Shown here: in pieces, positions 1 through 64,000 of the stretch
How positions within the stretch are numbered: position 1 is the stretch's first letter
Layout of the letters: the number at the start of each line of letters is the position of its first letter
From: Desulfovibrio sp.
GTDB lineage: Bacteria; Desulfobacterota; Desulfovibrionia; Desulfovibrionales; Desulfovibrionaceae
DNA: 64,000 nt
Direction of reading: 5' to 3'
Assembly: GCF_034006445.1 (NCBI RefSeq)
Contig: NZ_JAVESS010000002.1
Span: 419,623 to 483,622, forward strand
Notes under the pieces: model-generated
The model's database searches: none
Seen by the model: the letters and a program-made list of their open reading frames with translations, nothing else
Told to the model about the DNA's origin: nothing
Made by a program: the position numbers and the translations under genes

Positions 1-468
1 CACTTCGAGCGCCGGGCTTGAACGATCCCACAGATCAGCAATTGTCAAAATCCGGATGCGTCGCCCTCCCATAAGGGAGTCGCTTACAAAATCCATCGCC
101 CATTGTTCATCTGGGCCATCAGGGCCAGCCTGGACAATACGGGCATGGCTTGGACGCTTCACTCGTTTCCGGGTACGCAGTGAAAGGTTTTCTTCCTGGT
201 AAATCCTTTCCGTCCGCTTGTAATTCTGCACCAACCCTTCCCGGCGCAATAATTCATGCAGACGGGGAGAACCGAAACGCCGCCGATCTTCTGCCAGTTC
301 CAGCATCCGAGTCCGCAAAAGAAGATCACGGTCTTCAGATGGTGGCCGTCTGGCTGAACAGCGATTAAACTGGATTACTCGGCAAGCCCGCCGCTCTGAG
401 TAGCCATGCGCAGCCTGAATGTTATGCACGGCTGCCCTATTAGCTGCGGGCTTCAAAAGTTTTTTGAG
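1..468 (-). CDS. IS3-family transposase OrfB, partial
   Basis: This frame is open from the end of orfA to the window edge and would be the catalytic half of the transposase, which cuts and joins DNA at the element ends. The N-terminal part has the basic, helix-rich text usual for OrfB (SERRACRVIQFNR, FGSPRLHELLRREG). Near the edge comes the start of the integrase core with the motif QWAMDFVSD, whose Asp is the first residue of the DDE triad; the other two acidic residues are outside the window. It lies in the -1 frame relative to orfA and overlaps its 3' end, so it is probably made as an OrfAB fusion by frameshifting. No internal stop is seen, so the copy could be intact beyond the edge. Confidence 0.75.
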
Positions 469-719
469 AGCACAACCTTCAGAACGACAGTGTCAAGAGC
501 CTGCTCGCCTACGAGTCTTTTTAGCCGGGCGTTCTCATCGTCCAACTGGCGCAACCGCTTTGCATCAGAAATGTTCATCCCACCGAACTTGCTGCGCCAT
601 TTGTAAAAAGTCGCATCCGAGATGCCATGCTGACGGCACAGATCGACAACGCGCACTCCAGCCTCGGCTTGCCGCAAAATCGCAATAATTTGTTCTTCGG
701 TGAATCTGCTACGTTTCAT
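453..719 (-). CDS. IS3-family transposase OrfA (helix-turn-helix)
   Basis: The 88-residue protein starts MKRSRFTEEQIIAILRQAEAG, the typical start of IS3-family OrfA, and has a helix-turn-helix around residues 20-45 (DLCRQHGISDATFYKWRSKFGG) that would bind the IS ends. A leucine-rich helix follows (LRQLDDENARLKRLV), the usual dimerisation zipper. Length is normal for the family. It ends in TGA just after a possible slippery heptamer, and orfB continues in the -1 frame. Confidence 0.85.
   Translation of the reverse strand: MKRSRFTEEQIIAILRQAEAGVRVVDLCRQHGISDATFYKWRSKFGGMNISDAKRLRQLDDENARLKRLVGEQALDTVVLKVVLSKNF
459..465 (-). promoter_or_regulatory. Candidate -1 frameshift heptamer (A AAA AAC)
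   Basis: On the minus strand the orfA codons read tca aaa aac ttt tga, which places A-AAA-AAC in the correct phase for tandem -1 slippage six bases before the orfA stop. Slipping one base back enters the open orfB frame directly. Programmed frameshifting between these ORFs is well known for IS3 elements; its use here is inferred. Confidence 0.55.
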
Positions 720-781
720 TCTTGTGCTCCTATGTCAGGAACACCAACTTTTCAATGGCATACTTCTCGGGGGGAGGGTCA

Positions 782-1156
782 TCTCCAACGTACTGGTGCT
801 GTTGCTCTCTTTTATCATTCGCAGCATACTTCCATCATAGTGCGCAGCAGTTCGGACAACCGAACTGCCGAAGCAAAAGAAGGCAAGTATGTTGAAGGTG
901 ATCTGCTGACTCTCGCCCTGATGGAGGATATACTTCGGTCTGACCTTACAGCTGTTGCGTTTGCTGAATCTGTAGCTGCCTTATTATAGCAGGCCCTGAA
1001 CATGAAGAGCACGAGGCGACTCGTAAGTGACAGGACGATGGCGCCTCTGAGGGGAAATATGGCCCTGAAAAATTTTCCAAAGAAGAAACCACAAAGCGCA
1101 CGCGCAGCAACCTGTGGCAAAACATGGACTATTAGTCGCATCGGCAGGATCGTGCA
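782..1156. other. IS-flanking gap with possible truncated gene tail
   Basis: No complete gene is seen. The + strand frame running from the IS end to a stop at 989 encodes a tail of about 69 residues with ordinary protein composition (ending DLTAVAFAESVAALL). It could be the 3' end of a gene interrupted by the IS, but there is no recognisable domain and no start. The stretch from 990 to 1156 shows nothing clear apart from the upstream region of the next gene. Confidence 0.25.
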
Positions 1157-1909
1157 ATGAAAATTGTTCTGTGCATCGCCGCACTGATGCTTTGCGGAGT
1201 CTATCTGTCAAAATACGCTTTTGATCGTCCTCCGTTGCGTGGTATGGGACAGAATGGCACGGCTGATCTACCTGTACTTATTTCGCGAGCGCGGCCATTC
1301 GTCACTTTTGCACCAGCCAAGGATATGAGCTTGGTCGCCGCTGGGTGGTGCAGCCTGAGTCCAGCAACACGTCTTTCCGTGCCAGGGGACGGTCGGCTAT
1401 GGTTTGCCGCTTACAAGAACGATATTGGCCTGCTCATCACGGCATTGGCTGAAACTGAAGCCCCGTGGCTCTGGGAGGCGGCCCATCATCCCCCCTTTCC
1501 GGTGCTGAGAGGCGGGACAACCCCCTACAAGGGCGAAACATTGCACGAAACGCTGTATACGCTTACCGCCGATGCCGACCCTTTTCACCCTCTGCAAGTC
1601 GCTGCCAAAGATACCACCTGCCTTGTGTACCGGGCAAAACTTCTGCTGGACTTCCAGCATCTGCAGGTGATTATTGAATATCATGAGCCTATAACTCAAG
1701 AACAAGCACGAGATATAGCCTATGATCTGCCCTATCTGAATGCCTTTCAGGAACGCGGCAGAGCCGCATGCTCCATTGCGCTGCCGGGAAAAAGCAATGA
1801 ATATGTGCTTCCAAGACGCATTGATAAAATTCCTGTGGCTGACAAAGCCATTTCGCGAATTAAGCTTTCTCGCTGGACAGGTGAAATGCAACATCGGGGA
1901 AGCCTCTGA
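1157..1909 (+). CDS. Hypothetical exported or membrane-anchored protein
   Basis: The 250-residue product starts with a hydrophobic segment (KIVLCIAALMLCGVYLS) that could be a signal peptide, a lipoprotein signal with Cys13, or an N-terminal anchor. The rest is soluble-looking, with several cysteines and no catalytic motif that I recognise. It resembles in size and style small Desulfovibrio-specific exported proteins of the DUF4851 kind, but that is only a weak impression. It stands alone between IS debris and intergenic repeats. An AGGAT element about seven bases ahead supports the ATG. Confidence 0.55.
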   Translation: MKIVLCIAALMLCGVYLSKYAFDRPPLRGMGQNGTADLPVLISRARPFVTFAPAKDMSLVAAGWCSLSPATRLSVPGDGRLWFAAYKNDIGLLITALAETEAPWLWEAAHHPPFPVLRGGTTPYKGETLHETLYTLTADADPFHPLQVAAKDTTCLVYRAKLLLDFQHLQVIIEYHEPITQEQARDIAYDLPYLNAFQERGRAACSIALPGKSNEYVLPRRIDKIPVADKAISRIKLSRWTGEMQHRGSL

Positions 1910-1928
1910 GGAGGAATAATGGGCATAC

Positions 1929-2068
1929 TAGAGCAATTTCACTTTGAAATTGCTCTGCTGACGCGAAGGCGGCAGCCGCCAAGAAGTAGCGTGGATTCTG
2001 GCGAAAACCACGTTTTTCGCCAGAATGATGCTTTGAAACAGGGAGTGTTTCAAAAGCAAAATGCTCTA
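1929..2068 (+). repeat. Palindromic intergenic repeat, 140-bp type, copy A
   Basis: The unit begins TAGAGCAATTTCACTTTG and ends GCAAAATGCTCTA, so it is bounded by TAGAGCA/TGCTCTA inverted ends. Inside are at least three hairpins: AGAGCAATTTC/GAAATTGCTCT at the left, TTCTGGCGAAAA/TTTTTCGCCAGAA in the middle, and TGAAACA/TGTTTCA to the right. A copy of exactly the same length lies in opposite orientation at 57993-58132. Any small ORF over this stretch is a by-product of the repeat. Confidence 0.85.
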
Positions 2069-2100
2069 AAAGTGGTAACGGGAAATTTCGGGATGAGTGT

Positions 2101-2290
2101 TTAAACCAGAACGTGTTTTTGTCCCTGCATGATGCCCGAAGAACGGTTGAAGTATGGCGGCAAGATTACAACCAACAGCGAGCACACAGTTCATTGGGCT
2201 AGCTAACACTTGAAGAGTCCCGTGAAAAATACAACCTGCAACCCATTGGGAATCACTCACTTACAACTGGTATACGCAGTGGGGTAAAAT
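2101..2290 (+). pseudogene. IS3-family OrfB C-terminal relic
   Basis: The + strand frame from 2101 reads LNQNVFLSLHDARRTVEV followed by WRQDYNQQRAHSSLG, which is the very conserved C-terminal signature of IS3 OrfB around the last catalytic Glu region, and is then cut by an in-frame TAG at 2185-2187. After the stop the frame continues LTLEESREKYN, where intact proteins have YLTPEEF. No start or catalytic core precedes it. It is therefore a decayed 3' fragment, in opposite orientation to the IS at the left edge. Confidence 0.75.
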
Positions 2291-2292
2291 CA

Positions 2293-2323
2293 GTGCCAGA
2301 CATATCTGGCACGCTCATTTTTT
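2293..2323 (+). terminator. Terminator-like hairpin after IS relic
   Basis: The arms GTGCCAGA and TCTGGCAC form a perfect stem with a four-base loop at 2293-2312, followed after a few bases by a run of six T. It may end transcription from the IS relic side. Confidence 0.45.
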
Positions 2324-2517
2324 ATGCCGTTGCCACTCCATCTATTCGGCATAACTTATATTTATGTGGTAGTCTGGATGCGGATGCGCGAATGGCCCCT
2401 TGGGCCACCGAGTAGATTGCGCCACTGTTCACAAATATACGTGCAACTGACATCCCTTTTGCACACGCTCGCAGCCGGATAGCAATTTGCCTTTCGAGTG
2501 CATTTTGTCTGCGGATT
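2324..2517. other. Intergenic stretch without recognisable gene
   Basis: No ORF with family resemblance, RNA gene or strong repeat is seen here. It separates IS debris from the second palindromic repeat and the focA promoter region. Confidence 0.4.
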
Positions 2518-2666
2518 TAGAGCATTTTCGCATTGAAAATATCTATTCTTAATGCTTCCATGACGTCTGCTCCGGTGCGTAACTGCCCAAATAAATTTCG
2601 CTTACTCCTCCGCGGCGGGCGTCTGCTCCCGCATTTGCCAGAGCAATTTCAAAGAGAAATTGCTCT
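2518..2666 (+). repeat. Palindromic intergenic repeat, 149-bp type, copy B
   Basis: It opens TAGAGCATTTTCGCATTG and closes AGAGCAATTTCAAAGAGAAATTGCTCT, so it shares its ends with the 140-bp repeats but has a different middle (CTCCTCCGCGGCGGGCGTCTGCTC). The copy at 40903-41051 has the same length and the same order of blocks. Confidence 0.75.
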
Positions 2667-2806
2667 GGCTTGCTGTGCATCTTCCCTGCCATTGCTTCCC
2701 CGTTTCCACGCATCGTCACGTGGTTCAATTGTGCGCTTCGACACACCTCAATAAATACCTGCCCTCAAAATATACCTGTAACACACTAATATATAATGCC
2801 TTTTAC

Positions 2807-2824
2807 TTGGCATCGTCTTTGCAA
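2807..2824 (+). promoter_or_regulatory. Sigma-54 promoter of focA
   Basis: The sequence TTGGCATCGTCTTTGCAA matches the -24 (TGGCA) and -12 (TTGCA) elements with correct spacing between the GG and GC pairs. It lies 50 bp before the focA start. A TTCGACA half-site is seen upstream near 2737, so the FhlA-like activator encoded at 20732 is a plausible partner. Confidence 0.8.
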
Positions 2825-2873
2825 CATGTGCAAATATTCTCAATCACTTTTTATCACTGCAAAGGAGATAGTT

Positions 2874-3764
2874 ATGGCCGATTCCTCCTCCTTCGAAGCA
2901 CTGAATCCGTATCAAATGTGTGACAAGGCGGCTGCCGTCATGGAAGGCAAGGCCATCAAGCCTGCGAGCAAGGCGTTTTTGCTTGCTGTTATGGCGGGCG
3001 TGTTTATCGGTCTGGGTTTTGTCTACTGCGCCATAGCCAATGCAAGCGGTGCCGGAAAAATTGTGGGCGGCCTTGTGTTCAGCCTTGGGCTCATGCTGGT
3101 CATTGTTCTGGGCGCGGATCTGTTCACCTCCACAACCATGACCCTTATTCCCCGTGCCAGCAAAAGGATCACCTGGGGGCAGATGTTCGTCAACTGGGGT
3201 GTTGTTTACGCTGGAAACTTTGTGGGCAGCCTGATTCTTGTGGCGCTTATACTGCTCAGCGGTCACCCGTGGGAAAACGGCGGCAGCATTGCCCTTTTCT
3301 ACATCAACACCACAGAGCACAAGCTGACCCATACCTTCATTGAAGCCCTGTTTCTGGGAGTCATGTGCAACCTGATGGTCTGCCTTGGCGTGTGGATGAG
3401 CTACGCAGGCCGCTCGCTGTTTGACAAAATGATTGCCTGTCTGTTCCCCGTGGGACTCTTTATCGCCTGCGGCTTCGAGCACAGCGTGGCGAACATGTTC
3501 ATGATTCCCATTGGCATCCTGTGCAGCCACATGATGCCCCCCGAAGTGGCGGCCAAACTGGCCGACCCCGCGCACATAGCCTCTGTGCTGAACTGGCAGA
3601 ATTTCATCTTCAAGAACCTCATCCCCGTGACATTGGGCAACATCCTTGGCGGGGGCGTGTTCGTGGGCCTCTTCCACTGGCTCATCTACCTGCGGCACGG
3701 CCACGAGGCCCAGCGGCCCGCCAGTATGGCCGCACAGCACAAACATTCCCCCACTGTCGACTAA
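2874..3764 (+). CDS. focA: Formate/nitrite transporter family channel (FocA-like)
   Basis: The 296-residue protein is a pentameric inner-membrane channel of the formate-nitrite transporter family, here most likely moving formate in step with the formate hydrogenlyase genes that follow. Six hydrophobic segments are visible, starting at AFLLAVMAGVFIGLGFVY. Family signatures include GADLFTSTTM and the central GFEHSVANMFMIPIG, whose His is the conserved pore-gating residue. The ATG at 2874 is chosen because AAAGGAG lies eight bases ahead; an upstream in-frame ATG at 2796 would precede the promoter. Formate rather than nitrite is inferred from context. Confidence 0.92.
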   Translation: MADSSSFEALNPYQMCDKAAAVMEGKAIKPASKAFLLAVMAGVFIGLGFVYCAIANASGAGKIVGGLVFSLGLMLVIVLGADLFTSTTMTLIPRASKRITWGQMFVNWGVVYAGNFVGSLILVALILLSGHPWENGGSIALFYINTTEHKLTHTFIEALFLGVMCNLMVCLGVWMSYAGRSLFDKMIACLFPVGLFIACGFEHSVANMFMIPIGILCSHMMPPEVAAKLADPAHIASVLNWQNFIFKNLIPVTLGNILGGGVFVGLFHWLIYLRHGHEAQRPASMAAQHKHSPTVD

Positions 3765-3765
3765 A

Positions 3766-3805
3766 GTGTCGATGCTGTCGAAGGGGTTTCGTCAAAAGTG
3801 TCGAA
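3766..3805 (+). promoter_or_regulatory. Candidate FhlA-type upstream activator site
   Basis: The dyad-like TTCGTCAAAAGTGTCGAA at 3788-3805 is preceded by two TGTCGA half-sites from 3766. Near-identical elements occur at 15523-15540 and 15613-15630, each ahead of a sigma-54 promoter in the same island. The site lies about 85-120 bp upstream of the -24/-12 element at 3889, a usual enhancer distance. Confidence 0.65.
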
Positions 3806-3888
3806 CTCAGCCCTGTGGATAGCCCACCTCGTGGGCAACTGGTCGAGACATCCCCAAAAATGCGCATGAATACTAGCTTTGTGCATAA

Positions 3889-3904
3889 TGGCACGCATTC
3901 TGCT
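3889..3904 (+). promoter_or_regulatory. Sigma-54 promoter of the hydrogenase operon
   Basis: TGGCACGCATTCTGCT fits the -24/-12 consensus with one mismatch in the -12 box (CTGC for TTGC) and correct spacing. It is 45 bp before the first gene of the hydrogenase operon. Confidence 0.7.
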
Positions 3905-3948
3905 GACAGGGGGCCATTATCACGATCCCTTGTGTAATGAGGAAGCTT

Positions 3949-4578
3949 ATGAACCATTTCATTTTCGCGGATCCGGTCAAATGCATCGGCTGCAATACCT
4001 GCATGGCGGCGTGTTCGCTGGTGCATGAGCAGCAGGGGCTGCTCGGCAGACCCCGGCTTGAGGTCATACGCTACGGCAACGGCACAGCGCCTGTGAGTTG
4101 CCGCCATTGCGAAGACATGCCCTGCGCCAAGGTCTGCCCGGTGAACGCCATCACGGCCACCGGACATTCAGTGCACATCAACGAAAGCAACTGCATTGGT
4201 TGCAAACTGTGCGGTCTTGCCTGTCCTTTCGGGGCCATTGCCCCGGCGGCCGACAGGCCCGCCGGACACCCGGAAGTGTACGAGCACTATGTGCCGGAAG
4301 AAGAACTGGCCGACGCCCCGGGCAGCAACTATTCCATGCCGCCTTTTCTGGCCTGGAATGTGGGCCGCCGCACTGTGGCCGTAAAATGCGACCTCTGCTA
4401 CTTCCGCTCCAGCCCGGCCTGCGTGGAGGCCTGCCCCACCATGGCCCTGCGCCTTGTGGACGAAAAAACCCTGGCCGAACTGCAAAACAGCAAACGTGTT
4501 GCCACGCTTGAGATGGAAAAACACGACGACAAAGCCGTCCCGGCGGCAACAACCATGTCGGGGGTGCAGCATGCGTGA
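3949..4578 (+). CDS. 4Fe-4S ferredoxin subunit of formate hydrogenlyase (HycB/HyfA type)
   Basis: This 209-residue polyferredoxin should carry electrons from formate dehydrogenase to the hydrogenase. Four cysteine clusters are visible: CIGCNTCMAAC near the N-terminus, CRHCEDMPCAKVCP, CIGCKLCGLACP, and CDLC with CVEACP, the arrangement of HycB, HyfA and HydN. ATG 3949 is preferred over the in-frame ATG at 3937 because GAGGAAG lies just before it and family members begin MN-FI-ADP. It is first in the operon and overlaps the next gene by eight bases, suggesting translational coupling. Confidence 0.88.
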   Translation: MNHFIFADPVKCIGCNTCMAACSLVHEQQGLLGRPRLEVIRYGNGTAPVSCRHCEDMPCAKVCPVNAITATGHSVHINESNCIGCKLCGLACPFGAIAPAADRPAGHPEVYEHYVPEEELADAPGSNYSMPPFLAWNVGRRTVAVKCDLCYFRSSPACVEACPTMALRLVDEKTLAELQNSKRVATLEMEKHDDKAVPAATTMSGVQHA

Positions 4579-6607
4579 TCCACTTGAAATCCTGCTCTGG
4601 GCTGTGCTGGCCTATATGGCGGGTGGCGTGCTGTCCCTGCTGCTGAGCCGCAATGAAAGGGCCTCCATCACTGTCAGCGGCCTGCTTGGCGCGCTTGGCG
4701 GCGCGCTTGGGCTGTATGCTGTCCTGCCCTTTCTGCTGCAACGGGCCGACGTCCTCAGCCATGTCTATGCGGGGCCGTTTCCCTTTGCGCATCTGGCCGT
4801 ACGGTTGGACATGCTGGGAGCCTTCATGACGGGCGTCATCTCCCTGCTGGCGCTTGCCGCCTCCATCTATTCCCTGGCCTACGTACGTGAATACGAAGGC
4901 AAGGGCGCTGCGGCCATGGGCTTTTTCATGAATACCTTCATCGCCTCCATGGTGGCGCTGATGGTTATGGATAACGCCTTCTACTTCATCATCTTCTTTG
5001 AAGTCATGTCGCTTTCTTCCTATTTTCTGGTCATTGCCGATCAGGAAAGCGAAGCGGTCAGCGCTGGTCTGCTCTACTTTTTCATCGCACATGCCGGATC
5101 TGTGCTCATCATGGCCTCGTTCTTCATCATGTACTGCCACACCCCTGACAGCAGCCTTGATTTTGCGGCTTTCCGTCAGGCGCAGATTTCGCCGCTCATG
5201 GCTTCCATCGCCTTTTTGCTGGCATTTTTCGGCTTTGGGGCCAAGGCTGGCATGCTGCCCCTGCACGGCTGGCTGCCCAGAGCGCACCCGGCTGCGCCCT
5301 CGCACGCTTCTGCCATGATGTCGGGCGTGATGGTCAAGATAGGCGTGTTCGGCATCATCAAGGTGAGCGCCGACCTTTTGGGCGGCGCGGATATGCCTGT
5401 CTGGTGGGGCGTTGTGGTGCTGACCTTTGGCGCTGTTTCGTCCGTGCTGGGCGTCATGTACGCGCTGGCGGAACACGACATCAAACGCCTGCTTGCCTAC
5501 CACACGGTTGAAAACGTGGGCATTATCCTCATGGGCGTGGGCGTGGGCCTTATGGGCCTTGCCCTCAAGAACCCGCTGCTGGCCGCACTGGGCTTTCTGG
5601 GCGCGCTCTACCACCTGCTGAACCACGCCGTGTTCAAGGGCCTGCTGTTCCTTGGCGCAGGGGCCATCATCTACACGGTGCACACCAAGGATATGGAAAA
5701 GATGGGCGGCCTTGCCAAGCGCATGCCGCGCACGGCCCTGGCCTTTCTGGTGGGCTGCATGGCCATTTCCGCCCTGCCGCCCCTCAACGGTTTTGTCAGT
5801 GAATGGTACACCTACCAGGGGCTTGTGAGCATCAGCCAGCATTCCTCCGTCATCGCGCGGCTTTCCGGCCCTGTGGCAATCGTGATGCTGGCCATCACCG
5901 GTGCTCTGGCCGCCATGTGTTTTGTAAAAGTGTACGGCATCAGTTTTTGCGGTCAGGCGCGCAGCGCCAAGGCTGCGGAAGCCACGGAAGTTCCGGCTGC
6001 CATGACGCTTTCCATGCTTGGGCTGGCCGCGCTGTGCGTGGCGCTGGGCGTGGGCGCGGCCTGTGTGGCCCCTGTTGTCAGCGCTGTGGCCGACTCGCTC
6101 ACCGCTGGCCAGCAGCATCTTGAAGCCGTGCGCCAGGGCGTGCTCATTCCCGGTGCGGACGCCGCCACCGGCCTTTCTCCCACGCTGGTAATGCTCCTGC
6201 TGCTGGGCGGCATGCTGCTGCCCTTGCTGGTCTTCATGATCGGCAAGGCCGACCGCCTGCCCCTGCGCCGCAAAAATGACCCGTGGGCCTGCGGCTACGG
6301 CTACGAAGAACGCATGGCCCTCTCCGCCGGGAGCTTTACCCAGGGGCTGCGCCACGTGTTTGCGGGGCTTTACCGCCTGCGGCAGGCGCTTGATCCCGCC
6401 CCGGCCATGTCGCGCGCGCTTGACTCGGTCATACGCACGGCACGGCGGGTGGAACCCATGTGGGACGAAGGCATTCTTGCCCGCATTGTCCGTGCCGTGA
6501 AAAAGACCGGCATATGCGTGCAGCGGCTGCAGCAGGGCGATTTCCGCGTCTACTGCCTGTATATCATCATCGCGCTTATCACGCTGCTTCTCATCAAAGC
6601 CGCCTAG
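4571..6607 (+). CDS. hyfB: Hydrogenase-4 membrane subunit B (NuoL/MrpA-like antiporter fold)
   Basis: The 678-residue integral membrane protein belongs to the proton-translocating antiporter-like family, close in length to HyfB/HycC. Many transmembrane segments are seen. The core motif GAKAGMLPLHGWLPRAHPAAPSHASAMMSG contains the conserved Lys and His of the channel, and KRLLAYHTVENVG is the second signature. It anchors the hydrogenase to the membrane and may couple electron transfer to ion movement. The start overlaps the ferredoxin stop. Confidence 0.92.
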   Translation: MRDPLEILLWAVLAYMAGGVLSLLLSRNERASITVSGLLGALGGALGLYAVLPFLLQRADVLSHVYAGPFPFAHLAVRLDMLGAFMTGVISLLALAASIYSLAYVREYEGKGAAAMGFFMNTFIASMVALMVMDNAFYFIIFFEVMSLSSYFLVIADQESEAVSAGLLYFFIAHAGSVLIMASFFIMYCHTPDSSLDFAAFRQAQISPLMASIAFLLAFFGFGAKAGMLPLHGWLPRAHPAAPSHASAMMSGVMVKIGVFGIIKVSADLLGGADMPVWWGVVVLTFGAVSSVLGVMYALAEHDIKRLLAYHTVENVGIILMGVGVGLMGLALKNPLLAALGFLGALYHLLNHAVFKGLLFLGAGAIIYTVHTKDMEKMGGLAKRMPRTALAFLVGCMAISALPPLNGFVSEWYTYQGLVSISQHSSVIARLSGPVAIVMLAITGALAAMCFVKVYGISFCGQARSAKAAEATEVPAAMTLSMLGLAALCVALGVGAACVAPVVSAVADSLTAGQQHLEAVRQGVLIPGADAATGLSPTLVMLLLLGGMLLPLLVFMIGKADRLPLRRKNDPWACGYGYEERMALSAGSFTQGLRHVFAGLYRLRQALDPAPAMSRALDSVIRTARRVEPMWDEGILARIVRAVKKTGICVQRLQQGDFRVYCLYIIIALITLLLIKAA

Positions 6608-6615
6608 GGGGAACC

Positions 6616-7593
6616 ATGTTTACCATGCAATCCTTGTCCTGGCCGGTATCCTTGCTGCTGGCCGCCGTGCAGACACTGCTTCTGCTTTTGCTGGCCCCTC
6701 TGCTGTCTGGCATTTCCCGTAAAATCCGGGCCAGAATGCACTCGCGCCTTGGGCCTTTGGGCGCCGCAGGCGTGCTGCAGGATTACCGCGACCTGGCCAA
6801 GCTCATGACCCGGCAGGAAGTGACTCCTGCGCAGTCGGGCATCATTTTCCGCATCATGCCCTTTGTGCTCATTGCCAGCGCCGCGGCCATAGCCATGACG
6901 CTGCCCGTGCTCGTGACCGGTTCGCAGATGGCGAGCGCGGCGGATCTCATAACCCTGCTGTATCTTTTTGCTCTTTACCGTTTTTTCTTTGCCCTTTCCG
7001 GGCTGGATTCGGGCAGTCCCTTTGCCGGTATGGGCGCAAGCCGTGAAATGCTGCTGGGCGTGCTGGTGGAGCCTGTGCTCATGCTGGCCCTGCTGGTGGC
7101 GGCCCTTATTGCGGGTTCAACCAACCTCGGCGTTATCAGCGAGGTGTTTCGCCAGAACTGGGGAGGCTCCATGCCCACGGCGGCGGCACTGGCCATGGCT
7201 GCCTGCGCTTTTGCCGTGTTTATTGAAATGGGCAAGATCCCCTTTGACTACCCCGAAGCGGAACAGGAACTTCAGGAAGGTCCGCTGACCGAATATTCCG
7301 GCCCCGGCCTTGCCCTCGTCAGCCTGGGCGTAAAGTTCAAGCAGGCAGTGGTTGCCAGCGTGTTCATCAGCGTGTTTCTGCCCTTTGGCAATGTAACGCC
7401 CGAGAGCCTCAACGCTGTATCCTTGCTGGCCGCAGCCGTCATCTTCGCTCTGAAGCTGCTGGTCATCTTTGTGCTGGCATCGCTGTACGAAAACAGCCTT
7501 GCCCGCGGACGCTTTCTGCTGACGCCGCGCGTCACGTGGTCCGGTTTTGGCGTGGCGGCCCTGGCATTCGTCTTTTACTTCAGCAAGCTCTAG
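6616..7593 (+). CDS. hyfC: Hydrogenase-4 membrane subunit C (NuoH/HycD-like)
   Basis: The 325-residue protein matches the NuoH-type subunit that forms the junction between the soluble hydrogenase and the membrane arm. Visible features are about eight transmembrane segments, the loop SRLGPLGAAGVLQDYRDLAKL near the N-terminus and the acidic loop PFDYPEAEQELQEGPLTEYSG, which is the family hallmark. The start at 6616 follows AGGGGGAACC. It is the third gene of the operon. Confidence 0.92.
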   Translation: MFTMQSLSWPVSLLLAAVQTLLLLLLAPLLSGISRKIRARMHSRLGPLGAAGVLQDYRDLAKLMTRQEVTPAQSGIIFRIMPFVLIASAAAIAMTLPVLVTGSQMASAADLITLLYLFALYRFFFALSGLDSGSPFAGMGASREMLLGVLVEPVLMLALLVAALIAGSTNLGVISEVFRQNWGGSMPTAAALAMAACAFAVFIEMGKIPFDYPEAEQELQEGPLTEYSGPGLALVSLGVKFKQAVVASVFISVFLPFGNVTPESLNAVSLLAAAVIFALKLLVIFVLASLYENSLARGRFLLTPRVTWSGFGVAALAFVFYFSKL

Positions 7594-7611
7594 GGCGTCG
7601 AGGAAGAAGTC

Positions 7612-9108
7612 ATGGATAAAATTGCACTGGCAACAATCCTGATACCGTTCATCGGCGCGTTGATCGCCGCCTGTCTGCCGTATCACGCGGCACGGGCGCT
7701 GGCGCTGGTGGTTGCCCTTGCCGCTTCGGCGGGCAGCGCGGCCCTTGGCCTGGCATACCTCAATGCAGGCATGCCCGAAAACTGCACATTCAGCCTTGTG
7801 AGTTACAGCTCCACCCTGCTTGGCGGCACTGGACACACAGTGGAAATATTTGGCGTACTCATCGACAGGGTAAGCACGCTCATCTGCTTTGCCGTGGTTT
7901 TTCTCGGCTTTCTGGTGGTGCTGTACTCCACGGCCTACCTGACCAAGGGCAACCGTGAACACCCACATGAGGGCACTACCCGTTTTTACGCCATCATGCT
8001 GGCCTTTATCGGCGCCATGGCCGGGCTTACGCTTTCCTCCACCCTCTTTGGCCAGTTGCTGTTCTTTGAAATCACCGGCGGCTGTTCCTGGGCGCTCATC
8101 GGCTACTACCAGACCCCCAAGGCGCTGCGCTCGGGCATGAAGGCCCTGCTGGTGACCCACCTTGGCGCGCTGGGCCTCTATGTGGCTGCAGCCTGGCTGT
8201 ATCATGAGACCGGCTCCTTTGCCCTCTCCGGCATGGCCGGGCTTGGGGATACCGCCAAGATCATCATCGTGGGCGGCGTGCTCTTTGCAGCCTGGGGCAA
8301 ATCAGCCCAGATTCCCATGCACATGTGGCTGCCAGACGCCATGGAAGCGCCCACCCCGGTGAGCGCCTACCTGCACGCGGCCTCCATGGTCAAGGTGGGC
8401 GTGTTCATTTTTGCCCGCGCCGTCATGGCCGCAGGGGATGTCCCCCCGGTTGTGGGTCATGTGGGCATGGTCATGGCCGTGATAACCCTCATCTACGGCT
8501 TTATCATGTATTTGCCGCAGACCGACATGAAGCGCCTTCTGGCCTATTCCACCATCACCCAGCTTTCGTACATCTTCTTTGCCATTTCACTGGCCATCCT
8601 GTGCACGGATCCTGTTCTGCGCAACACAGTGCTGCTTTTTGGCGCAATCGCCTACATTTTCAACCACGCCTTTGCAAAAAGCCTGTTTTTCCTGGTGGCT
8701 GGAGCGCTCAGCTACACCTGCGGCACGCGCACCCTCACCCAGTTGCAGGGAATCCTGTCACGCCTGCCTCTGCTGGGCGTAGGCTTTTGCGTGGCGGCAC
8801 TGGCCATCACCGGCGTGCCGCCGCTCAACGGCTTTTTCAGCAAATACCCCATTTTCACCACAGGTTTTGCTCTTGGAGCGAGCCACTGGTTTGTAATGGT
8901 GCTGACCATACTGGTCATGATCGAATCCGTGGGCAGCTTTGCCTGGTTCCTTTACTGGTTCGGCAAGACAGTACCCGGCAAACCCTCTGAGGTTGTGGCG
9001 CAGGCGCAGCCTGTGCCCGCCGCCATGAAGCTGGTGCTGGCCATCCTTGTTTTCATGTCGTTCTCTTCCAGCATCATGGCCGTTTACTGGTTGAACCACG
9101 GAGGCTAA
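7612..9108 (+). CDS. hyfD: Hydrogenase-4 membrane subunit D (NuoL/N-like)
   Basis: The 498-residue membrane protein is a further antiporter-like subunit. It has the core motif WGKSAQIPMHMWLPDAMEAPTPVSAYLHAASMVKVG with channel Lys and His residues, and the second signature MKRLLAYSTITQLSY. Its presence between the HyfC- and HyfE-like genes makes the complex hydrogenase-4-like, since hydrogenase-3 has only one antiporter subunit. Extra antiporter subunits suggest greater ion-pumping potential. Confidence 0.9.
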   Translation: MDKIALATILIPFIGALIAACLPYHAARALALVVALAASAGSAALGLAYLNAGMPENCTFSLVSYSSTLLGGTGHTVEIFGVLIDRVSTLICFAVVFLGFLVVLYSTAYLTKGNREHPHEGTTRFYAIMLAFIGAMAGLTLSSTLFGQLLFFEITGGCSWALIGYYQTPKALRSGMKALLVTHLGALGLYVAAAWLYHETGSFALSGMAGLGDTAKIIIVGGVLFAAWGKSAQIPMHMWLPDAMEAPTPVSAYLHAASMVKVGVFIFARAVMAAGDVPPVVGHVGMVMAVITLIYGFIMYLPQTDMKRLLAYSTITQLSYIFFAISLAILCTDPVLRNTVLLFGAIAYIFNHAFAKSLFFLVAGALSYTCGTRTLTQLQGILSRLPLLGVGFCVAALAITGVPPLNGFFSKYPIFTTGFALGASHWFVMVLTILVMIESVGSFAWFLYWFGKTVPGKPSEVVAQAQPVPAAMKLVLAILVFMSFSSSIMAVYWLNHGG

Positions 9109-9110
9109 GC

Positions 9111-9770
9111 ATGTTGAGTTCAAGCATAATCATCAACAATCTCGCCGGGCTTTTGGTGGTCACATCGCTGATGGTGGTCACTTGCAAAAAAGCCACTACA
9201 TCCGCGCTGCTGTATGCCGTGCAGTCTGCCGTGCTGGTGCTCTCGTTCATTGCGCTGGCTGGCCTGATGCAGGCGCACGAGCTGTATACCTGGGCCGGAA
9301 CCGCCGTTCTGACCAAGGTCATCCTTGTGCCGCTGATCATGTACAAGGCCCTTGGCGCCATGAACGACCCTGAAGCGCAGGGAATGGTCATTCCCACATC
9401 CGTGGTTGTCATTCTTGCCGCAGTTCTTCTGCTCCTGTGTCACTTTGTGGTGAGCACTGTGCAGGTGCCCATTATCACGCAGCACGGGCTTGAACCTGTA
9501 CTGGCCGTCTCGCTCGGCCATTTCATGATCGGCGTCATGTGCATTGTTGTGCAGCGCAACATCATCAAACAGATATTCGGCTATTGCCTGATGGAAAACG
9601 GCGCGCACATGACCCTGGCCCTGCTGGCCAATCAGGCCCCGCACCTTGTGGAAATAGGTATTTCCACAGACGCCATCTTCGCGGTCATCATCATGGTTTA
9701 CATGGTACGCCGCATTTTCACCACCATGAACACGTTGCGCGCGCATGATCTTTCCGCGCTGAAGGGGTGA
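9111..9770 (+). CDS. hyfE: Hydrogenase-4 subunit E (small membrane protein)
   Basis: The 219-residue protein has about six transmembrane segments and few charged residues inside them, and starts two bases after the previous stop. The position between HyfD- and HyfF-like genes, the length and the conserved text MENGAHMTLALLANQAPHLVEIG match HyfE, which combines a NuoK-like part. The start overlaps a GGAGG ribosome-binding site. Confidence 0.88.
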   Translation: MLSSSIIINNLAGLLVVTSLMVVTCKKATTSALLYAVQSAVLVLSFIALAGLMQAHELYTWAGTAVLTKVILVPLIMYKALGAMNDPEAQGMVIPTSVVVILAAVLLLLCHFVVSTVQVPIITQHGLEPVLAVSLGHFMIGVMCIVVQRNIIKQIFGYCLMENGAHMTLALLANQAPHLVEIGISTDAIFAVIIMVYMVRRIFTTMNTLRAHDLSALKG

Positions 9771-9773
9771 GCC

Positions 9774-11405
9774 ATGAATGCCATGACCAACAGCAGCCCC
9801 ATGCTTTTTTGCCTGCTGCTCGCAGCGCCACTGGTCACATCTCTGCTGTGCTTTGCCTGCGCTTTTTGCGGGCGCGGCATACGATCAGTGGTCAACATCA
9901 TTAACACGGCTGGCTGTGCGGCCCTTCTGGTCACCGCCTTTGGCCTGGTGAGCGCGGTTTACGAACATGGCGCGCTCTTTGCCGCCGGCAAGTGGCTGTA
10001 CCTCGACAGCCTCTCGGCCATCTTCCTTGCCGTACTTGGCGTGCTGGGGACGATCACAGGCCTGTACTCATACGGCTACATGAAGCAGGAAGTGGACCAC
10101 GGCGAAGTTTCCGTAGCAACACTTTGCAACTATTACGGATTCTTTCACCTGTTCATCTTCACTATGGTTTCGGTGATCACCACCAACAACCTCATCCTCA
10201 TGTGGGCGGGCGTAGAAGCCACCACCCTGGCATCGGCCTTTCTGGTGGGCATTTACGGCCAGAATTCTTCACTCGAAGCGGCCTGGAAATACATTATCAT
10301 CTGCACCGTGGGCGTGGCCTTTGGCCTCTATGGCACAGTGCTGGTGTATTCCAATGCCTCTGCGGCCATGAGCGCCCAGGGGCTCGACCCCTCGGACGCC
10401 ATTTTCTGGACTGAAGCCCTGCGCTACGCCAGCGGCCTTGACCAGACCCTCATGTATCTGGCCTTTGTCTTTGTGCTTATCGGCTTTGGCACCAAGGCCG
10501 GGCTGTTCCCCATGCACGCATGGCTGCCCGATGCCCACAGCGAAGCCCCCAGCCCCACCAGCGCCCTGCTTTCCGCCGTGCTGCTCAAGGCGGCCATCTT
10601 GGTCATCCTGCGGTACTACATACTTATCAGTCGCAGCATCTCAAGCACTGTGCCGCAAAACATGCTGCTGGCCCTTGGACTGCTTTCCATACTTGTGGCC
10701 GCATTCAGCATGGTCTCGCAAAACGACATCAAACGCCGCTACGCCTATTGCAGTGTTGAAAACATGGGCATCATCGCCGTTGGGCTTGGCTTTGGCGGCC
10801 CGCTGGGCATTTTTGCCGCGCTGTTCCACGTTATCAGCCACAGCCTTGCCAAGGGTCTGGTGTTCTGCGTGTCGGGCAATGTGCTGCTCAAATACAGCTC
10901 ACGCGACATGACCACCGTGCGCGGCATGCTCAAGATCATGCCTGTCTCCGCCGTGTTTCTTGCGGCGGGAACCCTGGCCCTGGGCGGCCTGCCGCCGTTC
11001 AGCGTGTTCTTGAGCGAATTCATGGTGGTCGTTTCCGGCATCAGCTCCGGGCACATGTATCTGGTGGCGGCTCTGGCCGTGCTGCTCATGGTCGCCCTGG
11101 GCGCGCTGGTGCATCTGGTGGCGGTGACGCTTTCCGGCCCGCCGCCGGAATCCATCGCCAGAGGCGAACAGGGCTGCATGACCCTTATCCCCGCAGCCGC
11201 GCTGCTGGGCCTGCTGCTTGTTATGGGCACATGCACGCCGACCCCGGTGGTGAACATGCTCAACGCAGCCACCAACATCGTGCTGGACAGGGATACCGCC
11301 ACTGCCCAGATACAGCCCGCCCTGCGTGAAATGGTGCGATCCGCCTCTCAGGAGGCTGCCCAAACCGACGCAGCCAGGCAAACTTCTTCCCGTCAGGAGA
11401 TATAA
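9774..11405 (+). CDS. hyfF: Hydrogenase-4 membrane subunit F (NuoM/N-like)
   Basis: This is the third antiporter-like subunit, 543 residues. The core motif GTKAGLFPMHAWLPDAHSEAPSPTSALLSAVLLKAA holds the conserved Lys and His residues, and KRRYAYCSVENMG is the second signature. The C-terminal 50 residues are polar (ending QTDAARQTSSRQEI) and probably cytoplasmic. It has normal length for HyfF. With subunits B and D it gives three antiporter-like proteins in one operon. Confidence 0.9.
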   Translation: MNAMTNSSPMLFCLLLAAPLVTSLLCFACAFCGRGIRSVVNIINTAGCAALLVTAFGLVSAVYEHGALFAAGKWLYLDSLSAIFLAVLGVLGTITGLYSYGYMKQEVDHGEVSVATLCNYYGFFHLFIFTMVSVITTNNLILMWAGVEATTLASAFLVGIYGQNSSLEAAWKYIIICTVGVAFGLYGTVLVYSNASAAMSAQGLDPSDAIFWTEALRYASGLDQTLMYLAFVFVLIGFGTKAGLFPMHAWLPDAHSEAPSPTSALLSAVLLKAAILVILRYYILISRSISSTVPQNMLLALGLLSILVAAFSMVSQNDIKRRYAYCSVENMGIIAVGLGFGGPLGIFAALFHVISHSLAKGLVFCVSGNVLLKYSSRDMTTVRGMLKIMPVSAVFLAAGTLALGGLPPFSVFLSEFMVVVSGISSGHMYLVAALAVLLMVALGALVHLVAVTLSGPPPESIARGEQGCMTLIPAAALLGLLLVMGTCTPTPVVNMLNAATNIVLDRDTATAQIQPALREMVRSASQEAAQTDAARQTSSRQEI

Positions 11406-11406
11406 C

Positions 11407-13146
11407 GTGAGCACTACCACGAAACAGACCCAAAACCCCACCAGCGATAACCGCGGCACGGGGTATGTGGCAAACGTGCGGCAGCGTTTTCCCTACGCCG
11501 TCCTTGATGAAGAACGCCAGACCAGCAACCAGCTCACCATCACGGTCAAGCTGGATGCCCTGCCCGACGTGGTTTCATATCTATACTACGACCAGGGCGG
11601 CTGGCTGCCGGTGGTTTTTGCCAACGACGAGCGCACGCTCAACGGCAGTTATGCCATCTACTACGCCCTTTCTATGGAAGAAGGCGAAAAATGCTGGATT
11701 GTGGTGCGTGCCTTTGTGGATGCCGATCGGCAGGAGTTCCCTTCCGTAACGCCAAGGGTTCCCGCCGCCGTGTGGGGCGAGCGCGAGATTCGGGACATGT
11801 ACGGCCTCACCCCCGTGGGCCTGCCCGATACGCGCCGTCTGGTGCTGCCCGACGACTGGCCGGACAACCTGTACCCCCTGCGCAAGGACAGCATGGACTA
11901 TCGCCAGCGTCCCGCGCCCACTACGGACACGGAAACCTACGACTTCATCAACGAGCTGGGCAACAAAAAGAACCGCATCCTGCCTCTTGGCCCCATGCAC
12001 GTCACTTCTGACGAACCCGGCCACTTCCGGCTCTTTGTGGACGGTGAAAATATAGTAGATGCGGACTACCGCATGTTTTACGTGCATCGCGGTATGGAAA
12101 AAGCCGCAGAAGTGCGCATGGGCTATAACGAAGTCACCTTTCTTGCCGAGCGTGTGTGCGGCATCTGCGGCTATGCCCACAGCATTGCCTATGCCAATTC
12201 GGTGGAAAACGCCCTTGCCATTGACGTGCCCATGCGCGCCCGCTGGATACGCACCCTGCTGCTGGAGACGGAACGCCTGCACAGCCACCTGCTGAACCTC
12301 GGCCTTGTCTGTCACTTTACGGGCTTTGACGCGGGTTTTCAGCAGTTCTTCCGTGTGCGTGAAAAGTCCATGACCATTGCCGAACTGCTGACCGGTTCGC
12401 GCAAGACCTACGGCCTCAACCTCATTGGCGGCATCCGCAACGACATCCTGGCCGATGCGCGCAAAACCACCACAACCCTGCTCAATGCCATAGAAAAAGA
12501 AGTGGCCGAACTGGTGGACATGCTCCTCAGCACCACCAACTTTGACCAGCGCGCCAGGGGCGTGGGCATTCTTGATCGCAAGGTTGCCCGCGACTACAGC
12601 CCCGTGGGCCCCATGATCCGGGGCAGCGGCTTTGCCCGCGACGTGCGCGGCGACCATCCCTTTGAAGCCTACGGGCATATCCCCGTCAATGTCTTCTCCT
12701 TTGATGGCTGCGACATCTTTTCCCGCGCCCTTGTGCGGGTGAAGGAAGTGTTCGATTCCATCGCCCAGTGCCGCTACGTGCTGGACAACATGCCCGGCGG
12801 CCCGGTGCTGACCGAGGGTTTCACCTACACGCCCCACAAGTTCGCCCTGGGATTTACCGAAGCGCCGCGCGGCGAAGATGTGCACTGGAGCATGACCGGC
12901 AACAACCAGAAAGTCTTCCGCTGGCGCTGCCGCGCGGCCACCTATGCCAACTGGCCGGTGCTGCGCTACGCCCTGCGTGGCAACACGATCTCCGACGCCG
13001 CGCTCATTATCGGCAGCCTTGACCCCTGCTACTCCTGCACCGACCGCGTAACCCTTGTGGATGTGCGCAAAAAGAAGGTCAAAACCGTTCCGTATCAGGA
13101 GTTTGAGCAGTACGGCATTGACCGCAAACATTCCCCCCTGCCCTAA
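11407..13146 (+). CDS. hyfG: [NiFe] hydrogenase large subunit with fused NuoC-like domain
   Basis: The 579-residue protein is the catalytic subunit that reduces protons to H2. Residues 1 to about 170 match the NuoC (30 kDa) domain with REIRDMYGL, and the rest the NuoD-like hydrogenase core. Nickel ligands are RVCGIC (Cys251, Cys254) and DPCYSC (Cys541, Cys544). A 32-residue tail follows Arg547, as in HycE precursors that are cut after nickel insertion; the matching protease is encoded at 15046. GTG 11407 is chosen because AGGAG lies seven bases ahead. Confidence 0.93.
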   Translation: MSTTTKQTQNPTSDNRGTGYVANVRQRFPYAVLDEERQTSNQLTITVKLDALPDVVSYLYYDQGGWLPVVFANDERTLNGSYAIYYALSMEEGEKCWIVVRAFVDADRQEFPSVTPRVPAAVWGEREIRDMYGLTPVGLPDTRRLVLPDDWPDNLYPLRKDSMDYRQRPAPTTDTETYDFINELGNKKNRILPLGPMHVTSDEPGHFRLFVDGENIVDADYRMFYVHRGMEKAAEVRMGYNEVTFLAERVCGICGYAHSIAYANSVENALAIDVPMRARWIRTLLLETERLHSHLLNLGLVCHFTGFDAGFQQFFRVREKSMTIAELLTGSRKTYGLNLIGGIRNDILADARKTTTTLLNAIEKEVAELVDMLLSTTNFDQRARGVGILDRKVARDYSPVGPMIRGSGFARDVRGDHPFEAYGHIPVNVFSFDGCDIFSRALVRVKEVFDSIAQCRYVLDNMPGGPVLTEGFTYTPHKFALGFTEAPRGEDVHWSMTGNNQKVFRWRCRAATYANWPVLRYALRGNTISDAALIIGSLDPCYSCTDRVTLVDVRKKKVKTVPYQEFEQYGIDRKHSPLP

Positions 13147-13163
13147 AGCATGTGGCAAAGCGT

Positions 13164-13298
13164 ATGAAAACCATAAATCTTCACCAGAACCGCGCGCAGC
13201 AGCGCAGCACGGCCCCTGCCGACATGGCGGCCCGGCACAGCGCCGCTGCAAAGGCCACGCATCTGCGCAACATGCTTGAGGAGGCGCTGTCATGCTGA
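13164..13298 (+). CDS. Possible small protein (44 aa) between hyfG and hyfH
   Basis: An ATG at 13164 opens a 44-codon frame (starts MKTINLHQNRAQQRS, ends NMLEEALSC) whose TGA overlaps the hyfH start as ATGCTGA. Such overlap is typical of translationally coupled genes, and it fills a gap of about 145 bp that is unusual for this tight operon. There is no strong ribosome-binding site and no family resemblance. It could be a leader that exposes the hyfH start or simply a chance ORF. Confidence 0.4.
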   Translation: MKTINLHQNRAQQRSTAPADMAARHSAAAKATHLRNMLEEALSC

Positions 13299-13816
13299 AA
13301 TTACTCAAAATAATCCGTGAAGCGGGCGAGGCAACGATCAAGTATCCGTTCGCGCCTGCCGAATTCACGCCCACATTCCGCGGCAAGCCGGAATACGACC
13401 CCAAGCGCTGCATTGCCTGCGCAGCCTGTGCCATCGCCTGCCCGCCCAATGCCCTGACCATCGAAACCAATCTGGAAACGGGCGTGCGCACCTGGCAGTT
13501 CTCCGCCGGGCGCTGCATCTTTTGCGGCCGGTGCGAAGAGGTTTGCCCCACCAGGGCCCTGCACCTCTCGCAGGAATTTGAACTTGCCGTCATGCGCAAG
13601 GACGATCTGTACGAACGCTGCACCTTCAGCCTGTGCCACTGCAGCCAGTGCGGCACGGCCTTTGCCCCGCAAAAGGAAGTGGACTACGCCCTGGCCCTGA
13701 CCATGCAGGCGGACGGCATTACGGAAGAAGACCCCGACCAGCGGCGGCAGTTCGAGACCTGCCCCCAGTGCAAACGCAAGCAGACCCTCGGCCTCAAGCC
13801 CCGGCAGGAGGTATAG
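13292..13816 (+). CDS. hyfH: Hydrogenase-4 ferredoxin subunit (HycF/NuoI-like)
   Basis: The 174-residue protein carries two 4Fe-4S clusters that pass electrons towards the small subunit. Motifs are [12 protein letters not shown] and [13 protein letters not shown] further C-terminal set (LCHCSQCG and CPQCKRKQ) could form a zinc-like knuckle, also found in HycF. The gene starts with good spacing after GAGGAGG, between large and small subunit genes. Confidence 0.9.
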
Positions 13817-13818
13817 CC

Positions 13819-14637
13819 ATGTCCATTGTACCCTATGCCTACGCGACCGGTGTTTCACACTATAAAACCGAGCCTGTCAGCGTGGAGGATTCCGTAGCGG
13901 CGCTCAAGGCTGCGCTCTTGCAGCGCATTCAGCGCTCCGCCTATGTCTACCGTATCGACTGCGGCGGCTGCAACGGCTGTGAAATTGAAATCTTCGCATC
14001 CATCACGTCCATCTTTGATGCGGAGCGCTTCGGCATCAAGGTGGTTCCCTCGCCCCGTCATGCAGACATTCTGCTGTTTACGGGCGCGGTGACCCGCGCC
14101 ATGCGCATGCCGGCCCTGCGCGCCTTCCACAACGCGCCGGATCCCAAGATCTGCGTATCCTACGGCGCGTGCGGGTGCAGCGGCGGCATATTCCACGACA
14201 TGTATTGCGTATGGGGCGGCAGCGACAAGATCGTGCCCATCGACGTGTACATTCCCGGCTGCCCGCCCACCCCGCAGGCCACCATTTATGGCCTTGCCAT
14301 GGCCCTCGGTCTGCTGGATCAGAAACTCAAGGAACACAATCACGAGGAATCCGGCGCAGCAGCCCCCGCCCCTCTGCTGCCCGACGCTCCGCTGGACATC
14401 CGCGTGCGGATTGAACGTGAGGCGCGCCTGCTGGCGGGCTACCGTCAGGGCAGGGAAATCAGCGACCGCTTCTTCACCTGCCTGGAGGCAGGCAGCACGG
14501 CGGCCCTTGAAGGCAACCTGCAAAAGTGGATTCGCGATGCCGATGACCCACGCCTGACGGAGATTCTCTTCCGTCTGCGCGAGATGTTTTTCGACAGCCT
14601 GAACATGAATCAGGATCAGGGGATCTGCCATGACTGA
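13819..14637 (+). CDS. hyfI: [NiFe] hydrogenase small subunit (HycG/NuoB-like)
   Basis: The 272-residue subunit holds the 4Fe-4S cluster next to the NiFe site. Cluster ligands lie in [24 protein letters not shown] and [10 protein letters not shown], the NuoB-type pattern. The C-terminal 80 residues form an additional polar, helical extension compared with NuoB, and the total is a little longer than HycG. The start at 13819 follows CAGGAGG. Confidence 0.9.
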
Positions 14638-15049
14638 AATGGTCCGTTTCCACGCGCTGCGGCGAAAGTTTCTGGATACCCAAAAGGATCTTCCCGAATC
14701 GGACGCCACAAAGCAGGTCATGTACTACTCCCTTGCCATCGGGCATCACGTGGGGGTTATCGACTGCCTCGTCAAGGTGCTGGAATGCCCCAAAGACGGC
14801 TATGAAACATGGGTGGGCCTGCTGCCGCAGGGCGAGGCCCGCCGCAAGATGTCGGGCCTGCTGACCTTTGGCGAAATACACATAGACGCGAACCATGCGG
14901 GCATGCTGGGCAAGGCTTTTGCCCAAGCCATGCCCCACATGGACGAGCCGTACAGGGGCTGGAGCGCCGCCCTTATGGAACAGCTGGCCGCCATCCAGCA
15001 GGAGCCAGCACTCTACCTCATGGTGCAGCTGCCCAGGAGGATGGAATGA
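14630..15049 (+). CDS. hycH: Formate hydrogenlyase maturation protein (HycH-like)
   Basis: The 139-residue protein matches HycH/HyfJ in size and text ([22 protein letters not shown] and [13 protein letters not shown]). This family is required for maturation of the hydrogenase large subunit, by an unclear mechanism. It overlaps the small subunit gene by eight bases and the protease gene by four, so all three are probably translated together. Confidence 0.85.
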
Positions 15050-15519
15050 CCGCCCCCGCACCCCAGACCTGCAGCCTGGTGCTGACCGTGGGCAACAGCC
15101 TGATGGGCGACGACGGCGCAGGTCCGCTTTTGTGCGAACGCCTGGAGGCTGCGCCCGTGCCGGGCTGGACTGTCATAGACGGCGGCTCCATGCCCGAAAA
15201 CGTCACCTATGCCGTCAAGGCCATGAAGCCGCAGCGCCTGCTTATTGTGGACGTTGCCGCGCTGGGGCTGGCCCCCGGTGAAATACGCTTTGTGGACAAG
15301 GAACGCATCCGGGGCATGGGCATAGCCAGTACACATAACATGCCGCTTTCATTCATTATGGATGAACTGGAACAGGTAATAGAACAGGTTGTGTTTCTGG
15401 GCATTCAGCCACAGGAGGTGGGCTTTTGCCTGCCAGTGACCGATGCCGTGCAGCAGGCGGTGGATCGCATCCACGCCGGGCTGGCAGAAGGTCTTGTTGA
15501 CATTCCCTGGCTGGCCTGA
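15046..15519 (+). CDS. hycI: Hydrogenase maturation endopeptidase (HycI-like)
   Basis: The 157-residue protease should remove the 32-residue tail of the large subunit once nickel is inserted. Family marks are the N-terminal VGNSLMGDDGAG, whose Asp is a nickel-sensing ligand, DGGSMPEN, and STHNMPLSFIMDEL with the conserved His. The length is that of HycI. ATG 15046 overlaps the stop of the previous gene (ATGA). It is last in the operon. Confidence 0.9.
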   Translation: MTAPAPQTCSLVLTVGNSLMGDDGAGPLLCERLEAAPVPGWTVIDGGSMPENVTYAVKAMKPQRLLIVDVAALGLAPGEIRFVDKERIRGMGIASTHNMPLSFIMDELEQVIEQVVFLGIQPQEVGFCLPVTDAVQQAVDRIHAGLAEGLVDIPWLA

Positions 15520-15522
15520 CGC

Positions 15523-15540
15523 TTCGTCAAAAATGTCGAA
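15523..15540 (+). promoter_or_regulatory. Candidate FhlA-type activator site 1 of hydN
   Basis: TTCGTCAAAAATGTCGAA differs by a single base from the site at 3788. It begins just after the hycI stop and is about 160 bp upstream of the sigma-54 promoter at 15699. Confidence 0.65.
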
Positions 15541-15612
15541 ACAGAAAAAAATGGCTAACTATCCAGCGTAATAACGATTGCACAGCTTCCGCACCAACCT
15601 GCGCTGTGATGT

Positions 15613-15630
15613 TTCGTCAATTTTGACGAA
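15613..15630 (+). promoter_or_regulatory. Candidate FhlA-type activator site 2 of hydN
   Basis: TTCGTCAATTTTGACGAA is a perfect inverted repeat of TTCGTCAA with a two-base spacer, the best version of the motif in this island. It lies about 70 bp upstream of the sigma-54 promoter at 15699. Confidence 0.7.
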
Positions 15631-15698
15631 GCGAAGACAACCGTGCTTTGTGCTGCAATCGTAAGACCATAGAATACCAGACTATTTTTGTAAAACTC

Positions 15699-15714
15699 TG
15701 GCATCCTTGTTGCA
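15699..15714 (+). promoter_or_regulatory. Sigma-54 promoter of the hydN-fdhF unit
   Basis: TGGCATCCTTGTTGCA is a full match to the -24 and -12 elements with correct spacing, 58 bp before the hydN-like start. Confidence 0.8.
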
Positions 15715-15771
15715 AATTAATGAAAACCGCATGGCAACACGCCGTGTCGGACAAACAAGCAAGGGCTTTCC

Positions 15772-16278
15772 ATGAAAAAACGCATAGCGGCCAACCCGGG
15801 GCGGTGCATAGGCTGCCGCACCTGTGAGATAGCCTGCGCCCTGGCGCACAGTGAACTGCGTATCGAAGACATGACCGCCTCTGACTTCAAGGCCAGGGTT
15901 GCGATTTTGAAGTACGAAGACATCAGCACGCCGGTGGCCTGCCGCCAGTGTGAGGACGCCCCCTGCGCCGCCGCCTGTCCCTGCGGGGCCATTGTGGTGA
16001 ACAGCGAAAGCGTCACTGTGCTGCGTCACAAGTGCATAGGCTGCAAGGCCTGCATCATGGCCTGTCCTTACGGGGTCATGCGGGTCACAAGCCACAGGGT
16101 ACGCCGCACGGTTTGCGGCAAACCGCTGGGCTACAGCCAGAAGGCCCTGGCGCAAAAGTGCGACCTGTGCGCCAGCGTGCCCGAAGGCCCCTCCTGCGTG
16201 CGGGCCTGCCCCACCAACGTGCTCTTTGTGGTGGAGGATGAAACGGTGCAGCCCGCAGGAACTGTCGCATTTCAATGA
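15772..16278 (+). CDS. hydN: Electron-transfer ferredoxin (HydN-like)
   Basis: The 168-residue protein resembles HydN, which serves the hydrogenase-linked formate dehydrogenase. Four cysteine motifs are present: CIGCRTCEIAC, CRQCEDAPCAAACP, CIGCKACIMACP and CDLC with CVRACP. It is a paralogue of the ferredoxin at 3949. The gene lies directly ahead of fdhF behind its own sigma-54 promoter. Confidence 0.88.
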   Translation: MKKRIAANPGRCIGCRTCEIACALAHSELRIEDMTASDFKARVAILKYEDISTPVACRQCEDAPCAAACPCGAIVVNSESVTVLRHKCIGCKACIMACPYGVMRVTSHRVRRTVCGKPLGYSQKALAQKCDLCASVPEGPSCVRACPTNVLFVVEDETVQPAGTVAFQ

Positions 16279-16382
16279 AAAATTTCTGGGCCGCACGCCA
16301 GAGTCGTGTTGCGGTGCAGCCCCACATGTCTGCCGGAGCAGCGGAGTGCCCGCCGCTGTTTAAATGAATACAAGAGGACATC

Positions 16383-18581
16383 ATGAAAAAAGTAATAGAA
16401 GTCTGCCCGTACTGCGCTTCGGGCTGCAAGATCAACCTGCTGGTTGAAAATGGCAAGGTTGTGGGCGCCGAAGGCGCCAACGGCCTGACCAACCAGGGGG
16501 CTCTGTGTCTTAAGGGTCTGTATGGCTGGGACTTTATCAACGACACAAAAATCCTTACCCCAAGGGTCAAGAACCCCATGATCCGCCGCAAGCGCGGCGG
16601 CGATTTTGAGGCCGTCTCGTGGGATACGGCCATCGACTACGCCGCATCGCGCCTCACGGCCATCAAAAATGACTTTGGCCCCGATTCCATCATGGTATCC
16701 GGGTCCTCGCGTTCCACCGGCAACGAAACCAACTACATAATGCAAAAATTCGCCCGCGCGGCTCTCGGCACCAATAATGTCGACTGCTGCGCGCGGGTCT
16801 GACACGGCCCATCGGTTGCAGGTCTGCAACAATCCGTCGGCAATGGCGCAATGAGCAACTCCATTGTGGAGATTGAAGATACCAAATGCATATTCATCTT
16901 TGGCTGGAATCCGGCAGATTCCCATCCAATCATCGCCCGCAGGGTGGTGAAAGCCAAGGAAAAAGGGGCGACCATCATTGTCTGTGACCCGCGCAAGATT
17001 GAAACTGCGCGCATCGCCGACCTGCATGTGCCCCTGAAAAACGGTTCCAATGTGGCCTTCGTCAATGCCCTGATGCACGTCATCATCCATGAGGGTCTGG
17101 CCGACACGGAGTTCATAGAAAAGCACACCACGGGTTTTGAAGAACTCAAGGCCATTGTGGACAACTATGCTCCCGAAACGGTTACGGAAGTAACGGGCAT
17201 AGACGCGGAAACCATTCGCAAGACCGCCCGCATGTATGCCACTGCCCCCGATGGGGCAGGCATATACTGGGGCATGGGCGTATGCCAGTTCTATCAGGGC
17301 GTGGAAACCGTGCGGGCACTGACCTCCATGGCTCTGATTACCGGCAACCTGGGCAAACCCCACACCGGCGTTGCGCCGGTGCGCGGGCAAAACAACGTGC
17401 AGGGCGCCTGCGACATGGGCGCGCTGCCCAACGTGTTTGTGGGTTACCAGAGTGTGCTCGACCCAGCCATGCGCGAGAAATTCGCCAAGGCCTGGGGCGT
17501 TCCTGTCGAGCGCATGTCGCCAAAGGTTGGCCATTACCTGAGCGAAGTCGCCTCAAGCGCTGCCTCAGGCAGGCTCAAGGCCTTCTACTGCATGGGTGAA
17601 GACCCCTTGCAGACAGAACCTGACCTTCCCGGCGTGCGCAGTGGTTTCAGCAAGCTTGACCTGCTCATCGTGCAGGACTGCTTTATGACCAAGACCGCAG
17701 CCGTGGCCGACGTGATCTTTCCTACGACCACGTGGGGCGAACACGAAGGCGTGTATTCGGCTGCCGACCGTGGTTTCCAGCGCTTCTACAAGGCTGTGGA
17801 ACCGAAGGGCGATGTAAAGGTGGATTGGGACATCATCTGCCGCTTGTCCACGGCCATGGGCTATCCCATGCGCTACAACAACACCAAGGAGATCTGGGAC
17901 GAACTGATCTCGCTTTCGCCCAAGTATGCGGAAGCGACCTATGAAAAACTCGATGCAGACGGCGGGCTTGGCTACATTCAGTGGCCTTGCACCAAGGATG
18001 CCCCCAACGGCACCCAGGTGCTTTATGCCCAGCCTGACGGCAGCATCAAGTTTGAAACCCCCGACGGTCTGGGACACCTGTTTACGGTGGACTGGGTTTC
18101 GCCGGTGGAAAAAACCAGCTCCGAGTTCCCGCTGGTGCTCTCTACCGTGCGCGAAGTGGGCCACTACTCCTGCCGCTCCATGACTGGCAACTGCAAGGCT
18201 CTGGCGGCACTGGCGGACGAACCCGGCTTTGTGCAGATGAACGACAAGGATGCGGAAGCCCTCGGCATCCGCGACCATGAACTTGTATGGGTGCAGTCGC
18301 ACCACTCCAAGGTCATCACCCGGGCGCAGGTCAGCCCACGCACCAACCAGGGCGCGGTGTACATGACCTACCAGTGGTGGGTCGGCGCATGCAACGAATT
18401 GGTGGGCGAGGTGCTAAGCCCCATCACCAAGACGCCGGAATACAAGTATGTGCCTGTCCGTGTTGAAAAAATAGAGGATCAAACCTGGGCCGAAAGCTAT
18501 GTTGTGCAGGTGTATAGCGAACTGAAGCAGCGCCTGCGCAAAGAAAAGGCCGACGGTTCAGTCCAGAAAGTCCCTGCCTGA
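16383..18581 (+). CDS. fdhF: Formate dehydrogenase H, selenocysteine-containing
   Basis: The 732-residue molybdopterin enzyme oxidises formate to CO2 in the cytoplasm and feeds the hydrogenase. The N-terminus has the 4Fe-4S motif CPYCASGC with a fourth Cys in NQGALCLKG. The in-frame TGA at 16800-16802 is read as selenocysteine: the context CCARV-Sec-HGPSVAGLQQSVGNGAM is that of FdhF, and the frame stays open on both sides. Length is close to the E. coli enzyme. A standard gene caller would split it at 16802. It is followed by fdhD-like and moeA genes for its maturation and cofactor. Confidence 0.95.
16800..16840 (+). promoter_or_regulatory. UGA Sec codon and SECIS hairpin in fdhF
   Basis: Just 3' of the TGA, arms GTTGC (16815-16819) and GCAAC (16826-16830) enclose the loop AGGTCT. 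The GGTCU apical loop and its distance from UGA match the bacterial fdhF SECIS bound by SelB. Confidence 0.9.
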
Positions 18582-18650
18582 TTGATATAACCCTCAGCAA
18601 TCCCCCGTGCGGATGCGCCCATGCCACATCCGCGCGGGGGAACCATACTC

Positions 18651-19364
18651 ATGAAGCAGCCCATTGTTCCTTCCATAAGCGTTGACCGCACCATCACCCG
18701 CATCGGGGCATCGGGCCGCCGCGAGGTTGTAGACGTGCTGCTGCGCGAAGAACGCTACGAACTTGTCTGCAATGGCTCTGCCGTGGCCGAGATGCACTGT
18801 ATGCCAAGCTTGCTGCGCGAACTGGCCGTGGGGCGGCTGCGCACCCTTGGCCTTTTGCATGAAATTTCAGCCTTGCAGTCGCTTGATGTGGACGAAAAAA
18901 ACTGCGTCATTGAGGCTTCGGTGGCGGCATGTTCTGCGCCTGCCGCCGGAGCCTCCGGCGATGTGCGCCTTGCCCCGGCGCAGGTGCATGCCCTGCAACA
19001 GGCTTTCAACGATCGCTGCGACCTTTTTCGCTCCACTGGCGCAGCCCATAGCTGCGCTCTGGCCACACCCGACAGCCTGCTGCTTTTCTGCGAAGACATC
19101 GCCCGCCACAATGCGCTGGACAAGGTCATAGGGGCCATGCTGCTGCAGGGCCTGGCCCCGGACGGCAAAATACTCATCTTCAGCGGTCGGCTCGCCTCGG
19201 ACATGCTTTCAAAGGTCGTGGCCTGCGGGGTAAAGCTGCTCATCGCTCCGGGCGCACCCTCGCTCACATCCGTGAACATGGCCGAAGCCTGCGGCATTAC
19301 CCTGCTGGGCTTTGTGCGCCGCGACAACATCAATATTTACACGTGCCCGCAAAGGATATGCTGA
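18651..19364 (+). CDS. fdhD: FdhD-like formate dehydrogenase accessory protein, lacking the CxxC loop
   Basis: FdhD passes sulfur to the molybdenum cofactor of formate dehydrogenase. The 237-residue product keeps the C-terminal family core (LLFCEDIARHNALDKVIGA, GRLASDMLSKVVACGV, APGAPSLTSVNMAEACGITLLGFVRR). Where FdhD normally has a CGxCG-type sulfur-transfer loop, this protein reads VAACSAPAAGASGD, with only one Cys. Another Cys is in STGAAHSCAL, where TGGxHxAA is usual. It is also shorter than the E. coli protein. It may use a different Cys or have lost sulfurtransferase activity. ATG 18651 follows a GGGGGAA element. Confidence 0.8.
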   Translation: MKQPIVPSISVDRTITRIGASGRREVVDVLLREERYELVCNGSAVAEMHCMPSLLRELAVGRLRTLGLLHEISALQSLDVDEKNCVIEASVAACSAPAAGASGDVRLAPAQVHALQQAFNDRCDLFRSTGAAHSCALATPDSLLLFCEDIARHNALDKVIGAMLLQGLAPDGKILIFSGRLASDMLSKVVACGVKLLIAPGAPSLTSVNMAEACGITLLGFVRRDNINIYTCPQRIC

Positions 19365-19365
19365 A

Positions 19366-20652
19366 ATGAGCCAAACCCGGCAACTTGTTACGTCGAGCGG
19401 GCATGCCCGACTTGCCGTCTTTGCGCCAGAGCGGGAAAGTCTGCCGCTGGAAGAAGCCCTTGATCTGCTTTTGCGGCACGCGCCCACGGTGACCGCGTCG
19501 GAAGAAGTCCCCCTTTTTGACGCCGATGGCCGCATATGTTTTGCCCATGTGCGCGCCGACTTGCCCCAACCTCCTTACGATCGGGTTCAGGTGGATGGCT
19601 ATGCCCTGCGCAGTGCCGACATTACCGACGCCTCGCCGGAACGCCCCGTCATGCTGCTGGTGACCCAGCACCTCTATGCCGGGGACGCGCCGGGCCTCCC
19701 TCTTGAACCCGGTCAGGCGGCACGGGTCACCACCGGCGCTGTGCTGCCGCAGGGCGCAGACTGCGTCGTGTGGCAGGAGGACACCCTGGCCGACAGCCAG
19801 ACCGTGGTTATTTCACGCAGCCTGGCCGCCCTGCGCAACTGCCGCATGTGTGGGCAGGACATGGAAGCTGGCAGCCTGCTTGCCGAAAGCGGCGACGTGC
19901 TGCACAGCGGCACGCTCAGCCTGCTGGCTGGTCAGGGGCATGCCCATGTGCGCGTTTTTTGCCGCCCCAGGGTCAGCCTGCTGGCAACAGGCAGCGAACT
20001 TGTTCTGCCCGGCGCGCCGCTGCCGCAGGGCGGCATTTACAATATCAGCAGCACCCTGCTGGGTCTGCGCCTGCGCAAAATGGGCGCGCGCATCGTGCAT
20101 ATGGCGACAAAGGGCGACGACCGGCGGGAACTGCAGGCATATCTGGCAGAAATGCTGGCCGGGAGCGACCTTGTGATCACCACCGGCGGCGCCTCGGTGG
20201 GGCCAAGAGATCTTGTGCCCGCCATAGCCGCAGAGCTTGCGGCGCAACAGGGCGGCAGCCTGCTGTTTCAGGGTTTGCGCCTCAAGCCTGGCTCCATGAC
20301 GCTGGGCGCGGCCCTGCCGCAAACACTGCTGCTGGGGCTTTCGGGTAATCCTGTGGCGGCAGCCGCCACCTTTGGACTGCTGGCTGTTCCGGTACTGAAA
20401 AAAATCAGCGGGGCGACACGCTTTGCGCCGGTGCGGCAAAAGGCCGTGGCCCGCAACGATTTTGGCTCGTTCCGCAAGGACGAACGGCGCATCGTGCTGG
20501 CGCGCCTTGAGGGCAAGGACGTGTACTTTGCCAGAGACGCCCGGCGCATGGGCCAACCGGCCCTGTGCGACGACTGCAACTGCTTTGTGGATATTCCCGC
20601 TGGCAGCAATCCGGTGCGCAAAGGCATGGAGGTAGACATCATTCTGCCCTGA
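19366..20652 (+). CDS. moeA: Molybdopterin molybdenumtransferase MoeA
   Basis: The 428-residue enzyme inserts molybdate or tungstate into adenylated molybdopterin. The N-terminal signature DRVQVDGYALRSAD, the GAVLPQGADCVVWQED stretch, the MogA-like core with TGSEL and TTGGASVGPRD, and the C-terminal GLSGNPVAA are all visible. The start at 19366 overlaps no gene and lies one base after the fdhD stop. Its position after fdhF suggests that it supplies cofactor for that enzyme. Confidence 0.92.
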   Translation: MSQTRQLVTSSGHARLAVFAPERESLPLEEALDLLLRHAPTVTASEEVPLFDADGRICFAHVRADLPQPPYDRVQVDGYALRSADITDASPERPVMLLVTQHLYAGDAPGLPLEPGQAARVTTGAVLPQGADCVVWQEDTLADSQTVVISRSLAALRNCRMCGQDMEAGSLLAESGDVLHSGTLSLLAGQGHAHVRVFCRPRVSLLATGSELVLPGAPLPQGGIYNISSTLLGLRLRKMGARIVHMATKGDDRRELQAYLAEMLAGSDLVITTGGASVGPRDLVPAIAAELAAQQGGSLLFQGLRLKPGSMTLGAALPQTLLLGLSGNPVAAAATFGLLAVPVLKKISGATRFAPVRQKAVARNDFGSFRKDERRIVLARLEGKDVYFARDARRMGQPALCDDCNCFVDIPAGSNPVRKGMEVDIILP

Positions 20653-20731
20653 TCCTCGTGTGGCCTGATCCGCACAGGCGCTGTCTGTAGACAGAGATAA
20701 AATCATGCCCTATGTTGCATGGAGGAATGTT

Positions 20732-22948
20732 GTGGTTACTCCGCCCCCAATCCCCCCCGGGCGCACGCCTCCAGCCGGGTTCTTTACAGCCACCACCACT
20801 GAAATGGTAAAAAACACAGCCATTGTCTGGCAGGAAGCCCTGCTCGCCGCCAGCCGCATACTGCCACTGCAAAAAGACATTCCCAGCCTTTTGCGCATGC
20901 TGAAGCACTGCTGTGATTCACTCATGGCCTTCCAGCGCATCCACATCGTCGTTGCAGCCCCCATGCAGGAAAGAGCGCGGCTCTTTATGCTTGATGAAAG
21001 CGCTGGCCGCTCTGCCCTTTCAGAAGAAGACCTGATTCCCCAAAAGGGTCAGCGTGAATTCTGGAGCCAGACCGAAGTGGCCTGCCTTGATGCAGAGCAG
21101 TTGCAGCGCGATTTTCCCGCCATTGCAAATCTTGACCAGTACCGTAATGCCAGCGGCTGTCTTTTTGTACCCGTTTCCACGCTGGGTGGCTCCCACTGCG
21201 TCATGGATTTTCTCAAAACAGACGGCAGCGTTTTCAGCCCTGATTCGCTTGTTTTTTTCAGGGTGCTGGCCGGGGTGGTCACGGCTTCCGTAACAGCCAT
21301 TATCAACATGGAAAGCGTGCGCCTGGAAACAGAAAACCTGCGCCGCGAGCGGGATCATTTCAGCATTCTTGTGGACGTGACCAACACTGCCATCGGCACA
21401 CTTGAAATGAATGACATGGTGGAAGTGGTCGCCAGCGAGATTCGGCGATTTTTTGGCATACGCGACTTTGCCCTGCTGCTGCGCGAAGCCGACGACATGT
21501 TTTCCTTCCACTGCGCGCGGCTGCCGCTGTCCGAGGCATCCCCCACAGCGCCAGCAGGAACGTTTCCGCTGTCGGGAAGCCTGTTCAACCGCTGCAACGA
21601 CATCGACGAACCGCTGCTGGTGCGGCAGGGCGACATTGCAAAACTTTCGCGCAAAGACCCGGCCTCGGATTTCATTCTTGGCAACGGCAACCAGGCTGCG
21701 GGGCTTTTTCCCCTGTATTTTGGGCAGTACTGCCTTGGGGCCATGTTGCTTGCGCACAGCCACCCCGATGTTTTTACCAGCGAATCTGTCAGCCTGCTGG
21801 CCCAGATAGCCTCGCGCGTGGCTATTGCCGTGCGCAACGCCCTCGACTACACCACGGTTACTGTCCAAAAAAATCATCTTGCCCAAGAAAACCTGTATCT
21901 TTCAGAGCAGATACTGCACCAGTCGGATCCTGGGGTCATCATTGGGCAAAGCCCTGCCATACTACGCGTGTTGCAACAAGTGGACATGGTGGCCGCCAGC
22001 GACAGCACCGTGCTGCTGCTGGGTGAAACCGGTACAGGCAAGGAACTTTTCGCCCAGGCTATCCACAACCGCAGCCCGCGCAAATCCAAACGCATGGTCA
22101 AGATGAACTGCGCCGCAGTTCCTGCCGGCCTTCTGGAAAGTGAGCTTTTCGGCCACGAAAAAGGCGCTTTTACTGGCGCGACCGCGCAACGCAAGGGCCG
22201 CTTTGAACTGGCCCAAGGCAGCACCCTGATGCTGGATGAAGTGGGGGATATTCCGCTGGAATTGCAGCCCAAATTGCTGCGCGTGCTGCAATCGCGCGAA
22301 ATTGAACGCCTTGGTGGTCATAAAATCATACCCGTGGATGTGCGCCTGGTGGCGGCCACCAACAGAAACCTTCAGGAAATGGTGCTCGACGGCACCTTCA
22401 GGGACGACCTGTTCTATCGCCTTAATGTTTTTCCTATCGCCATTCCGCCGCTGCGCGAGCGTCGCGAGGACATTCCTCTGCTGGCCAAGCACTTTACCCA
22501 GCAGATGGCGCGGCAAATGAAAAAGAACATCACAAATATTCCCTCAGCTGCTCTGCGCTGGCTTTGCGAACAGCCGTGGCCCGGCAACGTGCGCGAACTG
22601 GCCAATGTTATCGAGCGCGCCGTGATTCTCTCCAGTGGCCCCAACCTGAATATCTGCCCGCTGGAAGTTCCCGCGCCTGTTGCAGCGCATTTTCAGCGCA
22701 GGCACGAGTCTTCTGCTCAGGCTGCGCCCGCGCATCCCATCCGCCCTGCCCATACGGATACCCACCACCAGCCCGGCGAGACCAACAGCGAGCGCGACCG
22801 GATTGTGGCCGCCATTCTGGCCTGTAACGGCGTCATGGCTGGTTCGCGAGGGGTGGCGGCCATGCTTGGCCTCAAACGCACAACCCTGCTCTCGCGCATG
22901 CAACGCATGGGTATTGATATCAAGGACGTGCTGGAAACGCGCGGGTAA
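20732..22948 (+). CDS. fhlA: Sigma-54-dependent activator, FhlA-like
   Basis: The 738-residue regulator has an N-terminal half with GAF-like regions, as in formate-sensing FhlA, then an AAA+ domain with Walker A GETGTGKE, the sigma-54 contact loop GAFTGA and the arginine-finger region, and a C-terminal Fis-type helix-turn-helix (RGVAAMLGLKRTTLLSRMQRMG). It very likely acts on the three sigma-54 promoters at 2807, 3889 and 15699. GTG 20732 is chosen because GGAGGA lies five bases ahead; an in-frame ATG at 20705 is possible. Formate as the ligand is inferred. Confidence 0.88.
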   Translation: MVTPPPIPPGRTPPAGFFTATTTEMVKNTAIVWQEALLAASRILPLQKDIPSLLRMLKHCCDSLMAFQRIHIVVAAPMQERARLFMLDESAGRSALSEEDLIPQKGQREFWSQTEVACLDAEQLQRDFPAIANLDQYRNASGCLFVPVSTLGGSHCVMDFLKTDGSVFSPDSLVFFRVLAGVVTASVTAIINMESVRLETENLRRERDHFSILVDVTNTAIGTLEMNDMVEVVASEIRRFFGIRDFALLLREADDMFSFHCARLPLSEASPTAPAGTFPLSGSLFNRCNDIDEPLLVRQGDIAKLSRKDPASDFILGNGNQAAGLFPLYFGQYCLGAMLLAHSHPDVFTSESVSLLAQIASRVAIAVRNALDYTTVTVQKNHLAQENLYLSEQILHQSDPGVIIGQSPAILRVLQQVDMVAASDSTVLLLGETGTGKELFAQAIHNRSPRKSKRMVKMNCAAVPAGLLESELFGHEKGAFTGATAQRKGRFELAQGSTLMLDEVGDIPLELQPKLLRVLQSREIERLGGHKIIPVDVRLVAATNRNLQEMVLDGTFRDDLFYRLNVFPIAIPPLRERREDIPLLAKHFTQQMARQMKKNITNIPSAALRWLCEQPWPGNVRELANVIERAVILSSGPNLNICPLEVPAPVAAHFQRRHESSAQAAPAHPIRPAHTDTHHQPGETNSERDRIVAAILACNGVMAGSRGVAAMLGLKRTTLLSRMQRMGIDIKDVLETRG

Positions 22949-23223
22949 ACGCAGCCAGTCTGACTCCGCATCGCCTAAACGATCCAACTATCTGGCATGC
23001 TTTTACAGCATGGGAACCTGCCTTCGGGAGAATCATATACTGCCCCCATTAACATGGCAGCCTTGTTAATGGGGGCAGTATATGACACAGACCCGGCTCC
23101 CACCGGGCATGAAGGGCACAAGCCGCAACTGGTACGGGTTGCCGTGCCAAGCAAACCGGACTTTTGGGGTGGTAATGTCTGATAGGAGGCTCACAACCAT
23201 TTAGCCCCGCTTTTGTGTTATTA
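22949..23223. other. Gap after fhlA
   Basis: Apart from the long palindrome no gene, RNA or promoter is evident. The 3' part is unremarkable. Confidence 0.4.
23033..23085. repeat. Near-perfect long palindrome after fhlA
   Basis: Arms of 22 bases (23033-23054 and 23064-23085) are exact reverse complements and enclose the loop TGGCAGCCT. The stem includes CTGCCCCCATTAACA. No T-run follows, so it is not a standard terminator. It might block read-through in both directions, be a recombination relic or be a protein site. Confidence 0.8.
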
Positions 23224-23493
23224 TCAGCACACCTCGTCCGGCTTGGGATACGGCTCTATGGGCAACCTTAAACGGCGTCGCCAGTCAGCCTTTAGAAACC
23301 TCACATAGCGGAACTGCCGCAGCGTATGTAGGGCCGCACGGTGAAGGTTATTGCGCAGATATGCCCCACGTTGGAGCGCCCCAAGCACTGCGGCGCTGGC
23401 GGATAGCGTGCGGTCAAGCTCCGCGCCGTCAACGGCAAAGGACGCCTCAACGCCCGGCGCATTAACATCATACGCGACAGGCGGCAGCAGCAC
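23224..23493 (-). CDS. Small hypothetical protein, possible phage-tail relic
   Basis: A GTG at 23493 opens an 89-residue frame starting LLPPVAYDVNAPGVEASF. This opening resembles the first residues of Mu-like tail proteins of the gp48/DUF2313 kind, but the second half (RQFRYVRFLKADWRRRL) does not continue that family, so it may be a remnant of a deletion. No other phage gene is near. The call is weak. Confidence 0.25.
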   Translation of the reverse strand: MLLPPVAYDVNAPGVEASFAVDGAELDRTLSASAAVLGALQRGAYLRNNLHRAALHTLRQFRYVRFLKADWRRRLRLPIEPYPKPDEVC

Positions 23494-23512
23494 TAACCTG
23501 GAGAGATGTATA

Positions 23513-23545
23513 AAGCCGCGCCCCTTTCGGGGACACGGCCTTTTT
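23513..23545. terminator. Hairpin with flanking T/A runs
   Basis: GCCGCGCCCC and GGGGACACGGC pair around TTTC and are followed by six T on the + strand and by A/T on the other side. It lies about 60 bp beyond the stop of the minus-strand TPR gene and can serve as its terminator. Confidence 0.6.
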
Positions 23546-23603
23546 TCATGCCGAAAGGCGCTGTATGCCAGCGGCCTCCGGGCCTTTTGCATGACTTCTG
23601 CAA

Positions 23604-25010
23604 TCAGCGTCTGGCAGCGGCCTGCGCGGCTTTTTCAAAGTCTTCCAGGCTGCCCTTGCCCAGCAGGCGAGCAAGACAGGAATACCGCTCCATTGCAGTA
23701 TTGCGGCCCTCACCCCGGGCGCGCTCCAGATCCTGCGCATACAGTTCCAGAGTTGCGGGCGAAAGGGTTTCCAGTTCGCAGCGCAGATAATTTTTAAAGG
23801 CCGCACTGCCGTCAGAGATGATGACATGCGGATATCTGGCAGAGGCCTCGCGCATGAAGGCGGCCTCGGCATCGGCGATTGCGTCCAGCAGGGGGCCGTC
23901 TTTCAGCGGCGGCAGGCGGTTATCCATGCGGGCGTATTTTTCAATCATGACATTGCGCCCCTCGGCTTCAGCATGGCGCAGGTCTTCCAGATACGAGGCA
24001 AGCGTGGCCCGGCTCAGGGGTTCGTGCGCCATGCGCCGCATGAGCCTGAAACTGTCGGGCCGCTGCTGGCACGAGGCGGGACCGCCCTCATTGGGCGTCG
24101 CCAGAAACATGACAAGCTCTCTTTCAATGATCTCGGCCAGCAAGGCCGCACGGTCATCCGGTTCAGCCTGGCAGATCTGCGCAGCTCCGGCCTGCTCCGC
24201 CAGGGCACGGCGACACAGATCAAGGTTTTTCCTGTAGCTTGCAACCTCCGAGCCAGTTCCCTTGCCAAGGCGGCCATAACAGGCCACAGCGGCTTCCAGC
24301 ATACTGACGGCCTCGTCCCACTGACCGGCAGAGGCCAGCGCCACGCCCAGGTTGCCCAGTGAAAAAGCCGTGTCTTCGTGATCGCCCAAAACGCTCTGCC
24401 GCAGGGCCACAGCCTGGCGGTGCAGGGCAATGCCCTGATCGGTCAGGCCGCGCTCCTCATAGAGGCGTCCAAGATTGTTCAGGCACGTTCCCAACTGCTG
24501 ATCGGGCACGCCTGATGCGCGGGCAAGTTCTTCCCAGATGCCCTTGGCCTGCAAAAGGATATCTTCGGCGGTATGCCAATCCTTTTTGCGGTAATACGCT
24601 GCGGAAAGATGCAAAAGCGCGCTGGCCACACGTGGAGACCGCTCGCCAAAGGCCGCTTTGCAGGCCCTGACGGCTTCCTGCCCCAAGGCCGCGCTTCCTT
24701 CCATATCACCCAATTCCAGCCGAAGGTGGGCCAGATTCTGCATGACGCCCAGCGTCAACGGAGAGGAAGGCCCGGCAGCAACACCAAGCAAGGCAAGGCT
24801 TTCTTCAAGGGCAGCCACAGCCTCGGCAGCCTGACGCTGTGCGAACAGGGCGCGCGCCAATCCTTCAAGAGCCATCGCCCGGCACAAGGGGGCGTTGTCG
24901 CAAGACCGCAGTAGGGTACGCAATTTGGCGGTGCAGTCTTCAGGGCGGCCCTGCGCCAGCAGATCCAGTGCGGCCTGCAACTCTTCATTCCAATGCCTGT
25001 TGCCATCCAT
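23604..25010 (-). CDS. TPR protein with DUF4125-like C-terminal domain
   Basis: The 468-residue protein has tetratricopeptide repeats over about residues 10-270 (e.g. LNNLGRLYEERGLTDQGIALHRQAVALR, the kinesin-light-chain type), which usually bind peptides or proteins. The remaining 190 residues contain EREL-MFLATPNEGGPASCQQRPDSFRLMR and the repeated ...LARAEGRN-A-E-Y pattern that I associate with DUF4125. Function is unknown. A strong AAGGAG precedes the ATG. The DUF4037-like gene upstream at 25342 is its likely partner. Confidence 0.7.
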   Translation of the reverse strand: MDGNRHWNEELQAALDLLAQGRPEDCTAKLRTLLRSCDNAPLCRAMALEGLARALFAQRQAAEAVAALEESLALLGVAAGPSSPLTLGVMQNLAHLRLELGDMEGSAALGQEAVRACKAAFGERSPRVASALLHLSAAYYRKKDWHTAEDILLQAKGIWEELARASGVPDQQLGTCLNNLGRLYEERGLTDQGIALHRQAVALRQSVLGDHEDTAFSLGNLGVALASAGQWDEAVSMLEAAVACYGRLGKGTGSEVASYRKNLDLCRRALAEQAGAAQICQAEPDDRAALLAEIIERELVMFLATPNEGGPASCQQRPDSFRLMRRMAHEPLSRATLASYLEDLRHAEAEGRNVMIEKYARMDNRLPPLKDGPLLDAIADAEAAFMREASARYPHVIISDGSAAFKNYLRCELETLSPATLELYAQDLERARGEGRNTAMERYSCLARLLGKGSLEDFEKAAQAAARR

Positions 25011-25341
25011 GCTTGTCTCCTTATACGGCCTTTTCAGGCTGAGAACTCCTGGCGGTGAAAAGCTTTCACCCTGCGACTAAAGGCATGGCCGTCAACCCCG
25101 GCCAGCTTCGTCAATCCAACCAGCCCATGCACTGCTCCGCAACGTCTGTAGATCAGAGGACCTTTGAACTGATTTACATTTCACTTTGACATTCTGCCGA
25201 AACTTCGCTTTTTCGGCAGAAGTTACGCCACGCTACGGCAAGCTGCACGCCCGTACAGCGCTGGAGCATTTGGACTTTTTCAAAGGTAACATGTTCCAGT
25301 TTGTCAGGACGGATCAAGCGGAAGTCTCGCTGCTGCCCTGC
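25011..25341. other. Intergenic region with degenerate palindromic repeat
   Basis: From about 25170 to 25310 there is a worn copy of the palindromic repeat family: the hairpin TTCTGCCGAAA/TTTCGGCAGAA is kept and the ends (TTTCACTTTG, GGAGCATTTGGAC) are recognisable. Otherwise no gene is seen. Confidence 0.5.
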
Positions 25342-26277
25342 CTATCCCTGCAACATGTCCATGCGCCGCAATTCAGGTTCCTGCACATGACGCATGAGCT
25401 GCGGTCCATGCGCCCAGAGCCAGTCGCCAGGATCCTGACTCAGTCCCTCGCTGCGCAAGTGACTGGCCACCTGGGCGCAAAGACTTTCCACCAAGCGGGC
25501 TGCTTCCATATTTTCACTGCCGCGCAGGGGCTGCGCGGCCAGGGCCGTCAGCACGCGCGCTGTTTCCGCGCCAAGCACGGGCAAAGAGGCCGCGAGGCGG
25601 CCTGCCCATTTATAAAATGGCATATACCGCCCGTTGCACAGATACGCCATGGAGAGCGCTGCCTCCGCAAAGCGGGCCGCGCACAGCATGGCGGCGAGTC
25701 CGTCCCCGCGCATAAGGCACCGGGGAAGATTGTATTGCCCCGCCTGCGCCATGACCATGCAGCGGGCCGCCATTTTTTTCAGCCGCACATCACGTGGGCA
25801 GCCCCCCTGCAACACCGTGCGCCACCGCGTGAACTCGCCTGCGTTGTCCTCGAACACCTCGCCGTTGGTGCAGGCCGCCAACTGGTATTCAGGGATGGCA
25901 AACCACTCCTGCCATGTGCCGGGAAGGTGCGTCAGGCCGGTGAAAAATCCGTAAAAATCCTCCAGAGCCAACGGCCCCACCCGGCCAATACGGCACTCGG
26001 GAGCAAGCCTGCTTTCAAACCCCTCAAAACGGTGGGGCAGCAAGGCCATGGTCGCCTCGATACGGGCTGTGTTGCGGCGCAGTTCTTCGCGGGGCAGCCA
26101 CAGGCAGAACGCGGGGCCGAAATCGTGATCGCGCGAAGCCTCGTCGTCGCAACCGAAGCATTCAGACCCTTCGCCCACAAGTCCTGCGGCGGCATTGGGC
26201 ATGACATCGGGCAGTTCCCGCCACAGGATGGGACGACAGACAGCATAGAAGGCTTTGGCCAGAGCAAGTCCCTGCAT
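25342..26277 (-). CDS. DUF4037-like protein (nucleotidyltransferase fold)
   Basis: The 311-residue protein has GLVGEGSECFGCDDEASRDHDFGPAFCLWL near residues 33-62, which reads as a nucleotidyltransferase-type active site (G-S followed by D-x-D). The C-terminal half is helical, with FYKWAGRLAASLPVLG, matching what I recall of DUF4037. No substrate can be proposed. It lies upstream of the TPR/DUF4125-like gene on the same strand, separated by about 330 bp. A GGAGAATAGCC leader supports the start. Confidence 0.6.
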   Translation of the reverse strand: MQGLALAKAFYAVCRPILWRELPDVMPNAAAGLVGEGSECFGCDDEASRDHDFGPAFCLWLPREELRRNTARIEATMALLPHRFEGFESRLAPECRIGRVGPLALEDFYGFFTGLTHLPGTWQEWFAIPEYQLAACTNGEVFEDNAGEFTRWRTVLQGGCPRDVRLKKMAARCMVMAQAGQYNLPRCLMRGDGLAAMLCAARFAEAALSMAYLCNGRYMPFYKWAGRLAASLPVLGAETARVLTALAAQPLRGSENMEAARLVESLCAQVASHLRSEGLSQDPGDWLWAHGPQLMRHVQEPELRRMDMLQG

Positions 26278-26584
26278 GGCTATTCTCCGGTTATGGAACG
26301 GCGTGCGTCAGGCACTCCGTAGGTTGTTGCGCTGCGACCGCTTCAATCTTTGGACGTAGTGTCATTGAGAACATCTTTTGCCGCCATTGTAGCGCCGCAC
26401 GCTTCAGGGCCCGTCCGGACCAGTCAGGGCAAACAGGCTTTCAAACGCTGTGCCGTCGCAAAGACGCTGTCTCTGGCCCCTCACAGGCCACAGAACATTT
26501 TACATTGCCCCATAATAAAAGTTTCAGGGGGTGGAGGCGTGGGGGGGAGACCCTTTTGCAAAAGGGTCACACGCCCCCACAAAG
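26278..26584. other. Intergenic region with terminator of the MerR gene
   Basis: The main feature is the palindrome at 26549-26568. The rest up to 26548 contains no recognisable gene. Confidence 0.4.
26549..26568. terminator. Palindromic terminator-like hairpin
   Basis: GACCCTTTTGCAAAAGGGTC is a perfect 20-base palindrome flanked by G-rich (GTGGGGGGGA) and C-rich (CACACGCCCCC) arms that extend the stem. It follows the stop of the minus-strand MerR gene by about 17 bases. Confidence 0.6.
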
Positions 26585-27448
26585 CTATTCCTGCTCCAAA
26601 GGCCTGCGCACACTGCCGGGACGGCTGACCTTTGCGATGACCTCGGTAACGAACAGGTCTTCATGGCTGGTGGTCCAAAAATCCGTGACATAGCGTTCGT
26701 AAGCGCTTTTATCGCAAATATAGTTATTGGCGGTGCACCAGCGCTGGATTTTCCTGTACGTGTCCCTGATGGTTTCATGCGGCCCGATATGGTAGCAGCT
26801 GGCGGCCAGAAAACCGCCAAAATCCCTGGTCTGTTCCTGCGGGCAAGGGAAAATGTTTTTTTGCAATACTTGCATCTTCTGTTCCACATCCCTTATGCGG
26901 TCCTCAATGGAAGAAAAATTGATGATGACAGGCCCGGTGATACTGTTTTCCACTGACTCGACATAGTTGGTAAATTCAAGGTTGATGATGGCCGACTTGA
27001 TGTCCAGAGTAAAAACCTGATCGTGAAAAAGCAGCTTATCGGGTTGCATATACTTCACCGACACGCTCTGGAGGCAGTTTTCAAGCACCATTTCCGCCTC
27101 ATGCAGCAGTTCAAGCCAGTCGCGCACAGAAGTAAGCCGCAGGTGCAGGACTTTTTCTTCTTCACGCAGAGCGCCGATCTTGTCCATGAACATTTCACGC
27201 AGAGCGGTAAGCGACGTATTGCTGCCTACCTCGAAAGCCGCGCGAATCTCTCCCAGATGAAAGCCCATCTGCTTGTAATACTTCAGGGGCGGTACAGCGA
27301 GCAGATCTTCCTGCGTATAATAGCGGTAATTGTTGGTTCCGTGCCGTTTGGATGAAATAAGCCCAAGATCGTCATAAAAGCGCAAGGCTTTTTTGGATAT
27401 CTTGGAGATATCGCTCATCTGGCTGATGGTATAGCCGCGTTTGGTCAT
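26585..27448 (-). CDS. MerR-family regulator with GyrI-like ligand domain
   Basis: The 287-residue protein has a MerR winged helix-turn-helix at residues 5-75 (YTISQMSDISKISKKALRFYDDLGLI, NNYRYYTQEDL), a coiled-coil linker and a C-terminal GyrI/AraC-effector-type domain (FLAASCYHIGPHETIRDTYRKIQRW) that would bind a small ligand. It is encoded beside the transporter divergent from the choline microcompartment operon. Both divergent promoters have long spacers with a shared dyad, as MerR proteins require, so it is the likely local regulator. Choline or a product as ligand is inferred. Confidence 0.82.
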   Translation of the reverse strand: MTKRGYTISQMSDISKISKKALRFYDDLGLISSKRHGTNNYRYYTQEDLLAVPPLKYYKQMGFHLGEIRAAFEVGSNTSLTALREMFMDKIGALREEEKVLHLRLTSVRDWLELLHEAEMVLENCLQSVSVKYMQPDKLLFHDQVFTLDIKSAIINLEFTNYVESVENSITGPVIINFSSIEDRIRDVEQKMQVLQKNIFPCPQEQTRDFGGFLAASCYHIGPHETIRDTYRKIQRWCTANNYICDKSAYERYVTDFWTTSHEDLFVTEVIAKVSRPGSVRRPLEQE

Positions 27449-27656
27449 GGCATCACCCGAAATTTCCTGTGATTGGCATGGGGAAAGGCCTGATTCATAA
27501 CAACGTGACGCAGGGGGGAGAGGAACAAGTCATCTGCAGATGATCCCAGCGTGGGCAACGCTGCCGGAGCAGAAGACAGGGCGGAGCGGCTGCGCTCACA
27601 TCAAATCCGCGTGCCTCGGGAGGAGGCAAACCCTCCCCCGGAGACATGCGTGCCGT

Positions 27657-27923
27657 TTAGTCAGGTATATAGCGATTTATGGTCGCAACGCTTTCGGCAT
27701 TGGCCCGAAAATACATGCGTACCTCATTGTTTTCATCCAGGTCATAGCGTGACTCTTCAACAAGCCCGTTGGCCTGCGCCGTCATAAGGGCCGTGAGGAT
27801 GTCAGGTTTGGTAAAGGCCCGAAAAGAGCTGTACTGCCCCTTAAGGGCATCCATCACATCTTCGGTGCAGGCTTCACTCACCGTCGTCATATATTTAAGG
27901 ATAGCATAGTTCAATGGCTTCAT
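27657..27923 (-). CDS. Small winged-helix-like protein paired with EamA transporter (copy 1)
   Basis: The 88-residue protein (MKPLNYAILKYMTTVSEACTEDV... ILTALMTAQANGLVEESRYD) has the helix-helix-helix-strand pattern of a winged helix. It can be aligned with the 91-residue protein at 57577: both read KP-x(4)-AI-K-M, then EDV, L, QY, and an A-x-G motif before a beta hairpin. Both directly follow an EamA-type transporter gene. Function is unknown; control of the partner transporter is possible. It begins six bases after the transporter stop. Confidence 0.6.
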   Translation of the reverse strand: MKPLNYAILKYMTTVSEACTEDVMDALKGQYSSFRAFTKPDILTALMTAQANGLVEESRYDLDENNEVRMYFRANAESVATINRYIPD

Positions 27924-27929
27924 GGCGAT

Positions 27930-29027
27930 CTATCCCTTCTTTTTAAAATATTCCAGCGGGTTAACCGCAATAATAAAGATGCCGATCACCATGATCACAG
28001 CGGCCAGCCAGGCGATGGGCGCCAAGGCAAAGCCGTCCTGGCCAAACCACAGGCCAAGCACGATCCAGCAGAAGAACGGCCCCCAGAAAGAAAACGCGCC
28101 GTTGCAGGCCATGCCCAGGGCGGTGCCGCACATGGCGTTGCCCTTGTACCACAGCATGAATCCAAACCATGCACCCAGGCCGGCAACGAGAAACCACGGC
28201 ATGGCAGTGGTATCGGTAAAGGCCGTGGTGATCATCGTAAAGGCGCTGTCGCCGCCGAAGAAGGCAAAGATAGGCACCAGCACGCAAAGGTTGGTGAGCC
28301 CGGAAGTAACCTGGCGGATGGTGATGCCGATTTCAGGATCAATCATGGACGTGGCGTATCCACCAACGCACCCTTCAAGTCCCCAGCCGAAAGCGGCCAG
28401 AAAACCGAAAGCCAATCCCAGAAAAAGATCCGGCGGCGCGTCTTCGGCAAGGCCGGTGCTGCCGATAAGCGCGCTGGCCCCGAAGCAGATGAAGATGCCA
28501 AGCAGGGTGCGCGGCGTGAGGGGCTGCTTAAAGAGAAACCGGCTCAAAATAGTGCCGATGGCCGGGCAAAGGGCGCTGATGGGCACAATGATGGAGCCTG
28601 CGCTCTTCAGGCCCAGCACATAGCACGTGCTGGCCAGAGGGCCGCCGATAACGGCCGCGCCGATAAGGATAAGCCCTGGCTTGCTTTTCACGCAGCGGAA
28701 AAAGTCGCCCATCTTGCCCCTGAAGGTGGCTATGAGGACGGCCCAGAGGGCGCTGCACGTGTCAGTGGTGGCAGCGCCAAGAGCGCCCAGCAGAAACAGG
28801 GTTGAAAATTCGGAAAGCCCCGACTCCCCCCCGTACCATACAGACCAGACGCCCATGGTCATGGCCAGGGTCATAAAGGCCGTATACGTGCCGTAGGTCA
28901 TCCCCGACATGATTGCCGTGAAAATGCCGCGCCGCCTGAAACTGCTGACCAGTTTGTCCTTGGCGGCCTCCGCTGCGGGGATGTCGCGCAGATCCGGTAC
29001 CGCGACGGGTTTTGCCGTGTGCTCCAT
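27930..29027 (-). CDS. EamA/DMT-superfamily transporter (copy 1)
   Basis: The 365-residue inner-membrane protein has about ten transmembrane segments in two repeated halves. It is homologous to the protein at 56537: both contain AF-FLAAFGW-x(2)-EG, then an acidic-Pro-Gly motif, and both have the PI-x-LxPAx(3)L-R stretch. Standing opposite the choline operon, it might import choline or export a product such as trimethylamine; neither is shown by sequence. AAGGAG lies ahead of the start. A promoter with a 19-base spacer is at 29118-29148. Confidence 0.78.
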   Translation of the reverse strand: MEHTAKPVAVPDLRDIPAAEAAKDKLVSSFRRRGIFTAIMSGMTYGTYTAFMTLAMTMGVWSVWYGGESGLSEFSTLFLLGALGAATTDTCSALWAVLIATFRGKMGDFFRCVKSKPGLILIGAAVIGGPLASTCYVLGLKSAGSIIVPISALCPAIGTILSRFLFKQPLTPRTLLGIFICFGASALIGSTGLAEDAPPDLFLGLAFGFLAAFGWGLEGCVGGYATSMIDPEIGITIRQVTSGLTNLCVLVPIFAFFGGDSAFTMITTAFTDTTAMPWFLVAGLGAWFGFMLWYKGNAMCGTALGMACNGAFSFWGPFFCWIVLGLWFGQDGFALAPIAWLAAVIMVIGIFIIAVNPLEYFKKKG

Positions 29028-29117
29028 GGCATAACTCCTTCTCTCGCAAAAGATGTGTGAAAATGACGAAGGAAATGCCCTTGCCCCGGCAAAGACCGCC
29101 TCGCCCGCCTTTGCATA

Positions 29118-29148
29118 AGCATAAGATTACCCCGAACGGGAAGGTCAA
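29118..29148 (-). promoter_or_regulatory. MerR-type promoter of the EamA transporter
   Basis: On the minus strand TTGACC (29148-29143) and TATGCT (29123-29118) are separated by 19 bases containing CCCGTTCGGGG. It aligns with the divergent promoter at 29371 (TTGACyTT, CCC, GGGG, AA, CTTA), so one MerR protein could control both. Confidence 0.55.
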
Positions 29149-29187
29149 CAGGGTTTGCAGTTGTTACCGTCAAAAAGTGTATTTTTT

Positions 29188-29203
29188 CTGACAAGATTGT
29201 CGC
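29188..29203 (+). promoter_or_regulatory. Candidate GCGACA-N4-TGTCGC operator ahead of choline operon
   Basis: CTGACA-AGAT-TGTCGC has one perfect half and four of six bases in the other half of the dyad found upstream of 48907, 54060 and 58625. It lies between the divergent transporter and microcompartment genes. Confidence 0.4.
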
Positions 29204-29370
29204 GTTTTTTCTCTATATATAAAAACTTATTATATTTTATATATAATTTGATAAATAAAATCGCCTGTAAATTCAGCCCCATATTTTGATTGTTTAATCA
29301 GTTTGTTTTAGATTTTCTGCTTTTTTCCTCCTCCGACAAAAATCTTTTCAAACAAAAAAATGAAAAGGGC

Positions 29371-29402
29371 TTGACTTTGCCCTACAGGGGAAAGCTTACA
29401 AC
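29371..29402 (+). promoter_or_regulatory. MerR-type promoter of the choline microcompartment operon
   Basis: TTGACT (29371-29376) and TACAAC (29397-29402) are 20 bases apart, longer than usual, with the imperfect dyad CTTTGCCC-TACA-GGGGAAAG between them. This is the layout of promoters activated by MerR proteins. The same bases also give a weaker -24/-12 reading (GGG at the left, TTTGC at the right), so sigma-54 use cannot be excluded. Confidence 0.6.
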
Positions 29403-29472
29403 TTAAACAAGCACTATTTTCACTGCTGTCAAGAATGGCTTGCGGCACAAATACGAAGAGCATGGAGCATGT

Positions 29473-30069
29473 ATGCAGTATGCAGGTGAGGAGGCAATGG
29501 GCCTCATTGAGACGCTGGGCATGGTGCCCGCCATCTATGGCGCGGATTACATGCTCAAAGCCGCGAACGTAGATCTTCTGGCCTACGAAAACGTCGGTTC
29601 CACCCTCGTAACCATTATGGTGAGGGGAGATGTGGCGGCCGTGCAGGCGGCCGTGGCCGCCGGGGCCGCTGCCGCTGCCAGCGTGGGCAAGCTCACGGCG
29701 CAGAACGTCATGCCGCGTCCCGTGCGCGGCGTGGGCGGCATCGCCATGGCCCACGCCCTTGATTCCGTGCCTGAAGACGATCCTGGCCTGCGCTCGCTGG
29801 GCATGATTGAAACCTTCGGCATCATCTATCTTATGGAAGCGGCCGACGCCATGATCAAAACCGCCGACGTGGAACTCATCGGCTATGAAAACGTGGCCTC
29901 CGGTTACTGCTCGGCTCTGGTGCAAGGCGATGTGGCGGCTTGCAAGTCCGCCGTGGAAGCCGGGGTCAAGGCCGTAAAAAATATGGGTGCAGATGTGTAC
30001 AGCTCATGCGTCATCCCCACGCCCCACCGCCAACTGGTCAGACTGGTGCGGCGCTACGCCCTGGCCTAG
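29473..30069 (+). CDS. BMC-T shell protein (tandem BMC domains)
   Basis: The 198-residue protein contains two BMC domains (about residues 8-90 and 108-195), each with the LGMIET/GLIET start and the A-DAM-K-A core, so it should form a trimer that acts as a pseudohexamer facet tile. It opens the operon. ATG 29473 is taken because GGAG lies five bases ahead and related proteins begin with a Y-GEEA-GLIET text; ATG 29497 after GAGGAGG is an alternative. No cysteine sits at the expected central pore of either domain. Confidence 0.85.
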   Translation: MQYAGEEAMGLIETLGMVPAIYGADYMLKAANVDLLAYENVGSTLVTIMVRGDVAAVQAAVAAGAAAAASVGKLTAQNVMPRPVRGVGGIAMAHALDSVPEDDPGLRSLGMIETFGIIYLMEAADAMIKTADVELIGYENVASGYCSALVQGDVAACKSAVEAGVKAVKNMGADVYSSCVIPTPHRQLVRLVRRYALA

Positions 30070-30095
30070 CAGGGCACAACTACGGAGCCAAAAGC

Positions 30096-31574
30096 ATGAT
30101 CGGCGACAAGGACCTCATTTCCATACAGCAGGCGCGTATTCTGGCTGAAAACGCCGCTGAGGCGCGCAAAAAGCTGGCCGCCATGTCGCAGGAAAGCCTG
30201 GATGCCGCAGTGGAGGCCATGGCCGACGCGGTGGAATCCCACGCCCAGTCCCTTGCCGTCATGAGCCATGAAGAAAGCGATTGTGGCCGCTGGCAGGACA
30301 AAATGGTCAAAAACCTCTTTGTCTGCCGCCGCGTGCGCCAGAGCCTGCGCGGCATGCGCTGCGTAGGACGCCTCAACGATCCGGTGCAGGAAGGCGTGTT
30401 CGATGTGGGCGTTCCCCTGGGCGTCATCGTGGCTCTTTGCCCCGTGACCAGCCCCGTGTCCACCGCAGTCTATACTGTACTGCTGGCCATCAAGTCCGGC
30501 AACGCCGTCATACTTTCCCTGCATCCCCGCGCCGTGGACAGCATGCGCCGCGCCCTTGATATCATGATTGCCGCCGGGCTGTCCCAGGGCCTGCCCGAAG
30601 GGGCCATATCCTACCTCGATATCGTGGCCAAAAGCGGCACCGAAGAACTTATGTGCCATCCCGAAGTGGCCCTGGTCATGGTTACAGGCGTGCTCGGCAT
30701 GTTCGAGGCCGCCAGGGCGAGCGGCAAGCCGCTCATCTACGGCGGCACGGGCAACGGCCCTGCCTTCATCGAGCGCAGCGCGGATATCCCCGCCGCCGTC
30801 AGGCACATCATTGCCAGCAAGACCTTCGACAACGGGCTGGCCCCCTCGGCGGAGCAGTGCGTCATTGTGGACGGCTGCATTGAACGTCAGGTGCGCCGCA
30901 CGTTTCAGGATAAGGGCGCGTACTTCATGAGCGACGACGAAGCGCATGCCCTCTGCCGCGTGCTTTTTTACGAAGATGGCCGCCGCCACCGCCACATGGT
31001 GGGCCAGTCCGCCGAAGCCCTGGCCGCCAAAGCCGGCTTCGCCATTCCCGCCGGAACAAGCGTGCTCATGGCCGAACGCAAATATGTCGCAGGACGCGAC
31101 CCTTACATCAGGGAACTGCTTTCGCCCGTACTTGGCTACTATGTGGAGCCGGACTGGATGCACGCCTGTGAAAAATGCGTGGAACTGCTGCTGCAGGAAC
31201 GCCACGCCCAGACGCTGTCCATCCACAGCCGCGATGAAGAGGTCATCAGCCAGTTCGCCCTCAAAAAACCCGTGGCGCGCCTGCTGGTGAACACAGGGGC
31301 GGCCTTTGGCGGCATGGGAATGACAACAAATCTCACACCAGCCATGACCCAGGGCAGCGGTCTGGCGGGCTACGGCATCACCTCGGACAGTATTTCGCCA
31401 ATGAATCTCATTTACCGCAGAAAAATAGGCTATGGCGTGCGCGATTTCGCCCCCCTGGCGGATCTTGCCGCCCAGTCCGCCCCCGACCGGGGCGCGACCA
31501 GCAACGAGCAGAACTACGACCTGCTCAGGCGTGTGCTGCGCGAAGCACTGGGTGCTCTGCCCCAGGCCCGGTAG
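30096..31574 (+). CDS. Aldehyde dehydrogenase-fold protein without catalytic cysteine
   Basis: The 492-residue protein is homologous along its length to the acetaldehyde dehydrogenase at 35864, with the same N-terminus ([13 protein letters not shown]) and the matching TFDNG motif. The catalytic Cys247 of the paralogue (GTICASEQS) is replaced here by Pro250 (GLAPSAEQC); a Cys lies five residues later. It is therefore unlikely to be an acylating dehydrogenase as usually understood. It may be a structural or regulatory partner of the active copy, or have another reaction. It is the second gene of the operon, just before CutC. Confidence 0.8.
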
Positions 31575-31632
31575 CCCGGGTCGAAGCCAGATGCCCAAGG
31601 CCACTCTGACTGCACAATATGGAGGATACAAC

Positions 31633-34179
31633 GTGGATCTTCATGATTTTTCAAGTAAAATAGCCGAAGTAACAAAGAGTCTTTCACCCCAGGAGCGTGA
31701 GCAGCTGCGCAAGATTTTCGCCACTGCCACCCTGCCTTCGCACAATACTGCCTCCACTGCGGTTCAGGCGGCTCCCGCCGCCCAGTCCGGCCCTGGCGTG
31801 CCTGAAGGCCCCACCCAGCGCCACGTGCTGCTGAAAGAAAATTACCTCAAGCAGGTGCCGCGCATCACCATTCACCGCGCGCGCACCATCACCAAGATTG
31901 ACAAGGAAAACCCCGGCATGCCGCGCATCCTGCTGCGGGCCACGGCTTTCCGCCACTGCTGCGAAAATGCGCCCCTGGTCATTCAGGATCATGAACTCAT
32001 CGTGGGCGCTCCCAACGGCGCTCCCCGCGCCGGGGCTTTTTCGCCCGACATTTCCTGGCGCTGGCTGCGGGACGAGATGGACAGCATCGCCACCCGCCCC
32101 CAGGACCCCTTCCATATTGCTGAAGAAGACAAAAAAATCCTGCGCGAAGAAGTCTTCCCCTACTGGGAAGGCAGGTCCGTGGACGAATACTGCGAGGCGC
32201 AGTACCGCGAAGCCGGCCTGTGGGAACTTTCGGGCGAATCCTATGTGTCCGACTGCTCCTACCACGCCCTCAACGGCGGCGGCGACTCCAACCCCGGCTA
32301 CGACGTCATCCTGATGAAGAAGGGCATGCTGGACATTCAGCGCGAAGCCCGCGAACACCTGGAGCATCTGGACTACGAACGCCCTGAGGATATCGACAAG
32401 ATTTACTTCTACAAATCGGTCATTGAAACCACCGAAGGCGTCATGATCTACGCCCGGCGCATGTCCGAATACGCCGCCCAGTTGGCCGCCCGCGAAAATG
32501 ACCCCAAGCGCAAGGCCGAGCTGCTCAAGATTTCAGAAGTCAACGCCCGCGTGCCCGCCCACGCCCCCACCAACTTCTGGGAAGCCATCCAGTCCGTATG
32601 GACGGTGGAATCCCTGCTGGTGGTTGAAGAAAACCAGACCGGCATGTCCATCGGCCGCGTTGACCAGTACATGTACCCCCTGTTCAAGGCCGACATTGAA
32701 TCTGGCCGCATCACCCCCTACGAGGCCTTTGACCTCGCGGGCTGCATGCTCATCAAGATGTCCGAAATGATGTGGCTGACCAGCGAAGGCAGCTCCAAGT
32801 TCTTCGCGGGCTACCAGCCCTTTGTCAATATGTGCGTGGGTGGCGTCACCCGCGAAGGGCGCGACGCCACCAACGAGCTGACCTTCCTGCTCATGGATGC
32901 GGTGCGCCACGTTCGTATCTACCAGCCTTCGCTGGCCACCCGCGTGCATAACTCCTCGCCGCAGGAGTACCTGAAAAAGATCGTTTCCGTCATCCGTTCC
33001 GGCATGGGCTTTCCCGCCGTACACTTTGACGACACCCATATAAAGATGATGCTCGCCAAGGGCGTGAGCATGGAAGACGCCCGCGACTACTGCCTCATGG
33101 GCTGCGTGGAACCGCAAAAAGCCGGGCGTCTCTACCAGTGGACCTCCACCGCCTACACCCAATGGCCCATCTGCATCGAACTTGTGCTCAACCATGGCGT
33201 GCCCCTCTGGTACGGCAAGCAGGTCTGCCCCGACCTCGGCGACCTGAGCCAGTTCGACACCTATGAAAAGTTCGACGCCGCCGTCAAGGAACAGATCAAG
33301 TACATCACCAAATGGTCCAGCGTGGCCACGGTCATTTCCCAGCGCGTTCAGCGCGACCTGGCCCCCAAGCCGCTCATGTCCATCATGTACGAAGGCTGCA
33401 TGGAAAAAGGCCTTGATGTGGCCTCCGGCGGCGCCATGTACAACTTTGGCCCCGGCGTGATCTGGAGCGGTCTTGCCACCTATGCGGACTCTATGGCCGC
33501 CATCAAGAAGCTTGTGTACGACGACAAAAAATACACCCTGCAGCAGATGAACGAGGCCCTCAAGGCCAACTTCGAGGGTTACGACGCCATGTTGGCCGAC
33601 TGCCTTGCCGCGCCCAAGTACGGCAACGACGATGACTACGCCGACAGCATCGCCGCCGACCTCGTGGCCTTTACCGAACGCGAACACCGCAAATACAAGA
33701 CGCTCTACTCCGTTTTGAGCCACGGTACGCTCTCCATTTCCAACAACACGCCCTTCGGCCAGCTGCTCGGCGCGTCAGCCAACGGCCGCAAGGCCTGGCT
33801 GCCGCTTTCCGACGGCATCAGCCCCACCCAGGGCGCGGACTACAAGGGCCCCACGGCCATCATCAAGAGCGTGTCCAAGATGTCCAACGACAACATGAAC
33901 ATCGGCATGGTGCACAACTTCAAGCTTCTGCCGGGCCTGCTGGACACCCCCGAAGGCGAACAGGGCATCATCACCCTTATCCGCTCGGCCAGCATCCTCG
34001 GCAACGGCGAAATGCAGTTCAACTATCTGGACAACAAGACCATGCTTGAAGCCCAGAAGAGCCCCAAGGACTACCGCGACCTTGTGGTGCGCGTTGCCGG
34101 TTACAGCGCCTTCTTTGTGGAGCTGTGCAAGGACGTGCAGGACGAAATCATCAGCAGAACAGTACTGCGCCACTTTTAG
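31633..34179 (+). CDS. cutC: Choline trimethylamine-lyase (glycyl radical enzyme)
   Basis: CutC splits choline into trimethylamine and acetaldehyde. The 848-residue protein has the radical Gly823 in RVAGYSA and the thiyl Cys491 in GCVEP. Using the published D. alaskensis numbering plus two, all choline-pocket residues are in place: Tyr210, Asp218 (GGGDSN), Phe397, Glu493, Thr504 and Tyr508. This argues against isethionate, glycerol or propanediol lyases. The first 30 residues form an amphipathic helix followed by a Pro/Ala-rich linker, probably a microcompartment targeting peptide. GTG 31633 follows GGAGG by seven bases; in-frame ATG 31591 is an alternative. Confidence 0.95.
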
Positions 34180-34277
34180 AATTCTGGCGCAGGCCGCGCC
34201 CCCCTGTTCTCGTGGAGGGGGCGCGGCCCAAAAGACAGCAATCGTGAAACGACAGGACAGACGGCAAGGGTAGCACC

Positions 34278-35210
34278 GTGATCGAAAGAAAAGCCAAAAT
34301 TTTCAACATACAAAAATACAATATGTATGACGGTCCGGGCATACGTACACTGGTTTTTTTCAAGGGTTGTCCCTTGCGCTGCCAGTGGTGTTCCAACCCT
34401 GAAAGCCAGACCCGCCGCTACGAAGTCATGTTCAAGAAGGACGTGTGCATCAATTGCGGCGCCTGTGTGGCCGTCTGTCCCGTGGGCATCCACAGCATGA
34501 CCAACGCCGGTGCCTGCCACGTTGTGGACAGGACCAAGGATTGCATAAACTGCGGCAAGTGTGTGCATGCCTGTCCCGAAGCGGCCCTGGCCATAGCCGG
34601 AGAACAGAAGGGCATTTCAGAACTGCTTGAAGTGGTGGAACAGGATTGGCTTTTTTACGAAAACTCCGGCGGCGGCGTCACGGTGGGCGGTGGTGAACCC
34701 CTGGCGCAGCATGAGGCTGTGGCAAACCTGCTGCTGGCCTGTCGGCACAAGGGCATCCACACCGCCATGGAGACTTCGGGCTACGCCAAGCTTGACGTGG
34801 TTCGCGACATGGCAGATGTGTGCGATATTTTTCTCTTCGATATCAAGCACATGGACGCAGACAGGCACTATAAACTCACCGGCGTGCGCAATGAGGTCAT
34901 CCTGACCAACCTGAAGTGGCTGCTTGAAAACGGCTGTAACGTGAACATCCGCATGCCCCTGCTCAAGGGCTATAATGATGACGATGCCGAAATACACGCC
35001 GTAGGCCGTTTTTTGACCGGGCATGCCCACAGAAAAAATTTCAAGGGCATCGACCTGCTGCCCTATCACAAGATGGGAGTGAGCAAGTACGCCCAGATCG
35101 ACGTGGAGTATCCCATCAAGGACAATCCCGTTCTGGACGACACCGACTTGCAGCGCATTGAGAATATTCTCAAAGGCTACGGCCTGGCCGTGAAGGTCAT
35201 CAAACACTAA
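34278..35210 (+). CDS. cutD: Choline TMA-lyase activating enzyme (radical SAM)
   Basis: The 310-residue enzyme uses S-adenosylmethionine to make the glycyl radical on CutC. The radical SAM motif is CPLRCQWC (Cys31, 35, 38). Two ferredoxin-type clusters follow (Cys57-60-63-67 and Cys89-92-95-99), as in other activases of this group. GGGEPL is the SAM-binding motif, present here as VGGGEPLAQ. It is next to cutC, starts with GTG and has AAGGG ahead of it. Confidence 0.94.
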   Translation: MIERKAKIFNIQKYNMYDGPGIRTLVFFKGCPLRCQWCSNPESQTRRYEVMFKKDVCINCGACVAVCPVGIHSMTNAGACHVVDRTKDCINCGKCVHACPEAALAIAGEQKGISELLEVVEQDWLFYENSGGGVTVGGGEPLAQHEAVANLLLACRHKGIHTAMETSGYAKLDVVRDMADVCDIFLFDIKHMDADRHYKLTGVRNEVILTNLKWLLENGCNVNIRMPLLKGYNDDDAEIHAVGRFLTGHAHRKNFKGIDLLPYHKMGVSKYAQIDVEYPIKDNPVLDDTDLQRIENILKGYGLAVKVIKH

Positions 35211-35236
35211 TCGCGGTCCAAATTCAGGAGAAAGCC

Positions 35237-35860
35237 ATGCTGGCACTGGGACTCATAGAAACCAAGGGGCTCATAGGAGCTATTGAGGCGGCTGACGCCA
35301 TGCTCAAGGCGGCGGATGTTCGCCTGCTGGAAAAATCCCTGGCAACCGGCGGTCTTGTGACCATCACCGTAGCTGGCGAGGTTGCCGCCGTGCAGTCGGC
35401 GGTGGATGCGGCGCGGGCCTCCCTTTCCCGTATTGAAGGGGTCGTGTGCGTGTCCTGCCACGTCATTCCCCGTCCGGACAGCGGCCTTGGGAGCATCCTG
35501 CTGCTGCAACCTGGCGGCCAAAGTCCGGCGGCTCCGGCCAGCGCGGCCCCTGCCGCCGCCAAAAATGCGGCCTGGGCCAAAACCATTGAAACCGAAGCCA
35601 TTGAAATTGTGGAAATAGTGGAAGAAACCCCTGCCCCCGCAGCCCCGATAGGAGGCGCGAAGGCCGATACAGGAACAAAGGCAGCCGCCCAAGAACAGGA
35701 AGCCTATGATCCCGAAAAATGCAAAACCATGAGCATGAACAAACTTCGTCAGCTTGCCCTGACCATGAAGGTTGATCTCAGCCGTGAGCAGATCGCCTCA
35801 GCCAACAGGCAAACCCTGATGAACGCCATCGACCGGGCGGCACGGAAGGAAAAGGAGTAA
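35237..35860 (+). CDS. BMC-H shell protein with long C-terminal extension
   Basis: Residues 1-90 form one BMC domain (LALGLIETKGLIGAIEAADAML), giving hexameric shell tiles. An Ala/Pro-rich linker with acidic stretch (EIVEIVEETPAPAAP) then leads to a C-terminal helical region (CKTMSMNKLRQLALTMKVDLSREQIASANRQ) that looks like a small SAP/Rho-N-type helical fold. Total length is 207 residues, about twice a plain BMC-H. The tail may bind cargo, nucleic acid or another shell partner. Confidence 0.85.
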   Translation: MLALGLIETKGLIGAIEAADAMLKAADVRLLEKSLATGGLVTITVAGEVAAVQSAVDAARASLSRIEGVVCVSCHVIPRPDSGLGSILLLQPGGQSPAAPASAAPAAAKNAAWAKTIETEAIEIVEIVEETPAPAAPIGGAKADTGTKAAAQEQEAYDPEKCKTMSMNKLRQLALTMKVDLSREQIASANRQTLMNAIDRAARKEKE

Positions 35861-35863
35861 AAC

Positions 35864-37444
35864 ATGGTTGATAAGGATTTACTCTCCATTCAGGAGGCCC
35901 GCGCCCTTGTACGCGCGGCGCGCAAAGCTCAGCCCGAATTCGCGCAATTGAGCCAGGACCGCGTGAACGAGGTTGTCAGGGCCGTTTCCGAGGCCACTGC
36001 TGCCCAGGCTGAAACCCTGGCCAACATGGCTGTTGAGGAAACCGGTTTCGGCAAGCCCCAGGACAAAAAGATCAAGAATCTGCTGGCCAGCGAAAAGGTC
36101 TATGCCTGCATCAAGGACATGAAGACCATAGGCGAACTGCATTCCGACCCGGTCAGCAAGATTGTGGAAATCGCCGTGCCGGTGGGTGTCATTGCAGGCA
36201 TCGTGCCTTCCACCAATCCGACGTCCACAGTTATCTACAAGTCGCTTATCGCGCTCAAGGCGGGCAATGCCATTGTCTTCACCCCGCACCCCAGCGCCCG
36301 CAACTGCATCGCCAAAACCGTGGAAATCATCCAGAGCGCCCTGCGTTCCTGCCATGTGTCCCCCGATCTTGTGAGCAGCATCAGCATGCCTTCCATTGAA
36401 GGCACCAATGAACTCATGAAGATCAGCGACCTCATCCTGGCCACCGGCGGCCCCGGCATGGTCAAGGCTGCCTACAGCTCAGGCACGCCCGCTCTGGGCG
36501 TGGGCGCTGGCAACGTGCCTGCCTACATCGAACGTACCGCCAATGTTGAAGACGCCGTGACCAAGATCATGAGCAGCAAAACCTTCGACAACGGCACCAT
36601 CTGCGCTTCGGAGCAGTCCGTCGTCACTGATGCCTGCATTGCCGACAAGGTGCGCGCCACCATGGAAGCTCAGGGCTGCTACTTCCTCACGGGCGACAAG
36701 CTCACCAAGGTCAAGCAGGTTATGGAACGCGGCAACGGCAGCATGAACCCCGCCATCGTGGGCCGCGACGCTCTGAGCATCGCGCGTGTCGCTGGCATCG
36801 AAGTGCCGCAGGGCACCCGTCTGCTGGTTTCCGACGAAAAGGGCGTTGGTCCCAAGTATCCCTTCAGCAAGGAAAAGCTCACTGCCCTGCTGGGATTCTA
36901 TGTGGTTGAAGACTGGCGTGAAGCCTGCGAACTGTGCATCGCCCTTCTGCACAACGGCGGCGTGGGACACTCCCTGGCCATCCATTCGCAGAATGAAGAA
37001 GTCATCCGTGAATTCGGACTCAAAAAGCCCGTGTCACGCATGCTTGTGAACACTCCCTCGACCCAGGGAGCCGTGGGCATTTCCACCGGCCTCTTCCCCT
37101 CCTTCACCCTGGGCTGCGGCGCGGTGGGCGGCAGCGCAACGTCCGACAACGTGACGCCCCTGAATCTTCTTAACGTGCGCCGCGTGGCCTATGACCTGCA
37201 CTCGCAGGGCTGCTCGTGCGCAACCCCCGCCTCGTGCGGCGTTTCCACCGTGGCGGGCATCTCCCCCTCTGGATCTCCGGCGGGGGGCTATCCGCCTTCC
37301 GCCGGACTTTCAGGCTGCTGCCACCACGGCGCCAGCCATGAGGCCGTGGTGGCCCCGCAAGCTGCCGCAGCAGCGGCCGTGGGCGGTCTGGACATCAACG
37401 CCGTCACGGAAATGATCGTGGCGGAACTGAAAAAAGTTTTATAA
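35864..37444 (+). CDS. cutF: CoA-acylating acetaldehyde dehydrogenase
   Basis: The 526-residue enzyme converts acetaldehyde, NAD+ and CoA into acetyl-CoA. The catalytic Cys247 is in GTICASEQS. N-terminal KDLLSIQEAR and VPSTNPTSTVIYK motifs are those of the EutE/PduP group. The C-terminal 90 residues are a Gly/Pro/Cys-rich linker (CSCATPASCG) ending in an amphipathic helix GGLDINAVTEMIVAELKKVL, a likely encapsulation peptide. It works with CutC, the alcohol dehydrogenase at 41933 and PduL. Confidence 0.9.
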   Translation: MVDKDLLSIQEARALVRAARKAQPEFAQLSQDRVNEVVRAVSEATAAQAETLANMAVEETGFGKPQDKKIKNLLASEKVYACIKDMKTIGELHSDPVSKIVEIAVPVGVIAGIVPSTNPTSTVIYKSLIALKAGNAIVFTPHPSARNCIAKTVEIIQSALRSCHVSPDLVSSISMPSIEGTNELMKISDLILATGGPGMVKAAYSSGTPALGVGAGNVPAYIERTANVEDAVTKIMSSKTFDNGTICASEQSVVTDACIADKVRATMEAQGCYFLTGDKLTKVKQVMERGNGSMNPAIVGRDALSIARVAGIEVPQGTRLLVSDEKGVGPKYPFSKEKLTALLGFYVVEDWREACELCIALLHNGGVGHSLAIHSQNEEVIREFGLKKPVSRMLVNTPSTQGAVGISTGLFPSFTLGCGAVGGSATSDNVTPLNLLNVRRVAYDLHSQGCSCATPASCGVSTVAGISPSGSPAGGYPPSAGLSGCCHHGASHEAVVAPQAAAAAAVGGLDINAVTEMIVAELKKVL

Positions 37445-37520
37445 GCCCCGGCCCGGCCACGCCGCAGCCGCCAAACCAGCAATTAAAAAAATTATTGTAA
37501 AAATCTAAGGAGATACCGCT

Positions 37521-37808
37521 ATGACCAACTCATCCAACGCCCTTGGCATGATCGAAACCCGTGGCCTCGTCGGCGCTGTTGAAGCTGCTGATGCTATGGT
37601 CAAGGCCGCCAACGTTACCCTTATCGGCCGCAGCCAGGTGGGCGGCGGACTTGTCACCGTGATGGTGCGTGGCGACGTGGGCGCTGTGAAAGCCGCCACC
37701 GACGCTGGCGCTGCCGCTGCCAAGAAAGTAGGCGAGCTCGTGAGTGTGCACGTCATCCCCCGCCCCCACAGCGAAGTAGAGATGATTCTGCCCCACCGCG
37801 AAGGCTAG
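37521..37808 (+). CDS. BMC-H shell protein (canonical, copy 1)
   Basis: The 95-residue protein is a single BMC domain ([20 protein letters not shown]) of EutM/PduA type that forms hexamers with a central pore. It differs from the copy at 41561 by only six substitutions over the 85-residue core; the ends differ more. A strong AAGGAGATACC leader suggests high expression, as expected for a major shell tile. Confidence 0.95.
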
Positions 37809-37887
37809 TTTACCCCTTACCCCCCCACACCCGATCCCGGCGGCGACGGATTCCCTACCCCGTTCGCCGCCGGGCGGTGGAGCCGAA

Positions 37888-38568
37888 ATGAATACGCAGA
37901 TGAACGAGCAAGTCCTTAAAGATATTCTGGCTGGCGTGGTGCGCAAGGTGCTGACTCAGGAATGTGCAAGCTCCCCTGCCGCCACAATGAATGCCGGGCC
38001 CATTCCGGTAGAAATTTCCGCCCGTCACGCCCATTTGAGCGTGGCCGACGCCATGACGCTTTTTGGTGAGGCCCTGCGCCCCGACAGGCCGCTTTCGCAG
38101 CCTGGACAGTTTCTGAGCACCGGCCGTGTGCGCCTCATCGGCCCCAAGGGCGTTATGGATAACGTGGCCGTGCTTGGCCCCTCCCGCAGCACTTCGCAGG
38201 TTGAGATTTCCCGCACGGACGCGCGCTCCCTTGGCATCAATCCGCCCGTCCGCCAGAGCGGTGACATTGACGGCACGCCGGGCATCATCCTGGCGTCGTC
38301 CACAGGCATTGTGGGGCTGGAATGCGGCGTTATCGTGGCTTCGCGCCACATCCACATGCACACGGACGACGCCCGCCGTTTTGGCCTCAAAGACAAAGAT
38401 ATGGTCGATGTGCGGCTTGAAACCGAACGTCCTATGATTCTGGAAAACGTGCTGGTGCGTGTCAGCGACGACTTCAAGCTGGCCATGCATATTGATGCCG
38501 ACGAAGGCAACAGCTCCGGCTGGAAGCCCGGCACCAACGGAACCATCATCGGAATGAGCAGAGGCTAG
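37888..38568 (+). CDS. pduL: Phosphotransacylase PduL
   Basis: The 226-residue enzyme turns acetyl-CoA and phosphate into acetyl phosphate and recycles CoA inside the shell. It has two PduL-type halves with metal-binding motifs ISARHAHLS and ASRHIHMH. The first 25 residues (QVLKDILAGVVRKVL) form a helix that fits an encapsulation peptide. It starts after GGTGGAG and is followed two bases later by the EutJ-like gene. Confidence 0.92.
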   Translation: MNTQMNEQVLKDILAGVVRKVLTQECASSPAATMNAGPIPVEISARHAHLSVADAMTLFGEALRPDRPLSQPGQFLSTGRVRLIGPKGVMDNVAVLGPSRSTSQVEISRTDARSLGINPPVRQSGDIDGTPGIILASSTGIVGLECGVIVASRHIHMHTDDARRFGLKDKDMVDVRLETERPMILENVLVRVSDDFKLAMHIDADEGNSSGWKPGTNGTIIGMSRG

Positions 38569-38570
38569 AT

Positions 38571-39392
38571 ATGGACTTTACCGCCGCTGACAAGCTTATG
38601 GATACCCTTGAGAAATGCCGCAAGAAGCCCCGCAAGGTCACACCTTCGGAGCCGCTCTATGTAGGCGTGGACCTCGGCACGGCCTATATTGTCGTGGTGG
38701 CGGTCAATGCCAAAAAACAGCCTGTGGCGTGCGCCATGCGCTTTGCCCAGGTGGTCAAGGACGGCCTTATCGTCGACTACACGGGCGGCCTGCGCATTGT
38801 GCGCGAGCTTACCGAGGAACTGGAAGAAAAACTGGGCCGCAAGCTTGAAAAAGCCGCCATCGCCGTGCCCCCCGGCACCAGTGAACGTGACTGCGCCACC
38901 CACCGCCATGTGGCAGAAGGCGCAGGCTATCAGGTTACCGCCCTGCTGGACGAGCCCACGGCGGCCAACAGCGTGCTTGGCGTGCGCGACGGGGCCATTG
39001 TGGACATCGGCGGCGGCACCACAGGCATTGCGGTGCTTGAAGACGGCAAGGTCGTCTATGTGGCTGACGAGGCCACTGGCGGCACCCATGTGAGTCTTGT
39101 GCTGGCAGGTAACTACGACATCAGTTTTGAAGAGGCCGAAGACCTGAAAAAGGACAAGGCCCGGCAAAAAGAAATCCTGCCCGTGGTGCGGCCCGTCATT
39201 GAAAAGATGGGGTCCATCATCCACAGGCATGTGCAGGGGCGCAACGTGTCGGCCCTCTATCTGGTCGGCGGCACCTGCTGCCTGCCCGGTATGGAAGAGA
39301 TCATCCAGAAGTACACTGGCGTGCCCACGTTCAAACCTGCCAACCCTTTTTTAGTGACGCCCCTTGGCATCGCTCTCAACTGCACGGACTAG
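38571..39392 (+). CDS. eutJ: EutJ-like Hsp70-type ATPase
   Basis: The 273-residue protein has the actin/Hsp70 fold motifs GVDLGTAYIVVVAV and VDIGGGTTGIAVL, and LVGGTCCLPGMEEIIQ for the adenosine site. It is shorter than DnaK and has no substrate-binding domain, as in EutJ of other microcompartment operons. Its role is thought to be chaperone-like in assembly, but this is not proven. Confidence 0.85.
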   Translation: MDFTAADKLMDTLEKCRKKPRKVTPSEPLYVGVDLGTAYIVVVAVNAKKQPVACAMRFAQVVKDGLIVDYTGGLRIVRELTEELEEKLGRKLEKAAIAVPPGTSERDCATHRHVAEGAGYQVTALLDEPTAANSVLGVRDGAIVDIGGGTTGIAVLEDGKVVYVADEATGGTHVSLVLAGNYDISFEEAEDLKKDKARQKEILPVVRPVIEKMGSIIHRHVQGRNVSALYLVGGTCCLPGMEEIIQKYTGVPTFKPANPFLVTPLGIALNCTD

Positions 39393-39401
39393 CGATCAGA
39401 C

Positions 39402-40058
39402 ATGGAAGCCAACGCAAAAAATATTGCCGTTAATCCTGAACGGCCCACGCAAGCACTGGACACGCAGTCCCTTGTGGACGCGGTGGTGCAGCGCGTACTG
39501 GCAAAGCTGGCCTCTACCCCTCAGAGTGTCCAGCCTGCCAGCGGGCCGGTGGTTGAAATTCTGGCTCCGGCTGACGAAAAACTGAGCCACGAAGTTTCGG
39601 CGCGCCTGCCTGAAGCGCGGGTACGCTTTGAAACATCGGGCCAAACTGAAGAAGCGGCATTTTACGTCTTGCCGGAACTGGCCTGTTCCGACATGGCAGA
39701 TCTGGCTCAGGGCAGAGCCTCAAGCCTTGCCCTGCGCAAGGTGCTGGAACTTCTGCTTCAGGGCAGGGAAGTGCGCGTGCTGGGCTTTGCCTACCGCGCC
39801 TACGCTGAAACGGCTCCCTATGCCCTGTTGCAGCTGTATGAAGGTTACGAGGCCGCGCTTGCCAATTTTGGCCTGACAGAGCTTGCCCCGCCTGCGGCGG
39901 ACGCACGGCTGCGCCAGAGCCTTGTAACGGCAGAACATGTGACCGAGGCCGCCAAGACAGGCGCGCAGACCCTGCGCGTACCCCGTCAGGCGGTGGTAAC
40001 GCCCCTGGCTCAAGAGGCAGCGGCCAACCACCATATGACCATTTTGAAAAATCTGTAG
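39402..40058 (+). CDS. Microcompartment-associated protein of unknown function
   Basis: The 218-residue protein begins with a helix (TQSLVDAVVQRVLAKLAS) that fits an encapsulation peptide, a Pro-rich linker, then an alpha/beta region with EILAPADEKLSHEV and a run of helices. It reminds me of the small ethanolamine-utilisation proteins of the TIGR02536 kind, without certainty. Location between EutJ and the vertex protein ties it to the compartment. No catalytic residues are recognisable. Confidence 0.6.
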   Translation: MEANAKNIAVNPERPTQALDTQSLVDAVVQRVLAKLASTPQSVQPASGPVVEILAPADEKLSHEVSARLPEARVRFETSGQTEEAAFYVLPELACSDMADLAQGRASSLALRKVLELLLQGREVRVLGFAYRAYAETAPYALLQLYEGYEAALANFGLTELAPPAADARLRQSLVTAEHVTEAAKTGAQTLRVPRQAVVTPLAQEAAANHHMTILKNL

Positions 40059-40065
40059 GTGTCAC

Positions 40066-40353
40066 ATGCTTATAGGCATTGTTGTCGGTAACGTCTGGGC
40101 TACCCGCAAGGAAGATTCCCTCAACGGGCTGAAGCTCATGGTCGTGCAGCGGCTTGATCTTGCCCACAACAAGCTGGCTGAAAGCTTTGTGGCGGTTGAC
40201 TGTGTGGGCGCGGGCATTGGCGAGCGGGTGCTCATCACCACTGGCAGCTCTGCCCGCAAGGCGCTTTACAATCAGGAATCGCCCGTTGACGCCGCCATAG
40301 TGGGCATTCTCGATCAGGAAGAAATGATGGGCAAAAAGCCGGAGAGCGACTAG
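40066..40353 (+). CDS. BMC vertex protein (EutN/CcmL type)
   Basis: The 95-residue protein begins MLIGIVVGNVWATRKEDSLNGLKLMVV and has VDCVGAGIGERVLITTGSSAR, both standard for EutN/CcmL pentamers that close the vertices of the shell. It is the only vertex gene in the operon. Confidence 0.95.
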   Translation: MLIGIVVGNVWATRKEDSLNGLKLMVVQRLDLAHNKLAESFVAVDCVGAGIGERVLITTGSSARKALYNQESPVDAAIVGILDQEEMMGKKPESD

Positions 40354-40356
40354 GTC

Positions 40357-40905
40357 ATGGATACTCTTGGCATTGTGGACAGCCGCAGCATAGCCGCCGG
40401 AGCCGAAATTACCGACGCCATGCTCAAGGCCGCGCCCGTTGCTCTTATAAGGGCATCGGTGATCTGCGCCGGACGCCTGATCATTCTGGTGGAAGGCGAC
40501 CGCGAAGCGGTGGAAACGTCTGTGCGCGCCGCCGAGGCCACGGGTTTTCATCTGGCCGGGCGTTACGTCATTTCCCCTGTTTCGCCCCAGGTGCAGGCAG
40601 CCCTGCGCCGCCAGCCCGCACAGCTCGCTGGCAGGGCCATGGCCGTGGTAGAATGCCGCAATGCCGCCGACGGCATTATGGCCGCTGACATAGCCGTTAA
40701 AAAGGCCGACGTCAGCCTGATGCGCCTGGTCATGGGCCAGGGCATTGGCGGCAAATCGTATTTTGTGCTTACGGGCGATGTGGCCTCTGTGCGCGAAGCT
40801 GCGCAAGCCGCCGCCGACGCGCTGGGCAAGAGTTTGCAACAGATGGTGGTCATACCCCAGCCCGATGCGGAACTTATAAAGGCATTTACAGGCACGGGCC
40901 ACTAG
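40357..40905 (+). CDS. BMC-T shell protein with pore cysteine
   Basis: The 182-residue protein holds two BMC domains (about 1-88 and 92-178). Cys37 in ASVICAGRLIIL lies where PduT has the cysteine that ligates a 4Fe-4S cluster on the trimer axis (compare KTTCPGRYLII in the protein at 44678). A cluster here is an inference. Its stop codon is the first bases of a palindromic repeat. Confidence 0.85.
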   Translation: MDTLGIVDSRSIAAGAEITDAMLKAAPVALIRASVICAGRLIILVEGDREAVETSVRAAEATGFHLAGRYVISPVSPQVQAALRRQPAQLAGRAMAVVECRNAADGIMAADIAVKKADVSLMRLVMGQGIGGKSYFVLTGDVASVREAAQAAADALGKSLQQMVVIPQPDAELIKAFTGTGH

Positions 40906-41051
40906 AGCAGATTAACTTTGAGAATATACATTCTCAAAGTTAAAGGCACGCTCACTTCGGCGTTTAACCGCGCAGATAAACTGCGCTTACGCCTCCGTAG
41001 CGAACGTCTGCTCACGCAGCCGTCAGAGCAATTTAAAAGTTGAATTGCTCC
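40903..41051 (+). repeat. Palindromic intergenic repeat, 149-bp type, copy D
   Basis: It starts TAGAGCAGATTAACTTTG, with a hairpin AACTTTGAGAAT/ATTCTCAAAGTT, and ends AGAGCAATTTAAAAGTTGAATTGCTC. Length equals that of copy B at 2518. It sits inside the microcompartment operon, and its first TAG is the stop codon of the preceding gene. Confidence 0.75.
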
Positions 41052-41098
41052 AGGGCGGCTACCATAAAACCCGCCCCGCGCGGGCCTGAGAGGTACTT

Positions 41099-41440
41099 AT
41101 GAGCAAGACTTTGATAACTGTGGACAATCTGCAGGATTATGTCACCGGCAACCGCCTGACAATGGACGGTTCCAAAATACTTACTGCCGGAGCCCGTGAC
41201 GAACTGACCAGACGTGGCATTGAAGTCACCTGGGCCGACGCCCCGGCGGAATCCTGCTGCGGCTGCGGTTGCGGCGATCACAAGGCTGAAAACGCCACTG
41301 CCTGCCACAGCCCGGAACAGGAAGAACTGCTTATTGGCGTGGCCGCCATTATCAAGCAGCACTACAATATTACCGACCCCGAAGAGTTGAAAAAGGTCAC
41401 GCTGGAAACCGTGGCCGCCATCAACGGCGGGTTCCATTAA
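41099..41440 (+). CDS. Small cysteine-rich microcompartment-associated protein
   Basis: The 113-residue protein starts LITVDNLQDYVTGNRLTM and continues with ILTAGARDELTRRGIEV, a text that resembles the N-terminal segment shared by EutT/EutQ-type proteins. Then follows ESCCGCGCGDH with four closely spaced Cys, a possible metal site, and a helical C-terminus. Function is unknown. It lies between a BMC-T and a BMC-H gene. Confidence 0.6.
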   Translation: MSKTLITVDNLQDYVTGNRLTMDGSKILTAGARDELTRRGIEVTWADAPAESCCGCGCGDHKAENATACHSPEQEELLIGVAAIIKQHYNITDPEELKKVTLETVAAINGGFH

Positions 41441-41560
41441 CAGTAGGGCGTTCCGGGTCAACAACCGGCGCTAAAAATTCCGGCGCGGCGCGCAGCGCCC
41501 GCTGTAAACAATTTTTCGGGTCTGCCCCGAAAAACAACCCCTTGAGGTAAGGAGACGACA

Positions 41561-41845
41561 ATGGCGATGATGACTGACGCTTTGGGTATGATTGAAACCC
41601 GTGGTCTGGTGGGCGCTGTGGAAGCTGCTGACGCTATGGTGAAAGCTGCCAACGTAACCCTGATTGGCCGCGAACAGGTTGGTTCCGGTCTTGTGACCGT
41701 TATGGTGCGCGGCGACGTGGGCGCTGTGAAGGCCGCTACCGACGCTGGCGCTGCTGCCGCTTCGCGCGTGGGCGACCTTGTGAGCGTGCACGTGATCCCC
41801 CGCCCTCACGAAGAAGTGGAAATGATTCTGCCCAAATGCAAGTAA
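41561..41845 (+). CDS. BMC-H shell protein (canonical, copy 2)
   Basis: The 94-residue protein is a close paralogue of the one at 37521, with the same [20 protein letters not shown] opening and pore loop region and only six core substitutions. Having two near-identical major tiles suggests recent duplication or gene conversion. An AAGGAGACGAC leader indicates strong translation. Confidence 0.95.
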
Positions 41846-41932
41846 GGCCGTGCACGGCTTTACGGACCAAGCTTACACGACGGTGACGCGGGGGCGAGCT
41901 GCTCCGCCCCCGCGAATACCCCGGAGGACAAC

Positions 41933-43039
41933 GTGACCCAGTTTTACGGAAAAACAAAGATCTGCTACGGCCCCTACGCACTGGAAACTCTTGAAAGTTT
42001 TCCGGCAAGTCACGCCTTTGTGGTAACCGACCCCTTCATGGTCAAGAGTGGCTTTGCCAATCAGGCGGTTAGCCACCTGAAGCGCAAGGGCATAACATTT
42101 GACATTTTTTCAGGTGTGGAGCCAGACCCCACCCTGCAAGCCGTGGTGGAAGCCACGGGGCTCTTTTTGCGCAGCAAGGCTGACATGATTCTCGCCCTTG
42201 GCGGCGGCTCAGCCATTGATATGGCCAAGGCCATCTCCTACTTTGGCCGCAAGGCCGACCAGGACAGAAAGACCCTGTTGGTGGCCATCCCCACCACCAG
42301 CGGTACAGGCTCGGAAGTGACCTCCATCGCCGTCATCACCGACAAGGTCAATGCGGTCAAAATCCCGCTGAACGACGAACTGCTCATCCCCGATGCCGCC
42401 ATTCTTGACGCGCGCTTCACCCGCACGGTGCCGCCGCAGGTGACGGCCTCCACGGGCATGGACGTGCTCACCCACGCGGTCGAGGCCTATACCTCCCGCC
42501 ACAGCAACGTTTTTACGGCCATTTATGCCGAACGGGCCATCCGCAACGTCTTTTCCTACCTGCACCGCGCCTACGCGCAGGGCGACGACATGATTGCCAG
42601 AGACAACATGCTCATCGGGTCGTGCATGGCTGGCCTTGCCTTTACCAACAGCGGTCTTGGCATCACGCACAGCATGGCCCACAGCCTGGGCGGCCTGTTC
42701 CATATTCCTCACGGTTTGGCCAACGCCGTCCTGCTGCCTGTGGTCATTGATTTCAACAGCTTTGATGCTGGCGTGAAATACCGTGAAATCGCCGAAATGG
42801 TCGGCCTGCCCGCCGCCACGGTGGAAGAAGGCACCAGAAACCTTGTAAGCGCTGTGCGCGACCTCAATGCCTCCATGGGCATTCCGGCTCACGTGCGCGA
42901 ACTCAAGGTCAATGAAAGTGAATACCGCAAGAGCCTGGACGCAATGGCGGCCAACGCGCTTGAAGACATATGCACTGAAAGCAATCCGCGTATGCCCTCG
43001 CATGACGACATCGTCAAACTGCTGGAAAGTGTTTGGTAG
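41933..43039 (+). CDS. cutO: Iron-type alcohol dehydrogenase (CutO/PduQ-like)
   Basis: The 368-residue enzyme should reduce acetaldehyde to ethanol and recycle NADH inside the compartment. Marks of the group III alcohol dehydrogenases are GGGSAIDMAKAI for NAD, PTTSGTGSEVTSIAVI, and the metal-binding histidine region THSMAHSLGGLFHIPHGLANAVLLP. GTG 41933 follows GGAGGACAAC. It has no clear targeting peptide. Confidence 0.92.
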   Translation: MTQFYGKTKICYGPYALETLESFPASHAFVVTDPFMVKSGFANQAVSHLKRKGITFDIFSGVEPDPTLQAVVEATGLFLRSKADMILALGGGSAIDMAKAISYFGRKADQDRKTLLVAIPTTSGTGSEVTSIAVITDKVNAVKIPLNDELLIPDAAILDARFTRTVPPQVTASTGMDVLTHAVEAYTSRHSNVFTAIYAERAIRNVFSYLHRAYAQGDDMIARDNMLIGSCMAGLAFTNSGLGITHSMAHSLGGLFHIPHGLANAVLLPVVIDFNSFDAGVKYREIAEMVGLPAATVEEGTRNLVSAVRDLNASMGIPAHVRELKVNESEYRKSLDAMAANALEDICTESNPRMPSHDDIVKLLESVW

Positions 43040-43343
43040 TTCTGCACAGAAAGACATAAATTTTGCTGATATCATTGACGTAATTTTACTGCGGGAACAA
43101 CCCCCGCGAAAACCGGGTCATGGGGAAACGCTGATTTATTCCGTTTGGCTGCGTTGCGTCACTTTTTTTGAAACAGTCGAGGACGGAAGAGTCCACTCTT
43201 GCTTCAAAAAAAGATCGCGCCTTGCCAAACGAAACAACTGCGCGTTTCCAGGAGGCTCTTTAATCAGTGCTTCCTTAAATGCTCAAGACAGTGCCGGAGC
43301 GGTGTCAAAATGATACTGCTCTAAAATACTCCAAGAGGATATC
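43040..43343. other. Gap in the microcompartment operon with inverted-repeat element
   Basis: The gap holds the inverted-repeat unit at 43124-43249 and a short leader with AAGAGGATATC ahead of the next gene. There is no ORF with family resemblance. An internal promoter is possible but not clear. Confidence 0.45.
43124..43249. repeat. MITE-like element with about 50-bp imperfect inverted ends
   Basis: The left part (GGAAACGC, CGTTTGGC, GCG, CTTTTTTTGAAACA) and the right part read backwards (GGAAACGC, CGTTTGGC, GCG, CTTTTTTTGAAGCA) match over about 50 bases, with a short unique centre. The transcript would fold into one long hairpin. Such a unit could be a miniature transposable element or a transcript-processing signal inside the operon. 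Confidence 0.6.
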
Positions 43344-44666
43344 ATGGGAAAAGCAATTGTTGACGCCATACGCCAGGCCGGCGTTGTGGGCGCAGGCGGG
43401 GCGGGACTGCCCACCCATGTAAAGGCCGACGCCACGGCGCAGACAGTTCTGGTGAACGGCGCAAGCTGCGAACCGCTGCTCATGAGCGACCCCTATCTGA
43501 TGGAAGAGAGGGTGGACGTCATGTTGCGCGGTCTTGAAGCCATGATGGAATGCACTGGCGCAAGCAAGGGCATTGTCTGCCTCAAGGGCAAGCACGCCGC
43601 GGCCATGAAATGCGTGCGCGAAGCTGTGGCCCGCCGCGGAAGCCGTTTTGAGGCTTTTGAGATGGGCGATTTTTACCCTGCCGGCGACGAGCAGGTCATG
43701 GTCTATGAAGTGCTGGGCGGCATTGTGCCCGAGCGCGGCATTCCTTTGCAGATCGGGGCCGTGGTCAGCAATGTGGAAAGCCTTTACAACATCGCCCACG
43801 CGCTGGACGGCAAGCCCGTGACGCACCGCTACCTTACAGTAGGCTGCGAAGTGGCCCGCCCCATGGTGGTGCGCGTACCCGTGGGCACGCGTGTTTCCGA
43901 GGTGCTCAATTTCGCGGGCGGACCCACCATCCGCGAATACCGCGTAGTGGACGGCGGCCCCATGATGGGGCGTGTGCTGCCCGATGCGGATCAGCCCGTC
44001 ACCAAGACCACAAGCGGCCTTCTGGTGCTGCCGCCTGACCACAATGTGGTGGCCCGCAAGGTTATGGACCCCCATACACTTAAGCGCCTCACCAATACGG
44101 TATGCTGTCAGTGCTCGCAGTGTACGGACCTCTGCCCGCGCAGCCTGCTCGGACACAGCCTGCATCCGCACAAGCTCATGCGCGTGCTGGACGGCCAGAC
44201 CGTCAACAGCCCCATTGCGAAGGAAGCGCTGCTCTGCTCCGAATGCGGCATCTGCGAAAAATTCGCCTGTCCCATGGGCATTTCGCCGCGCGAAGTCAAC
44301 GCCATGCTGAAAAAGGAACTCATGCAGGCTGGCGTCAAATGGGAATACGACGGTCGCCCTCTGGCAGCCTCACGCTTCCGCGACGAAAGGCGCATCCCCA
44401 CCAGCAGCCTTGTGCGCCGCCTTGGCCTTGCGGGCTACGAGGCCCACCCGCCCTTTGCGGGCGACTTTGAGCCTACGGAAGTGCGCATTCCCCTGCGCCA
44501 ACACATCGGCGCTCCGGCTGCCGCTGTGGTGAGCGTGGGACAGAGCGTCACTGTGGGCGATCTTATCGGCGAAATCCCCGAAGGGACCATGGGCGCGCGC
44601 GTTCACGCCAGCATCAGGGGCACCGTCAGCGCTGTTGAAAACGGCATAATCACCATCAGGGCCTGA
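43344..44666 (+). CDS. pduS: PduS/RnfC-like iron-sulfur flavoprotein
   Basis: The 440-residue protein has the RnfC/NuoF-type N-terminal region (GVVGAGGAGLPTHVK, NGASCEPLL), an SLBB-like segment and two ferredoxin-type clusters (CCQCSQCTDLCP and CSECGICEKFACP). PduS moves electrons from NADH, in other systems for cobalamin reduction; here no B12 enzyme is visible, so it may regenerate NAD+ or reduce another acceptor through the neighbouring PduT-like shell protein. Confidence 0.88.
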   Translation: MGKAIVDAIRQAGVVGAGGAGLPTHVKADATAQTVLVNGASCEPLLMSDPYLMEERVDVMLRGLEAMMECTGASKGIVCLKGKHAAAMKCVREAVARRGSRFEAFEMGDFYPAGDEQVMVYEVLGGIVPERGIPLQIGAVVSNVESLYNIAHALDGKPVTHRYLTVGCEVARPMVVRVPVGTRVSEVLNFAGGPTIREYRVVDGGPMMGRVLPDADQPVTKTTSGLLVLPPDHNVVARKVMDPHTLKRLTNTVCCQCSQCTDLCPRSLLGHSLHPHKLMRVLDGQTVNSPIAKEALLCSECGICEKFACPMGISPREVNAMLKKELMQAGVKWEYDGRPLAASRFRDERRIPTSSLVRRLGLAGYEAHPPFAGDFEPTEVRIPLRQHIGAPAAAVVSVGQSVTVGDLIGEIPEGTMGARVHASIRGTVSAVENGIITIRA

Positions 44667-44677
44667 GGGGTAGCGGC

Positions 44678-45229
44678 ATGAAATTACGGACTATCGGCTG
44701 TGTTGAACTGAACAGCATAGGCATGGGCATGCAGACGGCGGACGAAATGGTCAAGGCCGCCAATGTGGAACTGGTTTTGGCCAAAACCACCTGCCCCGGC
44801 AGATACCTTATTATCGTCACTGGCGACACCGGAGCCGTCACCAGCTCTGTGAACACCGGCCTTGCGCTGGGCGCGGATCTGGTGGTGGACAGCTTCATCA
44901 TCCCCAATGTGCATGAAGACGTGATTCCGGCTATGAACGGCACCGCCATTCAGGGACGCATCAACGCCATTGGCGTCATCGAGACCTATACGGCGGCCTC
45001 CTGTGTGCTGGCTGCCGATGGCGCGGCCAAGGCCGGCGACGTTCGCCTGCTGGATCTGCGGCTTTCCGCCGGTCTTGGCGGCAAGGCCTTTGTGGTCATG
45101 ACTGGCGAAGTCAGCGCGGTGCAGTCTTCTGTGGATGCCGGGGCGGTCAACGTCGCCGGTGGCGGCCCTGTGGTCAGCAAGATTGTCATTCCCTCGCCCA
45201 GCGAGGAACTGAAAAAGCACCTGCTGTAG
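44678..45229 (+). CDS. pduT: PduT-like BMC-T shell protein with pore Fe-S cysteine
   Basis: The 183-residue tandem-BMC protein carries Cys39 in AKTTCPGRYLIIVTGD, the position at which PduT holds a 4Fe-4S cluster on the trimer axis. It lies 11 bp after the PduS-like gene, the known partner, so the pair may pass electrons across the shell. A second BMC-T protein with a Cys at the same place is encoded at 40357. Confidence 0.9.
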   Translation: MKLRTIGCVELNSIGMGMQTADEMVKAANVELVLAKTTCPGRYLIIVTGDTGAVTSSVNTGLALGADLVVDSFIIPNVHEDVIPAMNGTAIQGRINAIGVIETYTAASCVLAADGAAKAGDVRLLDLRLSAGLGGKAFVVMTGEVSAVQSSVDAGAVNVAGGGPVVSKIVIPSPSEELKKHLL

Positions 45230-45419
45230 CCGCACTCGCGGGCAAAAAACGCAAGGCCAGACGCTTTGCCTGTTGCCGCCAGATTGCGCAGCCGCAGGCT
45301 ATAAGCCGCCCGCAAATCCCCAGCTGGCAGGAATGCCCGATCAAGCAATATCGGTTGAAGACAGGTAAAAAGCGGGCAGGCACAGGGGCCGCTACAAACA
45401 GCACCACGTGGAGGGCCGG

Positions 45420-45767
45420 ATGGAAGAAACCAAGCAACGGATCATACAGGAGTATGTGCCGGGCAGACAGATCACTCTGGCCCACCTTATCGCCAGCCCG
45501 CAAAAAGGCATCCACCTCAAGCTGGGTCTGGACGACGAATGCGCCACGGCCATCGGCATACTGACCATCACCCCCTGCGAGGGCGTCATTATAGCCGCTG
45601 ACATAGCCACCAAGGCCGCCAGCGTGGACATCGGCTTTCTGGATCGCTTTGGCGGCTCCCTGCTGATAACGGGCGACGTGGCCAGCGTTGAAGCGGCCCT
45701 GCGCGAGGTTCTGCACTATTTTGGCCATGTGTTGCACTATGACCTTACCGACATGACCAGGTCATGA
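45420..45767 (+). CDS. eutS: EutS-like permuted BMC-H shell protein
   Basis: The 115-residue protein begins with QEYVPGRQITLAHLIASP, the hallmark of the circularly permuted EutS/PduU family that forms hexamers with a small beta-barrel cap. The core DECATAIGILTITPCEGVIIAADIATKAA follows. ATG 45420 is chosen as GGAGG lies five bases upstream; GTG 45408 is in frame but overlaps that site. Confidence 0.9.
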   Translation: MEETKQRIIQEYVPGRQITLAHLIASPQKGIHLKLGLDDECATAIGILTITPCEGVIIAADIATKAASVDIGFLDRFGGSLLITGDVASVEAALREVLHYFGHVLHYDLTDMTRS

Positions 45768-45774
45768 GGCCATA

Positions 45775-46209
45775 ATGGGGCGCATCATGCTTTTGGGCGA
45801 ACGAGGCGCGGGCAGGAGAAGTCTTGCCCGCGCCCTCGGCCATGCGCCAGCCTTCATGCCGCAGCCAATGGCAGTGGAGTTCGCCGGGCGGTTTGTCATC
45901 CCGCCCCCGGAATTTCTGGAGAACAGGCGCTTTTACCGCGCCCTTATCACCGTGTCGATGGACTGTAGTACCCTACTCTTCGTACAGGACGCCACACGGT
46001 GCACCTCGGCTTTTCCTCCCGGCTTTGCCCGTATTTTCAATCGCCATGTGGCGGGCATCATCACCAAGACGGATATGCCCGAAGCTTCCATTGAGCGCGC
46101 CACACGCTTTCTCAACAACGCCGGACTTAAGAACATCTACGCCCTCAGCGTCCTCAGCGACGAGGGACTGGACACCCTGCGTCAGGATGAACCCGCGCTG
46201 TTCGCCTGA
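45775..46209 (+). CDS. eutP: EutP/PduV-like small GTPase, degenerate P-loop
   Basis: The 144-residue protein has the Ras-like EutP/PduV layout: P-loop at the N-terminus and the base-recognition motif ITKTDMPE. The P-loop reads GERGAGRRS, so the Walker A lysine is replaced by Arg14, which usually abolishes normal nucleotide hydrolysis. Its role may be structural or in positioning the compartment. It is the last gene of the operon, followed by a terminator. Confidence 0.82.
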   Translation: MGRIMLLGERGAGRRSLARALGHAPAFMPQPMAVEFAGRFVIPPPEFLENRRFYRALITVSMDCSTLLFVQDATRCTSAFPPGFARIFNRHVAGIITKTDMPEASIERATRFLNNAGLKNIYALSVLSDEGLDTLRQDEPALFA

Positions 46210-46298
46210 TACTGCCCCTGACGGCTCCTGAACCGCCCTGATACCCCTTCAGTTTTCCAGAAACGACCGCGCAGCGGCATTTCTGTTTTACATAAAGA

Positions 46299-46331
46299 GA
46301 GCCGACGTCTTCTGACGTCGGCTCCCATTTT
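46299..46331 (+). terminator. Terminator of the microcompartment operon
   Basis: GAGCCGACGTC and GACGTCGGCTC form a perfect 11-bp stem with loop TTCT, followed by CCATTTTA. It lies 90 bp after the last gene. Confidence 0.75.
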
Positions 46332-46626
46332 ATGGCAGGCTGGCAGGCTGGAACACGGATTAAAAACTAATGCATTTGAGTATAGAAAACGTTACTAAAG
46401 TGTACGGCGAGTAGCTCGAACCTTCCGCCGCACGTCCAAGCGCATTCAGCCGGGAATTACGGTTTTCGGCTGAATGCCAACTTTGAAATGCACGCATTTC
46501 AAGGTCAATCTGATCCAGAGCAAAGTACCTTTGCGAGTATACATTCTCAAGGTTTGCGGCACGCCCGTTTTGGTGGGCGTCTGCTCTCGTGATCGTCCGT
46601 ACAAGTTCAAAGTACGATTGCCCTAG
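46332..46626. repeat. Cluster of palindromic repeats between operon and porin
   Basis: Two worn members of the palindromic repeat family lie here. The first holds GCATTCAGCC/GGCTGAATGC and TTGAAATGC-AC-GCATTTCAA. The second, 46515-46626, starts CCAGAGCAAAGTACC, includes TTTGCGAGTATACATTCTCAAGG and ends GATTGCCCTAGA, a shortened 149-bp type. No gene is present. Confidence 0.6.
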
Positions 46627-48197
46627 AACTTGTACTGAAAGACCACCTGCGCCTTCCAGGCGTCCTGCTTGGAGTAGCCGCCAAAGTCGTTGTAGCTCTT
46701 CTTCCAGGTGCTGTTGTCCATATAGTTGGCCACGTAGCCAAGTTCCACGTTCATTTCGAGGTTTTCATAAATCTTGTAGGAAGAGATCAGGTTCACTTCC
46801 AGCATGCCGTCATTGGTGGTCAGATAGGGACCGTCGGCCAGGCCGGATGTGGAATCCCACGCATTGGCATGGTCCATATACTTGACCATTGAAGGGCTGT
46901 TGGTGCCGCCCCAGTAGGCCACGCGCACAACGTGCTTCAAATCTTCCACAAAGCTGATGTCTCTGATCTGAGCGCCAATGCCCCAGGTTCCGGCATAGCT
47001 CAGCGACTTGTCCATAAAGTTCAGGGCCGGACTCCAGGCCATGTTGCCGTCACCGAAGAAGGACGTAAAACTGCCGTAAGGACAGAGGGAAGGCATACGC
47101 TCGGAGCCGTTTTTCACGTTGCCGTCGTCGCCCGAAGCATACCAGCCGAAAATGCCGGGTACGCCCCAATCCAGCTTGTATTCCGCAAGAGCCTTTGCCA
47201 GCCAGCCCTGTCGCTGGCTGCTGCCGCGCACCACGTCATTGGCGTCATTGCGCTTGAGAACGTCAAAGCGGCCCATTTCCTCCACATAGCCGTAGTTCAG
47301 GTCAAGTTCGAAGTTCCAGGGATCAATGGCGGTAATCTTGAAAGGAATGCCAGCCCAGAACACATTGCCGTAAGTCTTGGAGGTACTGCCAAGCTTCTGG
47401 ACGTTCAGGCCGTGGCCGCCGCCCATCTTGTTCAGATAGGGGTAAAGGGTCACGGCGGGATAGCCATCACCCAGGCCATTCTGCCAGAAGCCATCAAACT
47501 TGTTGGCATTACGTCCCAGCATGCCGGGCATGACCCAAGGGGTGATCTTGATGCCGTCAAACGTCAGCGGCAGGGTCAGGGCAAAGAGGTCCATGTTATC
47601 AAGATAGTTGGCCTTATCAGAGCTGAGTATGCCGTTGTAGCTGCCGCCCGAATAGTTGTCGTTGAAGGGGCGCATCCACAGAGCGGTAAGCCCCACATTG
47701 GAATTGAAGGCATAGTTGGCCACCACAGCAGCAGCTTGCGTGTCAAATACGGCAGAGCCGCCAGCGGCATTGGGCATGGAAAAATACTGCAAGCCCATCT
47801 TCATCTTCAAGGCTGTCTGCGGCACGGCCCACTGCATGTACGCCTGGGTGAGCTTGATGTTTGTGCCGTCAGCGCCAAGGGCAGACCCCTGCCTGGCCTT
47901 GCCCCAATCCTGCGGGCCAAGCTTGAACTGCACACTGCCCATGAGGTTTTCCGAAGCAATAGCATCGAGGAAAAGCAGCACGCGCTGCCGCGCTACAAAC
48001 TTGTCGTCATTGTTTACTTTTTTCTTGTCCCCCTTGGTGGTCACATCCTCGGTCAGACTGGGGTCGCCAATGCCGTACCCCATGGACCAGATCCCCCTTG
48101 CCTTGAAGTCAATGGCCTGCGCTTTGTCGGCAACGCCCATCCCCAGAAGCAGCGCCAGGGCCATAACGCACCATAACACCCTACTCTTTTTTTGCAT
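46623..48197 (-). CDS. Outer-membrane porin (Desulfovibrio-type trimeric porin)
   Basis: The 524-residue protein has a signal peptide (MQKKSRVLWCVMALALLLGMGVADKAQA) and then beta-strand-rich text with many aromatic residues, ending in FQYKF, the terminal-Phe pattern of outer-membrane beta barrels. Sequence style and length match the abundant homotrimeric porins of Desulfovibrio. ATG 48197 follows AGGAAGAAGG. It would let small solutes into the periplasm and is divergent from the hydrolase at 48907. Confidence 0.88.
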   Translation of the reverse strand: MQKKSRVLWCVMALALLLGMGVADKAQAIDFKARGIWSMGYGIGDPSLTEDVTTKGDKKKVNNDDKFVARQRVLLFLDAIASENLMGSVQFKLGPQDWGKARQGSALGADGTNIKLTQAYMQWAVPQTALKMKMGLQYFSMPNAAGGSAVFDTQAAAVVANYAFNSNVGLTALWMRPFNDNYSGGSYNGILSSDKANYLDNMDLFALTLPLTFDGIKITPWVMPGMLGRNANKFDGFWQNGLGDGYPAVTLYPYLNKMGGGHGLNVQKLGSTSKTYGNVFWAGIPFKITAIDPWNFELDLNYGYVEEMGRFDVLKRNDANDVVRGSSQRQGWLAKALAEYKLDWGVPGIFGWYASGDDGNVKNGSERMPSLCPYGSFTSFFGDGNMAWSPALNFMDKSLSYAGTWGIGAQIRDISFVEDLKHVVRVAYWGGTNSPSMVKYMDHANAWDSTSGLADGPYLTTNDGMLEVNLISSYKIYENLEMNVELGYVANYMDNSTWKKSYNDFGGYSKQDAWKAQVVFQYKF

Positions 48198-48632
48198 AAG
48201 AACCTTCTTCCTGATGTATTGTTTGCAAATCCCAGCCTGCCTTGGCTGCACAAACCAGATATCTTAAGAATCCTGGAGCATTAAAGGAGTCCTGTCACAC
48301 GAGGGCACGGGGCGCAACACACCTGAAACCACCGACCAGAATGTCCGGCAGCTATAAAGGGTGGCAAATCAGACGGGCAACGCCTGGTCTGGACGTTGGC
48401 TCGCGGAGAGGCGCAATGCCATACGGCCCGCCTGCCTCTGCCAATCTGCGCAAGCCTTGCCGGACCTATGCAAAACGAATGAAAACGGTGCTTTGCCATG
48501 GGGCCTCAGGTAATGGGTCTCGTGGTTTGCAGAATTTTATGTGTTGGATATGAATTGCAGTCGTCGTGCCAAAAATCACCTGGCTGAAATTATTGAATAT
48601 AATTGAAATGCTGTCGCAAAAACATGAATATC

Positions 48633-48647
48633 GCGACATTCATGTCG
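48633..48647 (+). promoter_or_regulatory. Operator GCGACA-N4-TGTCG, site 1 of hydrolase gene
   Basis: GCGACATTCATGTCG contains a perfect CGACA-TTCA-TGTCG dyad. A further TGTCGC half-site is at 48612-48617. It lies about 185 bp ahead of the sigma-54 element at 48832. Confidence 0.6.
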
Positions 48648-48717
48648 TTGGTGACGACAAAAAAAACTTTGAAAAATACAAATAATATCAGAATATTATA
48701 ATGTAAGATATAAAATC

Positions 48718-48733
48718 GCGACATTATAGTCGC
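48718..48733 (+). promoter_or_regulatory. Operator GCGACA-N4-TGTCGC, site 2 of hydrolase gene
   Basis: GCGACATTATAGTCGC has one mismatch to the dyad and lies about 100 bp upstream of the sigma-54 element at 48832, a typical enhancer distance. Confidence 0.65.
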
Positions 48734-48831
48734 AAAGTGGTTGATTACCCAGGGGGAATTGCTTTTGCGGCTTTGTTCAAAAAACCACAGTACCCCAATT
48801 TTAACAAAAAAATTGATGGGTTGTGCAGATA

Positions 48832-48847
48832 TGGCATGCAAATTGAA
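48832..48847 (+). promoter_or_regulatory. Candidate sigma-54 promoter of hydrolase gene
   Basis: TGGCATGCAAATTGAA has a full -24 box and TTGA at -12 with correct spacing, 60 bp before the ATG at 48907. Confidence 0.6.
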
Positions 48848-48906
48848 CTGAGGGAGAAAAACACACTACAGCCCGTGTGCCCCGAACACGGCAAGGAGTT
48901 CTTTCT

Positions 48907-50793
48907 ATGGCCGCAAAAGCGAAACGCGCCGCCCTCATTGGCTATGACTGCCTTATCCCCAAAAGGCTTGAAGCCTTGCTTGCTCAGGGGGGGCTCGTCA
49001 ACTTCCGCAAGTTCATGAGCGAAGGCAGCTTTATCCCCGAGGGTTTCAATCTGCCCACGGTCACACCGCCTTCGTGGGCCACGATTTGCACTGGTGCGTG
49101 GCCGCGTACGCATGGTGTTGAAGATTATTATTACTACCATGAAGGCCGCAGCCTTGATTACAAGGAAACCACGCAGGCTTTCGGCTCTGAGATTCTCACC
49201 GCCCAAACCATTTGGGATGCCTGGGACACGGCTGGCAAGAAGTGCATTGTGGTCAACTACCCCATGTCCTGGCCATCCAAGATGAAGAACGGCGTCATGA
49301 TTATGGGTGAGGGCCTGAGCCCGGCTGAAACCCGCTGGCCCCTGCACGGCAACGAACACAGGGAGTTTCTGTGCTCTGAGGGTGTTATATCAACCGACTT
49401 CTATCCCATGGGCGCTCAGGGCAGCTTTGACGACGCCGAAGGCTGGGCCAACCTGCCGGACAGTGATGAACCGTTGGAAATGACCGTGGCCATGCATTTC
49501 AAGGAGTCTATGGAGCCCCTTGAAGACCAGACCTGGCACTGCCTTGTATGGCAGGACGGAGATGACGGTTATGACCGTATGGCCCTGTGCCCTGTGAAGG
49601 ATTTTTCCAAGGCATTCTTCACCCTCAAGCTGGGTGAATGGAGCGATCCCGTTCAGCATGACTTTACCATCAAGGCTGACGGCCGCACTGAAAAGGGCGT
49701 CTTTCGTTGCAAGCTGATGCAGCTTTCTGACGACGCTGAAGAATTCAAGCTGTACGTTTCGGGCATCGCTGGCCGTTGCGGCTTCATTGCCCCGCCCGAA
49801 GCCGCTGGCCTCATCGACTTTTCCAAGGACATCACCGCCAACGACATCGGTCTTGTGGCTTACATGCACGGCATTATCGACACCGATACCGTATGTGAAC
49901 TGGTGGATTACCACAGCTCATGGCTCTGGAACACCGTCGAATCCCTTATCAAAGCCAATGCCGACTGGGATCTGCTGTACATGCACTCCCACCCCATTGA
50001 CTGGTTTTACCATGGCTGGCTGAGCGACATCGACAGCAAGGACGACGCCGTGCGCACCCGTGCTGAAAAGATGGAACGCCACATTTATGAAGTGGAAGAC
50101 CGCCTGCTTGGCCGCCTTATGAACCTCCTGGGCGACGAAACAATCATGTGCGTCTGCTCCGACCACGGCGCAACGCCCATGGGCCCCATTCTCAACACGG
50201 CCCACGCCCTCAAGGAAGCGGGCCTCTGCTCCTACGAACCCACCAAGTCTGAAAACTACTGGGACATCTACGAAGAAACCGAAGGCGTCAACTACGTGAT
50301 GGACGTGAGCAAGTCCGTGGCAGTGCCGCAGCGCTACATGTTCGTCTACGTGAACCTCAAGGGCAAATACCCCGGCGGCATCGTGGAAGCTGAAGATTAC
50401 GAAAAGGTGCGCGACCAGATCATCGACGCCCTGCTGGACTACAAGCACCCTGACACCGGTGAACGCCCGGTTCTGCTGGCCGTTCGCAAGGAAGACGCCC
50501 ACGTCTTCGGCATGGGCGGCGCCCAGGCTGGCGATGTGGTATACGCACTCAAGCCCGAATACATGGCTGAGCATGGGTACGGCCTGCCCACTGGTGAATC
50601 CGGTTGCGGCAGCCTCAAGAACCTGCTCATGTTCCGCGGGCCCAACATCAAAAAGGGTTTCCGTTATACCCGGCCCCGCTGGCTGGCCGACATCGTGCCC
50701 ACACTCTGCTACATCACGGGCAACCCCATTCCCGCCGATGCCGAGGGCGCGCCCATTTACCAGATTATGGAAGACCCCAACCTGGTTTCCTAA
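48907..50793 (+). CDS. Alkaline-phosphatase-superfamily hydrolase (phosphodiesterase type)
   Basis: The 628-residue protein has the type I phosphodiesterase layout: GYDCLIPKRLEALL near residue 10, the nucleophile region TVTPPSWATICTGAWPRTHGV around residues 45-65, metal ligands in HSHPIDWFYHG and CVCSDHGATPMGP, and a C-terminal DIVPTLCYITGNPIPADAEG end. There is no signal peptide, so it acts in the cytoplasm. The substrate, a phosphodiester, phosphonate or sulfate, cannot be read from sequence. AAGGAG precedes ATG 48907. It is expected under sigma-54 control. Confidence 0.8.
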   Translation: MAAKAKRAALIGYDCLIPKRLEALLAQGGLVNFRKFMSEGSFIPEGFNLPTVTPPSWATICTGAWPRTHGVEDYYYYHEGRSLDYKETTQAFGSEILTAQTIWDAWDTAGKKCIVVNYPMSWPSKMKNGVMIMGEGLSPAETRWPLHGNEHREFLCSEGVISTDFYPMGAQGSFDDAEGWANLPDSDEPLEMTVAMHFKESMEPLEDQTWHCLVWQDGDDGYDRMALCPVKDFSKAFFTLKLGEWSDPVQHDFTIKADGRTEKGVFRCKLMQLSDDAEEFKLYVSGIAGRCGFIAPPEAAGLIDFSKDITANDIGLVAYMHGIIDTDTVCELVDYHSSWLWNTVESLIKANADWDLLYMHSHPIDWFYHGWLSDIDSKDDAVRTRAEKMERHIYEVEDRLLGRLMNLLGDETIMCVCSDHGATPMGPILNTAHALKEAGLCSYEPTKSENYWDIYEETEGVNYVMDVSKSVAVPQRYMFVYVNLKGKYPGGIVEAEDYEKVRDQIIDALLDYKHPDTGERPVLLAVRKEDAHVFGMGGAQAGDVVYALKPEYMAEHGYGLPTGESGCGSLKNLLMFRGPNIKKGFRYTRPRWLADIVPTLCYITGNPIPADAEGAPIYQIMEDPNLVS

Positions 50794-50904
50794 TCCACAG
50801 TAACAGTATGTAGCCTGCGCACGCGGCTTGCCGCCGGGCGTCCGCCCAGGCCGAAAAGGTTTGCCACTTCCACAACGACAATGCGCATAGCGCCGGAAAA
50901 ATCT

Positions 50905-50928
50905 GCGGCCTCCCCGTGGGGAGGCCGC
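50905..50928 (+). promoter_or_regulatory. Strong hairpin before the 182-aa gene
   Basis: GCGGCCTCCCC and GGGGAGGCCGC form a perfect 11-bp stem around GT. It ends ten bases before the AAGGA of the next gene and has no T-run, so it may be an mRNA processing or stabilising element between two cotranscribed genes. Confidence 0.5.
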
Positions 50929-50947
50929 GGAATACAAGGAAAACATC

Positions 50948-51496
50948 ATGGCTGAAAAAAAATCCATTCTCCTCCTGCTTCCCACGCTGCAACTGAGCGG
51001 CTCATCCGACACTCTGAACGCTCTGAAAAAAAAGGCCGCCATTCTGCCCAATGCCAATACCGCTGGCTTGGAAGATCTGGCCGCAGGCCTTGAAGGCAAG
51101 ACCGTGGACAGCGCCGCCCTTGCAGGCGCCGAAGACGTTCTGCTGGTGGTGCATGGCGATGAGTCCGCTCTGGCAGCCGCTCTTGAAGCCGCCGACCGCC
51201 GTACCCTTATCGTGGTTGCCGCCGCTGACGGTGTGGCTTTCAGCGGTCTGGCCATCAACGGTAAAGCCGGTTCCGTTGACCGCAAGGTCAGCGCTCAGGA
51301 CATTGCCGTGACCATCGCCACCATCACCGACCTGCCCGTCAGCGGAAACTGCACCGGCGCCACCATCTATCAGGTGATGAAGAACCCCAACCTGAAGCTC
51401 GACGAGATCAAAAAACTCAAAGAAGCGCTGATGCGTATGGAATCTGTCATCCAGCGCGACAACCGCGAACCCTGGGACAAGCACGACTGCGCCTAG
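50948..51496 (+). CDS. Protein resembling the C-terminus of the upstream hydrolase
   Basis: The 182-residue protein has no metal-binding or nucleophile motif. Its text AQDIAVTIATITDLPVSGNC followed by TGATIYQVMKNPNL aligns with ADIVPTLCYITGNPIPADAEG and APIYQIMEDPNL at the end of the hydrolase just upstream, then adds a charged helix (DEIKKLKEALMRMESVIQRD). It looks like a stand-alone, non-catalytic relative of that C-terminal region, perhaps a partner subunit. Good AAGGAAAACATC leader. Confidence 0.65.
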   Translation: MAEKKSILLLLPTLQLSGSSDTLNALKKKAAILPNANTAGLEDLAAGLEGKTVDSAALAGAEDVLLVVHGDESALAAALEAADRRTLIVVAAADGVAFSGLAINGKAGSVDRKVSAQDIAVTIATITDLPVSGNCTGATIYQVMKNPNLKLDEIKKLKEALMRMESVIQRDNREPWDKHDCA

Positions 51497-52432
51497 GCGC
51501 TGCGCCTGCGGGACGCATGCTCGAGTTTTGGCATACCACCAGTTTTTCTACGAAACATGCGTCAGTCCGGGCCTGACCCGGCACAAGGCGAAGCGCAACG
51601 CAAAGATGGCGAAAAACGCCTGCCGCGCTGCGTCTGGAGCAGGACGCCATGGGGAATGGCCGCTCTCAACGGCATGACACCGGCTTATAGAGTGTAACAT
51701 TCCATGGACGTTGTGCCCGCGCCCCACGGCGGCATCTGCTCCGGCAGCCGATACCCAGCCTCCTCCCATGCCGATGACGGACGCCCGGAACTGCCGCCCG
51801 GGCGTCCGCGCGTTTTTTCCAGCAACGCGGTAAAATCCGGTGGACTGTCCGTCTTCGTGAACGGCGTTCATACACGATACAGCTCCACTGGCATACTACT
51901 TGGCATGACAGTGGAGCTGTACTATGGCCTGACGCTTTGAGCATTTTCGCATTGAGAATATCCATTCTCGCGGAACCGTTGCCCGCTCCTGCGGGCTTGC
52001 CTGAACCGTTGGCGGGAACCGCCTTACGGGGCAGGACAGCATCGCTACGGATAGCGACAGCGGTTCTTCCACTTAGATGTCGTGTAACCAATTACTGTCT
52101 TCGGGCGTATTTTTGCGGCAGCCGTTAGGCGACGAAGAATCCTTACGGCTGACGACAGCATCGCTAGTGAACTTGCTCTGGGTTCAGGCCCCACGGCCCA
52201 TGTGATCCTGATCTTTTTCTTTTACGGATTTTCCGCGGTTTCGCGGTCAAAGAGAACGCAAGGGCGGCCTTTACCGAAGCGCGCCAGGAGCGGATCGCCT
52301 GAAGTCATCGGCGAAAAATCGTGCGCAGCCAAGCTGCACGTGCGCCGCAACGTGGCGTGAATTATGCTGGAAATCGCATTTTGGGGCAGAATGACAAATT
52401 GAAATATTAAATATTTCAGAAGGTAATCTGTT
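51497..52432. other. Long gene-free region with hairpins and repeat pieces
   Basis: About 940 bp lie between the 3' ends of two converging genes. A perfect 13-bp hairpin (51878-51890 with 51909-51921, TACAGCTCCACTG and its complement) could end transcription. From 51937 a worn palindromic-repeat member begins (GAGCATTTTCGCATTGAG), and related pieces run to 52436. Repeated GACAGCATCGCTA text is seen twice (52034 and 52155). No gene is convincing. Confidence 0.5.
51878..51921. terminator. Possible bidirectional terminator hairpin
   Basis: The two 13-base arms are exact complements around an 18-base loop, between converging genes. The lack of a T-run makes factor-independent termination uncertain. 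Confidence 0.4.
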
Positions 52433-53857
52433 CTAGGAAACTCCCTGCTTGCGGTCAGAGTTCATGCAAAGGCGCTTCATCTTTCTCTGAAATGTGCGCA
52501 GGTTCAGACCAAGGGACTCGGCGGCCTTACCCCTGTGCCAACGACATCGCTCAAGGCTCTGCCGGATCATCCTTTCTTCAAGCTGGTCCACGGCTTCATC
52601 AAGCGTGATGCCCTGCGGCGTCGCCAACAAAAGATCAGCCCGCCCGGCATCGCCAAGCGAGTTCAGCGCCTCTTCGCCAAAAGCGAGAAAGCGGTCAAGA
52701 AAGTTGTGCAGCTCGCGCACGTTGCCGGGCCAATCGTACTGCTCGATAATCAAGCGAACGTGCGGCGGCAGCACCATGTTACAGTCTTTTTTCTCAAGCC
52801 AGGCCTCCACCAGCAAGGGGATATCTCCATGGCGTTCCCGCAAGGGCGGCAGAGTCAGAGAAAGCACGTTGATGCGGTAGTAAAAGTCTGAGCGCATCTT
52901 TTTTTCACGCACCATGCGCGAGAGATCCTGGTTGGTGGCGGCGATCAGGCGAAAGGAAGATTCTTTGGGGGTATTGCCACCCACAGGCGTGTACATCTTG
53001 TTTTCCAGGGCGCGTAGCAGCTTGACCTGAAGGTGCAGGGGCAACTCACCTATTTCATCAAGAAAGAGCGTACCGCCGTTCGCCGCGCCGATGTAGCCTT
53101 CCTTGTTGGCGTGCGCCCCGGAAAAGGCTCCTTTGACATGCCCGAAAAATTCGCTTTCAAGCAGCTGCTCGGGGATGGCCCCGCAGTTGACCGGCACATA
53201 GCGGCCTTTACGCCCGCTGTATTCGTGGATGTTTTGCGCCACCAGATCCTTGCCACAGCCGGTTTCGCCATAAATGATGACGTTGGAATCCGTTTCAGCC
53301 GCCTTCAGAATCTGATTGTATATGCGGCGCATGGGTTCGCTTTTTCCCACAATGTTGCCGAGGCCGTAAAGGTTGATCACTGACGTGCGCAGGGCCTGGT
53401 TTTCTTCAAGCAGGGCAAGTTCCTGAAATTTCTGTTCGCTGACGTCCATTATCAGCCCTTCCAGATACCGGGGACAGCCGTTTTCGTCATACACGCCCTC
53501 GCCCTGGTCCCACAGCCACTTCACACGGCCAGAGGGAAGCAGCAGGCGGTACATAACCTGGTACGGCCTGTGGGCGACAATACTGTCGCGTATGGCGGCC
53601 CTGCTTGAATCCAGGTCGTCCGGGTGGGTCATGCGCTCGATGGTGTTGTGGTGTCCTCCCATCATTTCGTCCGGGGTAACGCCCAAAAACTCGTACGTGC
53701 CCCTGCTTATAAACTCCAGTTCATTTACCAGAAAACCAAGTGGTTCGTCGCTCCCGTTGAGAATACGGCAACGGTACGCCATCCCTGGGAGGTGATTGAG
53801 CAAGCGTCGATAACTTTTTTCAACGTCCAGAACAGGAAAAGCGGCGACTGGGAACAT
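52433..53857 (-). CDS. PAS-domain sigma-54-dependent activator
   Basis: The 474-residue regulator has an N-terminal PAS domain with PAC-like end (residues ~15-140, THPDDL, PRYLEGLIMDVSEQK), an AAA+ domain with Walker A GETGCGKD and DEIGELP, and a Fis-type helix-turn-helix at the C-terminus (GKAAESLGLNLRTFQRKMKRL). The sigma-54 contact loop reads GAFSGA instead of GAFTGA. ATG 53857 is preferred to the in-frame 53974, because the latter would place an operator dyad inside the gene. It is divergent from the OsmC-Lpd operon and is the obvious candidate to bind the GCGACA-N4-TGTCGC dyads. Confidence 0.85.
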   Translation of the reverse strand: MFPVAAFPVLDVEKSYRRLLNHLPGMAYRCRILNGSDEPLGFLVNELEFISRGTYEFLGVTPDEMMGGHHNTIERMTHPDDLDSSRAAIRDSIVAHRPYQVMYRLLLPSGRVKWLWDQGEGVYDENGCPRYLEGLIMDVSEQKFQELALLEENQALRTSVINLYGLGNIVGKSEPMRRIYNQILKAAETDSNVIIYGETGCGKDLVAQNIHEYSGRKGRYVPVNCGAIPEQLLESEFFGHVKGAFSGAHANKEGYIGAANGGTLFLDEIGELPLHLQVKLLRALENKMYTPVGGNTPKESSFRLIAATNQDLSRMVREKKMRSDFYYRINVLSLTLPPLRERHGDIPLLVEAWLEKKDCNMVLPPHVRLIIEQYDWPGNVRELHNFLDRFLAFGEEALNSLGDAGRADLLLATPQGITLDEAVDQLEERMIRQSLERCRWHRGKAAESLGLNLRTFQRKMKRLCMNSDRKQGVS

Positions 53858-53879
53858 ACCACACCACCCTTGCGTATTG

Positions 53880-53906
53880 TGTCGCAAGACGCGACATTTT
53901 TGTCGT
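53880..53906 (+). promoter_or_regulatory. Operator GCGACA-N4-TGTCG in the activator/OsmC divergent region
   Basis: GCGACATTTTTGTCGT at 53891-53906 is a perfect dyad at its core (CGACA-TTTT-TGTCG), and an extra TGTCGC lies at 53880-53885. It is 75 bp ahead of the sigma-54 promoter at 53981 and just upstream of the activator gene on the other strand, so it could serve both. Confidence 0.7.
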
Positions 53907-53980
53907 GATAGAAATGCATCCTGTACCCATGTGCCAAAAAACACAACACAAAAAGCGCTTTTTTCACGCACCACAATTTA

Positions 53981-53996
53981 TGGCACCAATACTGCA
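53981..53996 (+). promoter_or_regulatory. Sigma-54 promoter of the OsmC-Lpd-GcvH operon
   Basis: TGGCACCAATACTGCA has a full -24 box and CTGCA at -12 with correct spacing, 64 bp before the ATG at 54060. Confidence 0.7.
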
Positions 53997-54059
53997 ATAG
54001 GTAGGCCAATACCAATCAGAGCCGCCGGGCTCCCGCTTTTTCGAATTGGAGGATTATTT

Positions 54060-54497
54060 ATGTCTCATGAACTCAGCGTTTCTCTCACCCGTCAGGGCAG
54101 CAAGGTAGATCTGGACATGCAGTCCGGCGTCCTTGGCGTGCTCTCCATTGACGGCAGCGCCGCCTCCGCTGATGAAAAGGCGGGAACGGCCAAGAAGCTT
54201 CTGGCCGCCTCCGCGCTGTATTGCTACTGCGCGGCTCTGGACAAGGCTCTGGACACTCGTAACGCCAAGTACGAAATCATCGAAGGCAAGGCCACATTGC
54301 AGACTGGCACGGACGATATGGGCCGTGGACGCGTTACTGGCATTGCCCTTGATGTGACCGTCCGTATGGATGAGGAATACGAGTTTATTTTTGACCGCGT
54401 GGAAAAAATCATGCGTCAGGGGTGCCTTGTGACCTCCTCACTGCACCAGGCCTTTCCCGTCACCTACAATCTCAAGCTTGCCGAAGCCGACGACTAG
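54060..54497 (+). CDS. OsmC-like protein
   Basis: The 145-residue protein fits the OsmC/YhfA fold: beta-rich N-terminus, a central helix AASALYCYCAALDKALD that carries cysteines where OsmC has its first redox Cys, RVTGIALDVTVRM strands, and a second Cys in IMRQGCLVTSSLHQ. OsmC proteins reduce organic hydroperoxides through these two cysteines, often with reduced lipoyl groups as electron donor, which would make sense of the Lpd and GcvH genes next to it. A GGAGG leader precedes the ATG. Confidence 0.7.
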   Translation: MSHELSVSLTRQGSKVDLDMQSGVLGVLSIDGSAASADEKAGTAKKLLAASALYCYCAALDKALDTRNAKYEIIEGKATLQTGTDDMGRGRVTGIALDVTVRMDEEYEFIFDRVEKIMRQGCLVTSSLHQAFPVTYNLKLAEADD

Positions 54498-54506
54498 GTG
54501 ATGATC

Positions 54507-55931
54507 ATGTCCAACCAGAAAAAAAAGCTTACCATTATCGGCGGCGGGCCCGGCGGGTACACGGCAGCCTTTGAAGCCGCGCGCGCAGGCATGGACGTGA
54601 CCCTGGTGGAAAGCCGCGCCATGGGCGGCACCTGTCTCAATAACGGCTGCATCCCCACAAAGACCATCAAGGCCTCAGCCGAGGCCCTTGAAACCGCCCA
54701 GAACGCCGCCCGCTTCGGCCTCCGCATTGAAGGCGGCGTCAGCGTTGATCCGGCGGCCGTATTGGCCAGAAAAGAGCGCGTGTGCGACACCCTGCGCACG
54801 GGCCTTGAAAAAACCTGCGCAGCCCTGGGCGTCACCCTGGTGCGCGGCAGCGGACGGCTTCTGCATTCCGGCATGGTCCAGGCCGATTGCGCCGATGGAA
54901 AGCGGGAAATCGCCTCCGACTACGTCATTCTTGCCACTGGTTCACGGCCTGTCGATCTGCCCGGCCTGCGCGCCGACCACAAGCATATTCTCACCAGCGA
55001 TGACGCCCTCAAACTGGATTATGTGCCGTCTTCCCTTATCATTGTGGGCGGGGGCGTTATTGGCTGCGAACTGGCCTGCATCTATCAGGCTTTTGGCTCT
55101 ACGGTCACTGTGGTTGAAGGGCAGAACCGCCTTCTCCCCGTGCCCTCCATTGACGAAGAAGTCAGCACGCTTTTGCAGCGCGAAATGAAAAAGCGCCGCA
55201 TCACCTGCGAACTGGGGCAGACCCTCACTCAGATTCGTGTGGACGAAAACGGCGTGCATGGCGTTCTTGCCACGTCGCCCTTTGCTGGCCCTGACGCCAA
55301 ACCCCGGCCTGAAAAGCCGATCTCCGCCGAAATGGTGCTCGTCACCGTGGGGCGGACGCCCAATACCGAAGGCCTTGGCCTCAAGGAAGCTGGCGTTGCC
55401 GTGGACGAACGCGGCTGGATCAGGGCGGACGAGCACATGCGTACCTCGGTGCCCAATGTTTACGCCATTGGCGACGCACTTGGCCCTTCGCGCGTCATGC
55501 TGGCCCATGTGGCCTCAATGGAGGCCATGTGCGCGGTGAAGGGCTGCCTCAGCGGCGGCCAGGGCCCCATCATGGACTACCGTCACGTGCCCTCGGCCAT
55601 TTTTACCTCACCCGAAATCGGGTGCGTGGGCATGAGCGAGCGCCAGGCCCGTGACGCTGGATTTGTAGTAAAGACGTCCCTGCTCCACGTGCGTGAGCTT
55701 GGCAAGGCCCAGGCCATGGACGCCCTGCCGGGATTCTGCAAGGTGGTGGCCGATGCCGACAGCGGTGCACTGCTGGGCGTGCATATGGCCGGGGCCCACG
55801 CCACGGACCTTGTTGCTGAAGCCGTGCTTGCCCTGCATATGGGCGCTTCTGCCAGGGATGTGGCCGAGGCAATCCACGCGCACCCCACATTGGCTGAAGC
55901 TCTGGGTGAAGCAGTTCTGCGACTGGAGTAG
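54507..55931 (+). CDS. lpdA: Dihydrolipoamide dehydrogenase
   Basis: The 474-residue flavoprotein reoxidises or reduces lipoyl groups with NAD(H). It has the FAD motif IIGGGPGGYTAAFEAARAG, the redox disulfide GGTCLNNGCIPTK, the NAD motif IIVGGGVIGCELACIY, the second FAD site VYAIGDALG and the C-terminal His-Glu pair in HAHPTLAEALGEA. ATG 54507 follows AGGTGA; GTG 54498 is possible. No 2-oxoacid dehydrogenase genes are near, so its lipoyl partner is probably the GcvH-like protein downstream. Confidence 0.92.
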   Translation: MSNQKKKLTIIGGGPGGYTAAFEAARAGMDVTLVESRAMGGTCLNNGCIPTKTIKASAEALETAQNAARFGLRIEGGVSVDPAAVLARKERVCDTLRTGLEKTCAALGVTLVRGSGRLLHSGMVQADCADGKREIASDYVILATGSRPVDLPGLRADHKHILTSDDALKLDYVPSSLIIVGGGVIGCELACIYQAFGSTVTVVEGQNRLLPVPSIDEEVSTLLQREMKKRRITCELGQTLTQIRVDENGVHGVLATSPFAGPDAKPRPEKPISAEMVLVTVGRTPNTEGLGLKEAGVAVDERGWIRADEHMRTSVPNVYAIGDALGPSRVMLAHVASMEAMCAVKGCLSGGQGPIMDYRHVPSAIFTSPEIGCVGMSERQARDAGFVVKTSLLHVRELGKAQAMDALPGFCKVVADADSGALLGVHMAGAHATDLVAEAVLALHMGASARDVAEAIHAHPTLAEALGEAVLRLE

Positions 55932-55964
55932 CTCAGACAGGCCTGAACACGCACGGGATTTCCA

Positions 55965-56010
55965 GGCTCTGGTTCTGCCGAAACCCGTAATCCTCGGCGG
56001 AACCAGAGCC
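55965..56010 (+). promoter_or_regulatory. Intra-operon hairpin between lpdA and gcvH-like gene
   Basis: GGCTCTGGTTC and GAACCAGAGCC are perfect complements, extended inwards by TGCCG/CGGCG with one mismatch. It lacks a T-run and lies 100 bp before the GcvH start, so it may tune expression or stabilise the mRNA. Confidence 0.45.
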
Positions 56011-56110
56011 GATTCGCGGCCCGCGAACCAGCAGACACAGCTGCAAGCTTAAAAAATTTAGGCAGAAAACTTTTTTACGATGGGCACCATACCATTTTTT
56101 GGAGATCATC

Positions 56111-56512
56111 ATGAAAGACCTGAACGACATCATCCTGCCCGAGGATGTGGGTTTCACCGACGAGCACGTGTGGCTCCGCATTGAAGGAGAGGAAGCGCTG
56201 GTGGGCATCAGCGACTTTGCCCAGGACCAGCTGGGAGAAATTGCCTTTGTGGACCTGCCTGCGGAAGGCGCGCACTTTGGCGCTGGCGACGAATTTGGCA
56301 CAGTGGAATCCCTCAAGTCTGTCAACCCCTTGTACATGCCCGTGGCAGGCACAATACTGGCCGCCAACGAAGAGTTGGAAGCCATCCCGACCCTTGTAAA
56401 CGTTTCACCCTATGAAAAGGGCTGGATGCTGCGCATCAAACCTGACAGCACCGCCGATGCCGCCACCCTTGCCGACAGCGCCGCCTACAGGGCCCTGTTG
56501 CAGAAAAACTAG
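56111..56512 (+). CDS. gcvH: GcvH-like lipoyl protein
   Basis: The 133-residue protein has the H-protein layout (FTDEHVWLRIEGEEALVGISDFAQDQLGEI) and the lipoyl lysine Lys69 in ESLKSVN. In glycine cleavage the H protein shuttles an aminomethyl group, but no gcvT or gcvP gene is present here, so it may instead serve as a lipoyl electron carrier between Lpd and OsmC, or feed reducing power to another partner. TTTTGGAGATC precedes the ATG. Confidence 0.9.
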   Translation: MKDLNDIILPEDVGFTDEHVWLRIEGEEALVGISDFAQDQLGEIAFVDLPAEGAHFGAGDEFGTVESLKSVNPLYMPVAGTILAANEELEAIPTLVNVSPYEKGWMLRIKPDSTADAATLADSAAYRALLQKN

Positions 56513-56536
56513 ATTCCTGGTTCAGGAGCCGCTTTA

Positions 56537-57580
56537 ATGAAAAACCTTTCCCGCGCAGCCACGTCATGCCAGAACAAAGAGTTGGCATTCGTACGCAAGG
56601 GGCTTTTTCTCGCGACTCTTACAGGAGTGATTTTCTGCTGGGACGGCATCGTCCTCAAAAAAGGACTCCTGACGGAGCCTTTCAACTCGCCCGCCCTGTG
56701 GCTGCTGGCTCCCCTGTTCGCCGCCGGATTTCACGATCTTTCCGCTGCCGTCATGTCAGCTGTCATCAACTTCAGGCAGGGCAAAATTCGGGAAATAGAG
56801 CGCACCCTGCTCAGTAAACCGGGCAAACTGTGCATTCTTGGGGCATGTTTTGGCGCTCCTCTGGGCATGGGGGGCTATCTTATGTCCCTCTCTCTGGCAG
56901 GGCCTGCGTACACGTTGCCCATTACCACTCTGTATCCGGCCATGGCCGCCGTGCTGGCCCGCATATTCCTTAAGGAACACATTTCCCCTAGAGGCGCATG
57001 TGGTCTTGTGCTCTGCGTCATTGGCGCGTTTGCCATCGGCTGGACCCCGCCGCCAGGCGGCGGTTCTGGGCCGGCTTTTTACGCGGGCATCGCCTTTGCC
57101 TTTCTGGCCGCTTTCGGTTGGGCGGCTGAAGGCGTCTGCGTTACTTCTAGCATGGACTTCATCGAGCCTGGTGTCGCACTCAATGTGTACCAGATTATTT
57201 CAAGCCTATTGTATTTCACAATTATCATACCAATTGCCTACGCCTCGCTTGTGCTCCACGGGGTCGGCATAGAGGCCCCGGCTGAACTGGCCGGGGCCTT
57301 CCTCAGCAGCCCGGCCCTCATATCCTTCGCACTGGCCGGATTCATCGGCTGCCTCTCCTACAGGTGCTGGTATGCGGGCATGAACATGACCGGCGTCAGC
57401 CGGGCCATGGCCCTCAATGTGACCTATGCCTTGTGGGGGGTGCTTTTCAGCGTATTTTTCGCCGAAGTGACCATTACCGAAAACCTTGTCCTGGGCGCGC
57501 TGGGCATATTTGCCGGAATCATTCTGGTTGTTGGCAATCCGCGTGAAATGATCAACCTGCGCGCGGCGGCGGAAGCATGA
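56537..57580 (+). CDS. EamA/DMT-superfamily transporter (copy 2)
   Basis: The 347-residue inner-membrane protein has about ten transmembrane segments and is homologous to the transporter at 27930, sharing FLAAFGWAAEG and the Pro-Ala-x(3)-L-R stretch. It lies 24 bp after the GcvH gene and overlaps the small downstream gene by four bases (ATGA). Substrate is unknown; a metabolite of the same pathway as the neighbouring genes is likely. Confidence 0.78.
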   Translation: MKNLSRAATSCQNKELAFVRKGLFLATLTGVIFCWDGIVLKKGLLTEPFNSPALWLLAPLFAAGFHDLSAAVMSAVINFRQGKIREIERTLLSKPGKLCILGACFGAPLGMGGYLMSLSLAGPAYTLPITTLYPAMAAVLARIFLKEHISPRGACGLVLCVIGAFAIGWTPPPGGGSGPAFYAGIAFAFLAAFGWAAEGVCVTSSMDFIEPGVALNVYQIISSLLYFTIIIPIAYASLVLHGVGIEAPAELAGAFLSSPALISFALAGFIGCLSYRCWYAGMNMTGVSRAMALNVTYALWGVLFSVFFAEVTITENLVLGALGIFAGIILVVGNPREMINLRAAAEA

Positions 57581-57852
57581 AAACCAGAATAAAGCCGCCC
57601 ATGCGGCTTGCCATAGGAAAGCTCATGCTTGATGGCAAAGCCCGCTCCGCTGAGGATGTGCGCAATGAGCTTACCCCCCAATATGACGGTGAAAAGCAGC
57701 TCAATCTGCCCAACCTTGAAAACCACCTACAGGCGCTCCGGGCCGTGGGCATTCTTGCTGTAGCCGAGCGAGATGACACGCAAAATGCAAATCCTGATAC
57801 GGCATATATCATCTGTGTCGATGGCGAAAGGCGCGTAAAAAAATATTTATAG
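57577..57852 (+). CDS. Small winged-helix-like protein paired with EamA transporter (copy 2)
   Basis: The 91-residue protein (IKPPMRLAIGKLMLDGKARSAEDV... NHLQALRAVGILAVAERDD) is a winged-helix-like relative of the protein at 27657. It overlaps the transporter stop by four bases, so the two are translationally coupled. Function is unknown. Confidence 0.6.
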   Translation: MKTRIKPPMRLAIGKLMLDGKARSAEDVRNELTPQYDGEKQLNLPNLENHLQALRAVGILAVAERDDTQNANPDTAYIICVDGERRVKKYL

Positions 57853-57867
57853 TTATTACTGACTGAC

Positions 57868-57896
57868 ATAAACCCCGTGCAAAAAACGGGGTTTAT
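57868..57896 (+). terminator. Terminator of the OsmC-Lpd-GcvH operon
   Basis: ATAAACCCCGT and ACGGGGTTTAT are exact complements around GCAAAAA, 16 bases after the last stop. The T-run is short, so efficiency is uncertain. Confidence 0.65.
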
Positions 57897-57992
57897 CTAT
57901 CCCCTCACCCTCCCTTTTCCAGCTCGCCGCAGCTTTGCATTCTTCGACCAGCACGGGCTTTCATACTTGGCTTTTGCCACACCAAACCCACC

Positions 57993-58132
57993 TAGAGCAT
58001 TTTGCTTTTGAAACACTCCTTGTTTCAACGCATCACTCTGGCGAAAAACATGGTTTTCGCCAGAATCCACGCCACTTCATGGCGGCTGCCGTCTTCGCCT
58101 CAGCAGAGCAATTTCAAAGTGAAATTGCTCTA
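57993..58132 (-). repeat. Palindromic intergenic repeat, 140-bp type, copy F
   Basis: Read on the minus strand this is nearly the same sequence as 1929-2068: TAGAGCAATTTCACTTTG start, GGCGAAAACCATGTTTTTCGCC hairpin (one base changed) and GCAAAATGCTCTA end, with exactly the same length of 140 bp. High similarity across 56 kb shows a mobile or conserved family. Confidence 0.85.
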
Positions 58133-58212
58133 AAAACTACGTTTGCACAAAAATGTTTGTGATTGATTGTTCAATCATAAACCACCGCAGTTCAGGGGAC
58201 GCAGAGCATAAT

Positions 58213-58228
58213 GCGACAATATTGTCGC
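58213..58228 (+). promoter_or_regulatory. Operator GCGACA-N4-TGTCGC upstream of ABC operon
   Basis: GCGACAATATTGTCGC is a perfect palindrome and the best example of this motif. Two more TGTCGC half-sites follow at 58345-58350 and 58367-58372, nearer the sigma-54 element at 58468. Confidence 0.7.
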
Positions 58229-58467
58229 AAGATTCAATCCCAACGCGCTTCCCGCTTGCCCCCACAGGGGATGTTTCCCCTTTTTTCTATGGTTTTCTGC
58301 CCTCAAATCCTGCAATCCTCCCTACTTTGTACAATATGTCACATTTGTCGCAATCTGCCACACAGGTGTCGCAAAATACGGCCAAAGGCGATGTTACACG
58401 GCCTGTATACCCCCAAAGAGCAAGCAAATCCGCCCAACAATCCTGACCTCCTTTTGCTTGTGAAATT

Positions 58468-58483
58468 TGGTATATAAAATGCA
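58468..58483 (+). promoter_or_regulatory. Candidate sigma-54 promoter of the ABC operon
   Basis: TGGTATATAAAATGCA keeps the GG and TGC pairs at the right spacing but is weaker in the -24 box. It is about 140 bp upstream of the first gene. Confidence 0.45.
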
Positions 58484-58624
58484 AGTCACCCAGTATTCAA
58501 CCATTGTGCTGCCTCTGCCGAAGGTATTTTCTCGGATGCGCTAAAAGCTGGCGCGCAGGGTGGAAACGATTATTCGGCGTGTATTCCGCCGCTTTTGTTA
58601 CTTTTTCATGCAAGGAGTGCCACC

Positions 58625-59389
58625 GTGCAGCAAAGTGCTGACTGTACCGGTTTCGACGCGAAAATTGCCGTCCGGGACCTTACCAAAACGTATGGGGATC
58701 TTGTTGTTCTGGACAAGATCAACTTCAGCATCAAGCGAGGAGAGCTGGTCAGCATTGTTGGCCCCACCGGATGCGGCAAAACGACGTTTCTTAACTGCAT
58801 GTCCAAGCTCACTGAGACCACTTCCGGCAATATTTATATTGACGGTGAGGTGGCCAACCCGCGCAAACACAATCTGGCTTTCGTCTTTCAGGAACCCACG
58901 GCGCTTCCCTGGCTGACCGTGTCTGAAAACGTGGGCTACGGCATGCGCATTAAAAAAATGCCCAAGCCGGAAATGGAAAAACGCCTGGACTTTATTCTTG
59001 ACCTTGTGGGCCTTAAAGATACCGCCAATCTTTACCCCAACCAGGTTTCGGCCAGCATGATGCAACGCATCGCCGTGGCCCGCGCCTTTGCCGTCAATCC
59101 CGACCTGCTGCTGATGGACGAACCCTACGGTCAGCTCGACGTCAAGCTGCGCTTCTACCTTGAAGACGAACTGGTGAAGCTGTGGCAGACCCTGAAGAGC
59201 ACCGTGCTTTTCGTCACTCACAATATTGAGGAAGCCGTGTACGTGGCTGACCGTATTCTCGTTCTAAGCCCCAAGCCCACCAAGGTTCGCGCGGAGGTAG
59301 TTGTTGACCTGCCGCGCCCGAGGGATTTCAGGGACCCGAAATTCATCGAACTTCGCCGGCAGGTCACTGACCTCATCCGCTGGTGGTAG
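58625..59389 (+). CDS. ABC transporter ATP-binding protein 1 (NitT/TauT type), atypical signature
   Basis: The 254-residue ATPase powers import of an organic anion or sulfonate-like solute. Walker A is GPTGCGKTT and Walker B LLLMDEPYGQLD. The ABC signature, normally LSGGQ or LSGGM, reads VSASMMQR, so this subunit may contribute a weak or non-canonical ATP site and pair with the second ATPase at 61143. GTG 58625 is chosen since AAGGAG lies seven bases ahead; TTG 58595 is in frame. Confidence 0.88.
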   Translation: MQQSADCTGFDAKIAVRDLTKTYGDLVVLDKINFSIKRGELVSIVGPTGCGKTTFLNCMSKLTETTSGNIYIDGEVANPRKHNLAFVFQEPTALPWLTVSENVGYGMRIKKMPKPEMEKRLDFILDLVGLKDTANLYPNQVSASMMQRIAVARAFAVNPDLLLMDEPYGQLDVKLRFYLEDELVKLWQTLKSTVLFVTHNIEEAVYVADRILVLSPKPTKVRAEVVVDLPRPRDFRDPKFIELRRQVTDLIRWW

Positions 59390-59413
59390 GCAAAGCAAGA
59401 AAGGATTTTGTTC

Positions 59414-60226
59414 ATGGAAACCAACGATAACGCCGCGTTTCGCAAGCCTTTTCGGCTTCGCATTCTTCCAGTGCTCAGCGTCTGCTGCTTTTTGATCCTG
59501 TGGCAGATCTGCATCGCGCCGCCAGATGTTGAAGACTGGCGCATTCCCAGCACCCTGCTGACATCGCCGCTGGACGTGCTGCGCCTCATGATTGACAAGC
59601 TGACCAACGCCGCCCCTGACGGCGCAGTGCTTTTGCAGCACGCCTGGGTCAGCATGCAGGAAGCTTTTTTGGGCTATGTGCTTGCGCTGCTCGTCGGCCT
59701 GCCCCTGGGCCTGGCCATGGGCTGGTTCACCACCGTGCGCGGCCTTGTACGCCCCATTTTTGAAATCATCCGCCCCATCCCGCCCGTGGCGTGGATTCCG
59801 CTGACCATTTTCTGGTTCGGCATCGGTCTGCCCGGCAAGGTTTTCATCATCTGGCTTTCGGGCATTGTTCCCTGCGTCATCAATACCTATACCGGCGTAA
59901 AGATGACCAATCCCGTGCATATCCAGATGGCCAGAACCTACGGTGCCTCCGACTGGCAGATATTTACCACCATCTGCGTGCCCTCTGCCCTGCCCATGGT
60001 GTTCGGCGCGCTGCAAATCGCGCTGGCCTACTGCTGGGTTACCCTTGTGGCCGCCGAACTGCTGGCTTCCGACCAGGGCCTTGGCTACCTCATCACCATC
60101 GGCCGTATGCTTGGCCGCACCGACCTTGTTGTTGTGGGCATGGTGAGCGTGGGCATTGCCGGCGCCATCATCGGCTTCATCATCGACAAAATTGAATCCC
60201 GGCTGCTGGCCGGTATCAGGAGATAG
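59414..60226 (+). CDS. ABC transporter permease 1 (NitT/TauT type)
   Basis: The 270-residue membrane protein has about six transmembrane segments and the cytoplasmic coupling loop ARTYGASDWQIFTTICVPSALPMVFGALQ typical of SsuC/TauC permeases. RPIPPVAWIPLTIFWFGIG is the second family motif. It pairs with the permease at 60229 to form the channel. Confidence 0.92.
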   Translation: METNDNAAFRKPFRLRILPVLSVCCFLILWQICIAPPDVEDWRIPSTLLTSPLDVLRLMIDKLTNAAPDGAVLLQHAWVSMQEAFLGYVLALLVGLPLGLAMGWFTTVRGLVRPIFEIIRPIPPVAWIPLTIFWFGIGLPGKVFIIWLSGIVPCVINTYTGVKMTNPVHIQMARTYGASDWQIFTTICVPSALPMVFGALQIALAYCWVTLVAAELLASDQGLGYLITIGRMLGRTDLVVVGMVSVGIAGAIIGFIIDKIESRLLAGIRR

Positions 60227-60228
60227 GC

Positions 60229-61125
60229 ATGCAAGAGACATCTGCGCCTACCGCCGTGCAGGCCAACAACAAATCCGCAGACACGCAGAGTGTCTGTAAC
60301 GAAACCATACAGTCCAATGGCAAACGTGAATTTTCGCTGATCCGCACCCTCAAGAGCGAATATTTTCTGCACGTGATATCCATAATCGCCTTTTTCGGGC
60401 TTTGGCAGTGGGCTGCTACGTCCCACGTATTCGGGCACACCAGCGCCCTGGCTACCCCCTTTCAGGTGCTGGAAAGCCTGCGTGACCTCAGCACGCAAAA
60501 ACTTTCAGGTCTGACCCTGGTGGAACATGTGTTCATCAGCACCCAGCGCGTCATCATCGGCTTTTTTCTTGCCGTGCTTCTGGGTGTTCCCCTGGGCCTG
60601 TTCATGGCTTTCAACCAGACGTTCAAGGCCATCGTCAAGCCGCTCTTCGACATGTTCAAGCCCATGCCGCCCCTGGCGTGGATATCCGTAGCCATCCTGT
60701 GGTTCGGCATCGGCGAAGCGCCCAAGATCTTCATCATTGTCATCGGCTCGTTCGTGCCTGTGGTGCTGAACTCATACAGCTGCATGCAGCTTATCGAACC
60801 CGAACTGTTTGACGTCGTGCGCATGATCGGCGGCAAACGCTGGGACGAAATACGCCTTGTGTGCATTCCCGGCGCTCTGCCCGCCATCACCGCCGGTCTT
60901 CAGATCGCCATGTCCAGCGCCTGGACGTGCGTGGTCGCGGCCGAGCTGGTCAACTCCCGCTCGGGGCTTGGCTATATCATTATCCAGGGTATGAAACTGT
61001 CCGACCCCGGCATGATTATCGGCGGCATGCTCATCATCACCGTGGTGTCGCTGATCTTCACCCAGGGCATGACTTTCCTTACGAACAAGCTTTGCCCGTG
61101 GCAGCGTGAAATCGAGAATCTTTAG
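60229..61125 (+). CDS. ABC transporter permease 2 (NitT/TauT type)
   Basis: The 298-residue permease is a paralogue of permease 1, with PMPPLAWISVAILWFGIGEAPK and the coupling loop RMIGGKRWDEIRLVCIPGALPAITAGLQ. It has a polar N-terminal extension of about 45 residues before the first membrane segment. Start is two bases after the previous stop. A heterodimeric membrane part is implied. Confidence 0.92.
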   Translation: MQETSAPTAVQANNKSADTQSVCNETIQSNGKREFSLIRTLKSEYFLHVISIIAFFGLWQWAATSHVFGHTSALATPFQVLESLRDLSTQKLSGLTLVEHVFISTQRVIIGFFLAVLLGVPLGLFMAFNQTFKAIVKPLFDMFKPMPPLAWISVAILWFGIGEAPKIFIIVIGSFVPVVLNSYSCMQLIEPELFDVVRMIGGKRWDEIRLVCIPGALPAITAGLQIAMSSAWTCVVAAELVNSRSGLGYIIIQGMKLSDPGMIIGGMLIITVVSLIFTQGMTFLTNKLCPWQREIENL

Positions 61126-61142
61126 AATTCCTGGAGAAGAAC

Positions 61143-61910
61143 ATGAAAAACACGCCGCCCAAAATCGTCTGTGACAAAGTTTGCAAAACATTTGTGCAAA
61201 AGCGGACCCAGCTTGTCCACGTGCTCAAGGATATTTCCCTTGAGGTGCACGAGCAGGAATTTCTGGTCATCCTTGGCCCCGGCCAGTGCGGCAAAACCAC
61301 GCTGCTGCGGACCATAGCCGGGCTGGAAACGCCCACCTCCGGCACCATAACCATGAACGGCAAAACGCTGAATGGGCCGACCCCTGATATCGGCCTCGTG
61401 TTCCAGAGCTACATGCTCTTCCCCTGGAAGACCGTTCGTCAGAACGTGGAAATAGGCCTGGAAGTACGTGGCCTGGATAAAGACGAAGTACGCAAGGTTT
61501 CTGGCCACTACCTGGGCATGGTGGGCTTGCACGGCTTTGAAAACTACTATCCCCACCAGCTTTCGGGGGGCATGAAGCAGCGTGTGGGCATTGCCCGCGC
61601 CTACTCGCTCAACCCCCAGGTCATGCTGCTGGATGAACCTTTTGGTCAGCTTGACGCACAGACGCGCTTTTTTATGGAGCAGGAAACCGAACGCATCTGG
61701 CAGATGGACAAGCGCACCATGATCTTTGTTACCAATAACATTGACGAAGCGCTCTTTCTTGCTGACCGGATAGTGACAATGGAAGACAAGCTGCCCGGCC
61801 ACGTCAAATCGTCGTACGACGTGCCTTTGGCGCGCCCCCGCGACACGATGGACCCGGAATTTCTGGAGCTGCGAGCGCGCATCACGGAAGAACAGAAGCT
61901 GACCCTTTGA
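61143..61910 (+). CDS. ABC transporter ATP-binding protein 2 (NitT/TauT type)
   Basis: The 255-residue ATPase has Walker A GPGQCGKTTLLR, a normal signature LSGGMKQR and Walker B VMLLDEPFGQLD. With the atypical ATPase at 58625 it likely forms an asymmetric heterodimer. GGAGAAGAAC precedes the ATG. Confidence 0.92.
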   Translation: MKNTPPKIVCDKVCKTFVQKRTQLVHVLKDISLEVHEQEFLVILGPGQCGKTTLLRTIAGLETPTSGTITMNGKTLNGPTPDIGLVFQSYMLFPWKTVRQNVEIGLEVRGLDKDEVRKVSGHYLGMVGLHGFENYYPHQLSGGMKQRVGIARAYSLNPQVMLLDEPFGQLDAQTRFFMEQETERIWQMDKRTMIFVTNNIDEALFLADRIVTMEDKLPGHVKSSYDVPLARPRDTMDPEFLELRARITEEQKLTL

Positions 61911-61921
61911 TTCATTTTTTG

Positions 61922-61952
61922 GCCGGATCCCGCAAGAGATTCGGCTTTTTTT
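61922..61952 (+). terminator. Weak terminator-like hairpin after ATPase 2
   Basis: GCCGGATC and GATTCGGC pair with one G-T around CCGCAAGA and are followed by seven T. It may reduce read-through before the binding-protein gene or, since that gene is usually expressed most, act as a processing site. Confidence 0.55.
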
Positions 61953-62011
61953 AGAAAAACGGAATGCTGTTCTGTAACCCATACACAACGTGGAACAACA
62001 AGGAGTTTGCG

Positions 62012-63094
62012 ATGAAGAAGTGCCTTTTGGCTGCCGTATTCTGCTGCTTTGCGATGCTGTTCGGCGCTGGGGCTGCCCAGGCCGCCGACAAACCAGTGAA
62101 AATTTCTACCTGCTGGATGGACGAATCTCCGGGCTTCAACATTTGGTATGCCAAAAAAATGGGTTGGGACAAAGAAGAAGGTCTGGATATTAACATGCTG
62201 CTGTTCAGCAGCGGTCCTGCGCAAATGGAAGCCCTTCCTGCCAAGGAATGGGTGCTTGGTTCCACCGGTGTTGGAGGCCAGCTGATTGGCGGCATCCGCT
62301 ACAAGATTTACGCCGTGGCCCCCATCATCAGCGAAGGTGAAGTGCATGTGCTTTACTTGCGCCCAGACAGCCCGGCGGCCAAGGTCAAGGGCTACAACCC
62401 CAAGTACCCCAATGTGTATGGCAGCCCCGAGACCGTCAAGGGCATGAAGATCCTGTACACCTCGCAGACCACCGTGCACTACATGATCGGCAAATGGCTG
62501 AAGATCCTCGGCCTGACCGAAAATGACGTCACCCTGGTGAATATGGAACAGCCCTCTGCCGTGCCCGCCTTTGAAAAAGGCATTGGCGACGCCGTGTGCC
62601 TGTGGGCTCCCTTCACCTTCGTGGCCGACTCCCGTGACTGGGTGCGCGCCGGTTCCGCCACCGACATGGACTCCATCACGGTTTCCTCCCTCGTGGGCGA
62701 CAAAAAGTGGTGCGATGAAAACCCCGAACTGGTGGCCAAGTTCCTGCGCGTGTACATGCGTGCTTCCGACATGCTGCGCAAAGAGGGTACAAGCCCCCGC
62801 ATCATCAAGGAATACCGCCAGTACATGAATGAGTTCGCCGGTATCCGCATGACCGACGAAGAAGCCAAAAAGGATATCGAGATCCACCCCCGCTGGACCT
62901 ATGAAGAAACGCTTGCCCTGCTGGACAGCTCCAAGGGAGAGTCCCAGGCTGACAAGTGGCAGAACGAGGTGGCCGAATTCTTTGGAAGCATCAAGCGTTT
63001 CTCGCCTGCCGAAATCCAGAAGTTCAAGGACGCCAAGATCAATACCGACAAGTTCCTTAAGCTGGTGCAGCCCACTGCCGCTCCTGCGAAATAG
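62012..63094 (+). CDS. ABC transporter substrate-binding protein (TauA/SsuA-like)
   Basis: The 360-residue protein begins with a signal peptide (MKKCLLAAVFCCFAMLFGAGAAQAAD) and then KPVKISTCWMDESPGFNIWYAKKMGW, the normal opening of NMT1/TauA-type periplasmic binding proteins. It should capture the solute and deliver it to the permeases. Trp and acidic residues near the start could suit a cationic or zwitterionic ligand, but the substrate cannot be fixed. AAGGAG lies six bases before the ATG. Confidence 0.88.
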   Translation: MKKCLLAAVFCCFAMLFGAGAAQAADKPVKISTCWMDESPGFNIWYAKKMGWDKEEGLDINMLLFSSGPAQMEALPAKEWVLGSTGVGGQLIGGIRYKIYAVAPIISEGEVHVLYLRPDSPAAKVKGYNPKYPNVYGSPETVKGMKILYTSQTTVHYMIGKWLKILGLTENDVTLVNMEQPSAVPAFEKGIGDAVCLWAPFTFVADSRDWVRAGSATDMDSITVSSLVGDKKWCDENPELVAKFLRVYMRASDMLRKEGTSPRIIKEYRQYMNEFAGIRMTDEEAKKDIEIHPRWTYEETLALLDSSKGESQADKWQNEVAEFFGSIKRFSPAEIQKFKDAKINTDKFLKLVQPTAAPAK

Positions 63095-63159
63095 GGCCAC
63101 AAGTGGCATGTTTTTCGACGCCTGTGAGTTGAAGTGACAGCAGTGCCGCTGTTGAGCCA

Positions 63160-63196
63160 AAGGGGGATATCCTGAAAGGATATCCCCCTTTTTTCG
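63160..63196 (+). terminator. Strong terminator of the ABC operon
   Basis: AAGGGGGATATCC and GGATATCCCCCTT are exact complements around TGAAA and continue into a run of six T. It is about 65 bases after the binding-protein stop. Confidence 0.85.
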
Positions 63197-63690
63197 CAAG
63201 CTTCAGGTAAAAAGCCCGTCGCGGGCATAACTGCGCCTGGCGCATAAAAAAGCATGGCCGCCCGCGCCCACGCCAAGTCCTGTGCAGCGGGCCTGTGCAG
63301 CGGGCCTGTGGTCCTGTGCAACGGCCCGACACCGCCACCCGAAGCAGCGCACCAGGCTTGGCAGAAACATTCCGGCCTCGCCGCACTGTTCTCGCTCTGT
63401 CCTCGCCGGGCAAGGCGTTAGCATATTCCGGCAGGGCCGCCACGTTGCCACAGGGTCATCACTGGCGGTGTGCGGAGCACACGAAAAACGCGGCACACTT
63501 GCCTGCGGCGATCCTTTTCAGCGCATTAGCCCTCTCGTGGGCTGGCCAGAGCAACAGATGCGGAATTGGACAGCATCATATCGTATTCACAGATGCGTTT
63601 TACAGTATTGTAAATCGAGATCAGTTTTACACCAGCATCATAATGAAATTGCGGCATGGATCCACTCCATGCCGCAATTTTTCCTACTGC
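63197..63690. other. Gap before grdA with short tandem repeat
   Basis: A 14-base unit (CTGTGCAGCGGGCC) occurs in tandem near 63280-63310. The rest shows no gene. A 15-bp hairpin at 63646-63680 ends the region. Confidence 0.5.
63646..63680. terminator. Bidirectional terminator of grdA
   Basis: AAATTGCGGCATGGA and TCCATGCCGCAATTT form a perfect 15-bp stem around TCCAC. The T-rich right arm and A-rich left arm allow action on both strands; it begins about ten bases beyond the grdA stop. Confidence 0.75.
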
Positions 63691-63999
63691 CTACAATGCA
63701 TATTTGCTGTTGGCATCGCGCATTTTATGCACCGCTTCTGCCAGGGCGTCCACATTGAGCACCATTTCCATCATGCTGATCTGCTCTTCCCACTTGGCGG
63801 GATCGGCTTCCTGCTTCAGTTCGGGCTCCAGAACATGGTACACGCAGAGTCCCAACGGGACTCCAGCCAAGGATCCGGCGTAGGTGGGGTCGCCCAGGGT
63901 GACAGTTTCGGCATAGATTTCCGCCCCTTCAGGGTCGGAAGAACCGAGAATCACCACTACGTTCTCACCACCAAACTTCTCAGCGGCGTCTTTGACGCG
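63691..63999 (-). CDS. grdA: Glycine/sarcosine/betaine reductase protein A, C-terminal part
   Basis: The frame is open to the window edge and gives the last 102 residues. The text KFGGENVVVILGSSDPEGAE, AETVTLGDPTYAGSLAGVPLG and VYHVLEPELKQ with the end MMEMVLNVDALAEAVHKMR is that of GrdA, the small selenoprotein that receives the carboxymethyl group from a GrdB-type protein and passes it to protein C. The Sec residue lies near residue 44 and is outside the window. The internal GTG at 63957 is not the start. The rest of the grd genes probably lies beyond the edge. Confidence 0.9.
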   Translation of the reverse strand, partial: RVKDAAEKFGGENVVVILGSSDPEGAEIYAETVTLGDPTYAGSLAGVPLGLCVYHVLEPELKQEADPAKWEEQISMMEMVLNVDALAEAVHKMRDANSKYAL

Positions 64000-64000
64000 C

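Follow-up and report, generated by a model that had tools for sequence, protein, structure and literature searches.

A dyad-marked candidate sigma-54 regulon in Desulfovibrio sp.

The window, a stretch of 64,000 nucleotides of Desulfovibrio sp. DNA, contains within 9.9 kb (48612..58483) several copies of the dyad GCGACA-N4-TGTCGC. These are found at three transcription units, i.e. a hydrolase unit, an OsmC-Lpd-GcvH operon and an ABC operon, and an activator gene is encoded between them. An earlier note on this DNA had taken them for one regulated system of about ten genes that it could not match to any named pathway. Which regulator acts on these units, which genes does it control and what might they be for?

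The four dyads already described were all found at their positions: GCGACATTCATGTCGT (48633..48648, one mismatch, kept in relatives) upstream of the hydrolase gene, GCGACATTATAGTCGC (48718..48733, one mismatch) 85 bp 3' of it, GCGACATTTTTGTCGT (53891..53906, one mismatch) in the intergenic region between the activator and OsmC genes, and the palindromic GCGACAATATTGTCGC (58213..58228, no mismatch) upstream of the ABC operon. Two further dyads had been overlooked, a perfect one within the activator coding sequence (53574..53589, no mismatch) and GCCACACAGGTGTCGC (58357..58372, one mismatch); none of the six is assigned a strand. The dyad at 53891 is preceded, 21 bp upstream, by a degenerate partner in which one half-site is good. 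Allowing two mismatches, 12 sites are present in the window compared to 3.9 ± 1.8 expected, a number reached in none of 100 shuffles. The sequence is not enriched globally, since the whole genome contains 17 sites with at most one mismatch versus 13 for a reversed-pattern control. Six of these 17 sites are located inside this 9.9 kb, where 0.05 are expected (Poisson P ~2e-11), and each of the remaining 11 lies within an ORF, for which reason a genome-wide dyad regulon was rejected. Frequent occurrence at random genome sites, named previously as an argument against the regulon, was thus not observed outside ORFs. The half-site TTGCGACA alone (118 genome copies versus 106 in controls) was uninformative and was dropped as a marker.

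As claimed before, a -24/-12 element is present 3' of the dyads at all three units, on the forward strand in each case: ATGGCATGCAAATTGAA (48831..48847) for the hydrolase unit, a sigma-54-type promoter whose -12 element is non-canonical with GA instead of GC, ATGGCACCAATACTGCA (53980..53996) for the OsmC operon, and TTGGTATATAAAATGCA (58467..58483) for the ABC operon. The three target units thus possess the -24/-12 promoter by which a sigma-54 enhancer-binding protein (EBP) regulon is recognized. With relatives included, shuffle tests (p ≤ 0.05) identified such elements in 26 of 30 hydrolase promoters, 21 of 22 OsmC promoters and the single ABC promoter, and in none of seven promoters from genomes lacking the activator. 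The -12 element of the hydrolase promoter was not GC in any of the 30 cases.

The gene between the dyad-bearing units (52433..53857, reverse strand) indeed encodes a PAS/sigma-54 activator with the Pfam domains PAS_3, sigma-54 AAA+ and Fis HTH. Its GAFTGA-type loop reads GAFSGA, which is listed among the active variants (PMC4641369). According to the alignment of orthologues, the start codon is most likely ATG 53857 rather than the GTG of the 513-aa ORF, and with this start the dyad at 53891 would be intergenic. The dyad at 53574 is retained at the codon level in 15 activator orthologues. We predict that the activator binds the dyads and, with sigma-54, turns on the three units together.

Across relatives, the dyad follows the activator. 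An exact GCGACA-N4-TGTCGY site is present somewhere in 10 of 11 genomes with the activator, yet half of the other genomes (25 of 50) have one as well, and therefore only position-aware tests were used. The dyad was present 5' of the transcription unit of the AlkP hydrolase at all 34 loci with the activator in the genome and at none of nine without it, the latter being mostly from one termite-gut group and hence not independent, but including the same-genus D. kirbyi. In genomes with the activator, the dyad is therefore not missing upstream of orthologous genes, which had been named as a second argument against the regulon. At five activator-positive loci the dyads lie 5' of a BCCT transporter gene rather than of the hydrolase gene itself, two unclassifiable hydrolase loci have the dyad, and dyad pairs in relatives are 85–100 bp apart. 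Activator and hydrolase are found together in 10 of 61 genomes, and each is found alone in one. The proposal that the dyad always accompanies the activator held in the position-aware comparison, but less well in the anywhere-in-genome test, and one genome (G036) has OsmC dyads while the activator was not found; at the loci L107 and L131, whose genomes are fragmentary, dyads are likewise present while no activator was found. The idea of one regulated system is thus supported by the way the dyad tracks the activator across loci, and the set is probably somewhat larger than about ten genes, i.e. about 12 plus the activator. Many of the records with the cluster come from gut or rumen samples.

The hydrolase unit (forward strand) starts with a type I phosphodiesterase-like hydrolase of the AlkP superfamily (48907..50793; Pfam PF01663, 4e-25, and alignment), followed by a 182-aa partner protein (50948..51496) that has no family match and a conserved C-terminal WDKHDCA, the terminal cysteine being kept in 47 of 48 sequences. 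For the hydrolase substrate, the PDB gave no sequence match, and a fold search with a low-confidence model gave no match at E ≤ 0.001; the weak matches of this poor model, all missing that threshold, included snake venom phosphodiesterase and ENPP1. The ABC operon (58625..63094, forward strand) encodes an ATPase, two permeases, a second ATPase and an SsuA-like binding protein, assigned by family matches and an orthologue at locus L104. There, the orthologous operon adjoins the hydrolase gene at the position where others have the BCCT transporter, and we therefore regard the ABC operon as a probable part of the system. In ten neighbourhoods examined in relatives, it was not found next to the activator, and L104 is the only locus where it was found beside the hydrolase gene; its co-regulation is suggested by this window and the L104 arrangement.

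The third unit (forward strand) encodes an OsmC-family protein (54060..54497), slightly below the Pfam cut-off and assigned by a fold model and PDB matches, dihydrolipoyl dehydrogenase (Lpd; 54498..55931; TIGR01350, 454 bits, cut-off 409), a GcvH-family lipoyl carrier (56111..56512; TIGR00527, over cut-off) with the lipoyl lysine in 18 of 18 sequences, an EamA-family transporter (56537..57580; Pfam family match) and a 91-aa protein (57577..57852) without family match that reads as winged-helix-like. A transcriptome study lists an "OsmC family" gene, Ddes_0153, as lowered by NO (PMC5701242); it may or may not be the gene discussed here and does not enter the argument.

Gene neighbourhoods connect this system with choline. 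CutC and CutD are encoded in the window at 31.7–35.2 kb, with CutC over the cut-off there, and CutC/CutD pass their family cut-offs in this genome. Genes of the choline TMA-lyase type, cutC/cutD, are located immediately 3' of gcvH in 6 of 16 gcvH-bearing loci, and this makes the system a likely companion of choline utilization. The EamA protein of the window is akin to the EamA flanking cut genes, and the 91-aa protein also has a counterpart beside the cut operon. The activator is present in five of seven CutC genomes (P 0.0014); in six of the 11 genomes with the activator, no CutC reaches the cut-off. The cut operon of the window has no dyad with at most one mismatch. Its sole candidate, at 29188, was rejected, having two mismatches and no adjoining sigma-54 element by eye. 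The statement that no named pathway fits thus stands in part, the system now being placed as a likely genomic companion of choline TMA-lyase.

Beyond the dyads, the promoter elements, the conservation of both and the co-occurrence with the activator, which we observed, we consider it probable that the activator and sigma-54 switch on a set of about 12 genes for import and breakdown of a small choline-like compound. The activator would sense a ligand via its PAS domain, and its oligomers would occupy dyad pairs, often 21 bp or 85–100 bp apart, as well as the site in its own gene, from where they would contact the promoters by DNA looping. A zwitterionic quaternary-ammonium ester, e.g. phosphocholine, would enter through the transporter (ABC here, BCCT in most relatives) and could then be split by the AlkP hydrolase and its small partner. 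Choline might pass to CutC where that is present, EamA might move substrate or product, and OsmC, Lpd and lipoyl-GcvH may form an NADH-linked thiol or sulfur relay alongside. The substrate and the relay chemistry are the weakest steps of this scheme and are proposed tentatively. More speculative, and in our view rather unlikely, is that the activator gene serves as its own enhancer, with the dyad in the PAS-coding region, under selection as DNA, and the intergenic site ~300 bp off together making up an enhancer with two stations that serves a new catabolic unit. Here, Lpd and a lipoyl H-protein dedicated to this task would join an OsmC-fold protein in a lipoyl thiol/sulfur relay not described before, which would operate alongside a hydrolase of choline esters (or organosulfur betaines) and feed choline TMA-lyase.

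A possible, though not the favoured, alternative keeps the regulon and changes its substrate: a sulfur zwitterion (sulfonate- or taurine-like) would be imported, and OsmC, Lpd/lipoyl-GcvH (DsrEFH-like in L104) and the partner protein with its C-terminal cysteine would pass sulfur to central sulfur metabolism. At L104, an OsmC-DsrH-DsrE-DsrF-like set precedes the ABC genes, the binding protein is SsuA-like here and TauA-like, though under cut-off, at the termite-gut locus L115, the partner's terminal cysteine is nearly invariant, and GcvH-like lipoyl proteins function in sulfur oxidation (PMC6067878). However, the BCCT transporters and the CutC association favour quaternary amines, neither an Hdr-like nor a sulfonate-lyase gene was noticed in the cluster, and a phosphodiesterase-type hydrolase would have no clear role.

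An improbable alternative is that the OsmC-Lpd-GcvH operon provides lipoyl-dependent organic-peroxide defence of the Ohr type and shares the activator by chance. Like the lipoyl-dependent Ohr/OsmC peroxidases, the OsmC protein has the fold and both redox cysteines (C55 and C122, 26 of 26), Lpd and a lipoyl carrier are encoded next to it, and structures of Ohr with dihydrolipoamide are available (6ebg, 6ebd). Unlike in these enzymes, whose catalytic residues in Ohr are Arg19 and Glu51 (PMC5962072), a lysine, K45, occupies the position of the catalytic glutamate in 26 of 26 sequences, aligned to Glu in E. coli OsmC; moreover, the operon is constantly paired with hydrolase and transporter genes.

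It is very unlikely that a different regulator, e.g. a repressor, binds the dyads while the neighbouring activator acts elsewhere. We infer binding by the activator, and G036 would suit such a regulator, but the joint absence of dyad and activator at nine of nine loci, D. kirbyi included, and the dyad spacing and location 5' of the -24 element fit an EBP. A role of the Lpd-GcvH pair in glycine cleavage is hardly credible and was rejected, for although both proteins score over their own family cut-offs, no GcvT or GcvP family occurs among the scanned cluster proteins of the window, and another of the four GcvH-family matches in the genome, outside the cluster, is flanked by ORFs that read as gcvT- and gcvPA-like.

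The preferred reading, an activator-controlled regulon accompanying choline use, can be compared with known systems. It shares with the cut microcompartment cluster the CutC/CutD genes in the window, the cut genes after gcvH in relatives and the EamA and small-protein pair; it differs in the dyad, which, at no more than one mismatch, is absent from the cut operon here and from the cut regions of G020, G025 and G013 (L147–L149). With LbpA of the sHdr pathway it has in common a GcvH-like lipoyl protein outside glycine cleavage (PMC6067878) and, at L044, a lipoate ligase gene (TIGR00545, over cut-off); Lpd is linked to sHdr lipoyl proteins in some archaea (PMC6067878). In contrast to LbpA, the GcvH of the window passes the ordinary GcvH cut-off. 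No Hdr-like gene was noticed among the scanned cluster proteins of the window or in the clusters of relatives, which were covered as ORF lists and tblastn matches. Literature searches, with subscription papers and supplements largely outside their coverage, yielded no earlier report of this system, and the main text of PMC4641369 contains none of the terms OsmC, glycine cleavage, phosphodiesterase, choline, GCGACA or TGTCGC. A poorly annotated cluster of Desulfovibrio, Mailhella, Bilophila and other relatives thus becomes a single, testable regulon. Its operator is defined and offers a handle on the inducer, and the regulon is connected with a trimethylamine-forming choline lyase. The EBP regulons of Desulfovibrio vulgaris (Kazakov et al., 2015; PMC4641369) likewise have a one-component EBP adjoining its targets and dyads 5' of -24/-12 promoters, and most of these EBPs control one to four operons each. 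Unlike in those regulons, one of the sites here falls inside the coding sequence of the EBP itself, and GC never occurs in the -12 element of the hydrolase promoter. In these two features, the intragenic site and the conserved non-GC element, the system departs in specific, testable ways from the layout that is usual for sigma-54 promoters.

The dyad GCGACA-N4-TGTCGC marks three transcription units in the window; as a computational prediction, the regulon that these form with the gene of a PAS/sigma-54 activator (52433-53857, minus strand) has good support. The first unit encodes a type I phosphodiesterase-like hydrolase of the AlkP superfamily (48907-50793), near which a conserved partner protein without a family match is encoded (50948-51496). 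The activator, most likely starting at the ATG at 53857, has PAS, sigma-54 AAA+ and Fis-HTH domains and a GAFSGA loop. The second unit (54060 on) encodes in succession OsmC, Lpd, GcvH, an EamA transporter and a 91-aa protein. The third (58625 on) is an ABC operon whose products are an SsuA-like binding protein and two each of ATPases and permeases; the binding protein, the first ATPase and the first permease were assigned by family searches and the remaining two from reading their translations. An earlier note had proposed a single system of about ten genes; the single gene set is supported, and its size was revised upward, to about 12 genes besides the activator. The partner protein ends in ...WDKHDCA, with the cysteine kept in 47 of 48 sequences. 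Its C-terminal part resembles the C-terminus of the hydrolase itself (tblastn cross-hits at L050, G035 and G039), as if it might derive from a truncated AlkP domain. A second sigma-54 activator is encoded at 20705-22948; the stretch 2796-22948 contains genes for a formate transporter, hydrogenase/complex-I-like proteins and a molybdopterin oxidoreductase and looks like a formate hydrogenlyase cluster.

All four dyads described in the earlier note (48633, 48718, 53891 and 58213) are present in the sequence, and two more were found at 58357 and, as a perfect copy within the activator gene, at 53574. Allowing up to two mismatches, the window contains 12 sites compared to 3.9 expected, and none of 100 shuffles reached 12 or more. 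In the whole genome, 17 sites with up to one mismatch were counted compared to 13 for the reversed control pattern, so the motif is rare and shows no genome-wide enrichment. Six of these 17 sites fall inside the 9.9-kb regulon region (0.05 expected), five being intergenic and distributed across the three promoter regions and the sixth being 53574. The check for random sites elsewhere in the genome, which bore out the earlier proposal, left 11 (up to one mismatch), all of them within ORFs. Across 40 loci scanned over their whole length, coding sequence included, adjacent dyads closer to each other than 130 bp were spaced by 21 bp in nine pairs, by 63-70 bp in 12 and by 85-100 bp in 15.

Among 61 related genomes, the activator (at least 51% identity, including the N-terminal region) and the hydrolase (at least 63%) were each present in 11 and together in 10; G011, a 63% complete assembly, had the activator alone and G035 the hydrolase alone. 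In the ten activator neighbourhoods the genes for hydrolase, partner, activator, OsmC, Lpd, GcvH and EamA were grouped, with gaps, some of the neighbourhoods being contig ends: L047 and L051 lacked the hydrolase on the same contig, L046 had no Lpd match and L050 neither an Lpd nor a GcvH match. A scan of named genomes yielded 49 hydrolase loci, recorded as Desulfovibrio, Mailhella, Bilophila, Desulfomicrobium, Halodesulfovibrio, Pseudodesulfovibrio and Deltaproteobacteria. Together with the window, L043 and L050, these 52 loci were classed by presence of the activator in the genome and searched for RCGACA-N4-TGTCGY with up to one mismatch in the 600 bp (at least 300 bp where limited by the contig) 5' of the hydrolase transcription unit; three with too short upstream sequence and four without a gene start were left out, and 45 were scored. 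In this test, of the kind suggested by the earlier note, the dyad tracks the activator: it was present at all 34 activator-positive loci, some of whose activator matches are split or stop-containing, and at none of nine activator-negative loci, which belong mostly to one termite-gut group; most of the genomes in the comparison lack a completeness figure. L107 and L131 were kept apart, having dyads but no activator found in their fragmentary genomes. Directly 5' of the hydrolase gene itself the dyad occurred in 29 of the 34; in the other five a BCCT transporter gene comes first, preceded by dyads. The 25 loci carrying the activator on the same locus contained 43 dyads (0.1 expected). The best single contrast is Candidatus Desulfovibrio kirbyi (G035/L105; same genus, 99% complete), which retains BCCT, hydrolase, partner, EamA and porin and has neither activator nor dyads. 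A contrary case is G036 (92% complete), where OsmC and Lpd genes (L078 5982-8198) are accompanied by dyads at L078 8020, 8041 and 8133, yet a search of the assembly found no activator orthologue.

Promoters were scored with a simple sigma-54 consensus (maximum 27.5; shuffle p ≤ 0.05). Such an element, 53-182 bp 5' of the hydrolase start, was found in 26 of 30 hydrolase promoters, including the unclassified L107 and L131 (median score 22.75), compared to none of the seven scored upstream of the hydrolase where the genome lacks the activator (median 17.5; L112 and L116 left out). OsmC promoters contained it in 21/22 cases. At L103 the scoring selected a different match, and the orthologous element was picked by eye from the sequence. 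The -12 region of the OsmC promoters reads TGC in 22/22, and that of the hydrolase promoters (48831-48847 and orthologues) has GC in none of 30 (GA in 21, GG in 8, GT in 1).

The dyad at 53574-53589 overlies the activator codons for RDSIVA. The codon test started from 28 sequences, of which 12 lack D..V and L049 lacks the anchor. In the 15 orthologues keeping D..V, Asp is GAC in 15/15 (8.0 expected from each gene's own codon usage, P 8e-5) and Val is GTC in 14/15 (4.3 expected, P 3e-7), P values that overstate independence because the orthologues are related. The residues between D and V differ among them, yet these codons recur, so that the DNA, and not the protein alone, looks conserved. The dyad itself (up to one mismatch) is retained in 13 of the 15, and the 12 sequences without D..V have none at the corresponding place (4-6 mismatches). 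We infer that 53574 may act as a distal enhancer.

The biochemical role of the regulon is a reasoned guess. In most relatives a BCCT gene (at L048 slightly below the family cut-off) lies divergent from or before the hydrolase. In Desulfovibrio sp. DV (L104), which has ACGACAGAAATGTCGT 5' of the hydrolase, a window-type ABC operon takes the place of BCCT (60-83% identity), and in the termite-gut loci L109, L113, L115, L118 and L130 ABC genes lie immediately 5' of the hydrolase, the L115 binding protein being TauA-like, below cut-off. The window also contains a choline TMA-lyase microcompartment region (27600-46209) with CutC (31723-34179; 1661 bits, cut-off 1050), CutD (34287-35210) and EutP- and PduS/RnfC-like genes. 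Another pair of genes for an EamA transporter and a small protein, counterpart of that in the regulon, flanks this region; the cluster EamA proteins of L044, L047 and L048 are 53-56% identical to the cut-flanking one. CutC/CutD-type genes follow gcvH immediately in six of 16 gcvH-bearing loci, with CutC 83-100% identical to that of L046, itself above cut-off, and the activator is present in five of seven CutC genomes (P 0.0014; within the genus 0.009). Exchangeable zwitterion transporters, a phosphodiesterase-type hydrolase and choline TMA-lyase together point to a choline-like ester as substrate. Against this link, CutC above cut-off is missing from six of 11 activator genomes, and no dyad (up to one mismatch) was found at separate cut operons.

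For OsmC, Lpd and lipoyl-GcvH, a thiol or sulfur relay is our best guess. The OsmC model has the OsmC fold (pLDDT 91). Compared to Ohr, both cysteines are kept but Lys replaces the catalytic Glu, which weakens a peroxidase role. At L104 the place that Lpd and lipoyl-GcvH occupy at other loci is taken, after an OsmC-like protein, by DsrH-, DsrE- and DsrF-like proteins (the DsrH and OsmC matches being below the Pfam cut-off). According to PMC6067878, sulfur oxidation involves both DsrE-like and GcvH-like lipoyl proteins, and this together with the exchange at L104 argues for the relay. A more distant hydrolase in G006 (42-43%) has as neighbours genes for B12-binding, MutL and OsmC proteins and for a transporter read as Tct-type. 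The genome of the window has a further Lpd-like and GcvH-like pair (L145 99-1875), named by reading, beside an iron-sulfur protein gene.

As a whole, the system belongs in kind to the sigma-54/EBP regulons described in PMC4641369; unusual here are the dyad within the activator gene and the -12 region of the hydrolase promoters, where the lack of GC is conserved.
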